64,000 nt of DNA from Patiria pectinifera (Eukaryota; Echinodermata; Asteroidea; Valvatida; Asterinidae), in contig CM057147.1 of assembly GCA_029964075.1 (NCBI GenBank), forward strand, positions 17,443,513 through 17,507,512. Direction: 5' to 3'. Position numbers and translations under genes: made by a program. Shown here piece after piece: positions 1 through 64,000 of the stretch. The notes below the pieces were generated by a model. The model saw only the letters and a program-made list of their open reading frames with translations, was not told the DNA's origin and made no database searches. Position 1 is the stretch's first letter, and each line of letters begins with the position of its first letter.

Positions 1-563
1 AGGAATCACCTGTACCTGCTTAATTGGGTCATGCGAGTGCTCTTCATGTGTGCTTCATACCATAAATTACAACATGGCAACAGAATTTGTTATTGTCCAA
101 TCAATTTTTTTTTTTTAAAGGGAAACAACCTAATTTAAAGAAGGGGAAAACCTAATTTGATGAACTCCATATATTGTTGCCACTTTTTTGAAAAACATTT
201 TTTTAAATATAATATTGTTTAACTACTATAAAGTGTCAATCTGATGAAGAAACTCTAACTTTATAGGAGTACGGCAATTTGTACTAGTTTTTTGCAATGT
301 TGAAACTTGACAAAAGTAAAAAGTTAAAGGTGGATGTTTCATCTGTTATATAGGAACTAAACTAAACTGTTACAGGACCCTAAACTCCACAACCACCCCT
401 TGGTTTCAGCCGATGACTACTAACGGATATTTAAAAGCAGCTTTAATTTTACATTGGACCTCCTTGTAAACCTGATTCAAAAAAAATTTGGAGCAAGAAA
501 ATATTGATTTATTTTTTAAAATTTCAGTCATGGAATATAGACTTGTACATGTAGACCCAAAAA
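1..563. other. AT-rich non-coding stretch
   Basis: No open frame, RNA gene or repeat structure stands out. The sequence is AT-rich with short poly-A and poly-T runs. It ends where a dispersed repeat shared with 14.6 kb begins. Confidence 0.5.
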
Positions 564-1843
564 TTGAGAGGTGGTAGCCAGAGAGGCCTGGCTTAGGCTG
601 AAATGTAGTGCCACTTTATTTGTGTATAATGTCAATACCATTGCATACACTATAGAAGATCGATGAACCATATTTGCCTGATCTATCTTCTGTTAATCTG
701 CCCGCCGTCATCATCGCCATTAGCCTATTTGAGAATATGGCCGACACAATAGAAGGGCGCTGTCACAAACTGAATGTGGTGGGCGAGATGTACTTTTAGG
801 ATTCATGGCTGCGTGCGCACGCCTATTTGTGTTTTAGTAATTTACAAGTACAACATATTGCCAATATTTCAATCGTTTATTGTGATGGCCGTAAACAGCA
901 TTTAGCGATTAATGGAACAAAAGTCTTCTCGACTCATGCAAACTCAATTGACATTTAGAAAGGAGACAAGGCAGGCAATTAGACTCTATTTTTGTGTGAC
1001 TATGGCAGTAGCTCAATTTGTGTTTATCACAGATGAAAAGATGAATACATGGCAAGTCAAAAATAAAGTGACAGTATGATAAAGAAAAAGAAATGGCACC
1101 CTCCATTTTGTAAAAAAATATATAATTGGGATAAAGAACATGTTATTGAGTAGTAACTCTGAAAATTTCACGTAATTTGCATCCTCTATTCCCAAGTCGT
1201 GCCTATTTTAATAAAGAGATCACAAAATTCAGCTGTCCACCACTAATAGCAATTTAACGGTCTACGAATTGATGAATATCCATTAATAAATATAATGAAA
1301 AAAAAACATTTTCCCGCCTCCACGAATAAAGTTAAAATTGAAAAGGAAAATAGAAAAAAAATCACCAATATTTCTGGGGGAAAAGAGTTGAATTGTTTCC
1401 CATATTCAAAACAAAAAATCTGACGGTAAAAATAATGTTTTAATCTTGATTCATAAGATTTTAATCTCAGTTGTAGTTGGAATCAATGTGGATGGCTATA
1501 AAGTGCTTGTTTCAACAAACCATCCCACATTAAAAACGAGAAACAAGAAAAGGAGCAATGGTTGTTGGACTATGCCTCACTCACTAGAAAGTGAAGAGAG
1601 ACATGTCTATCAGCATCACACTGCAGTCACATTTGCCCTCAACTGATTCTTTACTTAATCCAAAACTAGGGCCGGGGCAGAATCCGCCCCCCTCACTTTT
1701 TGGCTGGTCTCGACTCGAGACCAGCCAAAATATCGAGACCAAAGGGGACCGAGACCAAGACCGAGTCCACAGCTCCCGAGACCGAGACCGAGACCGAGAC
1801 CAGCAAAAAGTGGTCTCGAGACCTACAACACTGATTGTGGGAG
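564..1843 (+). repeat. Dispersed repeat, copy 1 of a direct pair
   Basis: This block matches 14583-15997 almost base for base over long tracts. Shared tracts include TTGAGAG..GGTAGCCAGA at the left, CTGATCTATCTTCTGTTAAT in the middle and ACAACACTG..TGTGGGAG at the right. Its right end holds a (GAGACC)n hexamer array at about 1735-1802. An internal module around 1050-1170 (AAGTGAC then AACATGTTATTGAGTAGTAA) also occurs near 6.03-6.15 kb and 15.25-15.36 kb. No transposase or other protein is encoded. It is probably a non-autonomous element or a segmental duplication; I cannot tell which. Confidence 0.75.
1701..1820. repeat. GAGACC hexamer microsatellite with GGTCTCGAG palindromes
   Basis: Direct GAGACC/GAGACCGA units recur from about 1735 to 1802. 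At the left is a near-perfect hairpin, GGCTGGTCTCGA then TCGAGACCAGCC with one base between the arms, and the array ends in GGTCTCGAGACC. The same arrangement, with fewer units, is at 15863-15972. Confidence 0.8.
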
Positions 1844-2271
1844 ATGGTCGACAAATTTGCAGCGCAGGACATTTGAAATTGGTCGTTTTTCCGGTTGATT
1901 ATTTCGTAAGCACATGATTCGAATATCTGTTTGCCCCCTTTCTTTTCATTTTATCAATATGGTGTTTTTTGTAAGGCAGCAGAACGCCATGCCCCAATCT
2001 ATGACAAAGTAGCTCAAGTTGTCTACTGACACTCAATTAAATGGGCCATGTTTTGTCGACCGTAAACTTTAAAAAATGGACTCTCCGCGGCAAACTCTTG
2101 GTGGAGCACTGCATTGTGAATCGCTTGAATTGTTCAGTATTTAGGTGAAGAGCAGTTGTTTTTATACGACAGTTGCCACAAGGCCTTCACCATCACTGTC
2201 CGTAAGTGTACAGTAATTCAGATTGGTTTTACACCCTGTTTGGGTTTTCCTGTATTCATCTGTGCGTTTAG
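1844..2271. other. Non-coding, probable 3' part of an intron
   Basis: No coding signal. The last 50 bases are pyrimidine-rich and end TGTGCGTTTAG, a good splice acceptor for the exon that follows. Confidence 0.4.
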
Positions 2272-2586
2272 ATTCTGAGTGGCGGTTACGCAGCCCACCT
2301 GGACACCCTAGCCAGCCAATCCCGGCCGGCCGTTGGCAACTCGCGCCTCATCCTCCGCAAGGGCTGTTTCAGCTTGCCGGGCCAGTCCCACCAGCGCTCC
2401 GCCAAACAGGCGGCGGCACGGACGGCGTCCTACGGGGGCGCCGCAGTGCGCTCCCAGAGCAGCAGCTCGGGCAGTTTCCGTAGCACCAGTGCCTCGTCGG
2501 TCGGCGTCAAAGGCGCGTCCGGTTTTACCCCCGGTGGGAGCTTCAAGCTGCCCAAGTCGCAGCCGACGGTCAAGTTTGAGATATGA
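2272..2586 (+). CDS. Probable terminal coding exon of an unidentified gene
   Basis: Following the acceptor TGTGCGTTTAG, an open frame of 104 codons runs from ILSGGYAAHLDTLASQSR to PTVKFEI and then TGA. GC content, especially at third codon positions, is far above the AT-rich flanks, which is the main sign that it is coding. The protein segment is basic and low in complexity: Ser-rich (SSSSGSF), Ala/Arg-rich and Gly/Lys-rich near the end, as in a disordered C-terminal tail. No domain is recognised. Upstream exons are not visible, so they either precede the window or are too short to see. It could instead be a processed fragment, but the clean acceptor favours a real last exon. Confidence 0.5.
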   Translation: MLSGGYAAHLDTLASQSRPAVGNSRLILRKGCFSLPGQSHQRSAKQAAARTASYGGAAVRSQSSSSGSFRSTSASSVGVKGASGFTPGGSFKLPKSQPTVKFEI

Positions 2587-3400
2587 GGTCAGTGGTGTCT
2601 CATGCGGACTTGTTGCAGCTAGGTACACCCCCAAAATGCAAAGCCGATGTGCTGGCTTGCTCTCAGCGCGAGGTTCAACATTAGCAATGGGTGTCTCTTT
2701 CAGATGGCATCGCTCATCGCGGCCACTCCTTGGGATTTTGCTCAAGATCTTGGGAAGTTGGGCTAGGCCTTGGGAAAACTTTAACCAAATCTTGGAATTG
2801 TGTGCATATCGAGTGGGGAGTTGGCACGTGCACAGTACACATATTAAAGAGTGTACGCTTGCATTGTGCGAACATCGGCCCTGTGATAATTGGGTCTTGC
2901 ATACGTCATCCTGACCGTCAAGGGAATCTTGAGAATCCTCCTGCGGTCATCTTGGGATTTTTCGCAAAGCGTTAAGAGAGTCGGTGATGCACTTGTAAAT
3001 TCATCGTTATGCACATTACACAAGCACACTGATCTATGAACAAACAAATGTGCCAATGTGTACAAGAGGGAAAGTACGTTATAAAAGCCTGTTGTTTTTT
3101 CCTTCAAAAATTGAGGCCAGTGACGTTGAAAATCGGTCTTTTTGAAATAGTACCTTAGATTTTGACACAGTGTATGTGATGCAAAAAAGAATATGAAGGG
3201 GAAAAAAGGATAAGATTTTGTGCCATACAAAGTACATGCTTTATCAGAAAAAAAGATAAGTAGTTAAATTTTACAATTTAGTATGTATTCAGTACTTCGG
3301 ATTGGACGTGCAGTCTTAGGTACAACACTATGACCTCAACTCGGCTCCATCGCTCATGGTAATGCAAATCTGGCACTCGTAGCAACACAGAATGGTATAT
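2587..3400. other. Possible 3' UTR then non-coding
   Basis: This follows the stop codon of the GC-rich exon. GC content falls back within about 200 bases. A possible ATTAAA poly(A) signal lies near 2845. Nothing else is recognised. Confidence 0.3.
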
Positions 3401-4130
3401 TATAAGTTATCCCACGAGCGCGAGTGGAATACGGAATAATGTAGTGCGTCTGTGTCCTACATACCACTCGTCCGGTATGTGGGACACAGAAGCACTACTT
3501 TTTCCGTGTTCTACGAGTGCCATAACGAATTTATCTTCAAACAAACTTGACGCGCAGTAAAGTTGGAACTAGCACGTTTTACGCAAACCCAATAGCGGTT
3601 TAGAGCATTCAGCTGGAATGTCCTCGCATCTTGGAATAGCACAATACGCTGAGTGCGATATGCACTGTGCAATATGGTATTATATCAAACTATTGTTGCT
3701 ATGGATCGACCAATCAGGAATGAGGATACAAGTTTGCTTGAAGATATTAGTTATCCCACGAGTTGAACAACAGTTGAATAATGTAGTGCGCCTGTGTCCA
3801 TTGTATCATGATTTTGAAAGCAGAGTGGCATATAGAACGCAGACATCCTACATTTTCCTTGTTCCGCGAGCGCAATTGGGGTGACAAATTCCTCTTTAAG
3901 CCAACTTGGCGCACAGTGCAGATGGAACGCATTTGCTGTACACAATCTTTTCAGCGTTTCTCCCACTATACATGCATGCAGCAGGAAACGAATGGCGCGA
4001 TACGCCGAGCGCAATATGGACCGTGTCATATGGGATAGTATCACACTGTTGTTGCCATGGATTGACCAATCAGGATCGAGCATTCAAATTTGCTTGAAGA
4101 TACTGCGTTGGAGGCTTGAACAACTCCGAC
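3401..4130 (+). repeat. Diverged tandem duplication, period about 350-380 bp
   Basis: Two diverged units run in tandem. Unit 1 opens GTTATCCCACGAGCGCGAG and unit 2 (about 3750) opens GTTATCCCACGAGTTGAAC. Both contain AATAATGTAGTGCG.CTGTGTCC, a CACAGT-to-CGCAATATGG region, GGAT.GACCAATCAGGA and TTTGCTTGAAGATA. Both are non-coding. Confidence 0.65.
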
Positions 4131-5454
4131 ATTCTTGGAATTAATTCGTGCAGGAGTTGTACTTTTTTTTTTCAGATACAACTCCAAATTTTGCCTGCAT
4201 AGAAATCGTAAAAAGAAAAAAATACTTGGCAATCAGTAGAACAAGGTCAGTAAATAAAAATCATTTACCACCTAATGTTCCTTCAAAAGGTGTTAAATAA
4301 CATTTGTTTTTGCTTCTCAAATCCAACAAATAAAAAAGTTGCATCTATATATGAAATATATTTTAATAAAGTATATGATCGTGTTAAGATATGTATATGG
4401 CTTGGAAGGACAGAAAAAAGAAAAAAAAATATCAAGGCAGGTTTAAGATGGTTAAAATCTGATCATAAACACCTTGACGTAAAATCCAAAAAAGACCAAA
4501 TTAGTGAGTTTAACGAAAGCTTGAAAGAAAGAGAGAAAAAAAAAGTAACAATTGATATATTGGATATATTGAAATGTTTCTTGTACGCGTTAACTGTACT
4601 ATATTTTATTCTATTTAAGTATTTTATCACTGGACAATCAACGCACGTTTTGTATATAGACAATGTTCTAGCGCATACATGTACTTACATGTAGTCCATG
4701 ACGTTCTGTACCTACTTACAAAATACTTGTTTAAGGCAGCAGCATAAAACGGTTCTCAAAATCACAGACTTTAGTGGAAGCTCCCACTGTTTAACATTTT
4801 TGAATAAAAGTGAGTAGGCATTTTTGCATTTTTGGAAAAAAAACTAAACTGTTTAGTGTGCAAAACCTGAATCGAATTGAAATACATAAAAACAACCAAT
4901 AGCGATGTTTGAAACAACCGCCTGCATTTTGAAGAACCAGTTTTGTGTTGCAGCCTACCGTCACTGTAACTGACGTAAGACTTACTTTAAGTGCTTGTTA
5001 TCGACTCCATCAAATTGAGGAATAAATTGGGAACAATTTGCAGGTATACATGCACGTACACGGCATAATTGAAAGGTAAAAACCAAAAGCGAAATGCTAT
5101 GACTTAATCACTTCGCTCCGGGATTATTTTTGCCGAAAATGTTGGCTTTTTGCAAAAGGCAAAATTTTCCAGCCAAAATGCCACAAATATTGATTCGCAA
5201 AAGTAATTTCAACAGTATTTGTACGATATCTCTTGCCGATACCTTATATGTTTCAATACTCCGGGGTGTGCACTGGAGCGTAAATTGTACAACAATAGGC
5301 CGTGCACACTGGCCAATTCAAGATCAACGCACGGTCCGCCTTCACAGACTTTGTGTGTGTGTGTGTACAAAAGACACGAAGGATTAGCGTGTTTATACTT
5401 CACCCAGAGGCGAGTCGAGGTAATCTTGACAATTTAAACCTATCAGGTAGCAGA
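4131..5454. other. AT-rich non-coding stretch
   Basis: Very AT-rich, with a 139-codon open frame at 4275-4694 that is Lys/Ile/Asn-rich and shows no domain. I treat that frame as chance. A short (TG)n run is at about 5350-5367. Confidence 0.4.
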
Positions 5455-5905
5455 CCAGTAAATAAACTTCCATAGACCCCAATGGTAAATGCTCCCACTT
5501 CAAAAATTCGGGAAAAATACTCACAACTCTCCAAGGTGTTCGAGACACACATCAAATTAAAGCTTATTTCATCATCTTTCAATTTCTGTTCAATTTACGG
5601 GGGGTCAACTGATGACTTTTAGGAGAAATTTCCATCTGAAGACGATCACCCCTGAAAATAGTCCTGAAGCCCATCGCCATTTTGAAAAACGATGCCTACA
5701 CTCCATTGCAAAGTAGAGCGCTTTTAGGGTCCAAATTACATCAAAATTACACAGAACTGCAAGCTCCAAGTCCTGTGCACGGTTTCCACCCATATTTTTA
5801 ACAAACCCTCAAGTTCATGGCCCACAGCATGCTCAAATACCGAAGATTTTGAGGGCATGCAAATCGTGATTTGGCCGGCGCAGGCAATTTCGGACCGATT
5901 TACTG
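5455..5905 (-). repeat. Dispersed non-coding repeat (CTTGGAGAGTTGTGAGTA family)
   Basis: Read on the minus strand, it shares CTTGGAGAGTTGTGAGTA, a GGGGTGATC segment and GAGGGCATGCAAATCG in order with a plus-strand copy at 14060-14490. Parts of the same family recur at 41.87-42.28, 51.37-51.79 and 61.54-61.93 kb, usually with TATGGGAGTCGATTTACAG at one end. There is no coding potential. The class is unknown. Confidence 0.6.
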
Positions 5906-6031
5906 GTCTGCACCCATCAGCCGTGCCTGTGTATAAAAACAGCCAGTGCGTGTTATTAATATTATGTCCTCCGATGCAAATTGATTGTACACCATTGGTG
6001 CACTCAAAGGCACTCAAATTTCCTTACAAAT

Positions 6032-7281
6032 GCAGGGCGAGTCCAAAAAAAAGTGACCGAATGAGAAAAAAATAGTTTAAAAACATGTTGCTCTCCATTT
6101 CATAAAAATAACATAGGAATAAAGTACATGTTATTGACTAGTAACTTTGAAAATTTCAAGTGTTTTTGGATCGGGGGGGGGGGGGGTGTGTTGAACCCCC
6201 ACCCAAAGAAGTGAAAATGTCACCAAAAGAAGCAGGAAGAGTTACTTCAAAAGTTCATGTGAAAATATCTTATCTATATTACTACAGAAAAAAAACTATG
6301 GCCAATTTTAAAAGTGTATAGGGTTGTTTTTACTCACACTGTACTCTGCACAACATGTCTCACCATGGAAACGTGCCAAAACTACCAAGGGAAATGACCT
6401 TAACATTCCACCATAAACGCCGACAGGCGAGACGCTTTATGAACAAGTAATGAGCACTTCCATTTTCCCCCCTTGGCAATTACATCGGAAAACAACACAG
6501 TCGATCGACGACACTTTGCGCATTAATCTTTGCGCTTAATGGGCCTATATAATGAAAAATGTATCATCTCGGAAGGCCACACAGAATGGCAAATGAACTT
6601 ACCGTATACAAACACATCGAACAACCACTCTATTTTAGACACGCTTAAGAAGACAATGAAAATTAAATGCATCGCGAGGATGGGTGCTTCACGGTACACG
6701 AATTCATAATTTCGATAATGGTCGCCATCGTCGCTCGTTATAAATAACGAAGGAAAACAAGTTATATCTGAAGGCCACACAGTGTGCAGACTATGAAGTT
6801 AGTGCAATTTCGTTTACATAGGCCTGAATACACTTGTCTGGTGGGGAAACGGCATTTACTAGACTTTTCTGGCTGAGCATGGGTGTATCGGCTTTCAATT
6901 TTAACTTTGTGACCAAAACAGCAAAGACCTCGAGGAAAACTTCAAGAAATGCAATGTCTTCCTTCATCTCACTTTATTCCCCAGAAAATACAATTAAAAC
7001 TAGCCGTTTTTGCATTGTATGCATTGTCAATAGTGCAGTGAAAATCCCAAAATTATGCATTTGCACTTCACTACCGTTTTCATGTATATAAGTCTCCCAT
7101 TTACTCTTAAGGAGACATGGATAGCATGGATCGATTTCAGTAAATTCTTTTGTTTTTCTTCAGACGAGTGGAAGAACATGCTCTTTTTAAGACACACTTC
7201 ACTGGTGTATCAAATTTGATTGTGTTTCTAAGCAAAAAAAAAATGTTAATCCAGGTCACTTTCTTTTTGATTCGCCCTGTA
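6032..7281. mobile_element. Possible TIR-bounded DNA element, about 1.25 kb
   Basis: The left end reads CAGGGCGAGTCCAAAAAAAA then GTGACC. The right end is its approximate inverse, GGTCACTTTC then TTTTTGATTCGCCCTG. The CAGGGYGAGTC terminus resembles the TIRs of the elements at 17.07, 18.12 and 60.90 kb. No transposase frame lies between the ends and the interior is not palindromic. The ends could belong to two separate relics. Confidence 0.4.
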
Positions 7282-8504
7282 CTCATGAGGCTGATACTCA
7301 AAACTCGTACTAAAGAAAAAGATCTGGTACTCACAGGTTTAGTCATGAGTACGTTAACTCAGTGATGTTGTTGAGTCTCTCTTCTGAGTCTAACAAATGT
7401 TCTAAAACCTGAAGTCGTGTAGAAAATTAAGGCTAAGAAAATGGGTAGTTCTTGTGGTTTTCGGTTTTGGGTAGAAAACTAAGTATGTGGACCAAAGTAT
7501 GCTCTCCTTTTTTTGGAGGGAGGGAAGGGGAGGGTTGGGGGAAAGGGGGGGGGGGGTTACCCGAACTATGCCCTTGCTTGGGGACTAGGAAAAGAACTTG
7601 AATGCAACACTTATTGGACTCACAAAAACTGCACATAACCATGAAATCCACAGGTAATCTTGGAGTAATAGAACAAAATCTTCTGCAACTTTGTCCTCAT
7701 TTTGATGGAGTGGGTCACTTGAAGTCTGGATCCTAATTGACGTGTTCTTGTACCGCATGTGCTCTTCTACTGCGAAATGTATTTTACCGTAACTTATGTA
7801 TTTGAAAGTCTTTATTAATATAAAAGAAAACAGAAAAACTGTACATGTTTTATGGAAAAAAGTACTGTGACCTGTATATAAACTGTGACGTAACATCAAA
7901 GAATATTTAAAAAAAAAAGAGAGAAAAAAATTGAGAAAAAAAATTGAATTTACACTTACGGATAAGACCTACAAGTTTGACTCATAACCGACTTGTACAA
8001 GAAAGAGGCTTGGAGTAAAAGCGACCATTACCGAAAACGGAAAACAGGAAAAATGGAACGGACAAAAATTTTAAACTCAACGGCTATTTTTGAATAAATT
8101 GTATTTGTCTTTTACTCCCCCCTACACAAATTGGGTATGTACATTTTAAAACCATTACCTTATTAATAAAATTGACGAAGAAAATGTTTATGTCATGTGT
8201 AAGATTTAGATGAAAAAAAAGTATATTTGTTTCAAAACATTGCAACTACAAAAAAAAATGAGACAACTCAAGAGAAGAGTTGATATTGTTATGTACATGA
8301 TAGTTATATATGATATAGCACATGTATCTATTGCGTGTGGATGATGTTATTCTGTGGTAATGCTATTGTGCCATCTTATGTAACATTTGTTTTTTAATAC
8401 GTACTAAGTTTATATCAGGGTAAATGGTTAGCAATTAACAGTGCACTTTGTTTATACCACACAATATTAATGCCACAGGTTTTTTTTGGTCATACATTGT
8501 TAAC
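7282..8504. other. AT-rich non-coding stretch
   Basis: Nothing recognised apart from a G homopolymer at about 7545-7556 and poly-A runs near 7907-7940. Confidence 0.4.
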
Positions 8505-8873
8505 TAGCTTGAGTAACTCCGGCTCCAATGTTCATCAGGAATTTGACATATAGAGCTGGAGCTAAAACTATGTTGTAGACACTAGATTCTAAGACTCCCT
8601 AAATAAACGGGAGTCTCTGTATCTGTATCACGAAAATGGTCCTTTTAACCTGTATTAACCCAACCCAGATTCTATGGTATGAGTATGAGGTATGTTTAGG
8701 AGAATCTGGGTTGAGATAATAGAGGGTAAAAGGACCATTTTCGTGATACAGATACAGAGAGTCCTGTTTTTAGGGCCTCTTAGAATCTAGTAGTAGTATT
8801 TACAACATAGTTTTATCTCCAGCTCTATATGTCGAATTCCTGATGAGCATTGGAGCTGGAGTTACTTAAGCTA
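8505..8873. mobile_element. Palindromic MITE with TA ends
   Basis: About 370 bp folding back on itself. TAGCTTGAGTAACTCC at the left pairs with GGAGTTACTTAAGCTA at the right, followed by matching arms around the loop (CATATAGAGCTGGAG and its complement; ATCACGAAAATGGTCCTTTT and its complement). The loop is near 8690. The TA at each edge fits Tc1/mariner-type target duplication. There is no coding sequence. Confidence 0.75.
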
Positions 8874-8878
8874 AATTG

Positions 8879-9313
8879 GGTAATCCTTACCTTTAGGACC
8901 CCGTTCCTATATAAGGTTAAAAGACTCACCAAACCAGCTGACTAAATGACACTCAAAAGTGACATTCTGATATTTTTGACACATTTGAACCCTTGCCAAT
9001 GACACCTTCTTGAATGTCAGCAGGTTCAATTTTGTAGAAAGAGGGTAGGGCTTTGATTTATGAGGGGTTAAAGATGACGATGACAAACAGAAAATATATT
9101 TTTTTTAAAGCAAGATGACGAACTGCAAAAAACGGTAGAAAAGTCACATTTTCTTTGAAAGTGCTTTCAAAATTACAACTAACATGAGTTTATCTGAAGA
9201 AACAAGACCGCTTTAGCCTGTAAAAGTCACTTTGGTACTGGGCAGTCACCTGCAAAAGTCAGTTTTTGAACAGAACTCGTAAGAATAGAGGTGTCCTAAA
9301 GATAAGGATTACC
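8879..9313. mobile_element. 435-bp TIR element with 8-bp target duplication
   Basis: Termini are GGTAATCCTTACCTTTAGGA and its near-complement TCCTAAAGATAAGGATTACC. The flanks are the identical octamer CTAAATTG (8871-8878 and 9314-9321). An 8-bp duplication is typical of hAT-superfamily elements. The interior is non-coding, so this is a non-autonomous copy. It inserted directly against the right end of the palindromic MITE at 8505-8873. Confidence 0.75.
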
Positions 9314-9321
9314 CTAAATTG

Positions 9322-12300
9322 TTATATGCATACCACATTGCCCCACATATTTCGCTTGATGGGGAGGAAGTTTGTAGCACATTTTAGCACAAATTTCCTT
9401 TTCACACTGTCGTCTCCCTCTACCCATGTTGAAAACAACATGAGTCCATCGTAAGCAAACACATAGGCAAGGCTAGTTCAGAAATTTGGGGCTCTCGATA
9501 CTGTGTATGAGAGTCCCAAAACTTAAGGTATTGACTGTGACAACATGCATTACAAGAATATAGACTAGCACCCAAAACAACCAGTCCAACAACCCTTCAG
9601 TAGTGCATCAGTCAACTGTGCTAAAAGAAAAATCTGGCATGTGTGGTACTAGTCTTTAGTTCTACACATTTCTCCCTAGTCGGCCACCAGACTAACGGCA
9701 ATGAATGAAAAGAGGTCAGTCTTTTCAAACAGTTGGACCATGGTTGGCCATGTACCAGTCTAGTCTTTAGCCTCATTTTCAAATCACTTGACTTCCCTCT
9801 CATGTCATGCCATGTGCAAAGTGTCGAGAAAAAAAGTCTCCTTTAAAAATGGAGTTGAGTGGCTTCAAACTTGCTTGGTGAAATACTGAGGACCTTTTTC
9901 TTTGCCCAATGAAAAATTTTGGCGAATGTTGCTGGCTAAAGAGTGAGTAAAGTTGGCCTGATTTCGTTTTGCATGTTTTTCAGCACTCGAGGTCCCAGCC
10001 TTATCTGAGGCAAGGCACACTGTTCACACTTACACTGGTGTGTCCATGGGTTGGCTGTAGATTATGGATTGTTCTACCCTGGGTAGAAACTCTTAACCCT
10101 GGTCCTGACCAGAGTTGGATTTTTACCCGTGTTGAGCGCCGGACCCGGCTATAGAAAGCCGTGCTGGATACTTGCTAGTGTAAAAGGGGTCCCCGAAATC
10201 GCGGAGAAATTTTGAACAGTGAGGAAAGCCTAATATTACAGTGTGTTACAGCACTGACTACATACCAATAACAGAGTCGTGATGTATTGTGGTGCCAACG
10301 AACTAGTTTTGTTTCACCTTTTTTCAGTAATTTCTGTAATATCAACTTGATATAAATTCTGTGGGCATTTTCGCTGTTTGTATGTTCGAACAGTTGATTT
10401 TCAGTGCTCATAATGTGGTCTGATTCTGGTCATTTTAGAATTTTATATATTAAAACTTTGTTTCCTTTTTTTTGGGGGGGGGGTTCGGTTTAGTAGCACA
10501 CTAGATGTTCGTATCTTGAGATCAAATTGTGTGGTGTTTGCAGTAGTTTGTATGACTGCCCTGGTAGATGACTCAGAAACAAAATTAGGACTGTTGCAAA
10601 AAGGCTCCTAGCACTAACCGCCAGTTTGGGAAGTTTTGGGGAGTATTTCCCTTTCTGTTGTTGGACAGGCCTTCACAAATTTAAGTACAAAGGTATTGCT
10701 AACAACAAGAAGTGTTCAACTAGACACATTTTCGTTTTGTTTTTGTTTGAAGAAAAAACCTATAGTGTATTCGTTTTGATGTGCAATTTCGTTGTGAATC
10801 ATCACAGGGCCCACCATTATGTACAAACTGCATTTGATTTTAAAAAGGTTGTATTTTATTTTTGTAAAATGTGATTCGACTTTTATTTCGAGAGATATAA
10901 TTTACGATCAATAGCTTACAGGGTTTTGTGAGATGACGAGCGGCCCCTGCACTTTCATTGTTTTTTGTTTTTTTATTTTATGCCAAATTACTGAAATCTG
11001 TTATTATTTACCAACGGGAGACTAGACTCAACTCAAGCCTGGCGCCACTAACACATACCCTATTGCATTCAGTTAATAAAAAGTGACTTGAGTGAAGTCT
11101 AGCTTTGATGTTTATATATAATCTGACTGGACCTGCGATAAAAAAAAACTTCATGAATGAGAAAATATAAAGGAGAAGAAAGAAGAAAAGCTTTTTTTTT
11201 AATTCGTAATCCTTAATGAAAATATATATGAAATTCAAAAACGGGAGATTTTGCTTGACTTGTTTTGACTCGGTTTGGTTTAGTTGTGTACTAATATATA
11301 AAAAAAAATACAATGACAACATCTGCGAATCTCATCCTCCGACGTTCTCCTCAGAATTTGCAAATATGCAAAGAGACACACTTTTCTTTTTGTTATTAAT
11401 TGTCTTTTTTTAATTTTTATATAATCATAATGAAGAAACCGTTTTGTAGCATAATGAACGCGTCTTTGTGTTCTGTCTCCGGTGGTGGACAAACTAGGGA
11501 TGGCTGTCATTGGAAAAACTTCAAACATTTTTTAAAATTTGTGCAAGTTTTAAAATAAAGATAAAAGACTTAACCTAAACACAACCAAAAGCTATATGAA
11601 GTAACTCACCTTTTAATACAGAGGTCGTAAACAAAAATGTGCAATTTAGGACAAAAAGCGTTGCCAAGTACGGTTGTAATTTATATGAATACCGTTGGTC
11701 GCCCCATGCAAAATGATATATGTTCCGGGTGTTAATGGTCCCAGATTTCGAATCGTGTGCAGTGTGTATTGTTGTACTTTAAAGGTGCGAGTAGGATCAT
11801 TAGTTTTTTGTGCAATTTTTTGTTCTCAATTTGAAGCAACAAAATTGCTCAATATTAAAGAGTGTGCAGAAAAGGTACAACAGATAACCTGTTGAAGTTT
11901 CATCTCAATGATACTTTACATTTTGAGAAAATGGAGAAAATGTCTACACAATATTTTGGGGTTTGTATGTTAAGCACGTAAGAAAGTGTGCATGCGGGCA
12001 GCCTATTTTGAAACCACCTTCAAAACTTTCTTACCAAAACGATACCATTTCAGGCGGTATAAGTTCACAGGGTCTTTGATACCAGTCCCATCTTCACTTT
12101 GAGGAAGGTTTTAGTCATTCATCGGTGGGTACTTTCCGGGTTATTGCAAATCCTCCTACGCGGCTCATCAAAAGGACCAGCACTGTTATAATGGGTTTTA
12201 AAGTCAATTGGATTTTTGTTGTATTCCACCAATTTAATACTTCGTTTACGCGAAATATGGAATTTTGCGAGCCATAATGTCATTGCTAGTCTAGCGTAGC

Positions 12301-14059
12301 ACCAATAGTTTCACGGCCATTTTTACCAAGATATGTATTGAATGTTTAACTGAAGTTTCTTTCATATTTCTACTATTATGTACTGCCATGTTTGTCATAG
12401 ACTTGTGTTTACGTTATTTTTCACTCACGATATCTAATTTGAAATATGTAATTCAAGGCTGCAAAACAAGACATATATATGTATGTTTTAAACCTGTACG
12501 CCACTTAACGTTGGGTGCCATATTGTGGGACATTTTTAGCACAATTGGGACGGACGCGTGACACTCCGAAAATTGTTTTGATATATCGTACCAATTAATA
12601 AGTGTTAAAGTTTAAAGATGTTACTCACTGTGACCGAAAGGAATTAAACCATCGCAGGGTACTTGTGATTTCAGAGGTTTTTTTTTAGAAAATTGACACG
12701 TGACCATTTTCGAACCTGCATGAACAGTATCCAAGATACACGATATAACAAAGGTATAGATAACTCGTTTGTAATAATTTTGTAATAAGTTGCATCTTGA
12801 AGTAACATTTGCTGGTCTGTTTACATATTGTGTATCCCACCATGACCAACTGGTTTTAGGTTGGCGGACACGGAAAACTATAGTTCCAGAAATACGGGGA
12901 TTATTTTTTGAAGAGTTATTATTCCAATTGCATCTGGCCGGTGTATTGTAACATTTAGACTACGGACTCATGCTTTGTATTGCGCATGGCGTATGGAACC
13001 TAATTTGGACAAAGGCTGTCACGTGTGATGTATGAGTCCATTTAAGGCAAAAGAGACCAGATTTAATGGGAGTCCAAATTTCATATGACACCGGGTCACG
13101 AATCCTTTCACACATGTCGCACACGTTCTTAAAACTTTGCGCGCTCATGCTGGCAATCCTATTGGTCGAAGAGTTCCGAGTGCGCCTGACGACATACGCG
13201 TTGTGGACTTCCTATGGTTAATTATGTGGAATCGTGTGGTCTAGGACCCCGTTCTCATGTGTAAGAGAACGAAAAGACACTATGTTTTTGGACTTAATAC
13301 CTAGGTTACCCACCTATGTTTCGACACACCTATGTTTCGACACACCTATGTTCCGACACACCCTAACCCTAGCCGGAACACGGGTGTCGGGACATAGGGG
13401 TGTCGGAAGTTATGGATCAGTCGCCAATACGGTTGGCTATGATCACAAGCAGGAAAGTCACTTGATGTGTTTGGAATCATCTGAATAGTTCGCCAAGCTA
13501 CCATGTTGAATATCAACCAGCTCAACTGGAACAAGACTTGTAAAACATAAGAGGTGTTCTAAACTACACGATCACCCAATAATTCATGTCCTTTTCCTGT
13601 AGTACATAATATATTAAGACAGATAAAAGAAGGCAGGAGTTATTACGTCAACTATTCGTTTAAGTATTTACGCTACATTTTCTTTTGGGTCTTTCAATCA
13701 ACTATAATTTGGGAGCATCAGGTAGGCCTATAAGTAGTGCAGTGCAAGCATCGTCTCCTTTTATTGGATTGTAATAATTTTGCAAATGACATAACGAAAT
13801 AATGTGTTTTGTGGATAAACTATTTTGCAAGTGCAAGACTATTAAAACAATATTGTATGCTTAACAACATGCAGTGTCATTTTAGTCCAAATTCAGAAGG
13901 AAAAGGGTGGAGTCGTGTACGCATTATTAATAAAATCATCCGCTGCACGTTATAAATAAGACCAAGTACATGTTCAAAATAAAAACATGAACTATACGTT
14001 CCCAATAAAAGAAAGCATCTACTACACGTTGATGAGTCTCCACCAGATGGAGTCTTATC
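9322..14059. other. Long non-coding stretch
   Basis: Nothing recognised over about 4.7 kb. No exon-like GC shift, RNA gene or long repeat stands out. Short features are a G homopolymer at about 10477-10486 and the small tandem/inverted repeat at 13310-13412. Confidence 0.4.
13310..13412. repeat. Short tandem and inverted repeat
   Basis: Three copies of CACCTATGTTYCGACA run head to tail. They are followed by an inverted version (GGTGTCGGGACATAGGGGTG) separated by CCCTAACCCTAGCC. It could form a short hairpin. Confidence 0.6.
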
Positions 14060-14490
14060 AAGGGTGCAGACCTGTAAGTAGGCACAGAATATACGCGGGC
14101 CAAATAACGATTTGCATGCCCTCAGTTTCTTTGCTATACTTGTAGGTTTGTTTTTAAAAAAAAAAAAAAAGATGGGTGGAAGTCATTCACAGGATCGATG
14201 CGAGGTCCTATTTTTTTCTGTGAAATTAGGAAGAAATTGGGCCATAAAATTGCTATAATTTGCAATGGAACGCAGGCATCATTTTTCAAAACGGCGATGG
14301 GCCACAGGACTACTTTTAGGGGTGATCATTTTTGGATGAAATTTTCTCCCAAAAAAATGACATCGAATTACCACCCGAAAATTCAACAGAAAATAAAATG
14401 TAATGAAAATAAGAAGCTTTAATTTGATGTTTGTCTCAAACTCCTTGGAGAGTTGTGAGTATTTTTAATACTTTTTGGAAGTACGCGTAA
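14060..14490 (+). repeat. Dispersed non-coding repeat, plus-strand copy
   Basis: Inverted relative to 5455-5905, with the same ordered blocks: GATTTGCATGCCCTCA, GGGGTGATCATTTTTGGATG and CTTGGAGAGTTGTGAGTATT. Non-coding. Confidence 0.6.
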
Positions 14491-14582
14491 TGGGCCTTTT
14501 TCACGAGTCGGCCATGTTGAATTGAAAGTGAGGTAAAATCTTCATTTTTGGAAGTTGCGAAGAGAAATGAAAGCAAGTACCA

Positions 14583-15997
14583 TTGAGAGATGGTAGCCAG
14601 ATATGGCTTGGTCTGCCCCCCCCCCCCATCCCTCTTTGTGATTCTCCTTCCAACCCTGCATGTTTGTGTGTCCCCTACATGTTTGTTTCTTGTTCCTCTG
14701 TCATTTACCTCTGGAGAAGGCCTGGCTAAGGCTGAAATGTATTGCCACTTTATTTTTGTTTAATGTCCATAACGTTACATATACTATAGAAGATTGATGA
14801 ACCATATTTGCCTGATCTATCTTCTGTTAATCTGCCCGCCGTCATCATCGCCATTAGCCTATTTGAGAATATGGCCGACACAATAGAAGGTCACTGTCAC
14901 AAACTGAATGTGGTGGGCGAGATGTACTTTTAGGATTCATGGCTCAGTGCGCCTCCTCTCTGTGTTTTGTACCGTGCCAGCGTATCGCCCGCATCGGCTA
15001 CTTTGCTGGGCAATTTACTTGGATATTTTAGTGATTAACAAGTACGACATATTGCCAATATATTAATAGTTTATTGTGATGGCCGTAAACAGCATATAGC
15101 GATTAATGGAACACAATTCTTCTCGACTCATGCAAATGCAATTGACATTTAGAAAGGAGACGAGGCAGGCAATTAGACTCTATTTTTGTGTGACCATGGC
15201 AGTAGCTCAATTTGTGTTTATCACAGATGAAAAGATGAATACATGGCGAGTCAAAAAGAAAGTGACCGTATGATAAAAAAAAATTGCACGTTCCATTGTG
15301 TAAAAAATATCATTGGGATAAAGAACATGTTATTGAGTAGTAACTGTGAACATTTCACGTAATTTGCATACTCTATTCCCAAGTCGTGTCTATTTTAATA
15401 AAGAGATCACAAAATTCAGCTGTCCACCACTAATACCAATTTAACGGTCTACGAATTGATGAATATCCGTTAATAAATATAATGGGGAAAAAAAACGTTT
15501 CCCGCCTCCACGAATAAAGGAAAAATTGAAAAGGAAAAAAAAAAAAAATCACCGATATTTCTAGGGAAAAAGAGTTGAATTGTTCCCCATATGCAAAATC
15601 TGACGGTAAATATAATGTTTCAGTCTTGATTCATAAGATTTAAATCTCAGTTGTATTTGGAATCAATGAGGATGGCTATAAAGTGCTTGTTTCAACAGAT
15701 CATCCCACTATGAAAACGAGAAATAAGAAGAGGAGCAATGGTTATTGGACTATGCCTCACTCACTAGAAAGTGAAGAGAGACATGTCCATTAGCATCACA
15801 CTGCAGTCACATTTGCCCTAAACTGATTCTTTACTTAATCCGCCCCCCTCCCATTTTTTTCGCTGGTCTCGACTCGAGACCAGCCAAAATATCGAGATCA
15901 AAGGGGACCGAGACCGAGAACGAGACCACAGCTCCCGAGACCGAGACCGGCAAAAAGTGGTCTCGAGACCGAGGCCTACAACACTGGTCTGTGGGAG
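14583..15997 (+). repeat. Dispersed repeat, copy 2 of a direct pair
   Basis: Second copy of 564-1843. It differs by insertions near 14610-14710 (with a C run) and near 14945-15020, and by a shorter GAGACC array at 15863-15972. Right of the array it runs into GGGAGTCAATTTACAG, a sequence also seen at 41.88, 42.26 and 51.37 kb. Confidence 0.75.
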
Positions 15998-16547
15998 TCA
16001 ATTTACAGACATAGTGACCGTTTTAGCCGATTTTCGGCTAACTTTGACAGATTTATTGTTAAAAAAACGAGTTTGACAGAAAATTTGACAGAATGGATTT
16101 TGTTTGGCAGAATTCTGGCGGAATTCTGCAAAAATGGTTATTTGACAGAAAAACAGCAAATGTGCCAAAAAAAATGGAAAATTTGTTTACAAAAACTTCA
16201 GTCTTTTCAAACAAACCCTTGCAAAATAGGACAGTTTGCCTGGTGTAGATGCTGAGGCTTGCTGGGAACCGGATTTCGTCGTGACACAACCGCGTTTTGC
16301 CTGAAATTTACGCAATTTCCATATTATCTTTATGTGGCTATAGATTGTTTATAATTTAATTTGAAAATTAATTAAGGCAATTTTACGACATCTGCATGTG
16401 ATTTAAAGTGTTTATGGACTTTAAAATGTATTTCGAGTAATTCTACAGGAATTTGGAAGATTTTGATAAATCTGACAGATTTGTGAAGCGCATTTAGCCG
16501 AATTTAGTCATGACCTTACGGTCACCCTGTTTACAGTTCTGCACCGT
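15998..16547. other. AT-rich non-coding with weak inverted ends
   Basis: TAGTGACCGTTTTAGCCGA near 16012 and an approximate inverse (CGAATTTAGTCATGACC..ACGGTCACC) near 16498-16526 hint at a decayed element with TIRs. Nothing coding. Confidence 0.3.
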
Positions 16548-16880
16548 CAAGCCAAAGAAGAAAGATGAGCCGTTTAGGCATACAGGCCCATGACTGCATG
16601 TCATGTTGAATCTTCGAAACAGAAAATATACTGGAGTTGCGGTCCCAATATTTTCTTTTAATAAAGAGTGGATATACCAACACAATGGACTATCCTCCTT
16701 TTGTGTCTTGGACAATAGACCTTTAATACGCGTCGAATGAATGCACTTATAAAGGGTTGCCATGCCTACCCAGGCAAAATTTAACCACTGACCTATAAAT
16801 TTGCAGCGTTAATCATTTTTTATAAACTCCTATTGACTTTTTTTTTCATCAGTAGACATCTCAAATAATATGACAAGTGA
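16548..16880 (-). pseudogene. Relic of a ninth lectin locus: exon 1 start and 5' flank
   Basis: CAAGCCAAAG..GATGAGCCGTTTAG matches the start of exon 1 (signal peptide) of the MMVS-type lectins. The initiator ATG region is corrupted to GGCATACAGG and the rest of the gene is missing. The sequence to its right matches the 5' flank of lectins B, C, E and G: GTTGAATC, TATTTTCTTTTAAT, AAGAGTGG and the GGAC/AGACAATAGACC region. Diverged spacer-2 sequence then leads into lectin A (17.58-19.07 kb). This appears to be the worn left edge of the array. Confidence 0.6.
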
Positions 16881-17072
16881 CGCGTAACTAAATGCATTCC
16901 TTTACTTTCATACCGAGCGTGATTAACATGTATTTATCGAGTACCGATGCATGGCAGACACACATCCCATCGATTGAACCACGTTGAGTATGGGGGGATT
17001 CACGAGGAGCGGGTTGGCTGGAGAAAAAAAAAATTAACCCCAAATATAAACGTCAATTACGTCATCACTCAA

Positions 17073-17577
17073 TACAGTGTGAGTAAAAATAGAATAAACG
17101 AAACCCAAATCTCGGGACAATTGTTTTAGTGAAGTTCAGCATGTAGCACTTTCAAAATGAAGAATCTGAAAGCCCAATTCATAAGCTTTCTTTTAGTACA
17201 AGAATCATTCAAAGCACTCATGTACTTTTCATGTTACGGAATTTTAAACACAACCGCCGTTTGAAAGTTTAGTCCACGGATCACAGAAAAAGGTGTGCGA
17301 TATTTCAGCAAAACGATAACGATTCACACATCCCTATGTAAATTGTTTTCGTTTTACTGAAGGACTTTCCTGTGATCCGTGGACAGAACTTCAAAACGAA
17401 TGTTGTGTTTAAAAGTCCGTAACTTGAAAGTACACTAGTGTTTTGAAATGATTCTTGTACTAAAAGAAAGCTTATGAATTTTGCTTTCATATTGTAAATT
17501 TTGAAAGTGCTACATGCAAAACTTCACTAAAAAAATGTTCCCGACATGTGGGTTTCGGTTTTTTGACTCGCCCTTTA
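17073..17577. mobile_element. Palindromic MITE (CAGKGTGAGT family), TA target
   Basis: About 505 bp of long inverted repeats. The GCACTTTCAAAAT.. and AAGCTTTCTTTTAGTACAAG arms pair across a loop near 17330. The ends are TACAGTGTGAGT and GACTCGCCCTTTA. The flanks ACTCAA-TA and TA-TTGCATATCTTGATTC correspond to one uninterrupted ACTCAGTACTGTAAATCTTG in the spacer-2 copy at about 26942, so the empty site has a single TA. Non-coding. Confidence 0.75.
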
Positions 17578-18120
17578 TTGCATATCTTGATTCACTGTTT
17601 CAGGCCTTTGGTCTTGTATCCACGCCCTTCCCGTTTGAAATTATCTTGGACTTTGCAAAGCCTGGATCTTTCTACTCTAGTTCAACTTCCTTATATTATC
17701 ACTCATTTCTGCAAACTATCAAATAAAAATCATCCTTATCTCCCTAACGGGTTTATTGCAGAGGAAAAACATGCCTAAATGAATCACACAAGAATACTTT
17801 GAAATGATTTGATTGCAGACAATTTAGGAATTTATTTGACTGAGTACAATTTTATTAGATTGCCGGACAAATATTTTTTTCATAATTTTCTCAAAGCTCT
17901 ACCTGGCTGGATTTCATCTAATTATCTATGAATATTTTGCCAGACAACAATTTTCGATATTTTTCCAATCGTATTTTTTCGACTGGTACGTTTTATAACA
18001 AAAACCAAAGCTTTATTGCTATTTTGTTATGCATCTACATTCGGCCGCTGAAAAAAAACACTTGCATTTTATTTTAGGTTAAGTTTGCGCAAAAGCAGAT
18101 GAAAGACTGGTTCACGGCCC
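17578..18120. other. Diverged spacer-2 sequence
   Basis: Old copy of the spacer that precedes MVRKRF-type lectins elsewhere. It shares TGATTCACTG.TTCAGGC, TCATTTCT.C..A..TCAAATAAA, and TTTAGGA.TTTATTTGACT-like blocks with 27.0-27.7 and 31.0-31.5 kb. No gene. Confidence 0.6.
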
Positions 18121-18600
18121 ATACAGGGTGAGTCTAAAAAACGAAACCCAAATGGTCGCAGGACCAATTTTTGAATGAAGTTTTGCCTGTGGCACTTTCA
18201 AAATATAGGATATGAAAGCCCAATTAATAAGCTTTCTTTTGGTACAAGAACCATTCAAATCACTGAAGTACTTCTCAAGGTACGGAATTTTGAACACAAA
18301 CACCGTTTTAAAGTTTTGTCCACGGATCACAAAAAAAGGTAAGTGTTCTTTTAGCAAAACGAAAACAATTCATATGCATCTCTATGAAAATTGTTTTCCT
18401 TTTTCCGAAAGAACACTTACCTTTTTTGTGATACGTGGACGGATTTTAAAACGGTGTTTGTGTTCAAAATTCCGTGACATGAAAAGTACACTAGTGATTT
18501 TAATGCTTCTTTCCTAGATTTTGAAAGTGCTACAGGCAAAACGTCATTCAAAAATTGGTCCTGCCATTTGGGTTTCGTATTTTGTTGACTCACCCTGTAT
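18121..18600. mobile_element. Palindromic MITE, second member of the same family
   Basis: About 480 bp. The terminus ATACAGGGTGAGTC pairs with GACTCACCCTGTAT, and the arms are highly complementary around a loop near 18365. GAAACCCAAATGG, GGCACTTTCAAAAT and TTAATAAGCTTTC.. are shared with the element at 17073. The CAGGGTGAGTC end with flanking TA fits a Tc1/mariner-mobilised MITE. Non-coding. Confidence 0.8.
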
Positions 18601-19067
18601 TTTATCGACTCTGATAGTGACGGAAACTAGCCTACCATTCGACTCAACTTTGAGTTATTGTCTGACTTCAATCAATTTGAAAAGTACATGTACAATTATT
18701 TCATAGCTAAGCGTGGACTTTTCTTCTTGTCTCATTTAAAAAGTGAATAACTTTCGTAAATGTATTTCAGAAAAATAGCTGCAATTACTTTTTTCGGGGT
18801 TTAACTTGAAAACAGCACAGACAGAAGTTTTCAATTCATGATTTTTGAACTACTTTCTAAAAATAACACTAGTTTCTGTCTTATGTATCACATTAAAGAC
18901 TCTAACATCAAAGTATTTACATTCTCGTCAATGTCATTTCTATAGATGTGTTTCGACAAAGTCCACGTATACTGGCCAGAATGAGTTTTTGTTTTGATTC
19001 GGATAGCTGTTTGGAATCTGTATAGTCGCAAGGAGACTATTGACCAGTCCATAATGACATTGGGTTC
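18601..19067. other. Diverged spacer-2 sequence, 3' flank of lectin A
   Basis: Matches the sequence left of lectins C, D and F: TCATTTAAAA.GTGAATA, GAAAACAGCACAGACAG, then TTTCGACAAAGTCCACGTAT and GTCGCAAGGAGACTATTGAC. It includes the 3' UTR of lectin A. No separate gene. Confidence 0.6.
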
Positions 19068-19785
19068 TTAAAAGTGCAGCTGTGGTGCAGGTCGGATGCA
19101 TATTGCACGGAGTGGCGTATCGCAATACAAGTCATTCCATTTCCCTCCTGACCATACCTCAGCGCAGTGCTCCTGACCTCTGTAGTTATTAGGTTGGCTC
19201 TCATAAGGGTCCCAATTCCTGAACTCCACTTCTTCAGTACCACCCTGACACTTCCAAGTACCTAATCAAAAAATAAGAAATAAATAAATAAATAACTACA
19301 TATCAAAAATGTACATGCATATAGGAATCGATAAACAATAATGATTCTTCAAGCGAAACAGCTCTGATCTTTTATTTGTTGAAATTCTGTGGTGTTTGTG
19401 CCTCCTGGATCTTTGCATCTCTTACTTCAATCAAATTTTCTTCTTGAAACAAAAATTGTCCATCTTAAAATTTCAACAAACCTTCTGCCTCGAGATCGTT
19501 GCAATTGATCCAAAACTCGGATTGCAGTGGCAGTAGCGTCATGAGGAAACCAGTTTCCTCCTGAGACCGTGGCGCGACCATGGCACCTCCCATCGTGATG
19601 CACTCATCTTTTGCCTCGGACCATTTCAGAGGCTCCATGATGGCTTTGTAGTATTTGCCGCCCCATTTGATCCAACTAGAAGGACCCGCCCCTCTAATGG
19701 AGGCCTTACACATCTCGTCACCACCGGTGCAACCCATGATTAGATGAAGGCTTATCAAGCCAAAGATGAACCGTTTACGCACCAT
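19068..19785 (-). CDS. Lectin A: secreted C-type lectin, two exons
   Basis: Exon 1 is 19482-19785 and exon 2 is 19068-19261. The 220-bp intron starts GTTTGT and ends TAG on the minus strand. The product is 165 aa. A signal peptide MVRKRFIFGLISLHLIMGC is followed by one CTLD: WGGKYY, WSEAKDEC, FWINCNDL, then TWKCQGGTEEVEFRNW, QPN, WND and the closing CIRPAPQLHF. The binding tripeptide is QPN, neither classic EPN (mannose type) nor QPD (galactose type). The N-terminal CTLD cysteine pair is absent: Gly34 and Tyr45 replace the Cys of CP and KCY. Start chosen at MVRKRF, conserved at the same place in D, F and H. Sugar binding and secretion are inferred from the family. Confidence 0.88.
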
Positions 19786-19868
19786 GATTTCTCCGGTCTT
19801 ACCCCACTGGGGTCTAGCGCTGAAATGACTTAACCGCCGCAGATCAAGCTCTCATAAACCAGACTGTA

Positions 19869-19875
19869 TTAAATA
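19869..19875 (-). promoter_or_regulatory. TATA-like box of lectin A
   Basis: TATTTAA on the minus strand, about 85 bp before the ATG, in a CTGTCTATTTAATACAGTC context. The same heptamer sits at the same distance in lectins D and F. Confidence 0.45.
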
Positions 19876-22800
19876 GACAGAGACAGTACATACCTAAATA
19901 CATGTACACAAATACCCAAGATAGTTTACCCATTCCTATTGGTCGAGAACCCGTCACGTGTGTGGTTTTAATCGGTGGATAAAACACCGAGGTTGGCTGG
20001 TTGTGAACGCTTTTCCGGTGTCACATGAATTTTGGACTCCTTTGAAATGTGGTCCCTTTTACCCTGCTTTAATTGGTTGAAAGTCCACAATCTTCACCTG
20101 GACATGCGCAATAACTACCAATGAGTCGGTATTTTGAGCGTCATAAATTCACAATACACCGGCTACCCGAATTATGCGCTCGCACCACGGAGGTAGGAAA
20201 CTTGCACCAATAAAGAATGACAAAATAATGACGATATTTTTTTTGGGTGCTTGACCGGAAATCCCCGAAAATGTTATGTTTTAGATTGCTTACTTAAAAT
20301 CCCATTTCAAAGGTCTGGTTTAAAGGAAACTAATCTAATGTCTTACCGTTCCCGAAAATAAGACGGGGAAAAACGGTTGTTTACATCGGACGCGGCGGAC
20401 ATTTTGTGACATATGCATACGTATTTCCAGTCGTGTCCATTCAATGTACGGTACACGTGATTGCGAGTTTGTTTCTGCATTGATTAGGGGACGTTGAACA
20501 ATTATAGACAATAGGGTCCCCAATTCCCGAGAGGTCCCCAATTTGGATTCGTGTACAAAACATATGGGAGGTCTTCCTAAAAAGTTAAAGTACAAACAAA
20601 GGAGGGACATTAGGGGGTCCCGGATTACAGGCAAATTTTGGGTGTGTGTGTTGCATAATACACGCAGCACCAATACAGTTGTGTCTCGCACATCCGCAGA
20701 ATGCGATGTATTTTTGAGAGTCAAAATGTTGACCCCAAAACTGGTTCTCGCATGGTTCTTACACTCGCAGGAATAACACAAACTTCCCAGTTTTGAAAGG
20801 ATGGTTGTGTGGCGTTCACCCTTTTTTTAAAAGCTCTTTCCAATTATCATCATTTCGTTTAAAACGCATTTTGTAGCCCAATTGGGCGCATTCCAGGAAG
20901 TAATGTCTCTTTCACGTTTTCAGAAATGAGAAGTTAGTGTTAAAATTTTTAATTTTAAAAAGAGATATTTCTTTGATCACGATATTGCACTCCCCCTCCT
21001 TAAGAGCGGTAGAGGCACACGAGACCATCGTAATACGCACTCGGCTCGGATACCCCTTCCGCCATAATTGGATGGATGTATCAAAATTATCGATTGGCGT
21101 TGCTATAGTAAATAATTCCGACACTGAAACTGAAAAGGACCTTTTTATCAAAATGCGGCGGGCAGAGGCAATTAATAGTTGTGTCTCTTTTGTAAATGTT
21201 CATAAAATATGCAAGACTTCAGCCCGTTTTTGTTAAATTTCTACGCTGCAGGCACAAAGCAGGATGGCTAACTATCAATAGGGTACATGCAGGTATAGGT
21301 ATAGGACTACAGGTAATATTGGATGCATGAATTAAAATCGCTGCTTGGTTGACCATGGGCTCCGTGCACATGTACTCCTTTAACAAAACGGCCAGAAAAG
21401 GAGAGTTGGGGGAGTCTGGTTCCCGGTCCATCCACTGCGTATTTCGAATGATCCAAAGTTATTGGGAGACGGGGATTAGGCTGGAAGACCATCGCAACCT
21501 CTAAGGTTTGATAAATCGTTGACATCTCTGCCATTATGGCTGACTGTTTCACAAAAGGAAATTTCAGTGGGAAAATCATTAAAAACTGACCAGGGGTATG
21601 AAGTAAACAGTATTTTTTTGGCTGTGATATAAAATTAGATATTTTATAGAATATAGGCCTGCTGTTATATAAAATGTTAAGGGATGAGCTCAATTCTTGA
21701 TTTAGAATGCTTATGAAGTGTGTTGAGATTTTCAAGCGTGTGTGGTGCCGTATACAAGCATGCCATTGTGAATCTCTAAACAAAAGAGGTTCAAGCATGC
21801 CATTGTGAATCTCTAAACAAAAGAGGTTCACATAGAGCAGCGACGTTGTGTGGACCTGCCCGTGTCCGCACGAGGTTTCCCCCTATCTGGAAAATAGGTT
21901 TAGAGGCATGTGTTATGACCAGTATGCACATTACGTAATAAACCAGTCAGGCGTGACTTGGGCCATGCTGCCTGCTGCATGCGACCCAGTGCAGTCAGTC
22001 GTTCCATGAACCTTCACCTGTGTACATGTGGTTTGTCTTCCGTGTCAACCCTTTCCCCAGGCGGTTCAACTGTGCGACTCTGGTGCGACTCCTCCTTGGT
22101 ATTGGTAAATATACTAGGATACAACATTGGCGACGAGTATGAACTGTTGCGTGCTGAACACTTATTTGCCAAAACTTACACAACGCCGCACCTTTCAAAA
22201 TTACAAGCTCGGCGTCTGTTGGACTTGTAAGTTCTATCATAGAGTTATTTTAGCTGTAATATCCCTCGTTGTTGTTCTCAAAAGGAAAAGCAACAATTCA
22301 TTAGCACGCTTAAAGATTAATCATTTTGTATGAATTATATGTTTATATTGTATAAATAAACAGAGATCTGCTATAAGCCTTGCTGCGAGGTGCGTTTTTG
22401 GAAAAGCCAATGAACTGCTAAAATCAGCCAGCTTCGTTTTTCTAAAAATTACTGCAAGTCAGGTCAAGCTGTTGTGTTGCATATCACTCCCGACAGTGGC
22501 GCTTGCAGTAAACTAAGTGAGTGATACGGTATTTACAGGTATTTAGCAGATTTCAAACTCTCTGTAAAAACAGCAATTAAACTGTTTTCCCAACATGGGC
22601 ATAAACACAAATAAGGCGTCCGTGAAACGATTGACGACTTTACCGGGTATCGGGATCAAATTTGCGGATACAACACATGTTTGGGTTAGGTTTATCGGTC
22701 GCAAAATAAAGAGGAACACTCAAGGAAATCATGGCAAAAATATGGGTTGAAAGAGTGTTCACAGTGGGAGTAAATAGAGTTGTTTTGCCGGTTTTCTTAA

Positions 22801-23094
22801 CTACACGAAAACAGGAATGTCCGCAGTAGTTATGTGTAAATTATACGACTGAGGACTTGGGACAATGTGCGATAACAATGGGCCTGGCGCTGCCCGAGGA
22901 CCAGGGCACTAGTCCTCGGAAGAATTTCTTGTACAAACCTTATGCCAGGAGCTGTCGAGAAAAAAGTCGAAATACATGTACCCTATTTGTTTTGGTCATT
23001 ATTTTTTACTGTTTGACGGTTGGCCATAAAATTAAATATCATTATGTTATAAAGTCATAATGACAAGTCACTGGACGAAATTTCAATTTTCAAA

Positions 23095-23850
23095 TAACGT
23101 TGTTCTGTACACCGTAACTTCACTTTGGATGGGTTTTGTCCGCGTTACTAACAATTATATTGACGCCAATTACCTGTGTGTTTTCTCTCAATATTTCAAA
23201 AGCTTACGTTGCCAATTATGCTCAAAATCTAGGAAAAAATTCAATCCAATAAAACTAATAGTTTTGGAGTTATCGTGTGACATAGGTCCGTGTGATTGTG
23301 TTTCTGTTTAAATAGTAAGGCCGATTATCTGGACACCGTGACTCCATTTTGGCAGTTTTGTTTTGGTTACAAAAAAAAAATTATATGGACCGTCGAAACA
23401 CTCTATATTTTTACTCAATATTAAACAGGCTTGTGTTGCCAGTCATGCTGAACAGTTAGGCAATATTTAAACCCAATAAATTACAAAAAAAAAAATAGTT
23501 ATCGTGTGACATAGGTGTGATTGTTTTTCAGTTTACTAGTTAGGCCGATTTTCTGTAGACCGTGACTTCACTTTGGATACAGGTTTTGTCCGTGTTACTA
23601 AATATTATATTGCGGCCGATAATCTGTGTGTTTCTCTCCATATTTAACCTGCTTGTGTTGCCAGTCATGCTCAATCTCTAGGAAGAATTCCAATCCAATA
23701 ACACAAACAGTTTTAGAGTTATCGTGTGACATAGGTGAGATTGGTATTTTTTTTCTTTTTAATAGTAAGGCCGATTGTCTGGACACCGTGACTTCATTTT
23801 TGCAGTTTTGTCTGTGTTACCAAAAATTATATTGACGCCGATAAACTCTT
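23095..23850 (+). repeat. About 210-bp tandem repeat, 4 units
   Basis: Units open at about 23095, 23318, 23542 and 23769 with AGGCCGATT-TCTG-ACACCGTGACTTCA (the first is truncated). Each ends with GTTATCGTGTGACATAGGT. The same array occurs at 43320-44240 (5 units) and 52797-53490 (4 units). Confidence 0.8.
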
Positions 23851-24762
23851 TATTTTCAAAAGGTATCAAAAGGGAGGGGGACCCTCAACCCCCACGCCCA
23901 CCCCGAACAAATGAAAAAAAACCTTAATTGTCCTTAAGTTCCCAGAATAACGTCATCCCTCATTGCAAATATTAATTCACGCCTTTGGTCTTGTTATGTG
24001 TTGACCGCAACGCCTCATCCGCCTCCTCATTCCCCCCCCCCCCCTTTGACAAATCTTGGACTTAAAAAAACTCAGCCACCCGGCCCCTCCAACTTCATTT
24101 TGAAACATTCTGGATCCGATACTCTTGTCCCGATTCTCCTTATCACTCATTTATACCAAATCTCAAATAAAAATCACTTTTATCTCTCTGAATCTGAATG
24201 AAAGATTACAAGAGAATACTTTGATATGATTTGATACACATTGCAGACAGTTAAGGAGTTTCTTTCACTAAGTACTATTTTATTAGATTACTGGACAAAG
24301 AATTTGTTTCACAATTTCTCACTGTTTTTTGTTTTACCTTCCTGCTGGATTCAATCTTTATTAATTCATAATTATTACCATATTATTGAAACTTACTTGT
24401 TTTCAGCTTTTATTTTGGTAATTTGACGTAGACTTCGCTTCAAAAGGTGAAATCAATTTTCAACTCTAAGAATGTACCTTAATATAATTTTATATAATTA
24501 CTTTGTAACTTCAATAACATAGTTTCATCATGTGCCTTAAATTAAAAAGAAAAGTTGAAAATTCACAAATTAGTACTTTCTACATCTAAATGTTTCATTG
24601 TCAATAACAGAAATGCCTATGCAGATGCATTTAATCTTCTGAGTTCTAAAACTTAACATAAAACAGCGTTTAATTGTCATTTATTACAATTTCTTACCAA
24701 CATCACAAGACTTTGACATCAAATTATTTACTAAATTATCTTCAAAGTCACTTGAATCAGCA

Positions 24763-25051
24763 GCGTATCCAGCTTTTGATGTCGGGGGGGGGGGGCAAAC
24801 GCACATCCGCGCCGAAATGTACACATGTGTTTTTTTTCTCCAGACACTTGCCCCCCTTAAAATAAAAAAAGCGGAGGGGGGGGGGGGCTGGTACCCATCT
24901 TCCGAATGGGGGGCGCTCTTCAAAACTGACCATTGTTATGCATACTACATATTATATAGACATTATCACGGCGCATTATAATGGTTGTTAAGCGCGTTTT
25001 CTTTCGTGGGATTGATGTCAGAAGTCTATGCTGGCAAAGTGCCCCCCCCCC
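24763..25051. other. G/C-homopolymer-rich insert
   Basis: Present only in this spacer copy, between spacer-1 sequence and the lectin exon relic. It has runs of 9 or more G or C at about 24783, 24884 and 25042. Probably a decayed element; no coding signal. Confidence 0.5.
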
Positions 25052-25134
25052 CATTTGCCACCCCACTGGCCCCAAGTAGAAGGAAACGCCCCTCTACGAC
25101 CACCAATGGAGGCCTCACACATGTCGTCACCACC
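25052..25134 (-). pseudogene. Orphan fragment of lectin exon 1
   Basis: On the minus strand this 83-bp piece translates to GGDDMCEASIGGRRGAFPST then WGQWGGK, clearly the middle of an MMVS-type exon 1. The CP cysteine is Phe here. It has no start, no donor and no exon 2 partner, and it joins directly to the 3' flank of lectin B. A deletion relic of another array member. Confidence 0.85.
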
Positions 25135-25197
25135 TTATTTCAATTATCTTCATAGTCGCAAGGAGACTATTGACCAGTTCATAATGACATTGGGTTC

Positions 25198-25952
25198 TTA
25201 AAAGTGCAGCTGTGGTGCAGGGCGGATGCATATTGCACGGAGTGGCGACTCGCAATACAAGTCATTCCATTTCCCTCCTGCCCATACCTCAGCGCAGTCC
25301 TCCCCATACGGCTCGGGCCCGCCACTAGGCTGATTTAAATCCCAGTTCCTGAACTCCACTTCGTCAGTACCATCCTGACACTTCCAAGTACCTATCCAAA
25401 AAATAAAAAATAAAAATAAACCGTGTAAATAAAAATAGTAAACACATGAGGGTGTATAGGAGTCGACAAACAATAATGAATCTTCGAAAGAAACAACGGT
25501 GATCTTTTTATTTGTTGAAATTCTGTGTTTGTGTAAGTTGATTAAATCATGAACATTCTTTTTTATTTCTATGTTAAATCATGACACTATGAAATTATGT
25601 AATCCTTTGAAATAGACAAACCTTCTTCATCGAGATCGTTGCAATTGATCCAAAACAGGTTTTCACGCTGTTCCATCGGCTGTAACACTAGCGTCTTGAG
25701 GAATTCAGTTTCCTCATCGGACCGTGGCACGACCAAGGCACCTCCCATCTTGATGCATTCCTCTTTTGCCTGAAACCATGTCAGCTCCACCATGATGGCT
25801 TTGTAGCATTTGCCACCCCACTGGCTCCAAGCAGCAGGACACACCCCTCTACGACCACCAATGGAGGCATCACACATGTCGTTACCACCAGTGCAACCCA
25901 TGATCAGATGCAGGCTTATCAAGCCAAAGATGAGCCGTTCAGACACCATCAT
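25198..25952 (-). CDS. Lectin B: secreted C-type lectin, MMVS type
   Basis: Exon 1 is 25622-25952 and exon 2 is 25198-25391; the 230-bp intron is GT..AG. The product is 174 aa. Signal peptide MMVSERLIFGLISLHLIMGC (the second Met could also start). The CTLD contains GVCPAAW..KCY, so the N-terminal disulfide pair is kept, then TWFQAKEEC, FWINCNDL, TWKCQDGTDEVEFRNW and KWNDLYC. The binding tripeptide aligns as QPS in a longer loop (NQPSGGPEPYGEDC), so the usual Asn/Asp ligand is Ser. The extra pair WINC/WKC is present. It is nearly identical to lectin C, 4.06 kb to the right, so the duplication is recent. The 'LVLQPMEQREN' stretch before FWINC is longer than in A, F, G and H. Confidence 0.88.
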
Positions 25953-26737
25953 CTCTCAGGCCTCACTCAACTGGTGTCTGCTTCTGAAATGATGACTGCA
26001 TATCGTGTTGAATCATCGAAACAGAACAATATCGCAGCACTTGTCCTGATATTTTCTTTTAATTAAGAGTGGAGATACCGAGACACGATGGAAACTCCTC
26101 CATTTGTATCTTAGACAATATACCCTGCACGTTGAGGGCGTCTCGGATGGTATTCTTTGTTATATTAATTTGTTCACGGCGACTGCACCAAATGTTTATT
26201 CAATACAAAACCACCCGCGTCCTCTTATTATGCAGAATTGATCGTTGGCAGTGAACGTTTGACTCCTGTTGCCATATTGTGTTTGTCATCGGGAGACATT
26301 TCAAATTTATTTTAAAAGTTAACCTGCGATTAAAAATGAGATGTCTGCCATGCATTTTGTACTCAATAAATACATGTCAGTGAAATACTGTAACCCCACG
26401 GTTAGTCACCAAAAATCTTAAAATCGCTCGGCCGTGGCAATTAGAAAAGCGTGGGGCGTGGGCTGGAAACTACATGACACTATAGGGGGCGCTGTTCAGG
26501 ACACGAATGCACATGTATGCAGACGTGCGTGCTTACGTCCCTTGACCTTACATCAAAACGATGCATTTAAGGCTTTTTTATACTATGTTCTCCATTTTCC
26601 ATTACTATTTAACACATTTGAACTATTGGAAAGTTGAAAGAAAACCTCAACATCGGCATATTTCGGTTTCTCCCCACAAAATTGTGGGGGAGGGGGAGAT
26701 GTTCCAATGGCCCTTCCACCCCTTCAAACAAAAGGGG

Positions 26738-26803
26738 GCTATATCCTCCCCCACCCCCACTCCCAACCCCACCCCAACCCCACCCCCACCCCAGGATTTA
26801 TGC
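26738..26803 (-). repeat. C-rich tract with G-quadruplex potential
   Basis: CCTCCCCCACCCCCACTCCC and following CCCCA repeats. The minus strand carries many runs of 4-5 G with 1-2 base loops. Equivalent tracts of different length are at about 30782-30830, 46710-46766 and 56018-56062. Confidence 0.7.
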
Positions 26804-26991
26804 CCTTGCCCAAGGCATAGGTAATGGAACAACCAGAACCTCTGTTATTTCAATCATTTCGCAAAGGCAGATCCAAGGGGGGCCCCCATCCCCCGCCCAC
26901 ACCGAAAACTAAATTTCCTTAATTTCCGGGAATACCGTCATTACTCAGTACTGTAAATCTTGATTCACTGCTTCAGGTCTTTGGTCTTCTT

Positions 26992-27263
26992 CATGGGCGT
27001 CATGAGAGGCAGGGGGCACTTGCCCTCCCTGGAAAAGCAAAAAAGAAAAAAAAGAAAAAAAGGAAGAAAAAAAAAAGATAAAAAAGAAAAGAAAAAGCGG
27101 CGCGAAGACAAAGTGGTGTAAATTTAATGAGTGGGGGGGGGGGGGCAAAATGTCCCTGCCCCCCTCTAAAACTGATTAATCGAGAATGTGTTAAGAAAAA
27201 CAAGCATTTTTTTGCAAAATTTGTTTTTGCCCCCCTCTAGAAAAAATCCTGGCGACGCCCATG
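26992..27263. mobile_element. 272-bp element with 8-bp target duplication (hAT-like)
   Basis: The ends are CATGGGCGTC and GACGCCCATG, flanked on both sides by GTCTTCTT (26984-26991 and 27264-27271). The other spacer-2 copies read straight through (CCTATGGTCTTTTTATGTG at about 31031), giving an empty site. The interior is poly-purine with a G run and has no frame. Confidence 0.82.
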
Positions 27264-27819
27264 GTCTTCTTATGTGTTGACTTCAACGCCTCATCCAACC
27301 CGTTATCCCCCTCTCCCCTTCGACAAATCTTGGACTTACAAAAACTCAGCACCCCCCTCCCCCCCCTTAAAAAAAATCCTGGCTCCGTCACTCTTTAGTC
27401 GATTCACTTTATCCCTCATTTCTCCCAAATCTCAAATAAATATCACTCTAATCTCCCTGAATTAATTGACGCCTCTGAATTAAACATGTCAAAAGAATAC
27501 TTAAAAATGATTCAATGCTTACTGCAGACAATTTAGGAGTTTCTTAAACTAAATACAATTTTATTTCATTACTGGACACAGATTTCTTTTTCATAATTTT
27601 CTCAAAGTTCTAGCTGCCTGGATTTAAACTAATTATTTGTGATTGTTTTACCGTACATTATTTTTCCAGATATAATTTCTGTCCTCTCGATTTTTTTCTA
27701 AACAGATTTTTATACCAAGCGAGAGTTGAATTATTGTCTGACTGCAATACATTTGCGACGTATTATTATTTCTAAGCAAAACGTCGATTTTTTTTTCTTT
27801 TCTCATTTAAAAGTGAATA

Positions 27820-28905
27820 TAGGTTTTCCCGGCTATTTTAACACTTGTATCACACGAATTCCCTATATCGATACTTAAATTTCGTCCCCGAACATCGCCA
27901 AGCTCAATTCTCAAATTGAATTTCAAAAAGCCACCACTAGATTTCATTTAATGTTCAGTATAATTCAAATTGTTAGCATTCCGATTCGTCCGAAATCTTT
28001 GAAATTCGTCTCGTGAAGCAATCGGCGTTGAATTGAAAAAGCAAATTCGTTTTTTGTTATTCGTTTTAATGTTCTTGTCGTTACATTTCGTCTCTGGCGA
28101 CTTAAAACGTTACGATTAAAAATGTGCCCAATCTTTGGACTTGTTTGCGCATTAATTAAATTTTAATTTTTAACAAATATTTCCTTATAAATAAAAGTAT
28201 AGCTTTAAGTTTTGAGGTTTTTTTGACAATTAACATAAAAATCAGAAATTGAACTTTCACAATATGCTCTTTGCTTAGCATATGGAGATTAAGCATTAAG
28301 ATCAAACACCTTCGTTATGTTGCTCTTTGATATATGTATATGAATAAAACAACAGAAATACGATATGTCTATCAAAGAACAACATTAAAAAGTTCTTTGA
28401 ACTTAATGCTTAGTGTCCATGTCATAAGTGCATATTGTGAAATGTCAATTCCTGACTCTAATGTTAATTGTGAAACACAGAAATAAATATTCATACCTTA
28501 CAGCTAACTACTTTTATTTATACATATAAGGAAATATATGTTGAGTTATCATTGTTTTAATACGCATAATTCTTCAAATAAGTGTAAAGATTGGGCGCAT
28601 TTTCTAATCGTATACGATTTAAGTCACCGGGACGAAATGTAATGACAAGAACATTAAAACGAATGACAAAAAAAACGAATTTGCTTTTTCAATTCAACGC
28701 CGATTGCTTCACGAGACGAATTTCAAAGATTTCGGACGAATCGGAATGCTAACAATTTGAATTATACTGAACATTAAATGAAATCTAGTGGTGGTTTTTT
28801 GAAATTCAAATTGAGAATTGAGCTTGGTGATGTTCGAGGACGAAATTAAAGTATCGATATAGGGAATTCGTGTGATACAAGTGTTAAAATAGCCGGGAAA
28901 ACCTA
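27820..28905. mobile_element. 1,086-bp palindromic MITE with TA target duplication
   Basis: TAGGTTTTCCCGGCTATTTT at the left pairs with its complement ending CCGGGAAAACCTA at the right, and the arms stay complementary, with growing divergence, to a loop near 28330-28365. The flanks are GTGAA-TA and TA-CTATGAACGG. The paralogous spacers at about 31573 and 47473 read GTGAATACTA.GAACGG with a single TA, so this is an exact TA insertion. No open frame, so it was mobilised in trans, most likely by a Tc1/mariner-type or other TA-targeting transposase. Confidence 0.88.
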
Positions 28906-29255
28906 TACTATGAACGGCGTTTGTATTTCAGAAAAAAACAGCAATTATTCCTTAAGTTAAATTTGAAAACAGCACAGACAGAAGTTTTGGAATAATATAA
29001 TTACATACAATTTTCGAACGACTTTCAAAATTTTAAAACAATTTCTGTCGTATTTTACATTTAAGACTCTAACTAAAAGTATTACCTTCACAATTATCTT
29101 ATTTCAATTATCTTCACAGTCATTTCTATACATGTGTTTCGACAAAGTCCACGTATATTGGCCAGAATGAGTTTTTGTTTTGATTCGGATAGCTATCTAT
29201 GGAATCTGTATAGTCGCAAGGAGACTATTGACCAGTTCATAATGACATTGGGTTC

Positions 29256-30010
29256 TTAAAAGTGCAGCTGTGGTGCAGGGCGGATGCATATTGCACGGAG
29301 TGGCGACTCGCAATACAAGACATTCCATTTCCCTCCTGCCCATACCTCAGCGCAGTCCTCCCCATACGGCTCGGGCCCGCCACTAGGCTGATTTAAATCC
29401 CAGTTCCTGAACTCCACTTCGTCAGTACCATCCTGACACTTCCAAGTACCTATCCAAAAAATAAAAAATAAAAATAAACCGTGTAAATAAAAATAGTAAA
29501 CACATGAGGGTGTATAGGAGTCGACAAACAATAATGATTCTTCGAAAGAAACAACGGTGATCTTTTTATTTGTTGAAATTCTGTGTTTGTGTAAGTTGAT
29601 TAAATCATGAACATTCTTTTTTATTTCTATGTTAAATCATGACACTATGAAATTATGTAATCCTTTGAAATAGACAAACCTTCTTCATCGAGATCGTTGC
29701 AATTGATCCAAAACAGGTTTTCACGCTGTTCCATCGGCTGTAACACTAGCGTCTTGAGGAATTCAGTTTCCTCATCGGACCGTGGCACGACCAAGGCACC
29801 TCCCATCTTGATGCATTCCTCTTTTGCCTGAAACCATGTCAGCTCCACCATGATGGCTTTGTAGCATTTGCCACCCCACTGGCTCCAAGCAGCAGGACAC
29901 ACCCCTCTACGACCACCAATGGAGGCATCACACATGTCGTTACCACCAGTGCAACCCATGATCAGATGCAGGCTTATCAAGCCAAAGATGAACCGTTCAG
30001 ACACCATCAT
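29256..30010 (-). CDS. Lectin C: near-identical copy of B with altered WND motif
   Basis: Exon 1 is 29680-30010 and exon 2 is 29256-29449, with a 230-bp intron. The product is 174 aa. It differs visibly from lectin B at residue 7 (Phe for Leu) and, more importantly, in the calcium motif: KWNVLYC replaces KWNDLYC. The Asp of WND is a calcium ligand in canonical CTLDs, so with QPS as the tripeptide this copy probably cannot bind sugar through Ca2+. The N-terminal disulfide cysteines (CP, KCY), the WINC/WKC pair and all core cysteines remain, so the fold should be kept. Signal peptide and start are as in B. Intact gene, possibly changed in function. Confidence 0.86.
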
Positions 30011-31921
30011 CTCTCAGGCCTCACTCAACTGGTGTCTGCTTCGGAAATGATGACTGCATATCGTGTTGAATCATCCAAACAGAACAATATCGCAGCACTT
30101 GTCCTGATATTTTCTTTTAATTAAGAGTGGAGATACCAAGACACAATGGAAACTCCTCCTTTTGTATCTTAGACAATAGACCCTGCGCGTTGAGGGCCTC
30201 TCGAATGGTATCCTTTGTTATATTAATTTGTTCACGGTGAATGCACCAAAGGTTTATTCAATACAAAACCACCCGCGTCCTCTTATTATGCAGAATTGAT
30301 CGTTGGCAGTGAACGTTTGACTCCTGTTGCCATATTGTGTTGGTCATTGGGAGACATTTCAAATTTAATGTAAAAGTTAACCTGCGATTAAAAATGAGAT
30401 GTCTGCCATGCATTTTGTACTCAATAAAGACATGTCAGCGAAATACTGTAACCCCCACGGTTAGTCACCAAAAAATCTTAAAATCGCTCGGCCGTGGCAA
30501 TTAGAAAAGCGTGGGGCGTGGGCTGGAAACTACATGACACTATAGGGGGCGCTGTTCAGGACACGAATGCACATGCGGACGTGTGTGCTTACGTCCCTTG
30601 ACCTTACGTCAAAACGGTGCATTTAAAGCTTTTCTATACTATGTTCTCCATTTTCCATTACTATTTAACACACTTGAACTATTGGAAAGTTGAAAGAAAA
30701 CCTCAACATTGGCATATTTCGGTTTCTTGCCACAAAATTGTGGGGGAGGGGGCAAATGTTCCAATGGCCCTTCCACCAAATATCCTCCCCCACCCCCACT
30801 CCCAAGCCCATCCCAACCCCACCCACCCGAGGATTTATGCCCTTGCCCAGGGCATAGGTAATGGAACAACCGGAACCTCTGTTATTTCAAGCATTTCGCA
30901 AAGGCAGACCCAAGGGGGGGGGACCCATCCCCCACCCACACCAAAAACTAATGGAAAAACCTCAAATTTTCTTAATTTCCCGGAATACCGTCATCACTTA
31001 TGATTGTAAATCTTGATTCACTGCTTCAGGCCTATGGTCTTTTTATGTGTTGACTGCAACGCCTCATCCAACCCGTTATCCCCCTCCCCTTCGACAAATC
31101 TTGGACTTACAAAAAATCAGTCCCCCCCCCCTTAAAAAAATCCTGGTTCGTCACTCTTAAGTCGATTCTCTTTATCCCTCATTTCTACCAAATCTCAAAT
31201 AAATATCACTCTTAGATCCCTGAATTAATTGACGCCTCTGAATTAAACATGTCAAGTCTTGAAAATGATTTGATGCTTACTGCAGACAATTTATGAGTTT
31301 ATTTCACTAAATACCATTTTATTAAATTACTGGACACAGATTTCTTTTTCATAATTTTCTCAAAGTTCCAGCTGCCTGGATTTAAACTAATTTATTGTGA
31401 TTTTAACCGTACACTATTTTCAATATATAATTTCTGTTCTCTCGATTTTTTTCTAAACGGATTTTTAATACCAAGCGAGAGTTGAATTATTGTCTGACTG
31501 CAATACATTTGCGACGTATTATTATTTCTAAGCCAAACGTCGATTTATTTTCTTGTTGTCTCATTTAAAAGTGAATACTAGGAACGGCGTTTGTATTTCA
31601 GAAAAACAGCAATTATTCCTTAAGTTAAATTTGAAAACAGCACAGACAGTAGTTTTGGATTAATATAATTACATACAATTTTCGAACCACTTTCAAAAAT
31701 TTAAAACAATTTCTGTCGTATTTTACATTTAAGACTCTAACTAAAATTATTACCTTCACAATTATCTTATTTCAATTATCTTCACAGCCATTTCTATACA
31801 TGTGTTCCGACAAAGTCCACGTTTATTGGCCAGAATGAATTTTTGTTTTGATTCAGATAGCTGTTTGGAATCTGTATAGTCGCAAGGAGACTATTGACCA
31901 GTTCATAATTACAGTGGGTTA
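30011..31921. repeat. Array spacer 2, copy 2
   Basis: Spacer between lectin C and exon 2 of lectin D. It lacks both elements found in copy 1 and so provides their empty sites (about 31031 and 31573). It carries the C-rich tract and a C run at about 31120. No gene. Confidence 0.8.
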
Positions 31922-34900
31922 TTAAAAGTGCAGCTGTGGTGCAGGGCGGATGCATATTGCAAGGCGTAGCTCATTGCATGGCAAGTCATTCCATTTCCCT
32001 TCTGACCATACCTCAGCGCAGTGCTCATAACCTCTGTCGTTACTAGGTTGGCCGTCAGCAAGGTCCCAATTCCTGAACTCCACTTCGTCAGTACCATCCT
32101 GACACTTCCAAGTACCTATCCAAAAAAAGCAGAAAACAGTGATAGATGGCAAAAATGAATGTTGCGTTTATCAGACTGAAACGAGTACGATTGTCTATTT
32201 GAAGAATTATTTTAAAGTCATTTTTATTGGGTTTATGGGTGTTGTGCACGTTGCGTTTTCCAAGTTATAAACAAACACTCACCGCAGCATACTTGCAGGG
32301 TACAACCTGTGTCGGCCATGGGGTTTATGATAAATCCACGATCCATAATCCATGCGTCTGTACGGAGACCGGTGGTCGATCACCCCTCGATGATCGCACC
32401 GATCATGGAGCAAATAAATAACTCCGTCCGTGCGCCTATATTCCTCTTGTTAATCGATACAATACCAATGGCACTCTTCTACACTGCCACCAGAATCATC
32501 CAAGTAAAAATATATGTCTGTGCGCGGTGATCGTAGAAAAGGGAAGGTTTTGGCATCAGCGAGAGCAATTGCTAGTACACATGCACACTACTGTATACAT
32601 TACGGCCATCCGATCAGATAGCGCTCAAGTTTTCTTAATCCGTGACGGCTAAATTATTGATTAGGCTCTATAGTCTGCAGAGGCGCGTACAATATGGAAT
32701 GGATTCAGTGGTTTAAAGCCATAACAAAACGTGCGGGCATGTGGTTTTTAAAGGGAACTACAGCCTGGAAAGTGCCCGATTGAGCTAGTGTATCGGAATA
32801 ACACCACCATCATTGTACATTTTGTAATATTTCGTACTAGAACGACCCAAAACCAAGCTATAGCCTATCCATAGTTAAACATTCAGTCGTAACGTGGTCG
32901 TCTTTTTGTGGACGTGTGAGAAACCACTTTTTGGGGGAGTTGGGGGGATTGGCGTTCGACGGGAAAAATGGTGCCCTTTCAACGCTGTCTGTATAGAAAT
33001 GCACCGAACCCTAGTTGTACCTCCGTGCCGGATTTGTTTACAAAATCGAGGATGACTTGGTTTTATCTACGACCATTTTACGGGGGTTATTTAGAGGGCG
33101 TGTCCAAGCGCTAATTTTATGACTGAGAGTAGGCTTTTCCGATTGATAAGACAACACAAACAAAGAAAAATACAACTGCAGAAAGTATATACGTTATGAC
33201 ATTATTGCTTTATTAACTTTATTATTGCTTTATTAAATCACTCGTGTTTTTATTTGTCTGTCCCAATGTATTTCTTCGCAATTATATCGTCATTGTAATG
33301 TTGACTAGTCTTTAATCGTCACTGTCTTCCTCGCTGACGTCTTCTTCATCTTGATGGAAAAATCCGTCAAATTTCATCTGGTGTTTAGGCATAATTCTGC
33401 CGAGAGCCTTTTGTACGCTAATGCCCTTATATATTTTTTCTTCGAGATTGTCCACAATATCTTGATGAGTATCGTTATCTTTCAGATGTAGGTAGCTTGA
33501 CAGAAAATCCCTGTACTTGTCAAAAAAGATTTGCTTGACCGCCCAGAGGGTCTTCCTATCGGCCTTTTCCTTGGCCTGATCTTCACCCATACCCTCGTTG
33601 ATGTACTTTTCATGTTTTTCGCTCCACATTTCACGAGTCGCTTCTTTGGACTCTTCCAACCAGTCTTGGAAAGTAGCATTGTCTTCTAATTCAGAACTAG
33701 ACTCATCTTCATCGTCATCTTCTACCTCCGAGTCCGTTTCCGAGCCCGATTCATCCACGTCAGGATGATCAGATTGAATAACCTCAATTTCAGAATCATC
33801 GTTAACCCCATTCATTTCAGATTCATCTTCAGCATGAGCGTTTTCGGTATGTCGCCAGAGATTATATCTCCGTCCAAAGCTTTTATCACACTGGTTACAA
33901 GCATGGGGTTTGACTGCAGAAAAAGTATTCATGTTGAAGTTATAAAGGCTGATTCACGAATGACAAGAAACGGATGAATTGGTTTAATATATATATTGTG
34001 CCGAGACCTGTCTGTTTCAGCTCATTTCCACATCCCCCCTCCTGCGCATGCTCTCTGCGTGCCTGTGCGCTCTTAATTCCGTGCTCATCCTACTCTTTTC
34101 CCTGCTCATCCTACTCTTTACCGTGCTCATCCTACTCTTTACCGTGCTCATCCTACTCTTTTCCCTGCTCATCCTACTCTTTTCCCTGCTCATCCTACTC
34201 TTTTCCCTGCTCATCCTACTCTTTTCCCTGCTCATCCTACTCTTTTCCCTGCTCATCCTACTCTTTTCCCTGCTCATCCTACTCTTTTCCCTGCTCATCC
34301 TACTCTTTTCCCTGCTCATCCTACTCTTTACCGTGCTCATCCTACTCTTTTCCCTGCTCATCCTACTCTTTTCCCTGCTCATCCTACTCTTTTCCCTGCT
34401 CATCCTACTCTTTTCCCAGCTCATCCTACTCTTTTCCCCGCTCATCCTACTCTTTTCCCTGCTCATTCTACTCTTTTCCCTGCTCATCCTACTCTTTTCC
34501 CTGCTCATTCTACTCTTTTCCTGCTCATCCTACTCTTTCCCTGCTCATCCTACTCTTTTCCCTGCTCATCCTACTCTTTTCCCTGCTCATTTCTGATAAT
34601 TCACTTATTCTCTGCAACCTTTAATGTACACGCTGAAGTATTTGCAATAATAACACGTTTGAGATTGGGCATCTATTTCTGTTACTCTTTTTTTATGACC
34701 AATCTCAAACGTGTTATTATTGCAAATACTTCAGCGTGTACATTAAAGGTTGCAGAGAATAAGTGAATTATCAGAAATGAGCAGGGAAAAGAGTAGGATG
34801 AGCACGGAAAAGAGAAGGATGAGCAGGGAAAAGAGTAGGATGAGCAGGGAAAAGAGTAGGATGAGCAGGGAAAAGAGTAGGATGAGCAGGGAAAAGAGTA

Positions 34901-37900
34901 GCATGAGCAGGGAAAAGAGTAGCATGAGCAGGGAAAAGAGTAGGATGAGCAGGGAAAGAGTAGGATGAGCAGGGTAAAGAGTAGGATGAGCAGGGAAAAG
35001 AGTAGGATGAGCAGGGAAAAGAGTAGGATGAGCAGGGAAAAGAGTAGGATGAGCAGGGAAAAGAGTAGGATGAGCAGGGAAAAGAGTAAGATGAACAGGG
35101 AAAAGAGTAGGATGAGCAGGGAAAAGAGTAAGATGAGCAGGGAAAAGAGTAGCATGAGCAGGGAAAAGAGTAGCATGAGCAGGGAAAAGAGTAGCATGAG
35201 CAGGGAAAAGAGTAGGATGAGCAGGGAAAAGAGTAGGATGAGCAGGGAAAAGAGTAGGATGAGCAGGGAAAGAGTAGGATGAGCAGGGTAAAGAGTAGGA
35301 TGAGCAGGGAAAAGAGTAGGATGAGCAGGGTAAAGAGTAGGATGAGCAGGGAAAAGAATAGGATGAGCACGGTAAAGAGTAGGATGAGCAGGGAAAAGAG
35401 TAGGATGAGCAGGGAAAAGAGTAGGATGAGCAGGGAATAGAGTAAGATGAACAGGGAAAAGAGTAGCATGAGCAGGGAAAAGAGTAGCATGAGCAGGGAA
35501 AAGAGTAGGATGAGCAGGGAAAAGAGTAGGATGAGCACGGAAAAGAGTAGGATGAGCAGGGAAAAGAGTAGGATGAGCAGGGAAAAGAGTAGGATGAGCA
35601 GGGTAAAGAGTAGGATGAGCAGGGAAAAGAGTAGGATGAGCACGGAATTAAGAGCGCACAGGCACGCAGAGAGCATGCGCAGGAGGGGGGATGTGGAAAT
35701 GAGCTGAAACAGACAGGTCTCGGCACAATATATATATTAAACCAATTCATCCGTTTCTTGTCATTCGTGAATCAGCCTTTATAACTTCAACATGAATACT
35801 TTTTCTGCAGTCAAACCCCATGCTTGTAACCAGTGTGATAAAAGCTTTGGACGGAGATATAATCTCTGGCGACATACCGAAAACGCTCATGCTGAAGATG
35901 AATCTGAAATGAATGGGGTTAACGATGATTCTGAAATTGAGGGCTCGGAAACGGACTCGGAGGTAGAAGATGACGATGAAGATGAGTCTAGTTCTGAATT
36001 AGAAGACAATGCTACTTTCCAAGACTGGTTGGAAGAGTCCAAAGAAGCGACTCGTGAAATGTGGAGCGAAAAACATGAAAAGTACATCAACGAGGGTATG
36101 GGTGAAGATCAGGCCAAGGAAAAGGCCGATAGGAAGACCCTCTGGGCGGTCAAGCAAATCTTTTTTGACAAGTACAGGGATTTTCTGTCAAGCTACCTAC
36201 ATCTGAAAGATAACGATACTCATCAAGATATTGTGGACAATCTCGAAGAAAAAATATATAAGGGCATTAGCGTACAAAAGGCTCTCGGCAGAATTATGCC
36301 TAAACACCAGATGAAATTTGACGGATTTTTCCATCAAGATGAAGAAGACGTCAGCGAGGAAGACAGTGACGATTAAAGACTAGTCAACATTACAATGACG
36401 ATATAATTGCGAAGAAATACATTGGGACAGACAAATAAAAACACGAGTGATTTAATAAAGCAATAATAAAGTTAATAAAGCAATAATGTCATAACGTATA
36501 TACTTTCTGCAGTTGTATTTTTCTTTGTTTGTGTTGTCTTATCAATCGGAATAGCCTACTCTCAGTCATAAAATTAGCGCTTGGACACGCCCTCTAAATA
36601 ACCCCCGTAAAATGGTCGTAGATAAAACCAAGTCATCCTCGATTTTGTAAACAAATCCGGCACGGAGGTACAACTAGGGTTCGGTGCATTTCTATACAGA
36701 CAGCGTTGAAAGGGCACCATTTTTCCCGTCGAACGCCAATCCCCCCAACACCACCAGAAAGTGGTTTCTCACACGTCCACAAAAAGACGACCACGTTACG
36801 ACTGAATGTTTAACTATGGATAGGCTATAGCTTGGTTTTGGGTCGTTCTAGTACGAAATATTACAAAATGTACAATGATGGTGGTGTTATTCCGATACAC
36901 TAGCTCAATCGGGCACTTTCCAGGCTGTAGTTCCCTTTAAAAACCACATGCCCGCACGTTTTGTTATGGCTTTAAACCACTGAATCCATTCCATATTGTA
37001 CGCGCCTCTGCAGACTATAGAGCCTAATCGATAATTTAGCCGTCACGGATTAAGAAAACTTGAGCGCTATCTGATCGGATGGCCGTAATGTATACAGTAG
37101 TGTGCATGTGTACTAGCAATTGCTCTCGCTGATGCCAAAACCTTCCCTTTTCTACGATCACCGCGCACAGACATATATTTTTACTTGGATGATTCTGGTG
37201 GCAGTGTAGAAGAGTGCCATTGGTATTGTATCGATTAACAAGAGGAATATAGGCGCACGGACGGAGTTATTTATTTGCTCCATGATCGGTGCGATCATCG
37301 AGGGGTGATCGACCACCGGTCTCCGTACAGACGCATGGATTATGGATCGTGGATTTATCATAAACCCCATGGCCGACACAGGTTGTACCCTGCAAGTATG
37401 CTGCGGTGAGTGTTTGTTTATAACTTGGAAAACGCAACGTGCACAACACCCATAAACCCAATAAAAATGACTTTAAAATAATTCTTCAAATAGACAATCG
37501 TACTCGTTTCAGTCTGATAAACGCAACATTCATTTTTGCCATCTATCACTGTTTTCTGCTTTCGAGCATTCGGAAATCCAATTACTTTTTGTATCGATCG
37601 GATTAACTTCGTAACAATACTAGTGCACGCGCCCTCTTCCGTCTATTGTTTGGGGATTAAAGATCCGACCAGCTGTTCGTTCACAGGGACTAACGTATGA
37701 AACTCATATTCGGGTTAAGATCCAAATGTACCATAAAAATATATATATTTTTTTCCATACCTTATGCAATCTTTCCCATAGAATAGGTCAAACTGTACCC
37801 GGTTCCTTATACCCACACCTATTCCCTATTCATCTCATCCATACAATAGGTAAAACTGTGCCCAGAATTCCCACATCCCTTAATTCATATTTATATCTAT

Positions 37901-38474
37901 ACATATTTGCATATTTACATATTGATGTGACCTTTACATATTTCTTTAGAAAAGGTCAAAGTGTGTTAAGAAGTCTACCTCCACTACTTATAGGAATTGA
38001 CAAACAATAATGATTCTTCGAAAGAAACAACGGTGATCTTTTGATTTGTTGAAATTCTGTGTTTGTGTAAGTTGATTAAATCATGAACATTCTTTTTTAT
38101 TTCTATGTTAAATCATGACACTACGAAATCATGTAATCCTTTGAAATAGACAAACCTTCTTCCTCGAGATCGTTGCAATTGATCCAAAACAGGTCTTCAC
38201 GCTGTTCCCCCGGCTGTAACACTAGCGTCTTGAGGAAATCAGTTTCCTCATCGGACTGTGGCAAGACCAAGGCACCTCCCATCTTGGTGCATTCTTCTTT
38301 TGCCTCAGACCAAGTCAGAGGCTCTATGATGGCTTTGTAGTATTTGCCGCCCCACTTGATCCAACTAGAAGGACCCGCCCCTCTAATGGAGGCCTTACAC
38401 ATCTCGTCACCACCAGTGCAACCCATGATCAGATGAAGGCTTATCAAGCCAAAGGTGAACCGTTTACGCACCAT
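31922..38474 (-). CDS. Lectin D: C-type lectin split by a 6-kb intron
   Basis: Exon 1 is 38156-38474 and exon 2 is 31922-32115. The 6,040-bp intron, against about 180-240 bp elsewhere in the array, contains a 5.4-kb palindrome. The acceptor (GGATAG) survives, with the palindrome starting 10 bases upstream of exon 2, so splicing could still work if the polypyrimidine and branch sites are replaced adequately. The product would be 170 aa: signal peptide MVRKRFTFGLISLHLIMGC, GPSSW and KYY (N-terminal cysteine pair lost), WSEAKEEC, FWINCNDL, TWKCQDGTDEVEFRNW, QPS, KWNDLPC, CIRPAPQLHF. The 3' third of exon 1 and the adjoining intron are of the B/C kind (LVLQPGEQREDL), so exon 1 is a chimera. Whether it is still expressed as one gene is uncertain. 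Confidence 0.75.
33312..33932 (-). CDS. Single C2H2 zinc-finger acidic protein, left palindrome arm
   Basis: 206 aa, intronless, from MNTFSAVKPHACNQCDKSFG. One classical C2H2 finger: C12, C15, H28, H33 (spacing C-X2-C-X12-H-X4-H). Then an acidic, Ser-rich segment (residues about 35-87), a Trp/Lys/Glu-rich helical segment (WLEESKEATREMWSEKH, LWAVKQIFFDKYRDFL), and an acidic tail ending EEDSDD. I know no family for the C-terminal part. One finger plus acidic tracts suggests nucleic-acid or chromatin association, but that is inference. The ATG context is AAC-ATG-A. A TATA-like run lies about 55 bp upstream and AATAAA signals occur within about 100 bp after the stop. The product is the same as that of the right arm apart from 12 extra residues starting VIQSDHPD. 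Confidence 0.75.
   Translation of the reverse strand: MNTFSAVKPHACNQCDKSFGRRYNLWRHTENAHAEDESEMNGVNDDSEIEVIQSDHPDVDESGSETDSEVEDDDEDESSSELEDNATFQDWLEESKEATREMWSEKHEKYINEGMGEDQAKEKADRKTLWAVKQIFFDKYRDFLSSYLHLKDNDTHQDIVDNLEEKIYKGISVQKALGRIMPKHQMKFDGFFHQDEEDVSEEDSDD
33985..33997 (-). promoter_or_regulatory. TATA-like box of left-arm zinc-finger gene
   Basis: TAATATATATATT, about 55 bp upstream of the ATG at 33932. The mirror copy is at 35728-35738. Confidence 0.5.
34081..34594 (-). repeat. 21-bp minisatellite, left arm
   Basis: About 24 units of 21 bp. The minus strand is purine-rich with core GCAGGGAAAAGAGTAGG; variants have GGTAAAG or GGGGAAAAG. Because 21 is a multiple of 3 and the unit lacks stops in several frames, long artificial frames (REKSRMS-, LLILLFS- or SYSFPCS-type heptads) appear on both strands. 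I do not regard these as genes. Confidence 0.92.
34771..35647 (+). repeat. 21-bp minisatellite, right arm
   Basis: About 41 units of the same 21-bp repeat in mirror orientation, with subtypes in blocks: AGTAGCATG units clustered at about 34897-34930, 35150-35200 and 35460-35490, and AAGATGAACAGG units near 35090 and 35440. The recurring block order suggests an internal higher-order duplication of about 300 bp. Stop-free in several frames but not coding. Confidence 0.92.
35728..35738 (+). promoter_or_regulatory. TATA-like box of right-arm zinc-finger gene
   Basis: ATATATATATT, about 55 bp before the ATG at 35792, between the minisatellite and the gene. Confidence 0.5.
35792..36376 (+). CDS. 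Single C2H2 zinc-finger acidic protein, right palindrome arm
   Basis: 194 aa, intronless. It is identical to the left-arm protein (33312-33932) except for a missing 12-residue block between DDSEIE and GSETDSEV, a clean 36-bp in-frame difference in the acidic linker. Zinc-finger residues are C12, C15, H28 and H33. The C-terminal half (DWLEESKEATREMW through FDGFFHQDEEDVSEEDSDD) is unchanged. Several AATAAA signals follow the stop (36434, 36454, 36465, 36474). The intact frame and in-frame length change suggest either selection on the protein or very recent arm homogenisation. Confidence 0.75.
   Translation: MNTFSAVKPHACNQCDKSFGRRYNLWRHTENAHAEDESEMNGVNDDSEIEGSETDSEVEDDDEDESSSELEDNATFQDWLEESKEATREMWSEKHEKYINEGMGEDQAKEKADRKTLWAVKQIFFDKYRDFLSSYLHLKDNDTHQDIVDNLEEKIYKGISVQKALGRIMPKHQMKFDGFFHQDEEDVSEEDSDD
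37563..38000. other. Unique intron sequence right of the palindrome
   Basis: About 430 bp of lectin D intron not found in the other lectin introns. It is AT-rich with CATTT-type runs and two diverged copies of an AATAGGT.AAACTGT.CCC block (about 37783 and 37854). At about 37990 it rejoins sequence shared with the B and C introns (GACAAACAATAATGATTCTT). Confidence 0.5.
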
Positions 38475-38556
38475 GATTTCCCGGTCTTACCCCACTGGGG
38501 TCTAGTGCTGAAATGACTTAACCGCCGCAGATCAAGCTCTCGTAAACCAGACTGTA

Positions 38557-38563
38557 TTAAATA
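38557..38563 (-). promoter_or_regulatory. TATA-like box of lectin D
   Basis: TATTTAA on the minus strand, about 85 bp upstream of the ATG, in the same context as lectin A. Confidence 0.45.
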
Positions 38564-41500
38564 GACAGAGACAGTACATACCTAAATGCATGTACACATA
38601 TACCCAAGACAGTTTACCCATTCCTATTGGTCGAGAACCCGTCACGTGAGTGGTTTTAATCGGTGGATAAAACACCGAGGATGAGTGGTTTAAACGCTTT
38701 TCCGGGTGTCGCATGAATTTTGGACTCCTTTGAAATGTGGTCCCTTTTACCCTTTATTTTACCCTGCTTTAATTGGTTGAAAGTTCACAATCTTCACCTA
38801 GACATGCGCAGTGACTACCAATGAGTCTATATTTTGAGCGTCATAAATTCACAATACACCGGCACCCCGAATTATTGGCGCTCGCACCACCGTGGAGGTA
38901 GGAAACTCGCACCAATAAAGAATGACAAAATAATAAAGATATTTGGGGGGGGGGTGGTGCTTGACCGGAAATCCCCGAAAATGTTATGTTTGGGATTGTT
39001 TACTTAAAATCCCATTTCAAAGGTCTGGTTTAAAGGAAACTAACCTAATGTCTTACCGTTCCCGAAAATAAGACAGGGGGAAAAACCCGGTTGTTTACAT
39101 CGGACGCGGCGGACATTTTGTGACATACGCATACGTATTTCCAGCCGTGTCCATTCAGTGTACGGTAGACGTGCGTGCGAGTTTGTTTCTGCATTCATTA
39201 GGGGACGTTGAACAATTATAGACAATAGGGTCCCCAATTCTCGAGAGGTCCCCAATTTGGATTCGTGTACAAAACATATGGGAGGTCTTCCTAAAAAGTT
39301 TAAGTATGAGCAAAAGAGGGACATTAGGGTCCCCGATTACAGGCAAATATTGGGTGTGTGTGTTGCATAATACACGCAGCACCAATACACAGTTGTTGTG
39401 TCTCGCACGTCCGCAGAATGCGATGTATTTTTGAGAGTCAAAATGTTGACCTCAAAAGTGGTTCTCGCATGGTTCTTGCACTAGCAGGAATAACACAAAA
39501 CGCCCAGTTTTGAAAGGATGGTTGTGTGGCGTTCACCCTTTTTTAAATGCTCTTTCCAATTATCATCATTTCGTTTAAAACGCATTTTGTAGCCCAATTG
39601 GGCGCATTCCAGGAAGCAATGTCTCTTTCACGTTTTGAGAAATGAGAAGTTAGTGTTAAAAATTTTAATTTTAAAAGGGATACTTTTTTGATCACGATAT
39701 TGCACTCCCCCTCCTTAAGAGCGGTATAGAGGCACACGAGACCATCGTAATACGCACTCGCCTCACATACCCCTTCCGCCATAATTGGATGGATGTATCA
39801 AAATTATTGATCGGCGTTGCTATAGTAAATAATTCTGACACTGAAACTGAAAAGGTCCTTTTTATCAAAATGCGGCGGGTAGAGGCAATTAATGGTTGGG
39901 TCTCTTTTGTACATAAAATATGCAAGACTTCAGCTCGTTTGTTAAATTTCTACGCTGCAGGCACAAAGCAGGATGTTAATAGGGTACATGCATGTATAAA
40001 TATAGGACTTGCAGGTTTATTGGATGCATAAATTAAAATCGCTGCTTGTTTGACCATGGGCTCCGTGCACATGTACTCCTTCAACAAAACGGCCAGAAAA
40101 GGAGAGCTGGGGGGGGGGGTCTGGTTCCTGGTCCATCCACTGCGTATTTCGAATGATCCAAAGTTATTGGGGGACGGGGATTAGTCTGGAAGACCATCGC
40201 AACCTCTAAGGTTTGATAAATCGTTGACATCTCTGCCAATATGGCTGACTGATTCACGAAAGGAAATTTCTGTTGGGAAATCACTAAAAAAACTGACCAG
40301 GTGAATGAAGTTAACATTTCCTTGTTTTTTGCTGTGATATAAAATTAGATATTTTACAGAATATAGGCCTGCTGTTATATGAAATGTTTAGGGGATGAGC
40401 TCAATTCTTGATTTAGAATGCTTATGAAGTGTGTTGAGATTTGTAAGCGTGTGTGGTGCCGTATACAAGCAAGCCATTGTGAATCTCTAAACAAAAGAGG
40501 TCCACATAGAGCAGCGACGTTGTGTGGACCTGCCCTTGTCCGCACGAGGTTTCCCCCTATCTGGAAAATAGGTTTAGAGGCATGTGTTATGACCAGTATG
40601 CACATTACGTAATAATCCAGTCAGGCGTGACTTGGGCCATGCTGCCTGCTGCATGCGACCCAGTACAGTCAGTGTTTCGTGAACCTACACCTGTGTACAT
40701 GTGGTTTGTCTTCCGTGTCAACCCTTTCCCCAGGCGGTTCAACTGTGCGACTCTGGTGGACTCCTCCTTGGTATTGGTAAATATACTAGGATACAACATT
40801 GGCGACGAGTATAAACTGTTGCGTGCTGAACACTTATTTTCCAAAACCATCTAATTCTACCTCCATGCCAAAACTTACACAACGCCGTACTTTTCAAAAT
40901 TACAAGCTCGGCGTCTGTTGGACTTGTAAGTTCTATCATAGAGTTATTTTAGCTTTAATATCCCTCGTTGTTGTCCTCAAAAGGAAAAGCAACAATTCAT
41001 TATCACGCTTTCTAAGACTAATCATTTTGTATGAATTATATATTTATATTGTATAAATAAACAGAGATCTGCTATAAGCCTTGCTGCGAGGTGCGTTTTT
41101 GGAAAAGCCAATGAACTGCTAAAACCAGCCAGCTTCGTTTTTCTAAAAATTACTGCAAGTCAGGTCAAGCTGTTGTGTTGCATATCACTCCCGACAGTGG
41201 CGCTTGCAGTAAACTAAGTGAGTGATACGGTATTTACCATTTGTATTATAGCAGATTTCAAACTCTCTGTAAAAACAGCAATTAAACTGTTTTCCCAACA
41301 TGGCCATCAACACAAATAAGGCGTCCGTGAAACAATTGACGACTTTACCGGGTATCGGGATCAAATTAGCGGATACAGCACATGTTTGGGTTAGGTTTAT
41401 CGGTCGCAAAATAAAGAGGAACACTCAAGGAAATCATGGTAAAAATATGGGTTGAAAGAGTGCTCACAGTTGGAGTAAATAGAGTTGTTTTGCCGGTTTT

Positions 41501-42341
41501 CTTAACTACACGAAAACAGGAATTATGTCCGCAGTAGTTATGTAAGGTAAATTATACGACTGAGGACTTGGGACAATGTGCGATAACAATGGGCCCGGCG
41601 CAGCCCGAGGACCAGGGCACTAGTCCTCGGAAGAATTTCTTGTACAAACCTTATGCCAGGAGCTGTCGAGAAAAAGTCGAAATACATGTACCCTATTTGT
41701 TTGGGTCATTATTTTTACTGTTTGACGGTTTCCCATAAAATTAAATGTCATTATGTTAACAAGTCATCATGACAAGTCACTGGACGAAATTTCAATTTTC
41801 AAATAACCTCGTTTTTAGTTGGGAGCAACAACTCCAACAAAAATTACAAACGCCTTGGAGATCTACGTACCAATTAGGTCTATGGGAGTCGATTTACAGA
41901 TTCAAATTCAAGTAGAAAAAGTTGATCTTCTTTTCTGAATCGAGGCTCCGGAAAATTTTTTTAAGGGAAGGAAAGTCCGAAATTTTGCAGAAGACGAAAA
42001 TTACTAGTTTCCACTCAAGCACGACGATAAAACCATGCTCCCATAGGAAAACACACGAAAGTGCGAGATGTATCTCCAGATCGTTGTGTATTTTTTTTTT
42101 TTTAAATAGGAACATTCCCGCCTGGGGGGGGGGGTGTCAACAGCTTTGGCGGTTCCGCAACAAATGCTCCGTCAGTTTGATGGGTATCTCAAACGCCTTG
42201 GAGAGTTGTGAGTATAAAAATCCCACTAAAAATAGGAAATACATGTAATTATCACTTACGTCTATGGGAGTCGATTTACAGGTCTGAAATCCTGGTGGTC
42301 TCGCACCAATGCCTACTGTAATCTTTTTCTTTCTTTTTTTA

Positions 42342-43125
42342 CAATAGAGGGCGCGCCACATGTTCTCGATCTCCACCATTAAACTCGGTTTGGGGGGCAA
42401 CTACTCAAGAAATACAAGATGTATTAGGCTTAACTGAATTTTCGCCCACTGATTTGTCATGATGTTTAGCATTAGGAGATTTAATTTCACTTGCAACCGC
42501 TAAAATAATAATTAAGCTATTATGACCGTAACAATACAGTGTTTTAAGCGCGACAAATACAATCCGAATGAAAGTCAATCTGGATTTTTCGCGTTTAACA
42601 CACTACATTGTTATTGCTCGACGGTTTCTCATGATATTTAATACTTCTAATGTTACACATCGTGGAAAATCAGTGCACGAAATTTCAGTTTCATACATCT
42701 TGTATTTCTTTAGTTATTTCTTGAAAACGACTTTAATCTTTTTGTTCAATATGTGCAGCATATTGGGCACGTGTGGTCTAGCGGTGGAGCACAGGATTCG
42801 TGATCGAGAGGTTGTGGGTTCGAGCCCCACCGTGGCCATGCGTGTTGTGCCCTTGAGTAAGGCGCTTTACCTCAATTACTCCTCTCAACCCAGGTGTTAA
42901 ATGGGTACCGGCATTGTTCATTGCTAGGAAGGTAACAGACTCGCTGTGGAGGACTTGTGGCGATCCCCCCACAGCAGCATATGAGTCTGACCCAATCGCT
43001 TCGAAGGAGAGATGGGCAATCCGTTCCTGTGAATACAGGTTCGTTCCCCTTTTTCGTCCCCCTATGTGCAGCATCCGTATTGATGCTTTGTGGAGACCAC
43101 TATTTATGTGGCGCGCCCTCTATTG
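42342..43125. mobile_element. 784-bp element with 20-bp perfect TIRs and a tRNA-like core
   Basis: The left end CAATAGAGGGCGCGCCACAT is matched by its exact complement at 43106-43125. Inside is a tRNA-like segment (42765-42837) followed by about 280 bp of non-coding tail. A second copy is at 51830-52600 with the same TIRs. This spacer region is missing from copy 1 (23098). Either a TIR element that captured a SINE, or a SINE inserted within one. Confidence 0.7.
42765..42837 (+). other. tRNA-like head of a SINE
   Basis: 73 nt. GGGCACG pairs with CGTGGCC (6 of 7) as an acceptor stem. GTGGG-TTCGAGC-CCCAC forms a perfect T arm including a B box (GGTTCGAGCCC), and GTCTAGCGGTGG is an A-box-like D arm. 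The anticodon stem does not pair, so this is a tRNA-derived Pol III promoter and not a functional tRNA gene. Confidence 0.6.
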
Positions 43126-43319
43126 AACGAAACTTAAAGTAGGCACATGTGTGCGCACGTTTGTCTTGGTACAAGACTGACACTAGTGTTACTTAGCGAG
43201 CCCTTTCTCGAGAGAAACTTTCATTTGTTGTTTGACGGTTTTTCACGAAATTGAAACTCCTTATGCGACACGTTTTCCCCTGTAATTGTTAATCTTATAA
43301 GTCAGATTCGCATTTTTAG

Positions 43320-44240
43320 TTAGGCCGATTTTCTGTACACCTTCACTTTGGATGGGTTTTGTCCGTGTTACTAACAATTATATTGACGCCAATAACCTGT
43401 GTGTTTTCTCTCAATATTTCAAAAGCTTACGTTGCCAATTATGCTCAAAATCTAGGAAAAAATTCAATCCAATAAAACTAATAGTTTTGGAGTTATCGTG
43501 TGACATAGGTCCGTGTGATTGTTTTTCTGTTTAAATAGTAAGGCCGATTATTTGGACACCGTGACTTCATTTTGGCAGTTTTGATGTCGATAAACTCTAT
43601 GGTTTTTACTCAATATTAAACAGGATTGTGTTGCCAGTCATGCTGAACAGTTAGGCAATATTTAAACCCAATAAAATACACAAAAGAATAGTTATCGTGT
43701 GACATAGGTATGATTGTTTTTCTGTTTAATAGTAAGGCCGATTATCTGAACATCGTGACTACATTTGGCAGTTTTGTTTTGGTTACACAAAAAATACATA
43801 TTGACGTCGGTAAACTCTATATTTTTACTCTATATTAAACAGGCTTGTGTTGCCAGTCATGCTGAAGAGTAAGGCAAATGTTAAATCCAATAAAATGAAA
43901 TAAAATTGAGTTATCGTGTGACATAGGTATGATTGTTTTTTCTGTTTAATAGTTAGGCCGATTTTCTGTAGACCGTGACTTCACTTTGGATGGGTTTTGT
44001 CGGTGTTACTAAATATTATATCGACGCCGATAATGTGTGTGTGTTTTCTGTCAATATTTAACCTGCTTGTGTTGCCAGTCATGCTAAACCTCAATGAAAA
44101 ATTTCAATCCAATAATAGTTTTAGAGTTATCGTGTGACATAGGTGAGATTGTTTTTTCTGTTTAATAGTAAGGCCGATTGTCTGGACACCGTGACTTCAT
44201 TTTTGCAGTTTTGTCTGTGTTACCAAAAATTATATTGACG
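43320..44240 (+). repeat. About 210-bp tandem repeat, 5 units
   Basis: Units open at about 43321, 43541, 43735, 43955 and 44171 with AGGCCGATT, at spacings of roughly 195-220 bp. Each has GTGTTGCCAGTCATGCT-like and TTATCGTGTGACATAGGT blocks. Confidence 0.82.
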
Positions 44241-45233
44241 CCGATAAACTCTTTATTTTCAAAAGGTATCAAAAGGGAGGGGACCCTCAACCCCCACGCC
44301 CACCCCGAACAAATGAAAAAAAAAAACCTTAATTGTCCTTAAGTTCCCAGAATAACGTCATCCCTCATTGCAAATCCTGATTCAGGCCTTTGGTCTTTTT
44401 ATGTGTTGACTGCAACGCCTCATCCGCCCCCTTCATTCCCTCCCCTTTGACAAATCTTGGACTTAAAAAAACTCAGCCACCCGGCCCCTCCCACTTCATT
44501 TTGAAATATTCTGGATCCGACACTCTTTAGTCGATTCTCCTTATCACTCATTTATACCAAATCTCAAATAAAAATCACTTTTATCTCCCTGAATTAATTG
44601 ACGCCCCTGAAATTAAAGATTGCAAGAGAATACTTTGAAATGATTTGATACTCACTGCAGGCAGTTTAGGAGTTTCGTTTACTAAGTACCATTTTATTAG
44701 ATTGCCGGGGAAAAAAATTGTCGCACAATTTCTCACTGTTTTTGTTTCAGCTGCCTGCTGGATTCAATCTTATTTTGGTAATTTGACGTTAACTTCGCTT
44801 CAAAAGGTGAAGTCTTTTTTTAGCTCTAAGAGTGTACCTTAATATAATTGTATATAATTACTTTGTAACTTCAACAACATAGTTTCATCATGTGCCTTAA
44901 ATTACAAAGAAAAGTTGAAAAATTCAAAAATTAGTACTTTCTACATCTAAATATTTCATTGTCAATAACATGTCTACGCAGATGCATTTAATCTACTGAG
45001 TTCTAAAACTTAACATCGAACAGCGTTTAATTGTCATTTATTACAATTTCTTACCGACATCACAAGACTTTGACATCAAATTATTTACTTATCTTCACAG
45101 TCACTTGAATGGATGTGTTTTGACATTGGCAATCCATATTGGTCAGAATAAGTTTTATTTTGTTTTGGATTGAGATTTCGAATTTCTAGTCGCAAAGAGA
45201 CTATATTTGACCAGTCATAATGACATAGGGTTT

Positions 45234-45917
45234 TTAAAAGTGCAGCTGTGGTGCAGGTCGGACGCATATGGCAAGGAGTTGTCGATCACATGGCAAGTCA
45301 TTCCATTTCCCTTCTGGCCATACCTCAGCGCAGTGCTCATTAGAATTCGCGTAATCGGGTTGATTGTCTGCCCAATTCCTGAACTCCACCTCGCCAGTTC
45401 CATCCTGACACTTCCATGTACCTATAAATCAAAAACAAACATGCAAATGTTGGAATCGACAAACAATAAGGCCTATGATTCTTTAAACGAAGCACCTCTG
45501 ATCTTTTATTTGTTGAAATTCTGTTAGTAATTGTGCCTCCTGATTCTTTACACCTCCTAACAATTCTGTGAAACAAAAAAGTCGAACATAGAATTTCAAC
45601 AAACCTTCCTCGAGATCGCTGCAATTGATCCAAAACTCGGATGGAATTGGCTCCAGCAGCAGGAGGAAATCAGCTTCCTCCTGAGACCGCGGCACGACCA
45701 AGACACTTCCCATCTTGATGCACTCCTCTTTGGCCTCAGACCAAGTCAGAGGGTTCACGGTGGCTTTGTAACATTTTCCACCCCACTGGATCTAAGTAGA
45801 AGGACACGCCCCTCTACGACCACCAATGGAGGCCTTACACATCTGGTCACCACCAGTGCAACCCATGATCAGATGAAGGCTTATCAAGCCAAAGATGAGC
45901 CGTTTAGACACCATCAT
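45234..45917 (-). pseudogene. Lectin E: MMVS-type lectin with a nonsense codon
   Basis: Exon 1 is 45605-45917 and exon 2 is 45234-45421; the 183-bp intron keeps its GT and AG. Codon 42 (45792-45794) is TAG, where the close paralogue G has TGG (Trp42, the W of the CPSTW motif). The rest of both exons is open, with intact KCY, WSEAKEEC, FWINCSDL, QPD and KWNDLPC. A single G-to-A change therefore truncates the protein soon after the signal peptide. Near-identity to lectin G elsewhere means the lesion is recent. It could be a sequencing error or a polymorphic null allele. Confidence 0.85.
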
Positions 45918-48008
45918 CTCTCAGGCCTCACTCAACTGGTGTCTGGTTCTGAAATGATGACTGCATATCGTGTTGAATCATCCAAACAGAAAAATATCGC
46001 AGCACTGGTCCTCATATTTTCTTTTAATTAAGAGTGGAGATACCAAGACACGATGGACACTCCTCCTTTTGTATCTTAGACAATAGACCCTGTGCGTTGA
46101 GGGCGTCTTGGATGGTATTCTTTGTTATATTAATTTGTTCACGGTGACTGCACCAAAGGTTTATTCAATACAAAACCACCCGCGTCCTCTTATTATGCAG
46201 AATTGATCGTTGGCAGTGAACGTTTGACTCCTGTTGCCATATTGTGTTTGTCATCGGGAGACATTTCAAATTTAATGTAAAAAATTAACCTGCGATTAAA
46301 AATGAGATGTCTGTCATGCATTTTGTACTCAATAAAGACATGTCAGTGAAATACTGCAACCCCCACGGTTAGTCACCAACAATCTTAAAATCGCTCGGCC
46401 GTGGTAATTAGAAAAGCGTGGGGCGTGGGCTGGAAACTACATGACACTATAGGGGGCGCTGTTCAGGACACGAATGCACATGCAGACGTGTGTGCTTACG
46501 TCCCTTGACCTTACATCAAAACGGTGCATTTAAAGCTTTTCTATACTATGTTCTCCATTTTCCATTACTATTTAACACACTTGGACTATTGGATAGTTGA
46601 AGGAAAACCTCAACATCGGCATATTTCGGTTTCTCACCACAAAATTGTGGGGGAGGGGGGAAATGTTCCAATGGCCCTTCCACCCCTTCAAACAAAAGGG
46701 GGCATATATCCTCCCCCCACTCCCAACCCCACCCCAGCCCAACCCCACCCCCACCCCAACCCCAGGATTTATGCCCTTGCCCAGGGCATAGGTAATGGAA
46801 CAACCAGAACCTCTGTTATTTCAAGCATTTCGCAAAGGCAGATCCAGGGGGAGGGGACCCCATCCCCCACCCACACCGAAAACTAATGGAAAAACCTCAA
46901 ATTTTCTTAAATTTCCCGGAATACCGTCATCACTCATGACTGTTAATCTCGATTCACTGCTTCAGGCCCCTCCCCGATCGACAAATCTTGGACTTACAAA
47001 AACTCAGCCCCCCCCCCCCCCCCTCCCCCTTTAAAAAAATCCTGGTTCCGTCACTCTTTGGTCGATTCTCTTTATCCCTCATTTCTCCCAAATCTCAAAT
47101 AAATATCACTCTAATCTCCCTGAATAAATTGACGCCTCTGAATTAAACATGCCAAAAGAATACTTGAAAATGATTCGATGCTTACCGCAGACAATTTATG
47201 AGTTTATTTCACTAAATACCATTTTATTAAATTACTGTACACAGATTTCTTTTTCATAATTTTCTCAAAGTTCTAGCTGCCTGGATTTAAACTGATTTAT
47301 TATGATTTTTACCGTATATTATTTTCAAGATATAATTTCTGTCCTCTCGATTTTTTTCTAAAGGGATTTTTATACCAAGCGAGAGTTGAATTATTGTCTG
47401 ACTGCAATACATTTGCGACGTATTATTATTTCTAAGCCAAACGTCGATTTTTTTCTTGTTGTCTCATTTAAAAGTGAATACTATGAACGGCGGATGTATT
47501 TCAGAAAAACAGCAAATATTCCTTAAGTTTAATTTGAAAACAGCACAGACAGTAGTTTTGGATTAATATAATTACATACAATTTTCCAACCACTTTCTAA
47601 AATTTAAAACAATTTCTGTCGTATTTTACATTTAAGACTCTAACTAAAAGTATTACCTTTACAATTATCTTATTTCAATTATCTTCACAGTCATTTCTAT
47701 ACATGTGTTTCGACAAAGTCCACGTATATTGGCCAGAATGAGTTTTTGTTTTGATTCGGATAGCTGTTTGGAATCTGTATACAGTCGAATCTCGTTAGTA
47801 CAAACTCTGTTAATACAAAATTCTGGTTTATAACAAACCCTTGGTCCCGACTGTGCATTTATGTGCACAATGAATGAGACTGATATTCCTCTTAATACAA
47901 AATTCTGATATAACAACCAATTTGGCTAGGTCCGAACGAGTTTGTATTAACCAGACTCGACTGTAGTCGCAAGGAGACTATTGACCAGTTCATAAGGACA
48001 TTGGGTTC
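45918..48008. repeat. Array spacer 2, copy 3
   Basis: Between lectins E and F. It contains the C-rich tract (46710-46766), a long C run near 47008-47024 and a 182-bp pogo/Tigger-like MITE (47782-47963). It lacks the 1.09-kb MITE, reading GTGAATACTATGAACGG at about 47473. No gene. Confidence 0.8.
47782..47963. mobile_element. 182-bp pogo/Tigger-like MITE, TA target
   Basis: The ends are CAGTCGAATCTCGTTAGTAC and its imperfect complement ending AGACTCGACTG. The CAGTCGAATCTCGTTA terminus is of the pogo/Tigger kind. The flanks read CTGTA-TA[element]TA-GTCGCAAGG, while lectins A and D have CTGTATAGTCGCAAGG at the same place (about 19019 and 31873). Exact TA duplication, no coding capacity, about 45 bp beyond the stop codon of lectin F and so within its likely 3' UTR or flank. 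Confidence 0.88.
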
Positions 48009-48760
48009 TTAAAAGTGCAGCTGTGGTGCAGGTCGGATGCATATTGCACTAATTGCAGGGAATTGCGTCATTACATTAGGCCTACAATACACGTCATTCC
48101 ATTTCCCATCAATATTCGATACCACAGCGCAGTCCTCATCACCTCTGTCGTTATTGGGGTTTTTTCCAGCAGTGTCCCAATTCCTGTACTCCACCTCATC
48201 AGTACCATCCTGACACTTCCAAGTACCTACCAGAAATGAATAAATAAATTAACAGATAAATAAATGAATCAATACACAGCAACCAATAAGTACTTGTAGA
48301 TGCAGAAATCGACAAACAATCATGATTCTTCAAGTTAGTGAAACACCGCCGATCTTTTATTTGTTGATATATTCTGTAGTATTGCCTTCTGATTCCTTAT
48401 CTGATGAAACCATAAATATTTTTATTAAAAAAATGAAGCTTACAATTTCAACAAACCTTCTGCCTCGAGATCGTTGCAATTGATCCAAAACTCGGATTGC
48501 ACCGGCACTAGCGTCTTGAGGAAATCAGTTTCCTCATCGGACTGTGGCAAGACCAAGGCACCTCCCATCTTGATGCACTCTTCTTTTGCCTCAGACCATG
48601 TCAGGGGCTCAGTGATGGCTTTGTAGTATTTGCCGCCCCACTTGATCCAACTAGAAGGACCCGCCCCTCTAATGGAGGCCTTACACATCTCGTCACCACC
48701 AGTGCAACCCATGATCAGATGAAGGCTTATCAAGCCAAAGATGAACCGTTTACGCACCAT
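48009..48760 (-). CDS. Lectin F: C-type lectin, NPN motif and extended loop
   Basis: Exon 1 is 48457-48760 and exon 2 is 48009-48226, with a 230-bp intron. The product is 173 aa. Signal peptide MVRKRFIFGLISLHLIMGC; GPSSW and KYY (N-terminal cysteine pair lost); TWSEAKEEC; FWINCNDL; then TWKCQDGTDEVEYRNW, the tripeptide NPN (KNPNNDRGDEDC) and KWNDVYC. The loop between the last two CTLD cysteines is 7 residues longer than in lectin H (RPNVMTQFPAISAI against DNLHHAI). The frame is open further upstream, to about 48886, but MVRKRF is the start conserved in A, D and H. A TATA-like TATTTAA lies at 48844-48850. Confidence 0.86.
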
Positions 48761-48843
48761 GATTTCTCTGGTCTTACCCCACTGGGGTCTAGTGCTGAAA
48801 TGACTAAACCGCCGCAGATCAAGCTCTCGTAAACCAGACTGCA

Positions 48844-48850
48844 TTAAATA
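48844..48850 (-). promoter_or_regulatory. TATA-like box of lectin F
   Basis: TATTTAA on the minus strand, about 85 bp upstream of the ATG, matching the position in A and D. Confidence 0.45.
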
Positions 48851-51829
48851 TGCAGAGACAGTACATACCTTAATACATGTACACAAATACCCAAGATAGT
48901 TTACCCATTCCTATTGGTCGAGAACCCGTCACGTGTGTGGTCTTAATCGGTGGATAAAACACCGAGGTTGGCTGGTTGTGAACGCTTTTCCGGTGTCACA
49001 TGAATTTTGGACTCCTTTGAAATGTGGTCCCTTTTACCCTGCTTTAATTGGTTGAAAGTCCACAATCTTCACCTAGACATGCGCAATAACTACCAATGAG
49101 TCGGTATTTTGAGCGTCCTAAATCCACAATACACCGGCTACCCGAATTATGCGCTCGCACCATGGAGGTAGGAAACTTGCACCAATAAAGAATGACAAAA
49201 TAATGACGATATTTTTTTTGGGGGGGGGGGTGCTTGACCGGGAATCCCCGAAAATGTTATGTTTTGGATTGTTTACTTAAAATCCCATTTCAAAGGTCTG
49301 GTTTAAAGGAAACTAACCTAATGTCTTACCGTACCCGAAAATAAGACAGGGAAAAAAAACGGTTGCTTATATACATCGGACGCGGCGGACATTTTGTGAC
49401 ATACGCATACGTATTTCCAGCCGTGTCCATTCAGTGTACGGTAGACGTACGTGCGAGTTTGTTTCTGCATTCATTAGGGGACGTTGGACAATTATAGACA
49501 ATAGGGTCCCCAATTCTCGAGAGGTCCCCAATTTGGATTCGTGTACAAAACATATGGGAGGTCTTCCTAAAAAGTTGAAGTACAAACAAAAGAGGGACAA
49601 TAGGGCCATTAGGGGGTCCCCGATTGTCTAGGCAAATACACACTTGGGTGTGTGTGTGTTGCATAATACACGCAGCACCAATACGCAACTGTTGTGTCTC
49701 GCACGTCCGCAGAATGCGATGTATTTTTGAGAGTCAAAATGTTGACCTCAAAACTGGTATTCGCATGGTTCTTGCACTAGCAGGAATAACACAAAACGCC
49801 CAGTTTTGAAAGGATGGTTGTGTGGCGTTCACCCTTTTTTTAAATGCTCTTTCCAATTATCATCATTTCGTTTAAAACGCATTTTGTAGCCCAATTGGGC
49901 GCATTCCAGGAAGCAATGTCTCTTTCACGTTTTCGGAAATGAGAAGTTAGTGTTAAAAAAAATTTAATTTTAAAAGAGATATTTCTTTGAACATGATATT
50001 GCACTCCCCCTCCTTAAGAGCGGTAGAGGCACACGAGACCATCGTAATACGCACTCGACTCACATACCCCTGCCGCCATAATTGGATGGATGTATCGACT
50101 TGATTGGCGTTGCTATAGTAAATAATTCTGACACTGAAACTGAAAAGGACCATTTTATCAAAATGCGGCGGGCAGAGGCAATTAATGGTTGGGTCTCTTT
50201 TGTACATTGTTCATAAAATATGCAAGACTTCAGCTCGTTTGTTAAATTTCTACGCAGCAGGCACAAAGCAGGATGGCTAATATATTAATAGGGTACGTGC
50301 AGGTATAAATATAGGACTACAGGTAACATTGGATGCATGAATTAAAATCGCTGCTTGGTTGACCATGGGCTCCGTGCACATGTACTCCTTCTACAAAACG
50401 GCCAGAAAAGGAGATTTGGGGGGGGGGGGTGTCTGGTTCCCGGTCCATCCACTGCGTATTTCGAATGATCCAAAGTTATTGGGGGACGGGGATTAGTCTG
50501 GAAGACCATCGCAACCTCTAAGGTTTGATAAATCGTTGACATCTCTGCCAATATGGCTGACTGATTCACGAAAGGACATTTCTGTGAGAAATCACTAAAA
50601 AAACTGACCAGGTGTATGAAGTTAATAGGTTTTTTGCTGTGATATATGAAATGTTTAGGGGATGAGCTTAATTCTTGATTTAGAATGCTTATGAAGTGTG
50701 TTGAGATTTTTAAGCCTGTGTGGTGCCGTATACCAGCATGCCATTGTGGATCTCTAAACAAAAGAGCCTCCGCATAAACCAGGTAGCAGCGACGTTGTGT
50801 GGACTTGCCCATGTCCGCACAATGTTTCCCCCTCTCTGGAAAAAACAGGTTTAGAGGCATTTTGGGGTTAGGTTTATCGGTCGCAAAATAAAGAGGAACA
50901 CTCAAGGAAATCATGGTAAAAATATGGGTTGAAAGAGTGTTCACAGTGGGAGTTTTTTGCCGGTTTTCTTAACTACAGTGACAAAACAAAGGAATGTCCG
51001 CAGTAGTTATGTAAGGTAAACACATGGGTGTGTATTAGGTTATCATAATTATACGACTGAGGACTTGGGACAATGTGCGATAACAATTGGCCTTGCGCTG
51101 CCTGAGGACCTGGGCACTATAGTCCTCGGAAGAATTGTTTGTACAAACCTTATGCCAGGAACTGTTGAGAAAAAGTCGAAATACTCTATTTGTTTTGGTA
51201 ATTAATTTTTTACTGTTTGACGGTTTCCCATAAAATTAAATATCATCATGTTAAACAGTCATCATGACAAGTCACTGGGCGATATTTCAATTTTCAAATA
51301 ACCTCGTTTTTGGGAGCAACAACTCCAACAAAAAGTCCAAACGCCTTGGAGATCTACGTATCAATTAGGTCTATGGGAGTCGATTTACATATTCGAATTT
51401 GTAGTAGAAAAACTTATCTTCTTTTCTGAATCGAGGCTCCGGATAATTTTTTTAAGGGAAGTAAAGTCCGAAATTTTGCACCAGACGAATATTACTAGTT
51501 TCGACTCAAGCACGACGATAAAACCATGCTCCCATAGGAAAGCACACGAAAGTGCGAGGTGTATCCCCAGATCGTTGTGTAAAAATATTTTTAAAAATAG
51601 GAACATTCCCACCTGGGGGTGTCAACAGCTTTGGCGGTTCCGCAAATGCTCCGTCAGTTTGATGGGCATCTCAAACGTCTTGGAGAGTTATAGGTATTAC
51701 ACCCAAAAAATGAAAATAAAAAAATAGGAAGTACTTGTAATTATCACTTGGGTCTACGGGAATCAACTTACAGACCTGTTTGAAACCCTAGTGGTCTCGC
51801 ACCATGCCTACTTAAAAAAAAAAAAATTA

Positions 51830-52600
51830 CAATAGAGGGCGCGCCACATATTCTCGATCTCCACCACTAAACTCGGTTTGGGGGGGGGCAGCTACTCAAG
51901 AAATACAAGATGTATTAAACTGAATTTTCGCCACTGATTTGTCATGATGTTTAGCATTAGGAGATTTAATTTCACATGAAACCGTTAAATAATTAAGCTA
52001 TTATGACCGTAACAATACAGTGTTTTAAGCGCGACAAATACAATCCGAATGAAAGACAACCTGGATTTTGCGCGTTTAACACACTACATTGTTATTGTTC
52101 GACGGTTTCTCATGATATATAATACTTCTAATGTTACACATCGTGGAAAATCAGTGCACGAAATTTCAGTTTCATACATCTTGTACTTCTTCAGTTGTTT
52201 CTCGAAAACGACTTTAATCTTTTTGTTCAATATGTGCAGCATATTGGGCACGTGTGGTCTGGAGCACAGGATTCGTGATCGAGAGGTTGTGGGTTCGAGC
52301 CCCACCGTGGCCATGCGTGTTGTGCCCTTGAGTAATGCGCTTTACCTCAATTACTCCTCTCAACCCAGGTGTTAAATGGGTACCGGCATTGTTCAATGCT
52401 GGGAAGGTAACAGACTCGCTGTGGAGGAGGTGTGGCGATCCCCCCACAGCAGCATATGAGTCTGGTCCAATCGCTTCGAAGGAGAGATGGGCACTCCGTT
52501 CCTGTGAATACAGGTTCGTCCCCCTTTTTCGTCCCCCTGTGTGCAGCATCCGTATTGATGCTTTGTGGAGACCACTATTTATGTGGCGCGCCCTCTATTG
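51830..52600. mobile_element. Second copy of the tRNA-like TIR element
   Basis: The same 20-bp TIRs (51830-51849 and 52581-52600). The tRNA-like part (52246-52312) is 67 nt: six bases (AGCGGT) of the A-box region are missing relative to 42765-42837, so this copy has probably lost its internal Pol III promoter. The B box and acceptor pairing are kept. Confidence 0.7.
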
Positions 52601-52796
52601 AACGAAACTTAAAGTAGGCACATGTGTGCGCACGTTTGTCTTGGTACAAGACTGACACTAGTGTTACTTAGCGAGCCCTTTTCTCGAAAGAAACTTTCAT
52701 TTGTTGTTTGATAGTTTCTCACGAAATTGAAACTCCTTATGCGACACGTTTTCCCTTGTAATTGTTAATCTTATAAGTCAGATTCGAATTTTCAGT

Positions 52797-53490
52797 TAGG
52801 CCGATTTTCTGTACACCGTAACTTCACTTTGGATGGGTTTTGTCCGTGTTACTAACAATTATATTGACGCCAATTACCTGTGTGTTTTCTCTCAATATTT
52901 CAAAAGCTTACGTTGCCAGTTATGCTCAACCTCTAGGAAAAATTCAATCCAATAAAACAAATAGTTTTTGAGTTATCGTGTGACATAGGTCTGTGTGATT
53001 GTGTTTCTGTTTAAATAGTAAGGCCGATTATCTGTACACCGTGACTTCATTTTGGCAGTTTTGATGTCGATAAACTCTATGGTTTTTACTCAATATTAAA
53101 CAGGATTGTGTTGCCAGTCATGCTGAACAGTTAGGTAATATTTAAATCCAATAAAATACAAAAAACAAATAGTTATCGTGTAACATAGGTATGATTGTTT
53201 TTCTGTTTAATAGTAAGGCCGATTTTCTGTAGACCGTGACTTCACTTTGGATGGGTTTTGTCGGTGTTACTAAATATTATATCGACGCCGATAACTGTGT
53301 GTTTTCTGTCAATATTTAATCTGCTTGTGTTGCCAGTTATGCTCAACCTCTAGGAAGAATTTCAATCCAATAATAGTTTTAGAGTTATCGTGTGACATAG
53401 GTGAGATTGTTTTTTTCTGTTTAATAGTAAGGCCGATTGTCTGGACACCGTGACTTCATTTTTGCAGTTTTGTCTGTGTTACCAAAATTA
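52797..53490 (+). repeat. About 210-bp tandem repeat, 4 units
   Basis: Units open at about 52797, 53026, 53215 and 53432. One unit fewer than at 43320-44240. Confidence 0.8.
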
Positions 53491-54528
53491 TATTGACGCC
53501 GATAAACTCTTTATTTTCAAAAGGTATCAAAAGGGAGGGGGACCCTCAACCCCCACGCCCACCCCGAACAAATGAAAAAAAAACTTAATTGTCCTTAAGT
53601 TCCCAGAATAACGTCATCCCTCATTGCAAATCTTGATACAGGCGTTTGGTCTTGTTATGTGTTGACCGCAACGCCTCATCCGCCTCCTCATTCCCCCCCC
53701 CCTTTGACAAATCTTGGACTTAAAAAAAACTCAGCCACCCGGCCCCTCCAACTTCATTTTGAAACATTCTGGATCCGATACTCTTGTCCCGATTCTCCTT
53801 ATCACTCATTTATACCAAATCTCAAATAAAAATCACTTTTATCTCTCTGAATCTGAATTAAAGATTACAAGAGAATACTTTGATATGATTTGATACACAT
53901 TGCAGACAGTTAAGGAGTTTCTTTCACTAAGTACTATTTTATTAGATTACTGGACAAAGAATTTGTTTCACAATTTCTCACTGTTTTTGTTTTACCTTCC
54001 TGCTGGATTCAATCTTTATTAATTCATAATTATTATCATATTATTGAAACTTACTTGTTTTCAGCTTTTATTTTGGTAATTTGACGTAAACTTCGATTCA
54101 AAAGGTGAAGTCTTTTTTTTAGCTCTAAGAGTGTACCTTAATATAATTTTATATAATTACTTTGTAACTTCAACAACATAGTTTCATCATGTGCCTTAAA
54201 TTAAAAAGAAAAGTTGAAAAATTAGCACTTTCTACATCTAAATATTTCATTGTCAGTAACAGAAATGTCTATGCAGATGCATTTAATCTACTGAGTTCTA
54301 AAACTTAACATAAAACAGCGTTTAATTGTCATTTATTACAATTTCTTACCGACATCACAAGACTTTGACATCAAATTATTTACTTATCTTCACAGTCACT
54401 TGAATGGATGTGCTTTGACATTGGCAATCCATATTGGTCAGAATAAGTTTTATTTTGTTTTGGATTGAGATTTCGAATTTCTAGTCGCAAAGAGACTATA
54501 TTTGACCAGTCATAATGACATAGGGTTT

Positions 54529-55235
54529 TTAAAAGTGCAGCTGTGGTGCAGGTCGGACGCATATGGCAAGGAGTTGTCGATCACATGGCAAGTCATTCCA
54601 TTTCCCTTCTGGCCATACCTCAGCGCAGTGCTCATTAGAATTCGCGTAATCGGGTTGCTTGTCTGCCCAATTCCTGAACTCCACCTCGTCAGTTCCATCC
54701 TGACACTTCCATGTACCTATAAATCAAAAACAAAACTAAATAAATAACAAATAAACACATGCAAATGTTGGAATCGACAAACAATAAGGCCCATGATTCT
54801 TTAAACGAAGCACCTCTCATCTTTTATTTGTTGAAATTCTGTTAGTAATTGTGCCTCCTGATTCTTTGCATCTCCTAACAATTCTGTGAAACAAAAAAGT
54901 CGAACATAGAATTTCAGCAAACCTTCCTCGAGATCGCTGCAATTGATCCAAAACTCGGATGGAATTGACTCTAGCAGCAGGAGGAAATCAGCTTCCTCCT
55001 GAGACCGCGGCACGACCAAGACACTTCCCATCTTGATGCACTCCTCTTTGGCCTCAGACCAAGTCAGAGGGTTCACGGTGGCTTTGTAACATTTTCCACC
55101 CCACTGGATCCAAGTAGAAGGACACGCCCCTCTACGACCACCAATGGAGGCCTTACACATCTCGTTACCACCAGTGCAACCCATGATAAGATGAAGGCTT
55201 ATCAAGCCAAAGATGAGCCGTTTAGACACCATCAT
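54529..55235 (-). CDS. Lectin G: C-type lectin with QPD (galactose-type) motif
   Basis: Exon 1 is 54923-55235 and exon 2 is 54529-54716; the 206-bp intron is GT..AG. The product is 166 aa. Signal peptide MMVSKRLIFGLISLHLIMGC, then one CTLD: C38-P and KC49Y (N-terminal disulfide), C66, WINC99, WKC109 (likely extra disulfide), QPD 125-127, C135, WND 144-146, C149 and C157. QPD plus WND is the textbook galactose-type Ca2+ site, so this is the best candidate in the array for classical Ca2+-dependent galactose/GalNAc binding. It is the functional sister of pseudogene E, 9,295 bp away. Confidence 0.9.
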
Positions 55236-57064
55236 CTCTCAGGCCTTACTCAACTGGTGTCTGCTTCGGAAATGATGACTGCATATCGTGTTGAATCATC
55301 GAAACAGAAAAATATCGCAGCACTGGTCCTCATTTTCTTTTAATTAAGAGTGGAGATACCAAGACACGATGGAAACTCCTCCTTTTGTATCTTAGACAAT
55401 AGACCCTGCGCGTTGAGGGCGTCTCGAATGATATCCTTTGTTATATTAATTTGTTCACGGTGACTGCACCAAAGGTTTATTCAATACAAAACCACCCGCG
55501 TCCTCTTATTATGCAGAATTGATCGTTGGCAGTGAACGTTTGACTCCTGTTGCCATATTGTGTTTGTCATCGGGAGACATTTCAAATTTAATGTAAAAGT
55601 TAACCTGCGATTAAAAATGAGATGTCTGCCATGCATTTTGTACTCAATAAAGACATGTCAGTGAAATACTGTAACCCCACGGTTAGTCACCAAAAATCTT
55701 TAAATCGCTCGGAAGTGGTAATTAGAAAAGCGTGGAGCGTGGGCTGGAAACTACATGACACGATAGGGGGCGCTGTTCAGGACACGAATGCACATGCGGA
55801 CGTGCGTGCTTACGTCTCTTGACCTTACATCAAAACGGTGCATTTAAAGCTTTTCTATACTTTGTTCTCCATTTTCCATTACTATTTACACTTGGACTAT
55901 TGGAAAGTTGAAAGAAAACCTCAACATCGGCATATTTTGGTTTCTCACCACAAAATTGCGGGAAGGGGGAGATGTTCCAATGGCCCTTCCATCCCTTCAA
56001 CAAAAGGGGCATATATCCTCCCCCACCCCCACTCCCAAGCCCACCCGAACCCCACCCCAGGATCTACGCCCTTGCCCAGGGCATTGGTAATGGAACAACC
56101 AGACCCTCTGTTATTTCAAGCATTTCGCAAAGGCGGATCGGGGGGGGGGGGAGCCCATCCCCCACCCACACCGAAAACTATTTTTAAAAAATTCAAATTT
56201 CCTTAATTTCCCGGAATAACGTCATCACTCATGACTGTAAATCTTGATTCACTTCTTCAGGCCCCTCCCCGATCGACAAATCGTGGACTTACAAAAACTC
56301 AGCCCCCCCCCCCTTAAAAAAATCCTGGATCCGTCACTCTTTAGTCGATTCTCTTTATCCCTCATTTCTCCCAAATCTCAAATAAATATCACTCTTAGAT
56401 CCCTGAATTAATTTACGCCTCTGAATTAAACATGTCAAGTCTTGAAAATGATTTGATGCTTACTGCAGACAATTTTGGAGTTTATTTCACTAAATACCAT
56501 TTTATTAAGTTACTGTACACAGATTTCTGTTTCATAATTTTCTCAAAGTTCTAGCTGCCTGGATTTAAACTAATTACTTGTGATTATTTTACCGTACATT
56601 ATTTTCAAGATATAATTTCTGTCCTCTCAATTTTTTTCTAAACGGATTTTTATACCAAGCGAGAGTTGAATTATTGTCTGACTGCAATACATTTGCGACG
56701 TATTATTATTTCTTAGCTAAACGTAAAGATGTTTTCTTCTTGTCTCATTTAAAAGTGAATAACGTTCGTATTTCAGAAAAATAGCAATTAATGTTTTAGA
56801 GGTTCAACTTGAAAACAGCACAGACAGTACTTTTTAATTTTAATTTTCGAACCGCTTTTTAAAATTTAAAACAATTTCTGTAGTATTTATACATTTAGTA
56901 AAACTCGTTAACAAAAAGGTATTCCAATTATCTTAAATGTCATTTCTATACATGACTTTGTTTCGACAAAGTCCACGTATATTGGCCAGAATGAGTTTTT
57001 GTATTTTGATTTGGATAGCTGTTTGGATAGCTATAATTGACCAGTTCATAATGACATTGGGTTC
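55236..57064. repeat. Array spacer 2, copy 4
   Basis: Between lectins G and H. No element insertions. It contains the C-rich tract (about 56018-56062) and G/C runs at about 56139 and 56304. No gene. Confidence 0.8.
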
Positions 57065-57801
57065 TTAAAAGTGCAGCTGCGGTGCAGGTCGGACGCATAT
57101 TGCATGGTGTAGGTTATCACAGTGCAAGTCATTCCATTTCCCATCATTGGGCGATACCAAAGCGCAGTCCTCAGCACCTCTGTCGTTATTGGGTTCTTTT
57201 CCAGCAGTGTCCCAATTCCTGTACTCCACCTCATCAGTACCATCCTGACACTTCCAAGTACCTACCATAAATGAATAAATAAATTAATAGATAAATAAAT
57301 AATTGAATAAATACACAGCAACCAGTAAGTACTTGCAGATGCAAAAATCGACAAACAATAATGATTCTTCAAGTTATTGAAACACCACCGATCTTTTATT
57401 TGTTGATATATTCTGTAGTATTGCCTTCTGATTCCTTATCTGATTAAATCATAAATATTTTTATTTTAAAAAAATGAAGCTTAAAATTTCAACAAACCTT
57501 CTTCCTTGATATCGTTGCAATTGATCCAAAACTCGGATTGCGGTGGGAATAGCGTCACGAGGAAATTATTTTCCTCCTGAGACCGTGGCGCGACCAAGGC
57601 ACCTCCCATCTTGATGCACTCCTCTTTGGCCTCAGACCATGTCAGGGGCCCAGTGATGGCTTTGTAGTATTTGCCGTCCCACTTGTTCCAACTAGAAGGA
57701 CCCGCCCCTCTAATGGAGGCCTTACACATCTCGTCACCACCAGTGCAACCCATGATCAGATGAAGGCTTATCAAGCCAAAGATGAACCGTTTACGCACCA
57801 T
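57065..57801 (-). CDS. Lectin H: C-type lectin with EPN (mannose-type) motif
   Basis: Exon 1 is 57498-57801 and exon 2 is 57065-57261, with a 236-bp intron. The product is 166 aa. Signal peptide MVRKRFIFGLISLHLIMGC; GPSSWNKWDGKYY (N-terminal cysteine pair lost); TWSEAKEEC; FWINCNDI; TWKCQDGTDEVEYRNW; EPN in GKEPNNDRGAEDC; KWNDLHC; closing CVRPAPQLHF. EPN plus WND is the textbook mannose-type Ca2+ site, the only one in the window. The intergenic block upstream is not the usual spacer 1: after about 100 bp it is replaced by the 57916 element and other repeats. Confidence 0.88.
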
Positions 57802-57915
57802 GATTTCTCCGGTCTTACCCCACTGGGGTCTAGTGCTGAAATGACTAAACCGCCGCATATCAAGCTCTCGTAAACTAAACCTCATCAAATATGCAGTTGA
57901 TCAGATGAGTGGTAA

Positions 57916-58560
57916 TACGGAGCCCTTGAGGTGCCATCAAATATGTTGAGATCCAGAGATATTTTATCACGGAAAGACGACATCGTAAAACTAGAATGTC
58001 GACATCCTGAAATAATTTATCAAAGGATAACGACATCCCGAGGGTAGGGTGTCGAAAACTTGAGAAGATTTATCACAGAATGACGTCTTCCTGAAAGTGA
58101 GATTCCTTTCTCACCGCTCCACTATACAGCATTTAAATTATCTCAGGATGTCGACATTTAGGATGTCTTTATCCTGGGAGTATTATCTCAGGATGCCAAC
58201 GTCCTATAGTGTTAAGATGTAATCATCTAATTATCTCAGGATGTCGACATTTTAAGAACAACAACTTGGATGGCACCTCTAGATCTGTAGAGCTCCGTAG
58301 CTGTAGGATGTAGACATCCAGAGAATATTAATCTCAGGAACACGACATCCTTTAAAAAAAAAAAGGTAAAATGTCGACATCCTGAAGTTTCGAATGCTGA
58401 TTTGTGGATTGATGAGAAAGCATCCTACTTTCAGGATGTCGTCATTCCATGATAAATTATATTTGGATATTGACACCTTACGCGTAAAAATAATGTCGTC
58501 ATTCCGAGATAAATTATCTCGGGATTTCAACAACTTGGATGGCACTTCTAGAGCTCCGTA
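57916..58560. mobile_element. 645-bp TIR element packed with GGATGTCGACATCC palindromes
   Basis: The ends are TACGGAGCCCTTGAGGTGCC and its near-complement GGCACTTCTAGAGCTCCGTA. Between them the motif ATCTCAGGATGTCGACAT and its complement recur about a dozen times in both orientations, many centred on the self-complementary GTCGAC. A third copy of the terminal motif (GGCACCTCTAGATC..GAGCTCCGTA) lies inside at about 58272-58300, so it may be two nested or fused units. Non-coding. Confidence 0.7.
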
Positions 58561-60898
58561 GTAATATCCATTATTTAATAGCCATTCTTTATTGGTGCGA
58601 GCGCCAATAATTCAGTGAAAACCAATTTTACAGATAAATCCACATAATGTCTTACATTATTTTAAGACTACGGAGGAAATGTTGAAAGTTGTGTTATGTA
58701 TAAAGTTGTACTGACGTAAATGAAGTGCACAGAATTAAGAAACAATCATGAAATAACTTTCGTTTTAACGACACCTCAAATTAAAAACTCACGTCACTCC
58801 TACATGTATCGCCCCAATTTTTATGCTTTAAAACTCGCCGGGCATGCTCAAACATCTCGAGTAAACAAATATGAGAATTTGGTTTTAATATTTTCATTTT
58901 AAAAGGAATATTTCTTTGCACACCCCTTTTTAAAGAGTAGAAGAGCACACAGGCTATCGTACTCGTCTCACAGACCCCACCTGCTGTATACGTACATGTA
59001 AAATGTTCACAAATTGACTTGATGTATTTATAAAATTATTGAAAAGCATTGCTAGATGCTAATTCCGACACTGAGACTAAAAACGACATTTTATCAAAAT
59101 GCGGCGCGCAGAGGCAATTAATGGTTGTGTCTCTTTTGTTGACGTTCATAAATTATGCAAAACGTCAGCTCGTTAATTTCATATACATGCAGCGGTACAA
59201 AAGGATCAATGAATATACTGATGATCATAGGGTTGTTTACGATGAAAATGTACGCGGTTGCTATGTGCAAAGCGTACATGGCAATTATCATCTATGGAGA
59301 AGCTGGTACAAATAGCCTAGCGAATCGGTATCGGCTGAACAGTACATGGTTTTATACTCTTTAACCCTAAAAGGGCCGGGCGGGGGGGGGGCCTCGACTT
59401 TTTCCGCGATCTTTCCCAAACCCTCTTTTATTGCCTTCAAAAAAGGCCCAAAAACATCCGGGAGAGACTCATGGACCTTATTCACGAGGACGCCATTTTG
59501 GTTGTGTTTCCTGAATGTATTTTATAAATTGTGAACTGTTGAACGGGATGGTGCCAGACTATTTGTGCACTCTAGCCTCTCTTTCAATTTTGTTTGTTAT
59601 TGTTTTCATTTTGATGACGTTATAATGATGTACAAAATAGTCACATGCACGAATATTTTGAAGTAAAACGGATATCTTCACTGTAGCAGTTTAGAAAAAA
59701 AGAACCTAGCAAGCTGGTCCCAATTCCAAATCCGACAAAATAATATTCATTTGATTCAAAATGGCTATTCACTGGATGCCTTTTGTATGCATCTGTGTAC
59801 ACAATGGGACCATTCATTTGGCGTTGCTGGGGAATGCTGGGTAATCCTAAATGATAGCACTGCCCGAACACCAGTAAAAGTCGAAGTCCGTCAGGTACAA
59901 AAGGGGTATTAATGCCCCCGTGGGGCAACAAAATAGTTGGGGTTTTTGAGCTCATTTTGTTTAATAACCAGCTGACAAACTCATGGGACATCGACCGGGC
60001 GGAACATCTGTGGTTACAGTAAACAAAAACAAAGAAACGTAGATCCTAATGAAACTTTAAAAAGGAGGCCCACATGTAAACAGGTATATTGAAGGCGAAT
60101 ACGTGCGTGGTGCATTTTGAAAGGTGTACGTTAAGGTAAAGTTGAAGGTGAAACTTTGCATAAATTGACTTGATATATCTAAATTATTGAACAGCATTGC
60201 TAGAAACTAATAACGGACACTGAGACTGAAAATTACGTTTTATCAAAATGTGGCGCGCAGAGGCAATTAATGGTTGTGTTTCCTTTGTAGATGTTCATAA
60301 AATATGCAAAAGCTTCAGCTCGTTTATTTCATTTCTACATACATGCAGCGGTACAACTACTGATTAACGACATCATTAGAGTTGTTTTCAATGAAAAGGT
60401 ATTGTTGCTGTGATGCAAAGCCGATTATCATCTATGGCGAAGCTAGTAAAACGCCTCGCGAAACTGCGAAGGGTAGCCTCATCAGTAATAGAACTTATAA
60501 TTCTTCCCCCAAAAGGTCCATTATTGATAAAAAGAGTAACACCTATACCTCTATTCCGAACCCCAATTTTTGTAAACCAGCCATAAACCACCGTGACCTA
60601 AATAACCTGACACTGACGCTTAATCTAAGGCAACAAACTACTCTCGGAAATCTTTCCCCAAACCCCCTACATCATTGCCTTAATAAAAGAGGTTCACTCA
60701 GCGAGAACCTAGAGCCAAACCGAACCCGACAAGCCGAGAATATTGCTGTCCCTTTTAGAGAAACAAACCGAAACCAACTAAATCCAATGGCCTCATATAA
60801 AACATCAAAAACAACCAATCTTGATTGGAATAGGCAGATACTCAATCCCAACTACGACTCTTCTTTCTGAATCACCCACATTATGGGTGCAACCAGTG
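58561..60898. other. Repeat mosaic, including diverged spacer-1 pieces
   Basis: 58905-59190 and 60150-60330 are diverged copies of a spacer-1 segment found at about 20955-21230: ACACTGA.ACT.AAAA.GA, AAAATGCGGCG.GCAGAGGCA, TTAATGGTTG. 59639-60085 is duplicated at 62588-63280. A G run is at about 59379-59390. A 162-codon frame at 60382-60870 begins in repeat sequence and shows no domain; I do not call it a gene. Confidence 0.5.
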
Positions 60899-61535
60899 TA
60901 CAGGGTGTATAAAAAAAAAAGGAAACCCAAATGTAAATGTGAATTATAAAAAATCTAATAAAAATGTTTAAAAAAAGTGTCTTCTTTACAATGATACCTT
61001 GATTGTGTGTCTGTGGCCACGGATGACTGAGCATACATTGTTAATCTGTCAAGGGTCAAAACCTGCACTGGGCCAAGTTTGTGCAAAAGGGTAACTGGTA
61101 TTCTGGGCATGTGCAACGGCTTCATTTAAAGAAAGAAGACATCAGTTTCTTTAAAACAATGTATTCAATTTTGACACAGTGATTTAACCACTCTCATTGT
61201 TGAAGTTAACCCCTCATGGCCCAATGCCTCAACATGGCCACCACCTCTTTCCACACAAAGCTCTGTACAAAGTCTAGTCCATTTCAACATTTGCATAACA
61301 AACCAGCTAGCAATCTTAACCGGGTAAAACTTGGCACAGTACAGGTTTTGACCCTTGACAAAATAACCCCGAATGCTCAGTCATCCGTGGCCACAGACAC
61401 ACAATCAAGGTAGCATTGGAAAGAGGATACTTTGGCGTTTCACATGAAACCGGTATATTAACTTATTTGAAAATTTATTAGAGTTTTTATAATTTACATT
61501 TACATCTGGGTTTCCTTTTTTTTATACACCCTGTA
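60899..61535. mobile_element. 637-bp palindromic MITE, TA ends
   Basis: The left end TACAGGGTGTATAAAAAAAA pairs with TTTTTTTATACACCCTGTA at the right. Matching arms include AAGTGTCTTCTTTAC-like, TGTGTGTCTGTGGCCACGGA and GTCAAGGGTCAAAACCTG with their complements. Non-coding, Tc1/mariner-style ends. Confidence 0.78.
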
Positions 61536-62587
61536 AAAATTCCCAAAGACACCAGTGATAAATCCCCATATTTCAAAATTCTTTAAAAAAAAAAACAACT
61601 CGGAACTCTCACAGGTGGTCAGGCTGTACAGAAAAATGATGATCAACATGTCATCTTTCATTCCCCCCCCCCATTTTTTGATGGGTTGACCAATTATTTT
61701 GTTGAGAAATTCTCCCCCCAAAGAAGACCACCCTAAAACGAATGATGTTTCCCAAACTGGAAAAGTTGCCATTTTGAAAAAGGATCCCTCCACAACATGG
61801 CTAAATAGCGTCACTTTTGTACCTATCCAAAATGCTCAGAATTGGAAGCTCCAAGTCCAGGCCAGAGGTGCAGTTCCGTGTGTCTTAAATTCCCCAATTC
61901 CATGGCTCTCAGAACTCTTTAGGATAGAATAATTTGAGTGTATAACTTTTATTCGCGAGGCCAGCGGACGGATGTTTGGTATATTGACTGGGGCGTACCC
62001 ATGTGCAACCGAAGAAAGCATGCTCTCGCCATCAGGAGATCTACAATTGATCCTCTGCTCACACACCCCGTTAGGCCTACTCCTCAATCACTAAAACCAA
62101 CCGTGGTACTTCAGTGTTTTCCATTCCCACTATTCAACGGACATAATCTGCACAGACTCATTCTTTATGTACATATACATGTCACCAGAATGGAAGTGTC
62201 ACTGAATGGGAAAGCGGGACCGTTCTCCGGAACAGAAATGTGCTATCTGCCTACTGATTGAAAGTGGAAGAATTTATCAACTTATTTTTCAATCAAGTAT
62301 TAAACTTCCATTTTGATGACACCTCACTTAAAACTTGAGTTCCATATGGCCACAAATGTTATGCTTAATTTTGCAAAAGTGTTCCCCCCCCCCAAAAAAA
62401 AAAACCACCACCCGTGCTGCTGTTGACATTGTAGATGGAAGTAAAGATGTGACATTTTACTCGAAATGATCTACCAGAAAACGAAATCAAACATGGACGT
62501 GGTACTTAATTAGGTAAATATTATCTTTCTCGGGTTTTTGGGCGGTGAATTTTGTTGTTATTTAATATTTTGATGACATGTCAAAAA
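61536..62587. other. Dispersed repeat copy and non-coding sequence
   Basis: 61540-61930 belongs to the family at 5455-5905 and 14060-14490 (ACAACTC..AACTCTCACA, CCACCCTAAAA..GA, GGAAGCTCCAAGTCC). The remainder, to 62587, shows a C/A run at about 62384-62410 and nothing coding. Confidence 0.4.
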
Positions 62588-63282
62588 ATAGTCACACGAA
62601 CATTTTGAAGTAAAACGGATATTTCCATTGTAGCAATTAAAAAAAGAGAGACAAAGTCAGCTAATCAAAGCGGGTCCCAAATTCCACAAAATTCTATTCA
62701 TTTGACTCAGAATGGCTATTCACTGTAAGTCTTTAGTGCATCTGTGTACACAATGGGACCATTCAGTCAGCGTTACGGGGTAACCCTATTCGATAGCACT
62801 ACCCGGCTCAGCAACAGTCAGTGACTCAGTGAATCGGTGAGGAATAAAGAGCAGTTTAGATGGCCCTCCCTGGTACCCCCCCCCGCCCCCCCCCCCAAAA
62901 AAAAGGTTTGGTTGTTGAGCTCATGGGGCATCGAACCGGAGACATCAAGGGGAGTCAGGTTGGCATAGCGGTACTTTCCTCGCCTTCCACTGCTGTGACC
63001 CGGGTTCGAATCCCGCCCGGGCCAATATGTGGATTGGGTTTTTAGTCCCTACCCAATTCCGTGGGTTTTCCCCAGAATATTCTTCTGGGCTTTTCCTCCC
63101 ACCTCTAAAACTGTAACTTCTTCTCATTGTCTTCTCTCCATTTATCCATCCTGTTATTGGCGCTTGCGCTGTTATATGTGGCTGAAATAAAATAAAATAA
63201 AATAGTAAACAAAAACAAAGAAATGTTGATCCTAATGAAAAGTTTCTTTCCTCTAAAAAAAATATAGGACTACATGTAAACA
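62588..63282. repeat. Second copy of the 59639-60085 segment, split by a SINE
   Basis: Shares TTTTGAAGTAAAACGGATAT, GTGCATCTGTGTACACAATG-like text and AACAAAAACAAAGAAA..T.GATCC with 59639-60085. The SINE at 62950-63206 interrupts this copy only. Confidence 0.65.
62950..63206 (+). mobile_element. tRNA-derived SINE with ATAAA tail
   Basis: The head has an A box (TGGCATAGCGGT, 62961-62972) and a B box (GGTTCGAATCCC, about 63003-63014) at normal tRNA spacing, ending GGGCCA. The body contains a GGGTTTTCCCC..TTTTCCTCCCACCTC motif. The tail is a short (AATAA)n repeat. The flanks match the unsplit copy near 60.0 kb. It is a different family from the element at 42342. Confidence 0.8.
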
Positions 63283-64000
63283 GGAATAAGACGGGGGAAA
63301 AAAAACCAGTTGTTTACATCGGACGCGGCGGACATTTTGTGACATACGCATACGTATTTCCAGCCGTGTCCATTCAATGTACGGTACACGTGCGTGCGAG
63401 TTTGTTTCTGCATTCATTAGGGGACGTTGACCATTATTATAGACAATAGGGTCCCCAATTCTCGAGAGGTCCCCAATTTGGATTCGTGTACAAAACATAT
63501 GGGAGGTCTTCCTTAAAAGTTAGAGTACAAACAAAAGAGGGACAATAGGGGTCCCCGGTTGTCCAGGCAAATACACACTTGGGTGTGTGTGTGTGTGTGT
63601 GTGTGTTGCATAATACACGCAGCACCAATACACAACTGTTGTGTCTCGCACGTCCGCAGAATGCGATGTATTTTGAGAGTCAAAATGTTGACCCCAAAAC
63701 TGGTTCTCGCATGGTTCTTGCACTCGCAGGAATAACACAAACTTCCCAGTTTTGGAAGGATGGTTGTGTGGCGTTCACCCTTCTTTTAAATGCTCTTTCC
63801 AATTATCATCATTTCGTTTAAGACGCATTTTGTAGCCCAATTGGGCGCATTCCAGGAAGCAATGTCTCTTTCACGTTTTCAGAAATGAGAAGCTAGTGTT
63901 AAAATTTTTAATTTTAAAAGAGATATTTCTTTGATCTCGATATTGCATTCCTCCTCCTGAAGAGCGGTAGAGGCACACGAGACCATCGTATTACGCACTC
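63283..64000. repeat. Array spacer 1, copy 4 (cut by window edge)
   Basis: From AATAAGACGGGGGAAAA onward it matches 20358, 39067 and 49341 kb-scale starts of the same spacer segment, including GGACGCGGCGGACATTTTGT. Its TG repeat (about 63581-63606) is the longest of the four copies. The lectin array presumably continues to the right. Confidence 0.85.

Follow-up and report, generated by a model that had tools for sequence, protein, structure and literature searches.

The stretch of DNA analysed here (the window) comprises 64,000 nucleotides of the Patiria pectinifera genome (contig CM057147.1, positions 17,443,513 to 17,507,512). In it, an intron of a lectin gene holds an element (32124..37988) which, as it stands, is probably a palindromic Polinton-derived transposon with its left end deleted; its limits are given by homology with lectin paralogues and by copies elsewhere. 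Self-BLAST and comparison of the arms place the left arm, truncated at its outer end, at 32124..34672 (plus strand) and the right arm at 34695..37562 (minus strand), and the palindrome extends over 32124-37562. At its axis lies a loop of 22 nt (34673..34694), whose sequence runs on uninterrupted in the non-palindromic relatives. The right terminal segment (37563..37988, plus strand) has a counterpart on the left in intact copies of this type; the window copy has lost it. It ends in ACTACT (37983..37988, plus strand; AGTAGT read inward), an end motif reported for Mavericks (PMC8097293), and is followed by TATAGG (37989..37994), the one remaining copy of the putative 6-bp target.

The first-pass annotation described a near-perfect palindrome of two arms with a 30-bp loop and a minisatellite in each arm. 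The palindrome is real: 32126-34590 matches 37562-35133 inversely at 97.3% with the variable minisatellite included, and the rest of the arms shows five substitutions in 1,906 aligned bases and one in-frame indel of 36 bp inside the zinc-finger ORF. The loop comes to about 30 bp if the flanking mismatch is counted, whereas the strict loop is the 22 nt given above. The minisatellite has a 21-bp unit on both sides. The left arm (34077-34590) contains 24.6 copies of it and the right arm (34777-35647) contains 41.6, and the two arms do not agree in the order of the variants. An Rfam search of the window gave no match.

Each arm carries an intact zinc-finger gene, and the two are divergent as had been claimed: the left ORF (33312-33932, minus strand) codes for 206 amino acids, and the right one (35792-36376, plus strand) is 12 codons shorter, in frame, and codes for 194. 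The gene is thus doubled by the palindrome and both copies point outward. The protein has one C2H2 finger, an acidic linker and a C-terminal part predicted to be helical. The protein resembles the designed zinc-finger protein Aart (phmmer, E 1.9e-11), and the Pfam zf-C2H2 family gives E 7e-5 with a score of 23.5 bits, just short of the 25.2 required. An AF2 model reached a pLDDT of 60, which is low; it shows helices at residues 81-192, and no PDB structure matched it at E ≤0.001. The single match below E 0.001 in PHROGs was a replication initiation protein (E 8e-5, residues 33-165). No match was found in NCBIfam, and IMG/VR held no relatives of the protein, its C-terminal part, ORFx, the arm end or the minisatellite. 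The product is probably a DNA-binding protein which serves the element, in replication, end recognition or anti-silencing.

Homology with the lectin paralogues stops at or before 32127 and restarts only at or beyond 37989, and the insertion therefore reaches 37988. Read by eye, some 10 bases separate the start of the left arm from a splice acceptor, the letters of which are conserved in the lectin paralogues. The right end of the element is kept at 37988, beside TATAGG, and TATAGG is present at the matching point in three uninterrupted lectin paralogues. Copies elsewhere run about 430 bp past the outer limit of the left arm. Judged from these alignments, the window copy is a left-truncated element with an intact right end; no target duplication is visible because the left end is deleted.

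When the host assembly was searched, many other palindromic copies were found. The search gave 48 scored matches, 91-100% identical, many of them as inverse pairs 2-5 kb apart, and the family comprises at least 30 elements, of which 22 were examined. Intact copies have about 430 bp more on both sides and end in AGTAGT...ACTACT; the motif was seen at the ends found, with five of six letters at one end each of L028 and L041. Of the 17 copies in which both ends were located, 16 are flanked by an exact target duplication of 6 bp with a sequence particular to that copy; in the remaining one, L041, two of six bases agree. Copies with both ends found measure 2.2-8.8 kb. In the palindromic copies the entire element is an inverted repeat. 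The terminal inverted repeats (TIRs) of non-palindromic copies span about 340 bp at 83.5% identity in L017 and about 1.18 kb at 95% in L023. Genes of zinc-finger, PC4-like and death-domain-like type occur in these non-palindromic relatives, as do unassigned ones such as ORFx.

The Mavericks (Polintons) of vertebrates are described as having 5'-(AGT)2//(ACT)2-3' ends, or alternatively (AG)3 ... (CT)3, together with 6-bp duplications and TIRs of 46-1,447 bp (PMC8097293). The family shares with them the AGTAGT...ACTACT ends, the 6-bp target duplications and TIRs of hundreds of bases. It also shares the PC4 and ORFx genes with an integrase-bearing Polinton-like element of the host genome, L042. 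Here the ORFx homologue is 68% and the PC4 homologue 62% identical, their order is that of L017, L023 and L024, and they adjoin a gene with an integrase core and a chromodomain, both of which pass the Pfam cut-offs. The family differs from Polintons in its length, these being given as about 17 kb in the same source, in being mostly palindromic throughout and in having the zinc-finger gene in two copies. A literature search found no palindromic Polintons. The window copy has no ORF for a polymerase, integrase, ATPase or capsid protein, and no match to these was found inside L009-L028 and L041, save in the flanks of the nested L014 and L019; the family can therefore at most be a non-autonomous Polinton derivative. 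It should be noted that two sets of candidates for autonomous members were rejected. In L019 the presumed polymerase reaches the right end of the element and in L014 it lies just beyond it, with a packaging ATPase and other Polinton genes on the left, and both seem, from the arrangement of these genes, to be elements nested in a Polinton into which they inserted. The locus with the longest TIR pair seen (C15:6068600-6077600) is another palindrome with its axis inside the minisatellite.

A match to a further piece, which we take from its motifs to be the Polinton polymerase (PolB in L042 included), lies 2.7 kb beyond the integrase/chromodomain region of L042. Pfam, NCBIfam and PDB gave no polymerase match for these pieces. 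The genome holds 673 candidates, and the 150 that were scored all have at least 90% identity. Polintons with this piece are abundant and likely helpers. The 150 listed polymerase places were compared by eye with the 40 scored TIR matches: apart from that of the nested L019, no TIR match falls within 20 kb of any of them. A PC4 match was seen within 10 kb at just two of these places, again by eye, and the genes in common therefore connect the family with a minority of the Polintons. In two 5' flanks of the polymerase no AGTAGT was seen near the start of their homology, and the ends of the polymerase elements were not located.

The parental sequence, as found in the non-palindromic relatives, continues through the axis of the palindrome, so that the junction can be read base by base. 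At a first junction, common to 10 loci, the reading reverses after a loop of 22 nt. At a second one, a separate and independent fold-back with a 32-nt loop made another palindrome. A different way to arrive at such structures is a head-to-head joining, by microhomology, of two linear element molecules which were broken at slightly different points. This could yield identical junctions, and the first junction, with only 2 bp of inverted microhomology (AT), is compatible with end joining; inverted 6-mers like that at the second junction are no commoner than in shuffled sequence (6 against 7.2). However, in both independent events the turning points are only 22 and 32 nt apart in the parental sequence. 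Such short distances are to be expected of a hairpin loop, but not of two breaks that occur independently in a stretch of kilobases. We therefore regard end joining as unlikely, while giving it some weight.

The first-pass annotation compared the element with foldback transposons. Foldback elements of the FB, TU and Galileo types have very long inverted arms with tandem repeats, and like the Mutator-like families they make target duplications of 7-9 bp. The long inverted arms and internal tandem repeats of the window element do resemble them, but the likeness ends with the architecture: the duplications are of 6 bp, the end motif is that of Polintons and the gene relatives, shared with an integrase-bearing element, point the same way. 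An origin from a foldback or Mutator-like DNA transposon is thus very improbable.

The annotation left undecided whether the palindrome had come by transposition or by inverted duplication of a host gene. The dispersed palindromic copies with their duplications speak for transposition. An inverted duplication did take place, and it seems to have arisen by fold-back within the mobile element, before the family spread. The alternative that a zinc-finger gene of the host was duplicated in inverse orientation at the site of the lectin gene, without transposition, would account for an ORF open in both arms, but is refuted by the dispersed elements, their own target duplications and the multi-gene parent form. 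Foldback artefacts are described for long reads (PMC12870357), but a missed adapter or a foldback read can practically be dismissed here, as the arms differ in substitutions, an indel and minisatellite length and one axis recurs at 10 loci, eight of them with their own located 6-bp duplication.

Taken together, we consider it likely that the window palindrome is a left-truncated copy of a non-autonomous, Polinton-derived family of snap-back origin which is moved by helpers. The replication mode of Polintons has mainly been deduced from their gene content. Their linear DNA would be copied by protein-primed strand displacement, and a nascent or displaced strand of the ancestral element may have snapped back on itself and been copied. 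The product would be a linear palindrome with the origin-bearing end at both tips, which helper Polintons could replicate and insert by means of their polymerase, terminal protein and integrase. In each cycle the single strand of the palindrome could fold into a perfect hairpin, whereby the arms would be homogenised, and after insertion the arms would diverge like LTRs.

In 10 of the 11 pairs, the two arms of a copy group together as sisters on the tree, with distances of 0.10-0.44%. In L018 they are not sisters and differ by 3.3%, and one arm of L021 is by raw distance nearer to L020 (0.33%) than to its own partner (0.44%). The non-palindromic L023 and L024 are placed beside the palindromes despite their parental axis, and recombination must therefore be invoked.

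A more far-reaching model can be put forward tentatively, as a possibility to which we give slightly less than even weight. It postulates a self-perpetuating chromosomal "defective-interfering" lineage of Polintons: snap-back parasites of helpers which arise repeatedly, have their arms re-made identical through a single-stranded hairpin in each replication cycle, keep a doubled and selected zinc-finger gene for their own use, and persist as genomic fossils of protein-primed strand displacement. Snap-back genomes of AAV, which are defective (satellite) genomes, are described as one parental end and its reverse complement around a loop, self-complementary and replicated by a helper (PMC8235507). 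The palindromes have the same form; they differ in that the AAV forms are genomes of parvovirus particles with no chromosomal lineage, and in priming, which uses a terminal hairpin in AAV and would be by protein here. Incomplete particles of adenovirus can contain genomes of palindromic form. Unlike the palindromes, these are transient and found in virions, and not fixed in a host genome. They are described as short DNAs that derive from the left end of a linear genome which carries a terminal protein (Daniell, 1976; Daniell and Mullenbach, 1978; both as cited in PMC5033970). Inverted copies that arise by template switching at replication forks, together with hairpin-capped extrachromosomal DNA, are described as well; they differ in that they come from host replication forks and not from a mobile element.

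An axis which can be read against its parent, together with homogenised arms, would testify at the sequence level to a snap-back step through single-stranded DNA in the life cycle of Polintons. It would mean that a snap-back form, as described for AAV particles, can establish itself as a stable family of transposons, and the divergence between arms could serve as an internal clock for dating insertions. The elements are unevenly distributed: contig C7, with 7.3% of the genome, holds 11 of 30 elements of the palindrome family and 52 of the 150 listed places of the polymerase piece.

The palindrome of the window (32124-37562) is as the first-pass annotation described it, with 32126-34590 pairing in inverse orientation with 37562-35133 in a self-comparison. 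Outside the minisatellite the arms differ by 5 substitutions in 1,906 bases. The 21-bp minisatellite is present in 24.6 copies in one arm and 41.6 in the other, with a different order of variants, and a 36-bp in-frame indel distinguishes the two zinc-finger ORFs, which code for 206 and 194 aa and are both directed outward. The window's lectin-like genes form a tandem family whose members provide empty sites for comparison; the array occupies 18650-64000 and contains long duplications, e.g., 43602-47772 and 52884-57027 (88.9%). Homology to seven paralogous lectin stretches stops at 32119-32127 and restarts at, or within a few bases after, 37989, which defines the insertion as 32124-37988; in the paralogues the two flanking homologous pieces lie only some 26-74 bp apart. 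The insertion thus exceeds the palindrome by 426 bp, on the right. Its right end at 37988 is followed by TATAGG, which three uninterrupted lectin paralogues have at the same place. On the left, the terminal segment, a TATAGG if there was one, and part of the intron have been lost; it is this loss which makes a target duplication invisible here and brings the element to about 10 bases from the splice acceptor. The first-pass annotation saw no target duplication, correctly for this copy, and left the origin open; the latter no longer holds, because many palindromic copies with exact 6-bp duplications stand elsewhere in the genome.

The first-pass annotation had also proposed a search of the host assembly for other palindromic copies. 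A 1-kb arm probe against the 613.5-Mb genome uncovered a dispersed family with at least 48 matches (91-100% identity); 40 of 219 candidates were scored, and merging the matches by eye gave at least 30 elements. Most examined copies are palindromic: among 22 elements (the window copy, 20 regions and the region L041), 13 were read as palindromes with both arms, six are palindromes with an arm or the centre lost or broken (L009, L014, L016, L019, L020, L028), and three are non-palindromic (L017, L023, L024). Intact copies of the window type carry, on either side of the arms, a terminal segment some 430 bp long with AGTAGT as its outer end. The 6-bp flanks match by eye in 11 copies, and a scripted check found exact 6-bp target duplications in 15 of 16, the sole exception being L041 (2 of 6 bases agree); L026, which has a third type of terminus and the duplication AAGCTA (by eye), brings this to 16 of 17, a count restricted to copies with both ends located, which excludes the window copy, L014, L019, L020 and L024. 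At least three types of terminus occur (the window type, one of about 1.2 kb in L020-L025, and that of L026), all with AGTAGT, so that ends and cores have been exchanged.

The non-palindromic copies bear on how the palindrome arose. Their sequence is continuous through the axis, L023 reading GGTCATCTTTTTCTATTACTCTTTTTTTAT, then TCCAAACTATTTT. The window copy, L010, L012, L013, L015, L019, L021, L022, L025 and L026 turn back at the AT of that L023 sequence, into the complement of their own GGTC. In L023 a distance of 22 nt separates the turning points of this junction 1, whose inverted microhomology is 2 bp long. Its loop letters are parental in L019, intermediate in L013 and of a shared derived version in the other eight, a pattern consistent with the direction from parent to palindrome. 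L011 keeps the parental sequence past junction 1 and turns back later, at AATGTA/TACATT (6 bp) around 32 nt, and must therefore be an independent event. Inverted 6-mers near its axis are to be expected by chance (6 observed against 7.2 in shuffles), so that the argument lies in the shortness of the loops rather than in the microhomology. In L027 and L041 the axes apparently lie inside the minisatellite.

When 29 arms were placed on a maximum-likelihood tree, 10 of the 11 within-copy pairs came out as sisters, eight strongly supported and two (L021, L025) at 94/87. Sister arms are 0.10-0.44% apart, against 0.33-2.64% to the nearest arm from a different copy. Raw distances put the arms in 9 of the 11 pairs closer to their own partner than to any other copy; one arm of L021 is closer to L020 (0.33%) than to its partner (0.44%), and the arms of L018 are 3.3% apart and not sisters. 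The likeness of the arms fits both being re-made each cycle through a hairpin and then drifting; gene conversion after insertion would also produce it. L023 and L024 speak against a single clean history, since they group with the palindromes L020-L022 and L025 despite their parental axis, so the forms have recombined. The zinc-finger ORF is under moderate purifying selection, with a pairwise pN/pS of 0.46 among 22 ORFs that keep all 206 codons, 20 of them distinct (broken frames and the 194-aa copy of the window left out).

The non-palindromic element of L017 (3166-8491 of that region, target duplication TCTATA) has four genes, all rightward: death-domain-like, PC4-like (frame broken), ORFx and zinc-finger. 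L023 and L024 are similar; in L023 the Pfam cut-offs are passed by PC4 at E 4.5e-9 and by Death at E 1.1e-5, and Death passes in L024 and fails in L017. In L023 the death-domain-like gene straddles the TIR inner edge (1123-1359 and 5255-5644), full on one side and truncated on the other, the pattern that an expansion of the TIR into the gene would give. The 4.4-kb stretch L042 on contig C7 has an integrase core (E 6.9e-10) and a chromodomain (E 2e-11), followed by ORFx (68%) and PC4 (62%), ordered as in L017, and then by the beginning of a rightward ORF without a match. A 137-aa piece, which we take from its motifs to be the C-terminal part of a polymerase, matches 2.7 kb past L042; it had no match among Pfam, NCBIfam or PDB polymerases. 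The host genome is rich in Polinton-like genes: this piece gave 673 candidates, and the 150 scored all had at least 90% identity. Around it L019 has a packaging ATPase that passes the Pox_A32 cut-off (E 1.9e-8) and a piece of rve integrase (E 2.6e-7, 31.3 bits; cut-off 32.6). Contig C7 (7.3% of the genome) is crowded, by eye, with 11 of the 30 palindrome family elements and 52 of the 150 scored polymerase places. L014 and L019 were considered as autonomous members and rejected; they appear to have inserted, at different points, into the polymerase gene of a Polinton, and each seems to have lost its left part.

The ends of vertebrate Mavericks, given in the portion of PMC8097293 consulted as 5'-(AGT)2//(ACT)2-3', with TIRs 46-1,447 bp long and duplications of 6 bp, share AGTAGT and the duplication length with the palindrome family. 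Such ends, and PC4 and ORFx beside integrase and chromodomain in L042, make it most likely that the family is Polinton-derived, lacking the core Polinton genes. A close tie is made less likely by the fact that just 2 of the 150 scored polymerase places have a PC4 match within 10 kb (by eye), and no polymerase-bearing Polinton with the TIR of the family was found among the scored TIR matches and the listed polymerase places.

Incomplete adenovirus genomes have a palindromic form. In architecture and origin the palindrome resembles these (excerpts of PMC5033970, citing Daniell 1976) and the snapback satellite genomes of AAV (excerpts of PMC8235507). Maverick end repeats permit jumping-back during protein-primed replication, according to the same portion of PMC8097293; for the palindrome family we infer a helper, a protein-primed step and a role of the zinc finger. 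No description of palindromic, foldback, nonautonomous or snap-back Polintons was found among the best literature matches listed.

The window contains further palindromic elements. A second, smaller insertion in a lectin gene (27818-28907) is 82.5% self-inverse; paralogous sequence near 31.57 kb and near 47.48 kb shows the empty site, and the insertion has the duplication TA and the TIR TATAGGTTTTCCCGG. Two mutually related elements (73-78%) lie at 17070-17580 and 18121-18600, the second ending in ATACAGGGTGAGTC or similar. Shorter ones are found at 8505-8873, 42403-42714 and 51894-52195, the last two being related and both starting with ACTCAAGAAATACAAG.
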